Below, in pieces: positions 1 to 27,129 of a DNA stretch of 27,129 nucleotides (position 1 is the stretch's first letter; every line of letters begins with the position of its first letter). Source of the DNA: a virus; the IMG/VR virus record IMGVR_UViG_3300030688_000098, positions 1-27,129 of that record; one strand, written 5' to 3'. The position numbers and the translations under genes were made by a program. The notes under the pieces are model-generated. The model saw nothing but the letters and a program-made list of their open reading frames with translations, did no database searches and was not told the DNA's origin.

Positions 1-875
1 GATCAATTAATCAGGTAGTAACTAACTCACCTATTAATTTAACTTTTCCAATAACTAGTGCAACTATAGTTTATCCAGGGTTAGCTTTATCTGCTATTAT
101 TAAAACTTCCAGTATTGCAATTACTATTAATAATGCATATGTGCAGATCGGAACAAGTGCCGTTACTGGATCGGCCTTAGTTGCTAGTGGAAATATTATT
201 CAGGGAACGACAGGTTCGTTCTTAAATGCCGTAGCTGGTGATTCCATCATATTTAATACTCTTACTCATGGTAGTTATACAATTAAATCAATCAATGGCG
301 ATGTGGCTACTATTAATGAAATTATTTCATATCCCGCTGCAATAGCTGACGCCTTTACAATTCAAAGAAGTGTTGGAAATGTAACTGCTATAATTGGAGG
401 AGCTTCTTATGCCTCATCTTCATTTACTTTTACTTCTCTTGAATATGGTACTTATAATATTATAGCTGGAACACCTTATATTTCTTATATAGCCCTTAGA
501 AAAGATCTTACTGGTTTTTACGATGTAACTAATCTTGATGATTTAAAAGTAGATATGGATGTAACGATTAGTAATCCATTGGGTTTCTATTTAGGAACCG
601 TTGCTCCTACCGCTAATGGTGGATCAGAAACTTTAGCTTATATCTTAACTGACGAAACTGACACTTCTTACATAACGGCATTAAGTGACTTATCTACTAG
701 ACAGGATATCTATTTACTAGTTCCTTTAAGTAATAGTACAAATGTAGCAGAAGCCTATGCCGCTCATGTTACTACAATGTCAGAACCAGCTTCTAGTTAT
801 TTTAGAGCGACCTTACTTAATGCAACTTTACCAGTATCTTCTATATTGGTTTCAGAAACTTATACTCATAGCTAA
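1..875 (+). CDS. Tail sheath protein, N-terminal part (5' end outside window)
   Basis: The reading frame is open from position 3, so the gene begins upstream of the window; an internal GTG at 141 is not a convincing start. The visible ~290 residues are rich in Ser, Thr, Gly and beta-branched residues. The last ~120 residues resemble the central part of contractile-tail sheath proteins (Phage_sheath family): a YIALRKDLTG stretch, a NPLGFYLGTVAPTANGG stretch, then DIYLLVPLSN, AHVTTMSEP and a closing FRATLLNA strand. In one-piece sheaths this block continues into a beta-rich insertion and the C-terminal domain. Here a TAA stop comes about 18 residues later, and the missing part is encoded by the next gene, 16 bases downstream in another frame. 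I infer a two-gene sheath. The alternative is a longer sheath broken by mutation, but the second part has its own good ribosome binding site. Confidence 0.72.
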   Translation, partial: SINQVVTNSPINLTFPITSATIVYPGLALSAIIKTSSIAITINNAYVQIGTSAVTGSALVASGNIIQGTTGSFLNAVAGDSIIFNTLTHGSYTIKSINGDVATINEIISYPAAIADAFTIQRSVGNVTAIIGGASYASSSFTFTSLEYGTYNIIAGTPYISYIALRKDLTGFYDVTNLDDLKVDMDVTISNPLGFYLGTVAPTANGGSETLAYILTDETDTSYITALSDLSTRQDIYLLVPLSNSTNVAEAYAAHVTTMSEPASSYFRATLLNATLPVSSILVSETYTHS

Positions 876-891
876 ATTAGGAGATACATAA

Positions 892-1914
892 ATGACTGCA
901 TTACAACCATTAGTTATAACTGGAACAGGATTTCTCACTGCTGGTGTTAAGATTGGCGATACCGTAGCTACGATAAGTGTAACTAATACTGCCTACACTA
1001 CTACTAATTCAGGAAATCCATTAGTTAGTGGTAAATTATTATCAGTAGGAGCTACACCAAATGTAGCAGTTTTTGCTTACGATTCTATTTTAGTAAGCGA
1101 AGTTACAAGTGAGACTTCTTTAAAGGCCATTCCATATGTAAATGGAGTTGGAATTACAGATTCTTCACAGTCTGCCCAGTATAATTTAGCATTAGGAACT
1201 GGTGATACTTTCACTTATCAAGTTATACATTATCTTACCAAAGATGAACAAGTAACTTCTATTGCAGCTACAGCTTCTTCTTATGCTTCAAAACGCGTTC
1301 TTTATATTTGGCCTCCAGAAGCATATTGGGATTCAGCTTTAACTGAAACCGTGAACGGATCTGCTCTTGCTGCTTGTACCGCTGCTGCTATGGCAACTTA
1401 CCCCGCACAGCAATCATTTACCAATTTAGGTTTTGGTGGACCTTATAAATTACTTTATTCAAATACTTATTTTACACCTACTCAGTTAAATAAACTTAGC
1501 GAAAATGGAGTTTTCGTTTTAGTACAAGATACTCCAGGTGGCAATATCTATAGTCGTCATCAGAAAACAACTAGTACGGTTTCTATTCAGGAACAAGAAT
1601 TCAGTATTACTAAAGCAGTAGATAAACTTTCGTTAGACTTATACTCATCTACCAAACCTTATATCGGTAAGTATAATATTAATCAGGACTTACTTACCCA
1701 GATAGCTTCAGTACTTGATTTATATATGTATAGTGCTCAGTCTAATAAATCTGCTTATTGTGGTGCTTTGATTATTAGTTATGCTACGCCAACTCTTCGC
1801 GCTAATTTAGATGGTGCTAATACCGATCTTACTGTAGGTACTATTGAAATTTCCGTAACTGTCGAAATTGGATATCCTGCAAACTTTGTAAATATTCTGC
1901 TTTACGTTAATTAA
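892..1914 (+). CDS. Tail sheath protein, C-terminal part
   Basis: A 340-residue protein. The ATG is preceded by TTAGGAGATACATAA, a good ribosome binding site. Residues ~1-120 form a beta-rich insertion-like region (GFLTAGVKIGDTVATIS). Then come features of the C-terminal half of contractile sheaths: YLTKDEQVTSIAATASSYA, the RVLYIWPP strand, a helix with AAAMATYPAQQSFTNLGFGG, and the conserved GVFVLVQDTPGGNIYSRHQ followed by TT, EFSITKAVDKLS and YIGKYNIN. This order is the hallmark of the sheath C-terminal domain, which packs on the tail tube and changes position during contraction. It lacks the N-terminal half of the family, which is carried by the gene ending at 875. I infer that the two chains assemble together into one sheath subunit. 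Confidence 0.85.
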   Translation: MTALQPLVITGTGFLTAGVKIGDTVATISVTNTAYTTTNSGNPLVSGKLLSVGATPNVAVFAYDSILVSEVTSETSLKAIPYVNGVGITDSSQSAQYNLALGTGDTFTYQVIHYLTKDEQVTSIAATASSYASKRVLYIWPPEAYWDSALTETVNGSALAACTAAAMATYPAQQSFTNLGFGGPYKLLYSNTYFTPTQLNKLSENGVFVLVQDTPGGNIYSRHQKTTSTVSIQEQEFSITKAVDKLSLDLYSSTKPYIGKYNINQDLLTQIASVLDLYMYSAQSNKSAYCGALIISYATPTLRANLDGANTDLTVGTIEISVTVEIGYPANFVNILLYVN

Positions 1915-1926
1915 AAAGGATTAGAT

Positions 1927-2646
1927 ATGACTCTTTCTATTGCTGATGTTTTAGGATCTGGGGATGGCACTTCAACTTGGAGTTGGAAAGAGAACTTCGT
2001 CCAGTTAGATGAAAATATGGCCACCCCTGGATTGTTTATTGCTGCTGAATCTACACTTATTGCTTTTGGACCAGCTAAGGCTACTGCCGCTTTTGATGTA
2101 GTTAGAATTGGTTTAACTCCAAATATTGCAATTAGTCAACAGATTCCACAGCAACGATTACCTGAGATTGGATCAATGAGAGTGCATATTTTAAATGGCA
2201 CTCCAGTTGGTGGTGGCTCAATGTCACGTCTTGTATATAACGGACCATCATTAGCTCGTTCTTGTTATGGTAATATCTATGATGATAATGGAAACTTAAC
2301 ATCAATTGGTATTACTGGTATGATGACTGACTCAGGAACTGCACAGACGTACGTTGCTAATGCATGGAGTAATATTACTAGCAATCCTGATAAGGTAATG
2401 CAGGCAGATTCAAATACGAATTTGTGGATGTCAATGTGGGACATTAGGCTTCGCACACCCTTCGGAATCTGTATTTATATGCAAGACATAGCTAATCATG
2501 CAGTAGGTGGAATTTATGCAGAAGGAGTTAAAATCAATTCTCATAACTTTAATCAATCTGCTGGACAGTTGATTATGGTTGAAGGTATTAGTTTTGCATT
2601 CGATCGTTTAGTTCCGGTAAAGGGTACGGGAACTTCTTCATCTTAA
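1927..2646 (+). CDS. Probable tail tube / virion structural protein
   Basis: A 239-residue protein starting 12 bases after the sheath gene, with AAAGGATTAGAT upstream of the ATG. No catalytic motif is visible. The sequence is beta-rich and low in charge (RLPEIGSMRVHILNG, IRLRTPFGICIYMQDI, GGIYAEGVKINSHNFNQSA, LIMVEGISFAFDRLVPV), with a Gly/Thr/Ser tail. In myovirus-like genomes the tube gene usually follows the sheath gene, and the size and beta-rich character fit a tube protein. The assignment rests on position and composition rather than on a firm signature motif. A rho-independent terminator follows directly, so this is the last gene of the tail transcript. Confidence 0.5.
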   Translation: MTLSIADVLGSGDGTSTWSWKENFVQLDENMATPGLFIAAESTLIAFGPAKATAAFDVVRIGLTPNIAISQQIPQQRLPEIGSMRVHILNGTPVGGGSMSRLVYNGPSLARSCYGNIYDDNGNLTSIGITGMMTDSGTAQTYVANAWSNITSNPDKVMQADSNTNLWMSMWDIRLRTPFGICIYMQDIANHAVGGIYAEGVKINSHNFNQSAGQLIMVEGISFAFDRLVPVKGTGTSSS

Positions 2647-2668
2647 TTATAGATTATATCTTAAATAT

Positions 2669-2696
2669 AAAAGACCTCTTATTGAGGTCTTTTTTA
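2669..2696 (+). terminator. Rho-independent terminator of tail operon
   Basis: AAGACCTC and GAGGTCTT form a perfect 8-bp stem with a TTATT loop, preceded by A's and followed by a run of T's. It lies 22 bases after the stop codon of the last tail gene. Confidence 0.9.
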
Positions 2697-2719
2697 TTAT
2701 CTGCAATTATTAGAATAAT

Positions 2720-2745
2720 TTTGTTATAATATAAATGGAAGTAAT
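2720..2745 (+). promoter_or_regulatory. Promoter-like site with TATAAT -10
   Basis: A perfect TATAAT (2725-2730) sits in TTGTTATAATATAAATGGA, nearly identical to TTGTTATAATATATATGGA at 14543-14561. The site lies between a terminator and an isolated small gene, which therefore needs its own promoter. No good -35 hexamer is visible, so the shared extended -10 block may be what is recognised. Inference from sequence likeness and position. Confidence 0.6.
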
Positions 2746-2750
2746 ATAAT

Positions 2751-2942
2751 ATGTGGTATATAATTATAATAATCTGGTTTTCTTCTTTAGTATTAATTTT
2801 TGGTAGAATTTATTGGATTAATAGAAAAGAATTAGTTATTTTTAAAAGACCTAAAATATCCCATGATATATTAATTGAATTGAGTAAACGCCCAGATAAG
2901 ATATGGCCAGATTTAGATTCAGTTCTTTTAGAAACTAAATAA
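2751..2942 (+). CDS. Small single-pass membrane protein, unknown function
   Basis: A 63-residue protein. Residues ~3-20 are a strongly hydrophobic segment rich in Ile (YIIIIIWFSSLVLIFG), followed by a Lys/Arg-rich cytoplasmic-type stretch (INRKELVIFKRPK), so an N-terminal membrane anchor is likely. The remaining ~30 residues contain ELSKRPDKIWPDLDSVLLE. The start follows GGAAGTAATATAAT, a moderate ribosome binding site. The gene lies alone between the tail-operon terminator and a bidirectional terminator, with its own TATAAT promoter. Small membrane proteins in such places can be holins, spanins or superinfection-exclusion proteins, but nothing in the sequence decides among them. Confidence 0.7.
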   Translation: MWYIIIIIWFSSLVLIFGRIYWINRKELVIFKRPKISHDILIELSKRPDKIWPDLDSVLLETK

Positions 2943-2943
2943 T

Positions 2944-2972
2944 AAAAAGCCCCTTAACCGGGGCTTTATTTT
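2944..2972. terminator. Bidirectional rho-independent terminator
   Basis: AAAGCCCC (2946-2953) pairs with GGGGCTTT (2960-2967) around the loop TTAACC. T-runs exist on both sides (TTATTTTTTAA on +, TTTTTATT on -). It separates the convergent + strand small gene and the - strand head operon, whose last gene ends at 2984. Confidence 0.88.
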
Positions 2973-2983
2973 TTAACTATTAA

Positions 2984-3820
2984 TTAAAGTTTAAATGCAA
3001 TCATCTGGCCTTCCATTCGAGTATCAGGTACTATCGGAACCCAAATAAATAATACATTCTTATTCTGAAAAACAATATTAACTTTATTTCGTAAATCAGT
3101 TCCGGTAACTGGATCTGTAATTCTAACATCTACATCTGAATTTAAATTGTGATAGAAATTTATCACGTAACGATTATTCACCGGATCGAGGGTCCAATTG
3201 CTCATTACAAATACAAATGGGTCGGTTTTCTGGGGGGTCTGGGGTCTACCGCTGGGACCATTCGGGCCTAGAATACCACCAGGGACGGCAGACATAGAGG
3301 AGGTTCCTGTAGCGGTTAAATAGTCTGGACCAGTATAAAGTCCTGAGTAATCCCAAAGCATATATTCAGCACTTTTAACAATACCAAATGTACGACCATA
3401 ATTAATTGCAAGTTTAAATTCATATTTTTTCTTTTCTACTAATTGAGCCCACATACCAGCTACGCCCATATAAGCTGGACCCTTCGTCCATGGACTAGTA
3501 GTAATACCACTATCATTAAATTGCAATTCATTTCTATATTGTAATACACCAGCAGACTGCAAAATAAACATAGCACTTGCCACAATTAACCAATCCATAA
3601 CTGGAAAATTAGTTAATCCAACGTGAGTTAAAAGTGGTGGAGTGCTATTCCAATCACTAATAGCCATATTAATAGCTAATTTAATTTCATCATCATCTGT
3701 TTCTTCTTTTTTAATTAAAGCATTTAATTTAGGTTTATCTCGAAGAAACATGCGAATAAGATTAATTAAAATTTGTGGAGTCATTTGACCATTTGGAAAG
3801 GTCTGGGGTGGATTAATCAT
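2984..3820 (-). CDS. Probable neck / head-tail connector protein
   Basis: A 278-residue protein and the last gene of the head module. The N-terminal ~140 residues look like a helical adaptor found in large phages: FLRDKPKLNALIKKEE, DDDEIKLAINMAISDWNSTPP, a hydrophobic helix around VASAMFILQSAGVLQYRN, then a GPAYMGVAG turn and a helix ending in FKLAINYGRTFG. A Pro/Gly-rich linker (residues ~180-200) leads to a beta-rich C-terminal domain of ~80 residues (FVFVMSNWTLDPVNNRYVINFYH...). The start has GAGGTAACTCAC before the ATG. It follows a hairpin and a TATAAT-like site, so it may form a separate transcript from the capsid genes. The connector role is inferred from fold-like patterns and position. 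Confidence 0.5.
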   Translation of the reverse strand: MINPPQTFPNGQMTPQILINLIRMFLRDKPKLNALIKKEETDDDEIKLAINMAISDWNSTPPLLTHVGLTNFPVMDWLIVASAMFILQSAGVLQYRNELQFNDSGITTSPWTKGPAYMGVAGMWAQLVEKKKYEFKLAINYGRTFGIVKSAEYMLWDYSGLYTGPDYLTATGTSSMSAVPGGILGPNGPSGRPQTPQKTDPFVFVMSNWTLDPVNNRYVINFYHNLNSDVDVRITDPVTGTDLRNKVNIVFQNKNVLFIWVPIVPDTRMEGQMIAFKL

Positions 3821-3850
3821 GTGAGTTACCTCTATCTGATTATATCATAA

Positions 3851-3886
3851 AACAACAAAAACCGCTAGAAGCGGTTTTTAGTTGTT
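3851..3886 (-). terminator. Hairpin between capsid-side genes and neck gene
   Basis: AAAAACCGC / GCGGTTTTT pair around TAGAA, extended by outer arms AACAAC / GTTGTT. Read on the - strand, the hairpin is followed by a T-rich stretch (TTTTTGTTGTTTTA), fitting a rho-independent terminator after the gene ending at 3902. It could also be a 5' structure of a transcript starting from the adjacent TATAAT-like site at 3896-3891. Confidence 0.7.
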
Positions 3887-3900
3887 TCATATTATAACAA
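3882..3900 (-). promoter_or_regulatory. Promoter-like site (TTGTTATAATAT) on the minus strand
   Basis: On the - strand 3900-3889 reads TTGTTATAATAT, matching the first 12 bases of the promoter-like sites at 2721 and 14543. It lies just before the hairpin and the neck gene. No -35 hexamer is evident. Confidence 0.4.
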
Positions 3901-3901
3901 T

Positions 3902-4273
3902 TTACTTTTTATCATCTGAAGAAGGAGGAGTTACTACTTTTTTAACTTCTTTCTTAGGCTCTTCAACAATATAATTAGATGGGATTCCATTAATAATAGT
4001 AGGTTGAGTATTTTCCCAATCAATTAAACTAACAGGAGCATTTTCGCCTTCAGGAGGATTTAAAGATTTGTAACTTTTATTAAATAATTCCTGACGAGAA
4101 ATAAACTTAAAAGCTTCAGCCTCTTCATGAGAATCTTTAACAATAACGAGACCGCGTTTAACTAGATCATTTAAGATATGCTTTTTACTATCTTCAATAA
4201 ATCCAATCTGCCCCTCTTTTAACGAAAGACCTTCTCCAGTAATATGACCAAACAAAGCTTTGACATACGACAT
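3902..4273 (-). CDS. Small virion-associated protein downstream of capsid gene, unknown
   Basis: A 123-residue protein starting 13 bases after the major capsid gene, with AGGAGTTACAT before the ATG. The N-terminal half is globular (SYVKALFGHITGEGLSLKEG, HILNDLVKRGLVIVKD); the C-terminal third is low-complexity, Pro/Lys/Glu-rich and probably disordered (EEPKKEVKKVVTPPSSDDKK). It has no hydrophobic-x-K-x-A motif, unlike most genes upstream in the operon. Its place next to the capsid gene suggests a head completion or capsid-associated role, but no family is recognised. Confidence 0.6.
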   Translation of the reverse strand: MSYVKALFGHITGEGLSLKEGQIGFIEDSKKHILNDLVKRGLVIVKDSHEEAEAFKFISRQELFNKSYKSLNPPEGENAPVSLIDWENTQPTIINGIPSNYIVEEPKKEVKKVVTPPSSDDKK

Positions 4274-4286
4274 ATGTAACTCCTAT

Positions 4287-5207
4287 TTAAGTGAGAGAGG
4301 CAATACCAGTAACCTTAGCAACTGAGGCAACGTTACCAATTTCAGCACCCTGATCAGCCCATGAATACCATTCGAGAATATTAGCTTCACGCTTCATTTC
4401 CTGTTGAACATCACCCAGGATAAAGTTAGAACCTAAAAATTCAGGCATTGCAATGGCATAGATACTATCATCAGGCCATACGCTATTAGCGGTAGTGGAG
4501 TTAATCGAAGTGATAACTTCATAACCTAAGAATGTCTTTTCCGCAGCAACGCCATTCAGCGCAATACGTCCAACATTCTCATAACCAATCTTATCAGGTT
4601 CGAGCTTAGCCAGGTCCAGCCAAGTTGATTCTGTCATAATAAGGCGAGCAACTCTACGCCGTTTACCAAGCACCTGACGAACCGCTGTAATAACTGCATT
4701 CTTAAAGTTATCTTTTACGGCACCAGCAGTAGCAGCAGAGGTATTACCGGAAGCGGCTACGGAAGCATCAAGTCTAATCTTAAAGAGAGCATCAAGCTGT
4801 TCCTGCATATCCAGTACGAAGTTGTTATTCACAACATCCATAAGAGGATAACGCATTGTCATTAATTCTTCACGGGTCTTCTTAAAGTGCTGAGTTTCAA
4901 TCTTGGTAAAGTAAACTTCATACTTTCTGCCTTCCATAAAGTTAGCAGAACCCTTACCACGGAAGCCAAGAGTGAAAGCCTTAGAATCGGGCTCAATCTC
5001 AACGCGCTTCAGAGGCCAGTCATTAGTAGTATTACGTTCAATCTGTGCTTCGGTAAGTACTACAGGAGGAATAGCGCGATTTAATACGCTAGTCTCACGA
5101 AGGCGATCACGAATAAAATCCTCAGTAAGAGCGGCTACCTTCTCCATACCGGAAGCTGATTTTCCGGTAAATACATCCCAAAGCTGGGAAGCCATCATAT
5201 TACTCAT
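4287..5207 (-). CDS. Major capsid protein (HK97-fold type)
   Basis: A 306-residue protein with a strong ribosome binding site (TAGGAGATTTTAATTATG). The base composition is visibly richer in G+C than its neighbours, as expected for a highly expressed gene. Likely HK97-fold features are an N-terminal helical arm with DFIRDRLRETSVLNRAIPP, an E-loop-like stretch (VEIEPDSKAFTLGFRGKG), a long spine-helix-like segment (VNNNFVLDMQEQLDALFKIRLD), and a P-domain/A-domain-like region with KNAVITAVRQVLGKRRRVARLIMTES split around it. Residues 21-25 are MEKVA followed by ALTEDF, which fits the motif proposed below as the prohead protease site; cleavage there would remove a 25-residue N-terminal peptide. Identity rests on size, operon place and sequence pattern. 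Confidence 0.78.
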   Translation of the reverse strand: MSNMMASQLWDVFTGKSASGMEKVAALTEDFIRDRLRETSVLNRAIPPVVLTEAQIERNTTNDWPLKRVEIEPDSKAFTLGFRGKGSANFMEGRKYEVYFTKIETQHFKKTREELMTMRYPLMDVVNNNFVLDMQEQLDALFKIRLDASVAASGNTSAATAGAVKDNFKNAVITAVRQVLGKRRRVARLIMTESTWLDLAKLEPDKIGYENVGRIALNGVAAEKTFLGYEVITSINSTTANSVWPDDSIYAIAMPEFLGSNFILGDVQQEMKREANILEWYSWADQGAEIGNVASVAKVTGIASLT

Positions 5208-5240
5208 AATTAAAATCTCCTATTTAATTTTTAATTTATC

Positions 5241-5675
5241 TTAAAAGGTTACGATACGATAAACCGAAGTGCTAATACCCTGAGCATCATTAGCAATGCT
5301 GTAACTATCAGCTACCTGACCTTTAACCAAATTAGCATCGCCAGGAAGACTAGCTGCAATAAGTAAACCGGCAGTAGCACCAGTGCCAGGCTTAAGATAA
5401 GAACCAATGGCAGGTGATCCAGAAACCTGATCAGTTTCAGCTTCCATGACACCATAAACTACGGTATAAGAACCGGAAGTCTGACTTAACAGATCTTCAA
5501 AGATGAAACCAATTGAAGATCCAAGACCTACGGTGCTATTATCAGATTTAGCAATAGTATTAGAAGTACCAGTTAACTGAACAACCGTACCTTTAACCAG
5601 TCCGGCGGGGCCAGAACGGCTAGTGATCATTACTGAGTGAGAACCTTCCTGAAGGCCACTGAGAATGTTAAACAT
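5241..5675 (-). CDS. Probable capsid decoration / head-stabilising protein
   Basis: A 144-residue protein just upstream of the major capsid gene in the operon, with AAGGAGATATAAAAT before the ATG. It is almost wholly beta-rich, with many Gly, Ser, Thr and Val residues and few charges (GPAGLVKGTVVQLTGT, SYTVVYGVMEAETDQVSGSP, IGSYLKPGTGATAGLLIAAS). Its G+C content is visibly raised, as in the capsid gene, suggesting high expression. It lacks the K-x-A motif, as expected for a protein added to the outside of the shell after proteolysis. The decoration role is inferred from location, size and composition. Confidence 0.55.
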   Translation of the reverse strand: MFNILSGLQEGSHSVMITSRSGPAGLVKGTVVQLTGTSNTIAKSDNSTVGLGSSIGFIFEDLLSQTSGSYTVVYGVMEAETDQVSGSPAIGSYLKPGTGATAGLLIAASLPGDANLVKGQVADSYSIANDAQGISTSVYRIVTF

Positions 5676-5700
5676 ATTTTATATCTCCTTGATATAATGG

Positions 5701-6084
5701 TTAATTTTCGTCAAGTCCTAATTCACCCATTAACGCAGCTTGCTTTTCCATGAATGAATCAATTGCTTTAGAGCCTGAAATTGGAATTACTTTTTCTTCT
5801 GTATATACGGAACCAAAAGATCTATTCTGTCTCATAATAGAGGCCATTTTTACCATGGCATCGATACTTTCACCTGATTCGCTCGCAGTCTTAATCATAT
5901 CAGAAGCCTGATTAAAAGACACGCCTAATTTAACGGCCACTTCCTCCGCTTTCTTGGACATATCTTCGTCTTTTCCCTTAGACTGAATCTGAGCAGTTAA
6001 TTCTTGAATAATAGCAGCAGATTCATCTAAAAGCTGTAAAGCATCCTGAAGCGGATCTGATTGACCTTGCTGAACTGGGTCCAT
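5701..6084 (-). CDS. Prohead core/scaffold-like protein with four K-x-A motifs
   Basis: A 127-residue mainly helical acidic protein. It contains four hydrophobic-x-K-x-A motifs: MSKKA-E, MIKTA-S, MVKMA-S and MEKQA-A, each beginning with Met. An N-terminal coiled-coil-like helix (LQDALQLLDESAAIIQELTAQIQ) precedes them. The ribosome binding site GAGG lies inside the end of the upstream gene, one base away, so translation is likely coupled. No family is recognised. Position between protease and capsid genes, together with the motif density, suggests a prohead core component cut during head maturation. Confidence 0.6.
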   Translation of the reverse strand: MDPVQQGQSDPLQDALQLLDESAAIIQELTAQIQSKGKDEDMSKKAEEVAVKLGVSFNQASDMIKTASESGESIDAMVKMASIMRQNRSFGSVYTEEKVIPISGSKAIDSFMEKQAALMGELGLDEN

Positions 6085-6085
6085 T

Positions 6086-6490
6086 TTAATTTACCTCTTT
6101 AAAAAGTTTAGATCCTCTAGCCGAAACTAACGAAGCTAAAGAGGCTAATTTAATTTGCGTTCCATCAGGTCTTTGAATCATTACTGTGCTATTACCAGAA
6201 GTAGTAGCTCCTACAGCTTGAGCAGCGGCAGCTTCGGCAGGTTGATCTTCCTGATTAGGCTGCGCATTAGGATCACCTTCTGCTGGAGTCCCACCCTGAG
6301 ATAAAGCAGCTTTAAACTGTTCTACTTTCTGTAAAAAGGCTTGAGCAGTAGTTAAAATATCACCACCACCCTGTTCCTGATTAGATGGAGCATCGGGCGC
6401 ACCATTTTCATCATTAGCTGACTTTTCTAAATCCGAACCAATCTCAGATTCGGCTTCTGCTAAAAGTTTATCAATAAAACTATCACTCAT
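6086..6490 (-). CDS. Acidic low-complexity prohead protein, scaffold-like
   Basis: A 134-residue protein. The N-terminus is acidic (FIDKLLAEAESEIGSDLEKSA), and the middle is probably disordered, rich in Gln, Gly, Pro, Ala and Asn (GGTPAEGDPNAQPNQEDQPA, AEAAAAQAVGATTSGNS). The C-terminus (MIQRPDGTQIKLASLASLVS) looks ordered and carries a weaker IKLA-S version of the motif; the N-terminus has a good one, LEKSA-N. It starts directly after the previous gene's stop, with GGGAG inside that gene. A similar C-terminal helix-turn-helix is often used by scaffolds to bind capsid subunits, but this is inference from composition and place. Confidence 0.6.
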   Translation of the reverse strand: MSDSFIDKLLAEAESEIGSDLEKSANDENGAPDAPSNQEQGGGDILTTAQAFLQKVEQFKAALSQGGTPAEGDPNAQPNQEDQPAEAAAAQAVGATTSGNSTVMIQRPDGTQIKLASLASLVSARGSKLFKEVN

Positions 6491-7063
6491 TTAAGCTCCC
6501 ACCATCGCATTTAATTCATCGGAAAGAGCAGTAGCAGTTTCCTCATCAATAGATTTATTTAAAAAAGCAGCTTGTAATTCTACTTTAACCATTTTAATTA
6601 ATTCCTGAATAGCATCAGGATATTGTTCACCTACAGCTTTAACAAATGGAATAATTTTATTAGATTGACCAGCCTCGCAAGCTTCACTTACCGCATTTTT
6701 AATATCCTGAGCCCGCATACCACCTGGAGTATTAGTTGGGTCCATAGTTTCATTAGTTTTATTACCAGTAGCAGGAGTACTATCTATTTTAACATTTTCA
6801 TCTTCTACAGCAGCTTGTTCTGCACTTTCCTCATTAGGATTATCGGTATTTTCAACCTCTTCCTTTTCTTCTTTAGGTTCTTTCTTTTCAGATAATTCTT
6901 CGGCAATCTTTTCTAAGACAAGCTGTGCTGTATAATTTGCGGTCTTTTCTAACAAAGGAAAGATAGCATCTATTACTTTATTAACCATTTCATCTTGAGC
7001 TTCAGACGCGAGTTTTTGCAAGACCTCTGGCTCTGTTTTTTCTATAAATTCTTTGAGATCCAT
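6491..7063 (-). CDS. Acidic scaffold-like prohead protein
   Basis: A 190-residue protein. The N-terminal ~60 residues are helical with three K-x-A motifs (LQKLA-S, LEKTA-N, LEKIA-E). Residues ~58-110 are a highly acidic, Glu/Lys/Asn-rich, probably disordered stretch. The C-terminal ~75 residues look like a compact helical domain (RAQDIKNAVSEACEAGQSNK, FVKAVGEQYPDAIQELIKMV). Its ATG shares one base with the stop codon of the protease gene (TAATG), which implies translational coupling. In T4-type head modules the scaffold gene lies between protease and capsid; this one fits that place and composition. The scaffold call is inference. Confidence 0.6.
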   Translation of the reverse strand: MDLKEFIEKTEPEVLQKLASEAQDEMVNKVIDAIFPLLEKTANYTAQLVLEKIAEELSEKKEPKEEKEEVENTDNPNEESAEQAAVEDENVKIDSTPATGNKTNETMDPTNTPGGMRAQDIKNAVSEACEAGQSNKIIPFVKAVGEQYPDAIQELIKMVKVELQAAFLNKSIDEETATALSDELNAMVGA

Positions 7064-8787
7064 TATTTTTTATCCTTAAAAATTTTGCTTACGCCAGTTG
7101 TTAAATCATTAGATACATTCTTAATAGCTTTATAACTATTCTTTGCACCAGCCATTCCCATTGCGGCACCAACAATTCCCATTTTACCAGGGTTGTTAGC
7201 AATAGTTCTACCTAAAACTCCAACAGGATATCCTTGTTGCATTTTATTTTGGTAGTGGGCACTAGCAATATATGGAGCTGCAAAACCAATAGCTCCTTTA
7301 GTTAATAATCCTTTGCCTGAATTCCAGAAACCAGGAACTGCGGCAGCTTGTTTATTTAACTCTTCATTAGTAAATGGATTATTACTAATATATTTATCAG
7401 ACTCTTTATTGTCTCTAATCATTTGAGAAATACCAGAACCTAATAAACCATAAGCGCTAAATTTACTTTCAGCGTTATTACGATATAATAAATATAATGC
7501 AGAAAGAATAGATCCAAGACCTATAGTTCTAGTTATTTCGGCTTCTTTACGTAAACCTTTTTCAGTATTGTAAATTCTATCTCCAACACATCCAATAGAT
7601 CTTTCATCTAATATATGAGTAGGAATTTCATTAGATAATTTAACGGCTTTATGTGTAATATCAATATCAGCTAAAGAATGCAATTCTTCATCTAATCCTT
7701 TTACGTCAGGATTTTTAATTACTGCTTTAGTATGATAAAATTCTTGAGCTAAATCATCACGATTAGAATTCTTTAATAAAATATAAGCAAACTCATTTGG
7801 CTTAGCAATAATACCGGCATGAGTTAAAGCACCCCAAGCTTCAGAAGGTTTAAGTTTAGCTAATTCTTCCATTAATTTATGTGGAAGATCTCTTTCAGTA
7901 TTACATACTTTAGCTATTGCACCTTCAATATGAGTTGGCATTTCTTTGTAAATGGTAGAATGTTTTTCTATTTCTTCTGCCTCTTTATCAAATTGTCCAA
8001 TATCATAATAATCAGCAAGATCTAAACTAAATTCAAAATCTGTACTAGCAACTTTTTCTAATTGCATACCGGCTAAAAATGCAGGTCGATTTACTTTACT
8101 AATATCAAAAAATCTAGGAAATAAATTTTCAGCATAAATTTTACGACCATCATCTAAAATTTTACCCATTTGAAATTTAAGATGAGGACAATATTTCATA
8201 ATAGAAGTATTATGTTGATGACAAATAGAACAACGATCCCATGGAAGTTTAGCTCCCATAGAAACTGCAACTAATTGATTTCTTTTAATCATTTCAGCAG
8301 TTTCAGGATCTTTTTTATTATCTACTCCAATAATAAGAAGTACTGTATGCATTTTTGGATTCCAAATAGCATTTGGAACCTCACCATAAATTTGATCTCC
8401 ACGCTCTGGTTTGTTATGATGATGATGAAACCAGCCAGCGTCACTAAATGTTTGATAACGTAACTTAGCTTTTATTCTATTATTTAATCTTTCATCTTTA
8501 GGTGAGACTTCATTCCAAACAGGAGTATTTTGTAATCCTAACAATGAATCATATGGAAAATAATCATGATTTTTATTATCAGACCATGTTTCACCATCAC
8601 CCATAGCAGTTACTAACATATAGCTATGATCTTTTTTACGTTTTAAATTTTTAATAGCCTCATCAACTTCTTTTGGTAAATCTCTTTTAGAAGCAGTTTT
8701 AATAAAATCATTTTCATATCTATCTTCTAATGAGATAGATATTTGTTGATCTTCTGGAATATTTGATGATTCTATTAATTTATACAT
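7063..8787 (-). CDS. Prohead maturation protease with long multi-site C-terminal extension
   Basis: A 574-residue protein. Residues ~50-245 resemble the prohead protease of large myoviruses (T4 gp21-like serine protease group): SYMLVTAMGDG, a His cluster at 121-124 followed by NKPERGDQIYGEV, HTVLLIIGVDN (147-157), LVAVSMGAK with candidate nucleophile Ser176, a Cys/His cluster (C186, C189, C200, H202) and FFDISKVNRPAFLA (226-239). The catalytic roles are by analogy. K-x-A motifs lie at 28-32 (FIKTA), 243-247 (LEKVA), 266-270 (FDKEA), 412-416 (LRKEA) and 477-481 (LNKQA). Cutting at the first two would release a ~215-residue core, about the size of T4 gp21. The extension contains glycine-rich hydrophobic segments near 420-435 and 536-548. 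The extension could become separate head proteins. Confidence 0.75.
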   Translation of the reverse strand: MYKLIESSNIPEDQQISISLEDRYENDFIKTASKRDLPKEVDEAIKNLKRKKDHSYMLVTAMGDGETWSDNKNHDYFPYDSLLGLQNTPVWNEVSPKDERLNNRIKAKLRYQTFSDAGWFHHHHNKPERGDQIYGEVPNAIWNPKMHTVLLIIGVDNKKDPETAEMIKRNQLVAVSMGAKLPWDRCSICHQHNTSIMKYCPHLKFQMGKILDDGRKIYAENLFPRFFDISKVNRPAFLAGMQLEKVASTDFEFSLDLADYYDIGQFDKEAEEIEKHSTIYKEMPTHIEGAIAKVCNTERDLPHKLMEELAKLKPSEAWGALTHAGIIAKPNEFAYILLKNSNRDDLAQEFYHTKAVIKNPDVKGLDEELHSLADIDITHKAVKLSNEIPTHILDERSIGCVGDRIYNTEKGLRKEAEITRTIGLGSILSALYLLYRNNAESKFSAYGLLGSGISQMIRDNKESDKYISNNPFTNEELNKQAAAVPGFWNSGKGLLTKGAIGFAAPYIASAHYQNKMQQGYPVGVLGRTIANNPGKMGIVGAAMGMAGAKNSYKAIKNVSNDLTTGVSKIFKDKK

Positions 8788-8789
8788 TA

Positions 8790-9005
8790 TTATTTCTTTT
8801 TAAATTTTTCAGGATGATTCATAAAATCTTTCTCTTTACGTCTATGATCTAAGTAATGTCCAAGTAATGGAGCAGGTAACATTCCAAATGCAGCTAATGG
8901 ATAAGTTAATAACTTACCTCTTGCCCGTCTTCCAAGCCATCTATTATCTATATATTCACTATCTAATTCTTTTGAGTCTTTAAATGCTAATTTAATTAAA
9001 CTCAT
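8790..9005 (-). CDS. Small internal head protein with MSLIKLA leader
   Basis: A 71-residue basic protein. It begins MSLIKLA-F, a leader shared with the gene starting at 9975 and nearly shared with the gene starting at 9628. After a charged stretch (DSEYIDNRWLGRRARGK) comes a hydrophobic segment (LLTYPLAAFGMLPAPLLG) and a strongly basic tail (HRRKEKDFMNHPEKFKKK). The stop is two bases before the protease start. The ribosome binding site is weak. By analogy with T4 internal proteins, which carry a cleaved N-terminal capsid-targeting sequence, I infer that MSLIKLA targets the protein into the prohead and is removed there. Confidence 0.6.
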   Translation of the reverse strand: MSLIKLAFKDSKELDSEYIDNRWLGRRARGKLLTYPLAAFGMLPAPLLGHYLDHRRKEKDFMNHPEKFKKK

Positions 9006-9006
9006 A

Positions 9007-9360
9007 TTATTTCACTTTTAAAGCCATAGATTTAAGTTTATTAGCAAATGGAATAACTTCTGCTATAGGAGTAGGTTTCTTTAAGGAATTAACAATGCCA
9101 GATTTAACAGCATCATCTAATCTTAACGGTCCAGTCTTTTTTAATCCCTGTAAACGCTGTCTCATTAATCCTAATTTAGAAGGATCTTTTTTAGCAGCAG
9201 CGGCAGCATCGGTAGCAAGATTATAATGTAATCCCTGTTCAGGATTCATAGTCTTACTAATGGCCATCTGCATAGGATTAACCGCACCATCTTTTTCAAG
9301 AATAGATGCAAGTTTAAATAATCCTAAATCATCATATTTTAATGCAATTTCTTTAATCAT
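9007..9360 (-). CDS. Small internal head protein with LFKLA site, unknown
   Basis: A 117-residue basic protein. Residues 14-18 are LFKLA followed by S, matching the shared motif near the N-terminus, as in its neighbours. The segment around it (EIALKYDDLGLFKLASILEK) is probably an amphipathic helix. The rest is Lys/Ala-rich with no catalytic motif (MQMAISKTMNPEQGLHYNLA, AAAAAKKDPSKLGLMRQRLQ). Its start overlaps the end of the upstream gene by eight bases, indicating coupling. Role unknown; I infer a virion-internal protein from the motif and the neighbours. Confidence 0.6.
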   Translation of the reverse strand: MIKEIALKYDDLGLFKLASILEKDGAVNPMQMAISKTMNPEQGLHYNLATDAAAAAKKDPSKLGLMRQRLQGLKKTGPLRLDDAVKSGIVNSLKKPTPIAEVIPFANKLKSMALKVK

Positions 9361-9628
9361 TCTTTTTGCCAGTTAAAGCTTTTGCCGCAGCGCCAACACC
9401 TAAAGCAGCCCCTCCATAAAGAGCAGCACTAGGAGCTAAAGATTTTAAGCCAGATTTAGTAGTAGCAAAATGTTTAAGTTTATCAGCAGCAGTAGGAAGT
9501 CTGCGTAATGAAGTTAAGGTACTATTCTCAAGGCGATGAGCCTCAGATTTAATAGCAGTACCTTTAGCAGCATTAACTACTGCATCTTTAATCCCTGAAA
9601 GATTAAAAGCAAGTTTTACGATAGACAT
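9353..9628 (-). CDS. Small internal head protein with MSIVKLA leader
   Basis: A 91-residue basic protein. It starts MSIVKLA-F, followed by a Lys/Ala/Ser/Thr-rich helical region (KDAVVNAAKGTAIKSEAHRL). It ends in a glycine/alanine-rich hydrophobic segment (SAALYGGAALGVGAAAKAL) and a short basic tail (TGKKND). The start has GGAGAAATTATA upstream and shares a base with the stop of the preceding gene. The leader, small size and glycine-zipper-like segment are shared with neighbouring genes, suggesting one functional class, probably packaged head proteins. Confidence 0.62.
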   Translation of the reverse strand: MSIVKLAFNLSGIKDAVVNAAKGTAIKSEAHRLENSTLTSLRRLPTAADKLKHFATTKSGLKSLAPSAALYGGAALGVGAAAKALTGKKND

Positions 9629-9975
9629 TATAATTTCTCCACATTCTTTTTATGACGAAAAGCTAGACTTCCAGCGCCAATGGTAGTTCCTAATCCAACT
9701 CCACCGATAATCTTTTCTTTTAATTTATGAGATTTAATTTCAGATTCATGACCTTTAATCTGATCTCTTAATTTACGAATCTTCTTACCTAAATCACTAT
9801 TCATTTTACGTTGTTTTAAATAAGCAGCACCTAAATCACCATTCTTGGCACCTTCATAAGCGCCCTGAATAGCTTTTTTAGTTGCATTTCTAGAATTTTT
9901 AACATCAGCTTCTACGGCACTAAATAAACCTCTAATAGCTTTACCAGTTCGCATAGCTAATTTAATTAAACTCAT
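9628..9975 (-). CDS. Small internal head protein with MSLIKLA leader
   Basis: A 115-residue basic protein when started at the ATG at 9975. I chose this start because it has GAGGATCAC at the right distance and yields the leader MSLIKLA-M shared with neighbours; a longer frame to 10026 would run through a strong hairpin and has no ribosome binding site. A Lys/Asp/Arg-rich helical middle (KIRKLRDQIKGHESEIKSHK) may form a coiled coil. A glycine-rich hydrophobic segment (KIIGGVGLGTTIGAGSLAF) and a basic tail (RHKKNVEKL) close the protein. Probably packaged into the head, by analogy with its neighbours. Confidence 0.65.
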   Translation of the reverse strand: MSLIKLAMRTGKAIRGLFSAVEADVKNSRNATKKAIQGAYEGAKNGDLGAAYLKQRKMNSDLGKKIRKLRDQIKGHESEIKSHKLKEKIIGGVGLGTTIGAGSLAFRHKKNVEKL

Positions 9976-9988
9976 GTGATCCTCTAGA

Positions 9989-10040
9989 TAATAATTGCTG
10001 AAATGCCTATCAAATAGACTAGGCATTTCCGTAATTATTA
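9989..10040. repeat. Long inverted repeat / hairpin between head genes
   Basis: Arms 9989-10009 and 10020-10040 are reverse complements at 19 of 21 positions, with a 10-base spacer. The right arm includes the stop codon of the gene starting at 10715. On the - strand no T-run follows, so it is not a typical rho-independent terminator; it may be an mRNA-stabilising or processing structure that sets different levels for the genes on each side. Confidence 0.85.
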
Positions 10041-10715
10041 CTTATCGTGAAGTTTCTTAGCTCCATAACCAAGAGCAGCTAAAGCGGCAGCGGCACCGCC
10101 AGCACCCATTGCGGCTTTAGGATGAGCTTTAATTAAAGCCTTTAAAGCACTAGCTTTCTGACCAGCATAATCACCGGCTTTCTTACCAGCTTCTTTGGCT
10201 TTCTCAGCATATTCCTTAGCCTTATCTTTAGCACTAGCATCCTTCTCTACTTCTTCCTCAGCCATCTTATCTAACTGAGTATGAACCTCATTGGCCTCTT
10301 CAGTAAGTTCATTGGAAATATTAATAAGAGTTTCAGCCATCTTATTAAGAGTTTCGTCTTCCTTAACCTCATCAGCAATCTCAGCATAAACTGAAGCGAT
10401 CTTATTCATATCTTCAGCAATGTCAAGAGCTTCTTCTAAAGCTGAACCATCTTCAGAAGCAGTCTTGGTAAGGCAAGCTCCCATTCTTTCGCCAAGCTGA
10501 TAAGTATCAGCAGCAAGAGCTTTCAGATTATCATTCTCTAACTCTTCAGCGATCTTATACATTTCCTCGCCAATAGCAATCAGAGAACGCGAATCATCCA
10601 GAACGCCAATTTCACCAGCTACCTTTTCAAGGGCCTGTTCCTCGGCAGTCTTTTCAACTTCAGAAGCTGTCTTTTCTACTTCTTCAGTGAGTTTATCAAT
10701 TAAAAGCTTCGACAT
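10038..10715 (-). CDS. Prohead core protein, acidic, nine K-x-A motifs
   Basis: A 225-residue, very acidic, helical protein with AGGAGACATTTAA before the ATG and visibly raised G+C. It carries nine hydrophobic-x-K-x-A motifs, about one per 20 residues through residue ~160: VEKTA twice, LEKVA, MYKIA, LTKTA, MNKIA, LNKMA, LDKMA and VEKDA, mostly followed by S or E. The last ~65 residues switch to Lys/Ala-rich, then to a glycine/alanine hydrophobic segment (AAMGAGGAAAALAALGYGA) and KKLHDK. If the motif is a protease site, this protein would be reduced to small peptides like the T4 core protein gp22, leaving the basic C-terminal part. No homologue is recognised; the core role is inferred. Confidence 0.6.
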   Translation of the reverse strand: MSKLLIDKLTEEVEKTASEVEKTAEEQALEKVAGEIGVLDDSRSLIAIGEEMYKIAEELENDNLKALAADTYQLGERMGACLTKTASEDGSALEEALDIAEDMNKIASVYAEIADEVKEDETLNKMAETLINISNELTEEANEVHTQLDKMAEEEVEKDASAKDKAKEYAEKAKEAGKKAGDYAGQKASALKALIKAHPKAAMGAGGAAAALAALGYGAKKLHDK

Positions 10716-10745
10716 TTAAATGTCTCCTATGTGTGAGTTTGGTTA

Positions 10746-11945
10746 CTATTCAGGTTTGCCATTATAATAAGTATTTACTACAACGGGTTTAACATCTTTC
10801 TTTTTAAATGCATCAAATCCCTTAGTGAAACTACCAGCCATGTCTAAAATAGAAGGACTATCATTTCTACTGCCACGATCCTGAATTTCACGAAGTTTAC
10901 CAACTGTATTAACATCAACTCCATTAAATGTATCGAATTGACGAATTAATGATGGGGCAACCATTGGATCTAAAGCTAAAGAAGGACTATGCCGCGCAAT
11001 TACATCAAAATAATCTCTAGCATTAGGAATATTACGAATATCAGCATTAGCTTTAGCAATTGTATTAAATGAATCATTTAACTGTCGTTCCTGCATCATT
11101 CTTGAAACGATACCACCAGCGCCTCTAGCAGCAGCAATACCTACTCCAACAGAACCTAACGCTAAAGCTGGAACTAAATTTTCACCTAATGCTTGTATAA
11201 CCTTATCAAATACGCCAGCTTCTTTAGTAACTTCAGCGGCTTTATTCATAATAAATTTACCAGTACTATCAGGCACTTTTTTCATCCCCTCCTTAAATGA
11301 TCCAATATAACTAGCCGGCATTAAGCCTCTTTTAATTGGAGCTTCGGCAACATAACCACCAACCTTACCAACTACTTTAGCAGAACCTTTTAATGCTCCA
11401 CCAGCTAAACCAGAAATGATTCCCGCACGTTTTTCAACTAAATAGTCAATTACTTTTTCTTTATGAGCAATTTTATCCATATCTTTCTTTAATGCGGGAA
11501 CTTCACTATAAGCTAACTTTTCTAAAGAAGGATTTTCATAAACTAAACGTCTATAATAAGAAGCTACTTTAGTTAATTCTTCTCCAATTTCTTTTCTACA
11601 TTTATCAATAGCAAGTTGATATTCAAGAGTATCAACCTGATTTTCTTCTGCTACTTTTTCTAAATCACTATATTCCGTAAATTTAATAGCAGCAGTTTTT
11701 TCTACTTTATCTAATAAACCGATTTTTTCTTTAACTATATTAAATTGTGCTACATCAAAAATCTGATCACCAGTAGATGCAAATTTCTGTAAATAACAAG
11801 TTTTATTGGACTCTTCTACTAATCTTTTAGTTTGCTCAATATTTAACTTATTTTCAGCAGCATACTTAGCTATAGATTCATTCATATCTACGTTTGACTT
11901 GAGATATTTCGAAGCTATTTTATTTGCTGTAAGTTCTAAATCCAT
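10746..11945 (-). CDS. Multi-site internal head protein, unknown
   Basis: A 399-residue protein from the ATG at 11945; a TTG at 11957 would add four residues (MDPP). Neither start has a clear ribosome binding site. The N-terminal ~180 residues are helical and carry K-x-A motifs at ~15-30-residue intervals (IAKYA, LQKFA, VEKTA, LEKVA, LTKVA, LEKLA, MDKIA, VEKRA), with two more later (MNKAA, VTKEA). Two glycine-rich hydrophobic segments follow (IISGLAGGALKGSAKVVGKV and LVPALALGSVGVGIAAARGA). The C-terminal ~110 residues look globular (NARDYFDVIARHSPSLALDP, FDTFNGVDVNTVGKLREIQD). It sits between terminase and the core-like protein, where a portal would often be found, but does not look like a portal. 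I infer a packaged protein with a degradable N-terminal half. Confidence 0.6.
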   Translation of the reverse strand: MDLELTANKIASKYLKSNVDMNESIAKYAAENKLNIEQTKRLVEESNKTCYLQKFASTGDQIFDVAQFNIVKEKIGLLDKVEKTAAIKFTEYSDLEKVAEENQVDTLEYQLAIDKCRKEIGEELTKVASYYRRLVYENPSLEKLAYSEVPALKKDMDKIAHKEKVIDYLVEKRAGIISGLAGGALKGSAKVVGKVGGYVAEAPIKRGLMPASYIGSFKEGMKKVPDSTGKFIMNKAAEVTKEAGVFDKVIQALGENLVPALALGSVGVGIAAARGAGGIVSRMMQERQLNDSFNTIAKANADIRNIPNARDYFDVIARHSPSLALDPMVAPSLIRQFDTFNGVDVNTVGKLREIQDRGSRNDSPSILDMAGSFTKGFDAFKKKDVKPVVVNTYYNGKPE

Positions 11946-11996
11946 AGGAGGGTCCAATTCAAGATACTTTTATTGTCTCAACAAATTCGTCTAGTG

Positions 11997-13574
11997 TCAA
12001 TCATTTTCGTTCATATTCACACTAACATCAGAGTCACCTGGATCCAATCGCGTACTAATTATCTGATCAGTACGTTTCATCCAGGTGAGTCGTGCATATA
12101 AAAGACTATGAAACGCATCATCGGGTTGACTATGAATATATCTCATCTGTCTTAATCTATCAGAATATTCAGAATTAATATTACAATAATCTTTTCCAAT
12201 ATCTTCGAATTCTGACCATTGATAAGGTTCTACTTTTTTACTTTTAATAGCATTAAATAAATCTGTCATAACTTCAGTTCTATTAGTCACATAAGTATTA
12301 CCTTGGTCATCCCATGCTAAAGCTTTTTTAATAATACTATGTCTATAGGTTACATATACAACATGCTTAGGTAATAATCCACGCATTCTCGAATTTAAAT
12401 CAAAACCAAATCCAAAGTCTGCTCCAACAAATGAAACATGAAAATCCATTAAAGTTTTAGTAATAGAAAATACTAAGTTCTCAGGTTCTGCTTCTCTACC
12501 AATATATCTTTTGGCAAAGATAATTTTAAATTTATTAGCAATGGTATCAAAATATCCAATTGTTAAAATTGTAAATCCAGTATTACCACCACCCCAATCT
12601 ATTCCAGCATATAATTCTACACCTGAAATACTGGTTGGCATTATGTTCCACATGGGTCTATCTAGACTGCAAGATGATATTAACTGATCTCTGGATAGGG
12701 GTTTTTGGCCGTTGTCGTAGGATTCGCCAAAAGTTTCATTCATTAATGCGCCTGTGTCAAAATTGCGCATTTTAAAATACAAATCCCTCCAATCAATATC
12801 TTCAGTTGGAAGAATAATATAAGGTAACCTAAACCCTTGAATTTCAGACTGTTGTGCAGATACCCAACATCCATATCTGGTATGAATTTCTTTTTTACAT
12901 TTTCTACACCATAAACCTGGCTTGTCTAATAATACAACTTCTATTCCTAATTTATTATAATATCCACAATGCATACATTTTACATGCCATTCATTCTGTG
13001 AAGATTTTTCCCATTTTTTTTGTATATTATTATCTAGAGTTTTAGGAGTTCCAGCATACATATATTTGGCATTTTTACGTTTCTGAGAACAAGCTTCGAT
13101 TATCGGTGCCACATTTTCTAACTGGTCTTGTATCTCATCATGATACTGATAATCGATCGTCAATCCCCGAATGCTATCTGCATCGTGAAATGCAGATCGA
13201 AAATATAAAGTGGATAGGTTTTTTAAACGCTTTTCTTCTATTCTAAAACCTTTGACTCCCGGATAAAAAGTTTTATTTAAAAGTTGAGATGTTTCAAATA
13301 TTTCATCTATTTTCTTACGTGAGTAGACCCCACTTTGCTTGAATGTAGGTGCAACATACAATGAACTAGTATATGGATTTAAACATGCATTAGCAATTTG
13401 ATTTCCACTCATTGTAGTAGATTTTTCAGTCTGTCTAGCTGCAAGCAGAAGAGTTCTTTTGGCTTGATTATTTATAATTGGAAAAATATATGGTCTATCT
13501 ACAAATCTCCATAACCTTCCATCAAGTCTCATAACTTTTTGTATGAAGTCTGAATTTGAAATTTTAATTGACAC
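11997..13574 (-). CDS. terL: Terminase large subunit (packaging ATPase-nuclease)
   Basis: A 525-residue protein that pumps DNA into the prohead and cuts it. The N-terminal ATPase has a Walker A-like AARQTEKS (45-52), with Glu in place of the usual Gly before Lys, and a Walker B IDYQYHDE (140-147) with D146/E147. A coupling-type AGTP (174-177) follows. A four-Cys zinc ribbon (C200, C203, C223, C226) is inserted between the ATPase and nuclease domains. The RNase H-like nuclease has D326 (GIDWGGG), D386 (VGADFG) and D485/D486 (PDDAFH). The start is GTG with AAGGA seven bases upstream; the nearby ATG is out of frame. The GTG lies inside a 12-bp palindrome. It is the first gene of the leftward head operon, divergent from the HNH gene. 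Confidence 0.93.
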   Translation of the reverse strand: MSIKISNSDFIQKVMRLDGRLWRFVDRPYIFPIINNQAKRTLLLAARQTEKSTTMSGNQIANACLNPYTSSLYVAPTFKQSGVYSRKKIDEIFETSQLLNKTFYPGVKGFRIEEKRLKNLSTLYFRSAFHDADSIRGLTIDYQYHDEIQDQLENVAPIIEACSQKRKNAKYMYAGTPKTLDNNIQKKWEKSSQNEWHVKCMHCGYYNKLGIEVVLLDKPGLWCRKCKKEIHTRYGCWVSAQQSEIQGFRLPYIILPTEDIDWRDLYFKMRNFDTGALMNETFGESYDNGQKPLSRDQLISSCSLDRPMWNIMPTSISGVELYAGIDWGGGNTGFTILTIGYFDTIANKFKIIFAKRYIGREAEPENLVFSITKTLMDFHVSFVGADFGFGFDLNSRMRGLLPKHVVYVTYRHSIIKKALAWDDQGNTYVTNRTEVMTDLFNAIKSKKVEPYQWSEFEDIGKDYCNINSEYSDRLRQMRYIHSQPDDAFHSLLYARLTWMKRTDQIISTRLDPGDSDVSVNMNEND

Positions 13575-13580
13575 GTGTCA
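13569..13580. promoter_or_regulatory. 12-bp perfect palindrome over terminase start codon
   Basis: TGACACGTGTCA is a perfect palindrome spanning the GTG start of the terminase gene, in the 41-base gap between divergent genes. It could be an operator or a translation-level element. Its function is not shown by the sequence. Confidence 0.5.
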
Positions 13581-13615
13581 TTCCTTATGATACCATTTTT
13601 TATGGAGAGTGAAAA

Positions 13616-14551
13616 ATGTCTAGACATCCCAACGATTGGCAGGGTCAAGTATATCATAATTGTGAAGTAATAAAACCTTATGATGAAACAAAACTTGGAG
13701 GCCACGATATGTGGTATCTTAAATGTTTTTGTGGAAAAATTTTTATCACTCAACCTTCTGAAGTTAAACGAGGAAAAACTGTTTCTTGTGGATGTTATAG
13801 ACGAGAAGCATCAACTATAAGAATGAATAAACAAATTGAAAATAATAATGGTCTTAGTATAGGAACTAAAAAAATAAATTATAGAAATTATATATCTGAA
13901 AATAATCTTAAAATAATTGATCCGGTTATTCCAGAAAAAGATTCTGGTATGGATTATTGGAATGTATTATGTCCAAAATGTAATCAAATATTTCAAACAA
14001 AACCACGAGATGTAATTAATAGTAAAACTAAATCATGTAAATGTTCTCAATATAACAATATGATTGCCGCTAAAAAAGCAAGAGATGAAAGAATTCGTTT
14101 AGAAAATGGAGGAATAAGATTAACCGATTTAAATAACTCTTTGAGAATGGGTATATGTAATCCTATTAAACAATTAATTTTTAAATTAGATAATTATACA
14201 TGTAATTTATGTTATGGTAATAAAAATATGTATTTTAACATGCATCATATAGTTCCAATAAAATTAAACTCTGATTTTAAATTTGATAAAAAAGAAGATT
14301 TTTATTCGGTTTATGATATTAATAATTTAATTACATTATGTGAAGAATGCCATAGGAAAGATGCCCATAATGGAAATGGTAGATGTGAACTGAATAAAGA
14401 AGTTCAAAAAGAATTACAGCTCTTAACATCAATGCGTTATGTTCCAAAAGATATTCAAGAAGAATATGATCAAATAGTTAAAAATATAATTGAACCATGG
14501 ATTGAAGATTATTTAAATAACCGCGCAAAACAAGCCACTTTTTTGTTATAA
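13616..14551 (+). CDS. HNH endonuclease with two N-terminal zinc modules (homing type)
   Basis: A 311-residue protein with GGAGAG before the ATG. The HNH domain is at ~190-250: C196/C199 (CNLC), H210/H211 (NMHHIVPI), N237 (NNLITL) and C242/C245/H246 (CEECHR), with the metal-binding Cys pairs of the zinc-HNH subclass. The N-terminal half contains two similar DNA-binding-like modules, each with a Cys-x-Cys or Cys-x2-Cys pair, a TQP/TKP segment and a second Cys-x-Cys pair: residues 37-60 (C37, C39, C58, C60) and 119-143 (C119, C122, C141, C143). The coding sequence is more AT-rich than its neighbours. Free-standing HNH genes beside terminase are common in phages and usually spread as homing endonucleases; a link to packaging-site cutting is possible but not shown. 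Confidence 0.88.
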   Translation: MSRHPNDWQGQVYHNCEVIKPYDETKLGGHDMWYLKCFCGKIFITQPSEVKRGKTVSCGCYRREASTIRMNKQIENNNGLSIGTKKINYRNYISENNLKIIDPVIPEKDSGMDYWNVLCPKCNQIFQTKPRDVINSKTKSCKCSQYNNMIAAKKARDERIRLENGGIRLTDLNNSLRMGICNPIKQLIFKLDNYTCNLCYGNKNMYFNMHHIVPIKLNSDFKFDKKEDFYSVYDINNLITLCEECHRKDAHNGNGRCELNKEVQKELQLLTSMRYVPKDIQEEYDQIVKNIIEPWIEDYLNNRAKQATFLL

Positions 14552-14561
14552 TATATATGGA
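14543..14561 (+). promoter_or_regulatory. Promoter-like site for the unknown abundant protein gene
   Basis: TTGTTATAATATATATGGA contains a perfect TATAAT (14547-14552) and matches the site at 2721-2739 at all but one position. It overlaps the end of the HNH gene. Transcription from here would begin near 14559, directly before a stem-loop. Confidence 0.65.
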
Positions 14562-14605
14562 GTGAATGCATATCGCTATTCACCATAATATCTCTCGTTT
14601 GAGAG
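14562..14605 (+). promoter_or_regulatory. 5' untranslated region with two stem-loops
   Basis: GTGAAT (14562-14567) pairs with ATTCAC (14578-14583), and CTCTC (14592-14596) pairs with GAGAG (14601-14605) around GTTT. Both fall between the inferred start of transcription and the ribosome binding site AAAGGAAG. Such leader hairpins can stabilise phage mRNAs; this role is inferred. Confidence 0.55.
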
Positions 14606-14626
14606 TAGTTTGGAAAGGAAGTTGTA

Positions 14627-15220
14627 ATGGCTTCTAAAAACATTTTTCTTACTGAACGGGGCTTCGGAACTTCGAAGCACGGAGAAGCAGTTATCATTGC
14701 TGGCCCCAATGGGGAACCGGTAACGCTGCGAACCGTCATTACCCCGAATAAGTCCATTGGCGGTCAGCTTACCATCGTACCTCTTAAGGAACGTATCGAT
14801 AAGTATAGCTCCAGTGACATTAATGACAAGGAAGTAATTTTTGAATTAAAGATTGTTCGCAATACTACTACAATGAGTGGTGGAACGATCAGGGTGAAGC
14901 GGGTCGATGCGATCAATATGGAAGTCCAAATGTTCGAAATTGGATTTCTGTATAATCAAAAGACCAATATCGCCCAATTTGTGGAATCTTCAGAAATGGA
15001 GAATTCCGAAAGCGCAAAGGAACTGTTGAATGGAATTCTGTTCAACGCTTTCTGTGCCGGTCTTGATCGAACTTCGGTATATCGTCCCGACAAGCTTTAT
15101 TATGGGAAGCAGGCTACGGATGTTGCTCCCATTGAAAAGAAGTGGTTCGATAAGAAACTCGGTAAGGAAGTTGAAGAACGACCGAATAACCGAGAGCTTC
15201 AGGAAGTAGCTGTTTCCTGA
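14627..15220 (+). CDS. Unknown protein, probably highly expressed
   Basis: A 197-residue protein with a strong ribosome binding site (GGAAAGGAAGTTGTA) and an isolated transcription unit: promoter-like site, leader hairpins and a 12-bp-stem terminator right after the stop. Its G+C content and codon choice (GGC, CGT, AAG, CTG) differ visibly from neighbouring genes and resemble the capsid gene, a sign of high expression. The protein seems beta-rich in the first half (GEAVIIAGPNGEPVTLRTVI, TIRVKRVDAINMEVQMFEIG), helical around NSESAKELLNGILFNAFCAG, and charged at the end (IEKKWFDKKLGKEVEERPNN). No family or catalytic motif is recognised. Its place at the head of the replication cluster would fit an abundant DNA-binding or host-takeover protein, but this is a guess. 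Confidence 0.75.
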   Translation: MASKNIFLTERGFGTSKHGEAVIIAGPNGEPVTLRTVITPNKSIGGQLTIVPLKERIDKYSSSDINDKEVIFELKIVRNTTTMSGGTIRVKRVDAINMEVQMFEIGFLYNQKTNIAQFVESSEMENSESAKELLNGILFNAFCAGLDRTSVYRPDKLYYGKQATDVAPIEKKWFDKKLGKEVEERPNNRELQEVAVS

Positions 15221-15238
15221 GAACTAGAATCGTGCTAC

Positions 15239-15272
15239 AATAAAGGGTGCAATCACGCACCCTTTATTTTTT
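15239..15272 (+). terminator. Rho-independent terminator
   Basis: AATAAAGGGTGC (15239-15250) pairs perfectly with GCACCCTTTATT (15257-15268) around AATCAC and is followed by T's. It ends the transcript of the 197-residue protein. Confidence 0.92.
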
Positions 15273-15282
15273 AACTGTGTAT

Positions 15283-15666
15283 ATGAGCGAATCTAATGGA
15301 TCACAAATATTTATAAAAGAACAAAAAGATAAGTATGGAAAATTACTGTTTATAGAAAAAGTAATAAAACCCGATATGAAGGGTGAGCCGGATATCTTTG
15401 CGATATATAAATCAATGCCCGTATATGCTGAAGCTAAATTAATTAATACTTTTAGCTATCGGAACCTTTATCCATTTAAGGAATTACAGCTAGATACCTT
15501 AGAGGAGCGAGCTAAAAGTGGAGCTATGTGTATTGGGTTACTTTATTTAGAAAAACAGATAAGATATTTAATGTATTATGATTTAGAGGAATTTGTAGAT
15601 TGGAATAAAGCAATTCCATTTAGTTGGGAAGGCTTACGGGAGAAATGGATTGAATGTCTAAAATAA
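15283..15666 (+). CDS. PD-(D/E)xK nuclease, RecU / VRR-NUC-like (possible Holliday junction resolvase)
   Basis: A 127-residue protein from the ATG at 15283. A longer frame to a GTG at 15247 would start inside the terminator hairpin and is unlikely. The nuclease signature is GEPDIFAIYKSMPVYAEAK: Asp in PDI and the E-x-K pair in AEAK. A FSYRNLYPFKELQLDTLEER stretch follows, with the Gln typical of RecU-type resolvases, then AMCIGLLYLEKQIRYLMYYD. The family cleaves branched DNA in recombination and replication. No ribosome binding site is evident, and the only promoter candidate is a poor extended -10 (TGCTACAAT at 15233-15241), so expression may depend on read-through. It overlaps the next gene by 13 bases. 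Confidence 0.7.
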   Translation: MSESNGSQIFIKEQKDKYGKLLFIEKVIKPDMKGEPDIFAIYKSMPVYAEAKLINTFSYRNLYPFKELQLDTLEERAKSGAMCIGLLYLEKQIRYLMYYDLEEFVDWNKAIPFSWEGLREKWIECLK

Positions 15667-17414
15667 ATATATCCATGGATGAAAAACGTCCAGATCAATT
15701 TTTAATAGAAACCGATGCGGACGTTTCATTATTTGGATGGGAAACTAAATCTAAATTCTGTTCCTATTATATGAACATGTCCCCATGGAATTTATCGGAT
15801 TTATTTACGACTAATAAGACAAAACTTGGACACACTATTATTTATGATGACAGAGTTTTACCAATTATCGAAAATCTACGTAATGAAATTAAATTGTACA
15901 AAGATGCAGCAAGTATTAAAAATTTACCTATAGATGATATTAATGATATGTGGGAGGAACAAAGCTTCCCTTATTTATTTCCTAAAATCGAAGCTGATAT
16001 GCACCAGAAACGTATGGTGCTTTGGGCATTAAAAGCAAAGAAGGTTGGATGTTTTGCTGAGCAAGGTACTGGTAAAACTCCAATAGGTATATTCATTTTA
16101 GGTAAATTATTACATGATGGTTTAATTCGTAAACCAATAGTATTTGCACCTTTATCGTTATTAAATGATAATGTATGGTTTAAAGATTTGCGTCAATTTT
16201 CCGATTTTAAACCATTCAATCTACGAGATCCTGACAATTTATTTTGCGATGGTCAAATATCATTCATTAATTATGATAAACTGCAAAATTGGTGTTTTGA
16301 AAAAACTAAAACTGGAGAACATAGTTATATCAAAGATAATTTTTTCGAAATGCAAAAATTTGATGCAATTTACTATGATGAATCTTCTTCATTAAAAGGA
16401 CATTCATCTTATAGAACTCGTGCATTTATAAAAATAAGTAAATATGCAAAATATATATCTCTAGCATCAGGAACTGTTGCTCCAAATTCAATTTTCCAAA
16501 TCTGGGGACAAATGAAGGCTTTAGGATCAGTTCTAGGAGATTCATATAGTCAATTTGAATCTAGATATGGTGCTCAAAGATCAATTGGTCCAGTTATGAA
16601 ATATTTCCCAAGATATAACGCAGAACAAGAAATTCGTAAGCGCATAGATCTTGTTTCTTACTTTATTAAACGCTCAGACGTTTACGACCTCCCTCTTAGG
16701 AGCTTCGTTACTATAAACGTAGATCTTCATGAAGATCATATGAAGCTTTATAAAAAGATAGAGAAAGATTATATAAGTGCCGTACAAGGTTTTGGAGATG
16801 ATGGAGAAATAATAGATGGTAAATTAAGAATTCAACATGAAGTTGCGGTCAGAATTCGTTTAATGCAGATTATGAATGGGTTCACGGTAGTAGAAGATAA
16901 AAATGGTAAGATACATCGAGTATCTTTACCATGGAATGCTAAGCTAGAAGCATTAGATAACTTTATTACTAAGTTCTTAGCTGAATCTGATGACAATAAC
17001 ATTATAGTATGGGCAACCTTTAGGTGGGAAATCGAAACAATCTATAATAAGTATAAGGATATAGCTTCTTATATTTATGGTGGTTTAAATGATACTAAAC
17101 GCAATGAATTACTAGATAGATGGCTAAATGATAAAAGTTGTAGAATTATGGTAGCCATGCCACAAGCAGCCATGTTCGGCCATACGTGGTTAAAATCTAA
17201 TGCATCATTCTACTATTCATGTACTGAAAATTATGAGTTTTATGCACAGTCGCATGATAGAAACTATAGACGTGGTTTAACAAGAGAAGTTACTGAGTAT
17301 AAATTAGTCACATCAAACACTATTGAAAGTAAAATATGGGCAGCAGTAAAATCACGTAAGAAACTTGATAAATTCCTAAAAGATTATTATCTAGAAAAAG
17401 CAAAATCACTTTAA
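15654..17414 (+). CDS. SNF2-type superfamily 2 helicase / DNA translocase
   Basis: A 586-residue protein. Motif I is AEQGTGKT (135-142), Ia FAPLSLL (164-170), motif II YYDESSS (240-246, DESS in place of DEAH), and motif III ASGTVAPN (271-278). The second RecA-like domain includes NIIVWATFRWEIETI, YGGL, RIMVAMPQAAMFGHTWL and motif VI with AQSHDRNYRRG. The order and the late SKIWAAVKSRKK helix are typical of compact phage SNF2 helicases, which move along duplex DNA in replication or repair. The N-terminal ~110 residues have no recognised domain. It starts inside the end of the nuclease gene and is followed after 11 bases by the primase gene, so all three are probably co-translated. Confidence 0.9.
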   Translation: MSKINISMDEKRPDQFLIETDADVSLFGWETKSKFCSYYMNMSPWNLSDLFTTNKTKLGHTIIYDDRVLPIIENLRNEIKLYKDAASIKNLPIDDINDMWEEQSFPYLFPKIEADMHQKRMVLWALKAKKVGCFAEQGTGKTPIGIFILGKLLHDGLIRKPIVFAPLSLLNDNVWFKDLRQFSDFKPFNLRDPDNLFCDGQISFINYDKLQNWCFEKTKTGEHSYIKDNFFEMQKFDAIYYDESSSLKGHSSYRTRAFIKISKYAKYISLASGTVAPNSIFQIWGQMKALGSVLGDSYSQFESRYGAQRSIGPVMKYFPRYNAEQEIRKRIDLVSYFIKRSDVYDLPLRSFVTINVDLHEDHMKLYKKIEKDYISAVQGFGDDGEIIDGKLRIQHEVAVRIRLMQIMNGFTVVEDKNGKIHRVSLPWNAKLEALDNFITKFLAESDDNNIIVWATFRWEIETIYNKYKDIASYIYGGLNDTKRNELLDRWLNDKSCRIMVAMPQAAMFGHTWLKSNASFYYSCTENYEFYAQSHDRNYRRGLTREVTEYKLVTSNTIESKIWAAVKSRKKLDKFLKDYYLEKAKSL

Positions 17415-17425
17415 TTGGAGTCCTA

Positions 17426-20400
17426 GTGTCAGACGAAGAAGATAAGGTAACTTCTGAATTTAATAAATTTGTGGAAAGTGTAAAATCAAAAATTCCGATT
17501 GATCAACTTTACACAAAATTAACTGGAGAAGAATTTGTAAGAGTGGAGTCAAGGCCGAGAGCTAAAATCTCTTGGCGCGAAGATAATAGTCCAAGTTTAT
17601 GTTATGTTCCTGATAAAAATCTTCTCACCGATTTCACCGATAAAAACGAAGGATCTGAAAAGGCTGGAAAGTCTTATAATGTCCTTGATATATTACAGAA
17701 ATGTGGTGGAGCTATTAATTTTGCTCATGCCTTGCAAATGGCATGTGATCTTGCTCAAGTACAATGGCCAGAAAATATTAAGAAAAAAGGTATTGAGAAA
17801 CTTGGACATACACCTTTTAATCTTGGTTCTAAAATTAAAGAAGTCTGGGAAGCCTGTGAAAATAATATGGATTTTTTAATTAATAATCCATCTAGGCGTC
17901 CTATTGGAATTGTAAAATTTTTTGAAAATAGAAATATTCCATTTGAAGCAGATTTTATTAAACCTATGAAATTAGGTATTGTTCCAAAGTATGATGTAGT
18001 ATTTAATATTCTTAAAGGTCAGGGAATTTTAAGAAAAGGAAATGATAATAAAGAACTTAATATATATAGAAAAGATCTAGAGGATAATGGTTTAGTATAT
18101 CCTTTATATAATGTTGACGGAGCATTATGTGGTTTACGTTTTCGTCAATTAGATGTAAAGGATTTTGCTGAATGGATTCCTGTAGGTCACGTTTGTTTTT
18201 ATAATGGTCAGAGATTTAAATTTCGTCCACAAACTCGTAGAAACATACTAGTTGAAGGAGAAATGAATCTCGTAGCTTATGCTATAGCAGTATATAGACA
18301 TTTAAAAAAATGTAACGATCCTGATTTCGAAAAGAAATTTAATGACTCATTAAATATTATTTTTGCAATGGGATCTAAAGGTGGTTCTGCAACTATCTTT
18401 AAGGATCAGATCAATAAGGTTTTATATCTACCTGATTATGATATTTCTGAGGTAGATGAAGACGTAGCTCCTAAAAATCATCCGATCGTAAGAACCTGCG
18501 CTAGAGTAGCTAGGGAAATGAATTCAGATGATTTATTAATTACGGATTGGGGTAAACTCTCATACGTAAAAGCTAAATTTGATTTGGAAGATTATCTTAA
18601 ATATAATGATTATCAATTGGAAACTATATCTTCGATTGAACAAATTAGTCTCTCAAGATATGCGATTGAAGCTATTAAAAAGTTTTGTGCTAGTATTAAA
18701 AATGAAGATAATAGACGAGAGGTTCAGGTTAAATATGTATTATTCATTTCTGAAATTCTACAATATTCACAAAGAGAAGTTTTTAAAGAATTAGTTAAGA
18801 GAGAGTTCGCAATCAGTGAAGATATTGAAAATAATATTACCTCTCATCAAAGAGAGGTTATGATTGAGAATTTCTCAATTGATGCTTTAGGGCATATTAT
18901 AGAAACTAAAATTAATGATGATGGGTCAAAAGTAAATTACAAAGCTACTAATTTTTATATGAGAATTAATGATGAAATAACTTATTACAATTATAATGAT
19001 AATACGTCTGAAAAGTACTATACCGTAGAAATTGTTATTAATGGTAAAAGTGCAGGATCTGGTGAAATAATATCAGATGATATTGTTGATCTTAAGAAAA
19101 TGAAAGCTTTTCTAGCTACTAAGGCTAGTTTAACAGATTTGGTTTATTACAACAACGATCTTAGAAATGGTAAGTTTGATAAAATTACAAGTTTAATGAG
19201 TAGTATTCCTGTAGGTAATAAATCTTATGTATTTCCATGTTTAGGTAGACCATTTCAAGATTTTTGTATGACTTATTTTAAAACTGAATTATTTTGTTTA
19301 TTTCCTAAAGTATCTATTATTAATGGAATAATTAAACAAAATGAAAATTTTGATGTTAATTTGTTCGGTAGAGATGCTGTGGTTAATAATCTTCCATTTG
19401 AATTAGAAGTTTTAAATGAGGAAGATTACAAGAGAGCATTAGATATTTTTTGGTATGATTTACGTCATGTTCATGATTCTAATGTTATTGATAGTTTAAT
19501 TAGTTTAGTTTTCGATTCCTGTACCAGAGAATTACAAGGTATTGGTATTGTTGAAAACGATCATGGATTTCCAATTTATCTTGCTGGCCAGAGTGGAGCA
19601 TATAAAACTACCGCAGCTATTATGGCTATGTCTTTACTCGGTAAATTTAAAGCTGGCAATGATTTACTTGGATGGAATGGAACTTCATTATCTCTCGAAC
19701 ATCAATTAATGAAAATTGGAAATATGACTCATTGTATTGATGATTTAAAACTTGAAGAAATGGCAAGTGATGAATTTGATAAATTCATTCATAAACTTTA
19801 TGGTGGAACTACTAGAACTAGAATGGATTCTTCTGCTACGAAGATTAAGGGTGGAAATAAGTTAACTTGTTCTGCCATTATTACTTCAGAATCAGAAAAT
19901 GAAAATGTTCCAGAATCCATTGCCGCTCGAATGCTTACTTTACGTATTCGTAGATGCACAAAAGAAATATCGGCAGAACGAGAAGTTCATTATCGTAAAA
20001 TGATTAATTTTTATAATGATAGCATTATTAATCTAGATCTGATGAGAGGTATTACTCCACGGTTAATTGCTTGGGCTCAGAAACGTGGAATTGTTCCTTA
20101 TTCAACATCTTTAAGAAAATGGAAAAATGTATTTGTAGAAATTCTTAAAGATAATAAAAATAATGCTGAACGACCATCAGATATGGTTTCTAGATTAGTA
20201 AGTTCATTCGAACAAATTTGTGAATTTATGAAAACCGAGGGAGTTGCTACTAGTATTGAAATTGATGAAACTTTTGAGAAATTCGTAAAATATTGGAAGA
20301 CTCAGATTAAAAATCAAATTGTGCGTATTGAAAAACAATCTTCAACTTATAAAGTTATTGACATGTTGTGTCAGATTATTAATAGCGAAACTATTGGAAT

Positions 20401-20764
20401 TAGAGTTTATAATAATGAAAGATGGCAAGATCCTAAACGTAATTTTCCAAACTATCCAATTAAGGATATTACTTACCCACCAACTCAAAATGGTCCCGGT
20501 GGACGTAAACTTTTAATTGTTTCTGCTAATTCAGTTATTAAATGTATGAATATGCAGATTGATAATAGTCTTCCTATTATTATTGGAAAATTTACAGAAG
20601 ATTTAAAAGAAAGTGGAATTATTGAAACTACCTCAGATGGTAAACTTAAACATTATCCAATTCCAAACGATAAAAATAAAATTGATTGGAATAAACCAAT
20701 TACCGCTATAGCTATAGACTATGAGAAACTAATGGATACATATGATAGGATAAAAAATGATTAA
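17426..20764 (+). CDS. TOPRIM primase fused to DUF927-like helicase
   Basis: A 1112-residue protein starting at GTG with TTGGAG upstream. Residues ~15-115 resemble a primase CHC2-type zinc domain (KISWREDNSPSLCYVPD, then SYNVLDILQKCGGAINFAHA), but the usual zinc Cys/His ligands are missing. A TOPRIM-like domain follows, with ILVEGEMN (274-281; candidate Glu277) and the D-x-D LPDYDI (335-340). Further on, an ATPase has a Walker A-like AGQSGAYKT (720-728), WNGTSLSLE, IDDLKLEEM (D772/D773), YGGTTRTRM and a sensor region TSESENENVPE with Arg835, as in DUF927-type helicases. The last ~200 residues are helical and may bind DNA. The protein probably both primes and unwinds at the phage fork. It overlaps the next gene by eight bases. 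Confidence 0.82.
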   Translation: MSDEEDKVTSEFNKFVESVKSKIPIDQLYTKLTGEEFVRVESRPRAKISWREDNSPSLCYVPDKNLLTDFTDKNEGSEKAGKSYNVLDILQKCGGAINFAHALQMACDLAQVQWPENIKKKGIEKLGHTPFNLGSKIKEVWEACENNMDFLINNPSRRPIGIVKFFENRNIPFEADFIKPMKLGIVPKYDVVFNILKGQGILRKGNDNKELNIYRKDLEDNGLVYPLYNVDGALCGLRFRQLDVKDFAEWIPVGHVCFYNGQRFKFRPQTRRNILVEGEMNLVAYAIAVYRHLKKCNDPDFEKKFNDSLNIIFAMGSKGGSATIFKDQINKVLYLPDYDISEVDEDVAPKNHPIVRTCARVAREMNSDDLLITDWGKLSYVKAKFDLEDYLKYNDYQLETISSIEQISLSRYAIEAIKKFCASIKNEDNRREVQVKYVLFISEILQYSQREVFKELVKREFAISEDIENNITSHQREVMIENFSIDALGHIIETKINDDGSKVNYKATNFYMRINDEITYYNYNDNTSEKYYTVEIVINGKSAGSGEIISDDIVDLKKMKAFLATKASLTDLVYYNNDLRNGKFDKITSLMSSIPVGNKSYVFPCLGRPFQDFCMTYFKTELFCLFPKVSIINGIIKQNENFDVNLFGRDAVVNNLPFELEVLNEEDYKRALDIFWYDLRHVHDSNVIDSLISLVFDSCTRELQGIGIVENDHGFPIYLAGQSGAYKTTAAIMAMSLLGKFKAGNDLLGWNGTSLSLEHQLMKIGNMTHCIDDLKLEEMASDEFDKFIHKLYGGTTRTRMDSSATKIKGGNKLTCSAIITSESENENVPESIAARMLTLRIRRCTKEISAEREVHYRKMINFYNDSIINLDLMRGITPRLIAWAQKRGIVPYSTSLRKWKNVFVEILKDNKNNAERPSDMVSRLVSSFEQICEFMKTEGVATSIEIDETFEKFVKYWKTQIKNQIVRIEKQSSTYKVIDMLCQIINSETIGIRVYNNERWQDPKRNFPNYPIKDITYPPTQNGPGGRKLLIVSANSVIKCMNMQIDNSLPIIIGKFTEDLKESGIIETTSDGKLKHYPIPNDKNKIDWNKPITAIAIDYEKLMDTYDRIKND

Positions 20765-22424
20765 GTCAGTCATTATTAATAACTTCGGACCAATTGAAAA
20801 TATTCAGTTTGATTGTAAGAAATTTAACATGTTTCAGGGTAAATCTCATCAGGGCAAGAGCAGTATTCTACAGGCCATTCAGTGGGCTGTGATTGGTGGA
20901 AATGATGAGTTTCTTGTGAGAAATGGAACCGCTACCTGTGAGGTTATTTTGGTATCAAATAACCAGTCACGAATCGAGCGCCGTTTAACTCGTGGTGGAT
21001 CCAGTAAGCTTTATTTGTATGGACCCGATGAGAAGCCGCTTAATAAACCTCAAGATGTTTTAAATAAAACTTATAATCCATTTCTATTTAGCCCAACAGA
21101 TATGATTAATATGAAACCTAAAGATTTGAACGAATTTATCTCTTCTACTATTAGTAAACGAGTGAAGTTAACTAGCGAAGAAATTAAATTATATGGATTG
21201 GAAAAAGTGGATTTAGCGGAAAATCCAGTTAATGCAATCCAAAAACATTACGATGGATTATATAAAGAACGTACTGGTGTTAATGCTATTGTAAAAGATT
21301 TTGATGCTAAAACTGCTGGGGCTCAAATTATTAAACAAGTAACCGAAGAAGAATTAAAGTTTATGGAAGATCTCGTTAATAATACCGAGGCAGATTTACG
21401 AAAAGCTAAAGATACAAACATTCGAATTGATATTGGTAAGAAAAATATTGATATTAAAACTAAGACTGAAGAAAACGTAAAAATTATTAAGAAAGAATTA
21501 GAAGATGGTAAGAGTGTATTAGAAAATCTTGATAATTCTATTAAAGAATTAGAAGAGATTAATAAACAAGTTTCTACGTTAGAGGTAGAACTGGCTAAGG
21601 ATAGGAGTGAAGTTTCTAATATCAAGGCAACTTTAAGTAAACTCAGTAGTGGCGAAATTAATTGTCCCATCAGTGGATTGATTAAATGCACTACAGATAT
21701 GAAACCTTATAAACAAAAGCTTGAAAAGTCCGAAAAGACTTTAACTGATAATGGTAAAATTAAATTTACTAATGTTACTGAATTAAAAACTAAATCTGAA
21801 AAGCTTAAGCAAGATATTGAAACTGCCAAAGACTTAAAGCGAAAACAACTTGAACTTGATAGAGCTGAAAGTATTTTGAAGGAACTTGAGATTTTCGAAG
21901 CAGATCCAATTGATATTACTGAAACTGAAGCCAAGTTAGTTCAGATGAAAGATGAATTATATAAGGCTAGGTTAGCTAAAGATATTGGAACTATCACAGG
22001 AGTTGATGAAGCTAGAAAGCGTCAAGAGGAATTAAATCTTTCTCTTGAGAAACTGAATAAGTTATTGAAAGAGGTAATCCCTGGAAGGTTGACAATAGGA
22101 TTAAAGGGAATATCATTATCTAAGGATGGCCTATTCTTTCAGGGTTTGCCGATTCGTAGATTAGCAGACAGTATGAAGCTCCGAATCTGCACCGCTATTC
22201 TTAAAGATATGTTTACAAATTGCAATCTATTCACATTAGATCGCATGGAGATTATTGATAAGAATGAATTGGAGAAGTATATTACTTTCTATGCAGCCGA
22301 AAGTAATGTAATACAGTATTTCGGTTCTTATGTTGGTGATCTTGGTCAATTAAAAATTCCTAACTTAAATATTTTTAATATGAACAAATTTAAATTGGAG
22401 AGTTGTAATGGAGAAGACAGGTAG
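20757..22424 (+). CDS. Rad50/SbcC-like ATPase
   Basis: A 555-residue protein with the SMC/Rad50 layout. It begins MIKSVIINNFGPIENIQFDC, then Walker A GKSHQGKS (28-35) and a Q-loop-like AIQWAVIGG. Long coiled-coil arms run over ~190-300 and ~312-440, meeting at a hook with C303 and C311 (CPISGLIKC, wider than the CxxC of true Rad50). The signature region is degenerate (LPIRRLADSMKLRI), and Walker B is LFTLDRME (491-498), with Asp-Arg where Asp-Glu is usual. Related phage ATPases (T4 gp46 group) act with an Mre11-like nuclease in end resection; no such nuclease is seen in this window. The start overlaps the primase gene and the end overlaps a small gene by 17 bases. Confidence 0.85.
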   Translation: MIKSVIINNFGPIENIQFDCKKFNMFQGKSHQGKSSILQAIQWAVIGGNDEFLVRNGTATCEVILVSNNQSRIERRLTRGGSSKLYLYGPDEKPLNKPQDVLNKTYNPFLFSPTDMINMKPKDLNEFISSTISKRVKLTSEEIKLYGLEKVDLAENPVNAIQKHYDGLYKERTGVNAIVKDFDAKTAGAQIIKQVTEEELKFMEDLVNNTEADLRKAKDTNIRIDIGKKNIDIKTKTEENVKIIKKELEDGKSVLENLDNSIKELEEINKQVSTLEVELAKDRSEVSNIKATLSKLSSGEINCPISGLIKCTTDMKPYKQKLEKSEKTLTDNGKIKFTNVTELKTKSEKLKQDIETAKDLKRKQLELDRAESILKELEIFEADPIDITETEAKLVQMKDELYKARLAKDIGTITGVDEARKRQEELNLSLEKLNKLLKEVIPGRLTIGLKGISLSKDGLFFQGLPIRRLADSMKLRICTAILKDMFTNCNLFTLDRMEIIDKNELEKYITFYAAESNVIQYFGSYVGDLGQLKIPNLNIFNMNKFKLESCNGEDR

Positions 22425-22572
22425 TTTTGAATACGTAGTATTCAAAAAAGAAGGAAAAGTTTGGATGCGCTCTCCCGGCGGATCCGTAATTATTTATGAT
22501 AACCGTTTTAGTGACTGCCCTTTACTTTCTGAAGGGCAGTCATTTATTAAGGTTAAGGAGGATAGTGAATGA
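22408..22572 (+). CDS. Small unknown protein (54 residues) overlapping both neighbours
   Basis: ATG at 22408 with TTGGAG upstream, inside the end of the Rad50-like gene; the stop at 22570-22572 overlaps the next start (ATGA). The protein begins MEKTGSFEYVVFKKEGKVWM and ends FIKVKEDSE. It looks like a small beta-sheet domain with one Trp and one Cys. No family is recognised. The two overlaps and the open frame over the full gap support a real gene. The coding sequence contains a 10-bp hairpin (22513-22541). Confidence 0.7.
   Translation: MEKTGSFEYVVFKKEGKVWMRSPGGSVIIYDNRFSDCPLLSEGQSFIKVKEDSE
22513..22541 (+). promoter_or_regulatory. Strong hairpin inside the 54-residue gene
   Basis: GACTGCCCTT (22513-22522) pairs perfectly with AAGGGCAGTC (22532-22541) around a nine-base loop. 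It is followed by ATTTATTAA, not a T-run, so a terminator is unlikely. It lies ~28 bases before the transglycosylase start and may alter translation or decay of the polycistronic mRNA. Confidence 0.65.
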
Positions 22573-23252
22573 CTGATCAGAAAATAATTAATATTGGTAA
22601 TCATCTTATTCCATATATTTCTAATACGATAATCGTACTGGCCATTGCTGGGACAGCGGTATTTGGCGGCCTGAAACTATATAATAAAATGGAAAGGATC
22701 GATAAGAATAATCAATTGGTTCTTGCTAATTATACTGAAAGTAATCGCAAGAATGTATTATTGAAAGTTATTGATTCTAATATGAATATTCCTGTAGAGC
22801 AGAAAGTAAAACTGCGAGATACTATTTATGATTTATGTTATCTTAGGAATATTCAATTATCTATGATTTGTGGATTGATTGAAGTGGAAAGTCAATGGAC
22901 CACTTCTATTACTTCTAGTTGTAATGCTAAGGGATTAATGCAAATTCTCCCTCAATATGCTCGTCCTTATTTACGAAATGAACGTATTGAATATAATCCC
23001 AATATTCTATATGATCCTATTGTGAATTCGATTATTGGTATTTCTATTCTTACAGATCTTCATGCTGGACATATAGAAGCGGGTATGGAAAAGATTGATG
23101 ATTGGACTATGACTTTACATTCTTACTTCTGGGGAAAGGAGAACACGGATGAACTTTACGGTAAAAAGGATAAGCGAGTTGGAGTTCCTAATCTTGCTTA
23201 TCCTATGAGAGTTATGGAAGCAGCTAAGAAGTATAAGGATTTAGGACTTTAG
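22569..23252 (+). CDS. Membrane-anchored SLT lytic transglycosylase
   Basis: A 227-residue protein with AAGGAGGATAGTGA before the ATG. An N-terminal hydrophobic segment (about 18-36, NTIIVLAIAGTAVFGGLKL) suggests a signal anchor, placing the catalytic domain in the periplasm. The SLT (Slt70-type) domain has MICGLIEVESQW with candidate catalytic Glu107, then CNAKGLMQILPQ (118-129) and a late conserved-type region with NSIIGISILTDL and LHSYFWG. The family cuts peptidoglycan strands with formation of 1,6-anhydro-muramic acid. It could be a signal-arrest-release endolysin or a virion-associated wall-degrading enzyme; its place among replication genes favours an expressed lysis enzyme over a tail part. 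Confidence 0.87.
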   Translation: MTDQKIINIGNHLIPYISNTIIVLAIAGTAVFGGLKLYNKMERIDKNNQLVLANYTESNRKNVLLKVIDSNMNIPVEQKVKLRDTIYDLCYLRNIQLSMICGLIEVESQWTTSITSSCNAKGLMQILPQYARPYLRNERIEYNPNILYDPIVNSIIGISILTDLHAGHIEAGMEKIDDWTMTLHSYFWGKENTDELYGKKDKRVGVPNLAYPMRVMEAAKKYKDLGL

Positions 23253-23256
23253 TAAA

Positions 23257-23430
23257 ATGTATGATTGGAAAGAAATAGGAAGACTTGCTATCAATATAGA
23301 AGGTTGTAAAAAATGTGAAAAACTTATATCAAACGCTGATCTAGATAAAGAATCTTGGAAAATCCTCTACAATCTAATCAAGGATCAAATAGAACTAAGA
23401 AAGACTAATGATTGCAGCATTAAAGACTAA
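23257..23430 (+). CDS. Small CxxC protein (57 residues), unknown
   Basis: ATG at 23257, ten bases after an AGGA. The frame fills the gap between the transglycosylase and RecD-like genes and overlaps the latter by 23 bases. It begins MYDWKEIGRLAINIEGCKKC; the Cys pair (C17, C20) could be half of a metal site or a redox motif. The rest is helical and charged (DKESWKILYNLIKDQIELRK). No family is recognised. Support comes from the open frame, spacing and gene order. Confidence 0.55.
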   Translation: MYDWKEIGRLAINIEGCKKCEKLISNADLDKESWKILYNLIKDQIELRKTNDCSIKD

Positions 23431-25015
23431 GTTATTTAATTATCAATTACAACTTCGAGAATTAGGAATTCCACTATATGTTTTAGATAATTATGACGAA
23501 CTTCAATTAGAAAGAATGTTAATATTAGTTAAAATGAATCCATGGTGTCTCTATAATATTGAAAATGGATTTAGTTTAAAGCTATGTGAACAACTTGCAG
23601 AAAAATTTCATATAGATGATGAAGTAGAAAAAGGTAAAACTTATTTACAAGCTGCTCTCGATCGTATTGCTAGTCAGGGACATACTTATGGAAAAGAATG
23701 GCAAATAAATTCATTTATTAAAAGCTGCAACTTCACAGACTATGTAAAACAAAAAGCAATCAATTCATTACAAAATGAGGGACTGCTTTTTGTAAGCGAT
23801 AAAGGCAATTACTTTCTTTCGAAATATTATAATTCTGAGAGAAGTTTTGCAGAGTTGTTAAAGAACTTGGCAAAACAAAATGGTTATTTTACAGGATTTA
23901 GGAAAGACTATTCATTTTTATATGAAGAATTAAATAATGACCAAAAGAACGTCGTTGATGCACTTGAGTATAATAAACTTGTAATTTTAACTGGCTTACC
24001 GGGAACTGGTAAAACTACAACGGTTAGAGCAATAGTCGAATCTTTCGGCTCTGACAATGTAGTTTTACTAGCTCCTACTGGTAAGGCGGCCTCTCGAATG
24101 TCTGAACTATGTGGAATACCCGCATCTACTCTACATAGTTTTTTCTTTAATCCTAATGGTTATGTTAATATTATTGAAAATAAGATTGTTATTATTGATG
24201 AAACATCGATGCTTGATGCTGAGATTGCAGGATGGGTTTCTAATGGAATAGGTGAAGGATGTTGTCTTTTGCTTGTCGGAGATCCAAATCAGTTGCCTTC
24301 AATTGGTCCAGGTGAGGTTCTTAAGTGTGTTCTTGACTCAAGGATCGGATTGAGTTACCATTTAGATATAATCATGAGGCAATCACCTGGATCGATCATT
24401 AAGTCAGCACATAATATTCACGCTGGTAATAATCTCGTCTACGGAAGTGACCATCAGGTATTATCTTATTTTCCTAAAAGATGGGATCTAGAAAGAATAG
24501 CATCTAAAATTTGCCAACACCCAGAATGGCGTGATGCCCAGTATCTTTCTGTGCTTAAGGAAAAAGGTTCGACTATCATAAATAAGATAGCTCAGAACAT
24601 TTTAAATCCTAGTAAGATTGATGGATTTCATACCGGAGATCATGTTATTCATGTAAAAAATAATAAAGATTTGGGTATATCTAATGGAGAATGTGGTGTA
24701 ATTATTAATAGTAATTTAAGTATAATTAGAGTTGAATATAAAGATAAAATTATTGAATATTCACATTCTTTATTATGGCAGCTTGAATTATCTTATGCGA
24801 TTACGGTTCACAAATCACAGGGCTCAGAGTATAATAAAGTTGTTCTATTTGTGAATGAGAGCAGTATTTTGAATAGAAATTTAATTTATACAGCTATTAC
24901 AAGAGCTAAAAATAAAATTCTTATTATAGCTCCATCAGAAAATGTCCTACAAGAAGCGATACAAAATAAACAGAAATCCAGACAGACTTCTTTAAGGTGG
25001 TTATTAGAGAAATGA
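23408..25015 (+). CDS. RecD2-like superfamily 1B DNA helicase
   Basis: A 535-residue protein. Motif I is LTGLPGTGKTTT (194-205), Ia LLAPTGKAASRM (220-231), with ASTLHSFF, motif II VIIDETSMLDAE (261-272), motif III VGDPNQLPSIGPG (290-302) and motif IV-like IIMRQSPGSI (321-330). Near the C-terminus are a UvrD_C-like LSYAITVHKSQGSEYNKVVL (motif V) and LIYTAITRAKNK (motif VI). The order is that of 5'-3' helicases of the RecD2/Dda group. The ~170 N-terminal residues contain winged-helix-like segments. The ribosome binding site is weak (AAGAAAG), and the start lies inside the 57-residue gene, so translational coupling is likely. It probably works in recombination or fork restart with the Rad50-like and RecU-like proteins. 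Confidence 0.93.
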   Translation: MIAALKTKLFNYQLQLRELGIPLYVLDNYDELQLERMLILVKMNPWCLYNIENGFSLKLCEQLAEKFHIDDEVEKGKTYLQAALDRIASQGHTYGKEWQINSFIKSCNFTDYVKQKAINSLQNEGLLFVSDKGNYFLSKYYNSERSFAELLKNLAKQNGYFTGFRKDYSFLYEELNNDQKNVVDALEYNKLVILTGLPGTGKTTTVRAIVESFGSDNVVLLAPTGKAASRMSELCGIPASTLHSFFFNPNGYVNIIENKIVIIDETSMLDAEIAGWVSNGIGEGCCLLLVGDPNQLPSIGPGEVLKCVLDSRIGLSYHLDIIMRQSPGSIIKSAHNIHAGNNLVYGSDHQVLSYFPKRWDLERIASKICQHPEWRDAQYLSVLKEKGSTIINKIAQNILNPSKIDGFHTGDHVIHVKNNKDLGISNGECGVIINSNLSIIRVEYKDKIIEYSHSLLWQLELSYAITVHKSQGSEYNKVVLFVNESSILNRNLIYTAITRAKNKILIIAPSENVLQEAIQNKQKSRQTSLRWLLEK

Positions 25016-25428
25016 GTAAAAAATTAACTTTATTGGATTGTCAAAAAGCCGCAAAAGCAAATAATGGATTTTGTGATTCTACAGAATATAAAGATGCTAT
25101 TAGTAAAATGTCTTGGAGATGTAAAGAAGGTCATAAATGGCAAGCTAATTTACATTCTATTAGAAATATGCATAGCTGGTGTGATAAATGCGCTCATACG
25201 AAACTTGGATTAAGCAAGAGAACTAATATTGAAATATGTCAAAATTATCATTATATTTATCCTAATACTTTTTATAAAACTATAGAAGCCTTTAATGCTC
25301 AGTTAAAACGCGATGATCTTAAGGAACAATATTGTGCTGAAAGAGATATTAGATTGTTAATAATTCCTTATACTGAATATAAAAATCTAGAAAGTTATAT
25401 AAATCAACTAATCATAGAAGGAGAATAG
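25012..25428 (+). CDS. Zinc-ribbon protein resembling a deleted Vsr-type homing endonuclease
   Basis: A 138-residue protein from the ATG at 25012, which overlaps the helicase stop (ATGA); an upstream GTG at 24997 is less likely. Residues ~20-62 are a zinc-ribbon module with W-R-C-K-E-G-H-K-W (C37, H41) and WCDKC (C57, C60), of the kind that binds DNA in phage and giant-virus homing endonucleases. The C-terminus (LKRDDLKEQYCAERDIRLLI, then IPYTEYKNLESYI) matches the last helix and strand of the Vsr/EDxHD nuclease domain of such proteins. Between them the usual catalytic core appears to be missing: KRTNIEICQNYHYIYPNTFY joins the two ends directly. It may be an inactive remnant or a DNA-binding derivative. 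The comparison is from memory of the family pattern. Confidence 0.65.
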   Translation: MSKKLTLLDCQKAAKANNGFCDSTEYKDAISKMSWRCKEGHKWQANLHSIRNMHSWCDKCAHTKLGLSKRTNIEICQNYHYIYPNTFYKTIEAFNAQLKRDDLKEQYCAERDIRLLIIPYTEYKNLESYINQLIIEGE

Positions 25429-25429
25429 A

Positions 25430-26329
25430 TTGACTCTTAACATATATCAACATACCATCCAAGCTCGTTTGGCTATAGGCGAGAGACATGCAGAGAAAAA
25501 CTACCCAATCAAATTAGATCATTTTATTATTACGCATCCATTTGATCCAAAAACTAAAACTGCTCCAAGATTTAAGAAATTAGAAGAATATTTCAAAGCG
25601 AAATATGGTACAATTGAGCCTAAGCTAGTCGATGTCGTATTGATTGATCATCATCCTGAAGAAGTTTTCTACACGGATTTTTTCAACTATCCTGGGACAA
25701 CATGCAATTGTCGTGGTAATGGCGAAACTGCAATTAGGACTGATTCTGATGGAAATAAGAAAGAAATTGAATGTAATTATAAAACTTGTGAGTTTCGATT
25801 AACTAAAACAAATAAAGGAATCATTAATACTTGCAAACCAACTGGAGTGCTAAGTGTAATAATCCCAGAAATGAAAATCTCTGGTGGAATTATTAAATTT
25901 ACCACTCATTCCATCATGACTATAGGCAAAATCAACGATGCATTACAAAACATCTATGCAATTCGTAAAACTCTCTTTGGTCTTAAAGTAAGATTGCATG
26001 TTGTAATGGTTCAGGTAAGTGTAGGTGGTAAGAACACAAATGTTCCTACTGTAGAACTTGAGATTCCATTTAGTTATAATGAGATTGCAGAAGGTGCTGG
26101 AACCACAATCGGAACTTTAATGGAGGCTCAAGCAAAGCATCTTTCTATGGGTGCGCTTCCAAATAAGGAGGTTATGAAAGAACTTTCTACGGCTGCTGAA
26201 AAGGAAGCTTATGATGGTTCTAATGATGAAATTCCACCTACTACAAAGAGTGAAAAGCCAATCGATGTTGAAATTGTAGATGAACCTAAAGAAGCAATTA
26301 CTGAAGATTCTGATGAATTTTCTTTTTAG
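25430..26329 (+). CDS. gp3-type recombination directionality factor-like / ssDNA-binding-like protein
   Basis: A 299-residue protein starting at TTG with GAAGGAGAATAGA just upstream; no later Met is plausible. The pattern follows the phage gp3-like RDF family: KLDHFIITHPFDPK, then a Cys cluster (C92, C94, C115, C120, C135), then GVLSVIIPEMKISGGIIKFT, HSIMTIGKINDALQNIYAIR and LFGLKVRLHVVMVQVSVGG. The protein ends in an acidic, disordered tail closing with EDSDEFSF, much like the acidic tip of bacterial SSB proteins. In integrating phages gp3 reverses serine integrase; in large lytic phages this family may act in replication. With no integrase in view, I favour a single-stranded-DNA-binding role. 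Confidence 0.65.
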   Translation: MTLNIYQHTIQARLAIGERHAEKNYPIKLDHFIITHPFDPKTKTAPRFKKLEEYFKAKYGTIEPKLVDVVLIDHHPEEVFYTDFFNYPGTTCNCRGNGETAIRTDSDGNKKEIECNYKTCEFRLTKTNKGIINTCKPTGVLSVIIPEMKISGGIIKFTTHSIMTIGKINDALQNIYAIRKTLFGLKVRLHVVMVQVSVGGKNTNVPTVELEIPFSYNEIAEGAGTTIGTLMEAQAKHLSMGALPNKEVMKELSTAAEKEAYDGSNDEIPPTTKSEKPIDVEIVDEPKEAITEDSDEFSF

Positions 26330-26345
26330 AGAAAGATAAATTATT

Positions 26346-27089
26346 ATGGCTAAATTCATTGCCTTCAATAATCTAAAAATAAAATGCAATAATATAGCCT
26401 TTAAAGAATGTAGTATTGTATTTCGAAAAATTACTCCATTAAAGGTACCTGAAAGAATACTTATTTCAAATTTAGTAAATCCATCTTATAGTATACATAA
26501 AGGTAAAGTTATATGTTATTGTGATACTTTAATTTATGTAGAAGTTAAACCTAAAGTTAAAAAAGAAAAAGTAGTATTAGAAGAATATCAAGAAGATATA
26601 GAATTAGAAGATCCATTTCCTCAATATAATATAATTGAAAAAATGGATCTTGAAGAAGATATAGAATTAATCTATAAAAAAGAAAAATTAGATTGGATTC
26701 ATAGATTTAGTAAAAACCAGCATCTTATCGATGCTGTAAATGCGGATTATGATTGTGATGAAGAGTATTGCTTAGAAAGAATGTCTCAGGAATATCCCGG
26801 ATTCTTTATGGTAGATGAGACTACCACTTGTTATAAATCTCATTATCCATCTAATGAGCTATTAGCTTTAGAAAAAAGATTAACTGTACAGGTTAATAAA
26901 TTAAGATCTAAATATGGCACCTATACGAGAATAGCTCGTTTAGAGTGCCATAACCATGTAGATTATAATTTTGAAGAAGCTATTGTGATATTCTTTTATC
27001 TGAATAAATTTGATATCATTGGTCTGAAGTCTGTCGTGGAGCAATATTTAAATGGCAAACAACTCGAATCTGGCAGTAATCGGAGCTAG
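26346..27089 (+). CDS. Unknown protein (247 residues) with charged linker
   Basis: The ATG follows GAGAAAGATAAATTATT, a moderate ribosome binding site. Residues 1-70 appear beta-rich (FIAFNNLKIKCNNIAFKECS, SIHKGKVICYCDTLIYVEVK). Residues ~72-115 are a Lys/Glu/Asp-rich linker (VKPKVKKEKVVLEEYQEDIE). The rest is mainly helical, with a Cys-containing acidic segment (ADYDCDEEYCLERMSQEYPG), LECHNHVDY, and a C-terminal helix FDIIGLKSVVEQYLNGK. No family is recognised. It follows the RDF-like gene by 16 bases and overlaps the next start, so it belongs to the same operon. Confidence 0.7.
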   Translation: MAKFIAFNNLKIKCNNIAFKECSIVFRKITPLKVPERILISNLVNPSYSIHKGKVICYCDTLIYVEVKPKVKKEKVVLEEYQEDIELEDPFPQYNIIEKMDLEEDIELIYKKEKLDWIHRFSKNQHLIDAVNADYDCDEEYCLERMSQEYPGFFMVDETTTCYKSHYPSNELLALEKRLTVQVNKLRSKYGTYTRIARLECHNHVDYNFEEAIVIFFYLNKFDIIGLKSVVEQYLNGKQLESGSNRS

Positions 27090-27129
27090 GTATTCGGCTA
27101 TTAATGCAATGCATCAATGTCGCTTGTGG
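27052..27129 (+). CDS. Start of a further gene, cut by the window end
   Basis: An ATG at 27052, 11 bases after GGAG, opens a frame that stays open for 26 codons to the window end, overlapping the previous gene by 38 bases. The visible peptide begins MANNSNLAVIGARYSAINAM and continues HQCRLW. Too little is visible for a function. Confidence 0.5.
   Translation, partial: MANNSNLAVIGARYSAINAMHQCRLW

Follow-up and report, generated by a model that had tools for sequence, protein, structure and literature searches.

Why does one short motif, a hydrophobic residue followed by x-K-x-A, recur through the head genes of a large phage? The window considered here is a 27,129-nucleotide stretch (positions 1 to 27,129 of IMG/VR record IMGVR_UViG_3300030688_000098), in which an earlier note had counted, by eye, about 37 copies in eleven head proteins and proposed a new prohead protease code. 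The head block and the adjoining terminase gene are laid out as follows, with a slash after the Ala of the motif:

4287–5207, minus strand: major capsid protein (MCP), predicted HK97 fold, 306 aa (phrog_2522 major head protein, E 7e-7)
5241–5675, minus strand: decoration-like head ORF with no motif copies, an internal negative control within the block (a decoration role is guessed from where it lies and how large it is)
5701–6084, minus strand: 127-aa core-like protein, four sites (0.29 expected): MSKKA/E, MIKTA/S, MVKMA/S and MEKQA/A
6086–6490, minus strand: 134-aa acidic core-like protein, one site, LEKSA/N, at 6416–6430
6491–7063, minus strand: 190-aa acidic core-like protein, three sites (0.48 expected): LQKLA/S, LEKTA/N and LEKIA/E
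7063–8787, minus strand: prohead protease, 574 aa, six sites of its own (1.1 expected; phrog_18299 head maturation protease, E 3.4e-11)
8790–9005, minus strand: small protein with leader MSLIKLA/F (site 8985–8999)
9007–9360, minus strand: small protein with site LFKLA/S at residues 14–18
9353–9628, minus strand: small protein with leader MSIVKLA/F
9628–10026, minus strand: small protein with leader MSLIKLA/M; translation probably starts at the leader Met, residue 18 of the ORF as listed
10038–10715, minus strand: 225-aa core-like protein, nine sites (1.06 expected)
10746–11957, minus strand: 403-aa core-like protein, ten sites (1.24 expected), called from TTG (the earlier reader's ATG start is at 11945)
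11997–13574, minus strand: large terminase (phrog_675, E 2e-55), one motif copy (0.46 expected)

Copies of [LMVIF]-x-K-x-A were counted in the 32 ORFs of the window taken as genes, and expectations were obtained by shuffling each protein's own residues. The head block (4287–11957; 12 ORFs, 2514 aa) holds 38 copies against 6.8 expected, carried by 11 of its 12 ORFs, close to the count by eye. The remaining 20 ORFs (6320 aa) hold 6 where 7.0 are expected: the lack of excess outside the block stands, but the earlier figure of about three copies there was too low. These six fall in the neck-like protein (one), the terminase (one) and ORFs 15654–17414 and 23408–25015 (two apiece), so that the decoration-like, neck-like and terminase proteins have 0, 1 and 1, as had been claimed. 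All the carriers named earlier (capsid, protease, core-like and small proteins) do contain the motif, with a clear excess per protein in five of the eleven (5701–6084, 6491–7063, 7063–8787, 10038–10715 and 10746–11957). The other six, capsid protein and small proteins included, have one copy each and are individually at chance level; for these, the case comes from site position and from relatives, not from their own counts. When about 2,100 spaced residue pairs were scanned without bias in each head block, K-x-A ranked first in Vibrio phage D69 and Salmonella phage Arash and second, behind K-x3-E, in the window's own phage. The same kind of scan on the T4 head genes, run as a control, put I-x-E first (z 3.9), barely over the next pairs.

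The enrichment, which the earlier note had proposed to examine across the genome and its relatives, extends to 45 divergent protease loci (proteases less than 70% identical), found with DNA patterns that did not include the motif. These contain 1247 copies against 263 expected, and in 42 of the 45 hydrophobic-x-K-x-A comes out top among about 400 patterns of the same shape. The ratio of seen to expected is 3.6–7.9 in every 1-kb bin from −3 to +4 kb around the protease start, 2.5 at 4–5 kb and 1.2–1.5 past 5 kb. Between 3 and 8 kb upstream of the protease a residual 1.8–2.7-fold excess persists, and in the minus-strand ORFs of the 45 loci 35 copies are seen where 24 are expected. Summed over 10 genomes, phage G not among them, 363 copies fall in head blocks (68.5 expected) and 684 in the rest (547.3 expected), so an equal frequency outside head proteins, which would speak against a head-specific role, is absent. 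Around ten outgroup proteases, from mycobacterial, Gordonia, Rhodococcus, Erwinia, Pseudomonas, Burkholderia and Eggerthella phages with head ORFs hand-picked from annotation, the motif ranked 20th to 310th, with an excess of about twofold at most. The suggestion that the specificity differs from Glu-type codes also held: in the head blocks of the window's phage, D69 and Arash, none of these was enriched over 200 shuffles, all being within the shuffle range ([LI]-x-E 40/32.2, 48/43.2 and 40/33.9 seen/expected; A-x-E 26/24.3, 30/32.9 and 25/25.8; S-x-E 10/14.0, 29/24.8 and 19/15.9, respectively).

Aligned on the bond after Ala, the 1247 sites are enriched at P1 for A alone of the 20 residues (z 44) and at P3 for K alone (z 53), Arg showing no enrichment, with L, M, F or I at P5. 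At P1′, S, E and A are favoured and K, L, I and P disfavoured; proline is depleted at P4, P2, P1′ and P2′, and the information in the site fades past P2′. The earlier observation that S, E or A usually follows the motif is correct for all sites together but fails in the N-terminal leaders described below, where P1′ (n = 50) is Ala in 12, Glu in 6, Ser in 1, and Phe, Leu and Ile in 4 each. Directed alignments of the other nearby ORFs (2786 in all) keep the motif K in 65% (K elsewhere 36%) and the motif A in 68% (A elsewhere 38%), about 1.8 times the off-motif rate, while the x positions are kept in 33%.

The position of the site is most telling in the capsid protein and in the protease. The MCP matches phage G gp27 (6wkk, E 2.7e-15), and its predicted structure belongs to the HK97 fold: 575 of 992 chains compared gave Z of at least 5, and the matches listed are phage shells and encapsulins, with a best Z of 16.8. 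The single site is:

5133–5147, minus strand: MCP site MEKVA/A, residues 21–25, with a predicted cut after MEKVA

By secondary structure prediction, it lies between a propeptide helix (6–13) and the N-arm helix (27–39). The model is of low confidence around the site (mean pLDDT 53–62 for residues 1–30). All 38 aligned MCPs have the same K and A, and K-x-A stands just before the mature N-arm in all 56 unique MCPs. P5 is Arg in 25 of the 56 and Gln, Pro or Lys in another 6, and recognition therefore does not follow one rigid pattern. On these alignments, the invariant core of the predicted code is K-x-A; of the hydrophobic-x-K-x-A originally proposed, capsid proteins can do without the hydrophobic residue at P5.

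The protease gene lies beside the core and capsid genes, with the MCP gene start 1.9 kb downstream. Its features are:

8692–8706, minus strand: N-terminal site FIKTA/S, ahead of the catalytic domain (K and A each kept in 47 of 49 proteases)
8419–8421, minus strand: candidate catalytic His123, invariant in 49 of 49 proteases
8260–8262, minus strand: candidate catalytic Ser176, invariant in 49 of 49 proteases
8182–8232, minus strand: Cys/His-rich insertion C-S-I-C...C-x-H, putatively zinc-finger-like, conserved in sequence
8047–8061, minus strand: site LEKVA/S at the end of the conserved domain (L243, K245, V246 and A247 invariant)

VIA-align comparison of the protease model gave T4 gp21 (5jbl) as best structural neighbour (Z 9.7 over 125 residues), followed by the VZV protease (1vzv; Z 9.0 over 113 residues) and PRV 4v08 (Z 8.3), and the model is assigned to the fold shared by gp21 and assemblin-type proteases; the Z values of 7–9.7 are modestly above unrelated rows (up to 7.0). 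Foldseek of the model against the PDB gave nothing significant (best E 0.1; gp21 E 0.36), and against predicted phage proteins its significant matches include annotated prohead proteases and phage G gp19 (E 2.8e-15). Their invariance makes His123 and Ser176 candidate catalytic residues; a profile alignment weakly pairs Ser176 with Ser at residue 140 of gp21 (E 0.017, probability 2.7). In the insertion, C186, S187, I188, C189, C200 and H202 are invariant in five of five sequences, an Erwinia phage protease among them; over 49 proteases C186 is invariant and C189, C200 and H202 nearly so. The LEKVA comparison covers the window, D69, Arash and phage G proteases, D69 reading LQKVA. In the model, FIKTA falls within a low-confidence stretch (17–32) and LEKVA in the predicted last strand (241–247) and not in a loop.

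Sequence shows the enrichment, its concentration in head genes, the conserved placing of sites and the fold of the protease; from these we infer that hydrophobic-x-K-x-A is very likely the recognition sequence of the phage's own self-processing prohead protease, cut by this enzyme after Ala. The original proposal of such a code thus gains from the 42 top-ranked loci, the 56 MCPs, the two protease domain borders and the conservation of K and A. The protease would enter the prohead as a precursor with the capsid protein and the set of core proteins, free itself at FIKTA/S and LEKVA/S, and remove the 25-residue MCP propeptide at MEKVA/A. Core proteins, with as many as ten sites apiece, would be chopped into peptides small enough to exit the head, and short leaders such as MSLIKLA taken off small internal proteins. 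Homologues of the 403-aa core-like protein are encoded in D69 (153114–154049; 34% identity over 151 aa) and Arash (145210–146136; 28% over 117 aa), both being head-block proteins. Coverage of motif proteins in the Arash virion proteome is high, for example 100% for gp223 (PMC10585845); the proteins might be undegraded or the preparation impure.

The motif also seems to have a second role, closing a tag borne by proteins that travel within the head. Phage-specific leaders ending in the motif (MSLIKLA, MIIKLA, MKYFEKxA) occur on mostly unrelated proteins, one of them a Tad3-type anti-Thoeris protein. Leader patterns mark 9 ORFs in G001 (the window's phage, with the MSLIKLA type on its 157-kb contig), 14 in G009, 8 each in G005 and phage G, 6 each in G006 and G007, 3 in G011 and 1 in G008. 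With leaders removed, homologous pairs number 0 of 36 in G001, 0 of 91 in G009, 1 of 28 in G005, 0 of 15 in both G006 and G007, and 3 of 28 in phage G. Leaders sought in D69, Arash and G010 were not above chance. One short leader thus seems to be shared by unrelated proteins of one phage, as in the capsid-targeting (CTS) arrangement of T4. Such tags (including NKYLEKIA, and MKRLxKKA in phage G) would load unrelated proteins into the head and be cut off there, and the cargo (helicases, a ligase, glycine-zipper proteins, a ferritin-like protein and the Tad3-type protein) would then be injected with the DNA. Ala at P1 would be an old specificity of the protease superfamily, found also in herpesvirus assemblin, and Glu in T4-like phages a later change. 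This combined scheme of modular K-x-A-ended tags, cleavage in the head, injection and an ancestral Ala we hold tentatively, at somewhat below even likelihood.

In HK97 and T5 the capsid protein is cleaved after Lys, and the shells of both are structural neighbours of the MCP model, so the motif might be cut at another bond, for example after its second fixed residue, Lys. This possibility overlaps with cleavage after Ala, differing in the bond alone. The loose restriction on the residue after Ala in leaders would agree with it, but over the 1247 sites that residue is restricted and the information is gone past P2′; a cut after Ala therefore fits better, and we consider a different bond unlikely. 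The herpesvirus protease, a structural neighbour, is moreover assayed on substrates with Ala at P1 and Ser at P1′ (PMC12632753).

A shade less likely still is that the motif is bound and left uncut, as a docking or head-targeting element for scaffold, shell or protease, present in many copies because assembly is multivalent. Docking would equally produce repeated, conserved copies in head proteins and short N-terminal cargo tags, but it does not predict sites at the MCP propeptide/N-arm border and both protease domain borders, information on either side of Ala, or avoidance of proline up to P2′. It also sits poorly with an internal copy that matches a gene start in a relative: the leader MSLIKLA/LVV of a stand-alone tagged protein aligns with FEKLA/AII at residue 192 of a 429-aa fused protein from a different phage (47.5% identity over 244 aa). 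The fusion test as a whole gave a modest result, with 22 of 35 cases within 12 residues against 9.1 expected, several of them trivial same-site alignments. Very improbable, finally, is that the motif simply arises from amphipathic helices of the core proteins, rich in Lys, Ala and Glu. Several carriers are indeed acidic and rich in Lys and Ala, and K-x3-E is enriched like K-x-A in the window's phage, but expectations were built on each protein's own composition, A and K are the sole residues enriched at P1 and P3, and the ten outgroup head blocks lack this enrichment; the contrast between head blocks and the rest of the ten genomes also disfavours this explanation.

If cleavage after Ala is right, a single short code would identify where cutting occurs and which proteins form the core, and in several phages also the cargo, across a broad and almost uncharacterised group of large phages. 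The group includes the isolates Arash and D69 and, in part, Bacillus phage G. Dozens of hypothetical proteins would become predicted internal or injected proteins, and candidate anti-defence proteins could be found from the tag alone. An Ala-ending specificity would be added to phage head proteases, which cut after Glu in the T4-like systems covered by the reports consulted, and which would therefore stand closer to the herpesvirus protease. Assemblin is a fold neighbour of the protease model; it differs in having one scaffold protein as its main substrate, against about ten predicted substrates here, and Lys at P3 is not known to be part of its rule.

Like T4 gp21, the window protease is encoded in the head operon near the capsid gene and would cut capsid and core proteins (T4 annotation). 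Unlike the I/L-x-E code of gp21, its predicted code has Lys at P3 and closes with Ala where gp21 has Glu. The enzyme also differs in a conserved, predicted self site near its N-terminus, in the Cys/His insertion and in a long C-terminal extension that carries further sites. The phiKZ, 201phi2-1 and SPN3US systems resemble the window system in their many head substrates, self-processing, and short and long propeptides with several sites each (PMC5694885, PMC10052503). They differ in cleaving after Glu (S/A-x-E), the codes of T4, phiKZ and SPN3US being Glu-type (PMC5694885); in that report, SPN3US gp245 trims its own C-terminus and not its N-terminus, whereas a conserved N-terminal site is predicted here. 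The T4 CTS (PMC3012670, PMC12373910) is a short N-terminal leader common to internal proteins that are unrelated to one another, some with anti-defence roles; the leaders found here are phage-specific and K-x-A-ended, with packaging and injection putative. In Bacillus phage G, the capsid protein lacks the motif and few head proteins besides gp19 carry it, but the phage encodes a homologue of the capsid protein, gp27, and one of the protease, gp19, which has seven copies against 0.73 expected; MKRLxKKA-like leaders are present on eight ORFs.

The hydrophobic-x-K-x-A motif ([LMVIF]-x-K-x-A, with Ala at P1, Lys at P3 and the hydrophobic residue at P5) is concentrated at 4287–11957 (−) of the window, a 27-kb IMG/VR fragment, where twelve consecutive ORFs are flanked by the large terminase and neck-like genes. 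This head block holds 38 copies against 6.8 expected from shuffled proteins, and the 20 remaining ORFs of the 32 taken as genes hold 6 against 7.0 expected. Counted over these 32 ORFs, the by-eye tally of the earlier note (about 37 copies in eleven head proteins and about three elsewhere) was correct to within a few copies, and its coordinates match. Among the eleven motif carriers, the capsid protein and the protease are the only ones to match a named PHROG family at E < 0.001; the names decoration, neck and core given to small window ORFs were guessed from their position and composition.

The carriers are grouped in the same head block in a 157-kb contig (G001, which encodes a protease and terminase identical to those of the window), in Vibrio phage D69 and in Salmonella phage Arash, with 39, 36 and 39 copies against 7.0, 7.0 and 6.3 expected, respectively. 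In a scan of some 2,100 spaced residue pairs, the most enriched in the D69 and Arash head blocks was K-x-A, which ranked second, behind K-x3-E, in that of the window's phage. The patterns [LI]-x-E, A-x-E and S-x-E were not enriched in any of these three head blocks, falling inside the range of 200 shuffles. As a control, six T4 head proteins were scanned in the same way. I-x-E came out on top (z 3.9), with a small lead over other pairs, and L-x-E was seventh, which is consistent with the known T4 code.

A wider set of loci was derived from the protease alignment, using DNA search patterns that did not contain the motif. Of 132 protease relatives, the best 80 were retained and 73 of these loci used, seven being dropped as partial or as duplicates of identical or near-identical phages; a protease ORF was obtained in 72 of the 73, and 45 representatives below 70% identity were retained. 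ORFs were called by a simple longest-ORF method, with uncertain start codons. Within this best-80-of-132 sample, the motif came first among about 400 hydrophobic-x-X-x-Y patterns in 68 of the 73 loci and in 42 of the 45 representatives, which together carry 1247 copies against 263 expected. The ratio of seen to expected copies in the 45 loci was 3.6–7.9 in each 1-kb bin from −3 to +4 kb of the protease start, 2.5 at 4–5 kb downstream and 1.2–1.5 farther out; 3–8 kb upstream it was still 1.8–2.7. One protease relative was found in bacterial genome contigs and none on plasmids. A Desulfovibrio assembly contig shows the excess too: the 16 ORFs around its protease hold 22 motif copies, where about 5.5 would be expected.

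A site profile was built over the 1247 sites (best 80 of 132 relatives), freeing one position per step. Ala is the sole enriched residue at P1 and Lys the sole enriched residue at P3, with preferences for L, M, F and I at P5, E at P4 and S, E and A at P1′. Proline is scarce at P4, P2, P1′ and P2′ (9, 6, 14 and 23 occurrences, against 51 expected), and the profile is almost flat from P3′ onward. It resembles the subsite pattern of an enzyme that would bind its substrate extended and cut after Ala.

In 38 aligned capsid proteins (the window's, 35 from viral contigs, D69 and Arash), K23 and A25 have zero entropy and the adjacent x positions vary. From 197 capsid relatives, the best 80 were kept and 72 of those loci used, giving 56 proteins unique by their last 200 residues; all 56 have K-x-A 1–6 residues ahead of a conserved [FY][ILV]Rx[KR]xR. 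P5 is looser here (R 25, L 17, M 7, Q 4 and one each of P, K and I). The window's capsid protein is modelled with an HK97-like fold (Z up to 16.8), and its site lies in a low-confidence region between a short propeptide helix (6–13) and the N-arm helix (27–39). In an alignment of 49 proteases (the window's and those of 48 loci), K30 and A32 are each kept in 47, in a low-confidence stretch preceding the ordered domain 37–248. The proteases of the window, D69, Arash and Bacillus phage G have a second site, L[E/Q]KVA, where the conserved domain ends. For the other ORFs near the protease, 2786 directed alignments at 20–70% identity kept the motif Lys in 65% and the motif Ala in 68% of cases, against 36% and 38% for Lys and Ala elsewhere and 33% for the motif x residues; the P5 class was kept in 81%, against 69% elsewhere. 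This pattern indicates that the motif Lys and Ala are selected and the spacer residues are not.

The protease ORF (7063–8787) matches PHROG profiles of head maturation proteases. Its model is nearest to T4 gp21 (Z 9.7), followed by herpesvirus proteases (Z about 6–9). Foldseek alone gave no significant PDB match, and significant matches to predicted phage proteins, including the homologous phage G protease gp19 and annotated prohead proteases. H123 and S176, invariant in 49 of 49 proteases, are the candidate catalytic residues. Directly after this Ser, at 8182–8232 (−), is a conserved Cys/His-rich insertion, CxxC...CxH, also found in phage G gp19 and in an Erwinia phage protease. Cleavage in HK97 and T5 occurs after Lys. 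In the T4-like systems covered by two published studies, prohead cleavage occurs after Glu (PMC5694885, PMC10052503), and herpesvirus protease assay substrates have Ala at P1 followed by Ser (PMC12632753).

We consider it very likely, on sequence grounds, that the window's prohead protease cuts at K-x-A. What the analysis shows directly is the enrichment, its location, the conservation and the folds; the cutting itself, the responsible enzyme, the precise bond, and the packaging and injection of tagged proteins are inferred. Capsid protein, core, protease and tagged cargo would assemble into a prohead, where the protease would then be activated; cutting after K-x-A would free the capsid N-arm, clear the core and trim the cargo. 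A different explanation, that the motif is a by-product of helix composition, was rejected in view of the composition-corrected scans, the restriction of P1 and of P3 to one enriched residue each, and the outgroups. Nor is a K-x-A code common to the whole wider protease family, since the motif ranks 20th to 310th in ten outgroup phages with more distant proteases, although in the mycobacteriophages I3 and Myrna the protease itself holds 5 and 4 copies (1.4 expected). There is only a hint of a possible Arg version of the code in actinobacterial phages: hydrophobic-x-R-x-A ranks second of the patterns pooled over seven mutually related phages (93 seen, 44 expected), outranked by H-x-N. Inside the K-x-A clade, Arg at P3 is not enriched (1247 sites, best 80 of 132 relatives). 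The seven pooled loci (L044–L049 and L051), from mycobacterial, Rhodococcus, Gordonia and Eggerthella phages, have related proteases inside very large proteins of 850–1400 aa.

Phage G is an intermediate case, and we lean against counting it as a full member of the K-x-A group. Its protease has 7 motif copies against 0.73 expected, with little elsewhere; a 171-aa protein has 3 against 0.17, its capsid protein has none, and the copy number over the whole genome is close to that of shuffled sequence (201 seen, 167 expected). The 13-kb head block holds 14 copies (4.9 expected). K-x-A ranks first in five hand-picked phage G head proteins (10 seen, 2.7 expected), with seven of the ten copies lying within the protease.

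The motif also ends short, phage-specific N-terminal leaders. Across the 45 loci (best 80 of 132 relatives), 49 of 519 ORFs near the protease have it within about the first 12 residues, against 7.7 expected; farther out, the raw count is 11 of 205 same-strand ORFs. P1′ is looser in leaders than in the whole site set. The window's phage has a MSLIKLA-type leader on nine ORFs; among other phages of the clade, G009 has MIIKLA on 14, G005 MKYFEKxA on eight, and G006 and G007 an NKYLEKIA-like leader on six each. Phage G has such leaders on eight ORFs, three of them mutually homologous.

Phage G ORFs with MKRLxKKA-like or MSRLxKxA-like starts
11937–12203
28218–28733
255160–255879
255911–256453
258975–259427
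382868–383200
435497–435817
482110–482637

These eight, one of them ferritin-like by Pfam, are candidate internal proteins of phage G. Leader ORFs exceeded all 200 shuffles in G001 (17 seen, 3.6 expected), G009 (18, 4.7), G006 (10, 2.9) and G008 (12, 3.6), and the phage G count (23, 12.1) equalled the highest of 200. G005 (11, 4.3), G007 (7, 2.8) and G011 (10, 5.4) were above the mean and inside the shuffled range, and D69, Arash and G010 showed no excess over 200 shuffles. The bodies of proteins sharing a leader are mostly unrelated: once leaders were stripped, homologous pairs numbered 0 of 36 in G001, 0 of 91 in G009, 1 of 28 in G005, 0 of 15 in both G006 and G007, and 3 of 28 in phage G.

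Eight of 30 tagged proteins pass a curated Pfam cut-off, one solely through scattered short repetitive matches. They include two SNF2-like helicases, a DUF5662 protein and two glycine-zipper proteins; PHROGs identify a tagged ATP-dependent DNA ligase (phrog_114, E 1.1e-19). Also among the eight is a candidate anti-defence protein of G009.

L258:12496–12960 (−), contig G009: Tad3-type Thoeris inhibitor with MIIKLA leader (PF25185, E 1.2e-35)

Its leader, and the other MIIKLA-tagged genes that it adjoins, suggest that this protein may be packaged and injected. T4 internal proteins, diverse anti-defence proteins whose only common feature is a capsid-targeting leader (PMC3012670, PMC12373910), are a precedent for the predicted tagged cargo. 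Most of the helicase relatives compared have no tag. One of these untagged relatives, Arash gp217, shares 38% identity with the G007 protein that carries a tag and is represented by 38 unique peptides in the Arash virion proteome, a 116-protein list in which contaminants are possible (PMC10585845).

In the window's phage, a 247-aa protein carrying a tag matches the C-terminal half of a longer tagged protein, of 429 aa, in G009 (47.5% identity over 244 aa). Its leader, MSLIKLA↓LVV (arrow, predicted cut), aligns with an internal FEKLA↓AII at residue 192, placing the internal motif at the point where the gene of the shorter relative begins. A systematic test of such fusions was weaker, with 22 of 35 cases within 12 residues (9.1 expected). 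One tagged protein looks like a polyprotein with predicted internal cut sites.

G006:49403–51307 (= L239:9403–11307) (−): 634-aa tagged protein with a second internal copy of its own leader (NVNKYLEKIAEKK)

The protein also includes the stretch HELGH, matches a glycine zipper weakly and ends in a region with weak similarity to DnaJ.

Beyond the head operon, each of eleven genomes scanned has one to three multi-motif proteins (p < 0.005). Families of about 570–635 aa (G001, G005, G009 and G011) and about 300–370 aa (G001, G009 and G011) recur, and a third, of about 285 aa, has 7–10 motif copies and 27–76% identity.

Members of the ~285-aa family, away from the head operon
D69 170872–171723
Arash 174466–175335
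G006 7673
G007 52101
G008 60119
G010 143758

All three families may be extra head proteins, the ~285-aa family perhaps an extra head core protein.

The open-access literature searched, including PMC10052503, PMC5694885, PMC4498786, PMC8537868 and PMC12632753, yielded no description of a K-x-A code, which does not prove novelty. The Arash proteome study reports coverage, and its main text contains neither 'protease' nor 'cleav' (PMC10585845). Because trypsin cleaves inside the motif and the list runs to 116 proteins, these coverage values neither show nor exclude cuts. Arash gp206 and gp216 (L012:3273–7850 and 12621–14441), the beta and beta-prime subunits of an RNA polymerase, are encoded upstream of the head operon and are among the five most detected virion proteins (PMC10585845). 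In the window, a 311-aa ORF at 13616–14551 (+), between the terminase and replication-like genes, has a C-terminal stretch that by eye resembles an HNH endonuclease.
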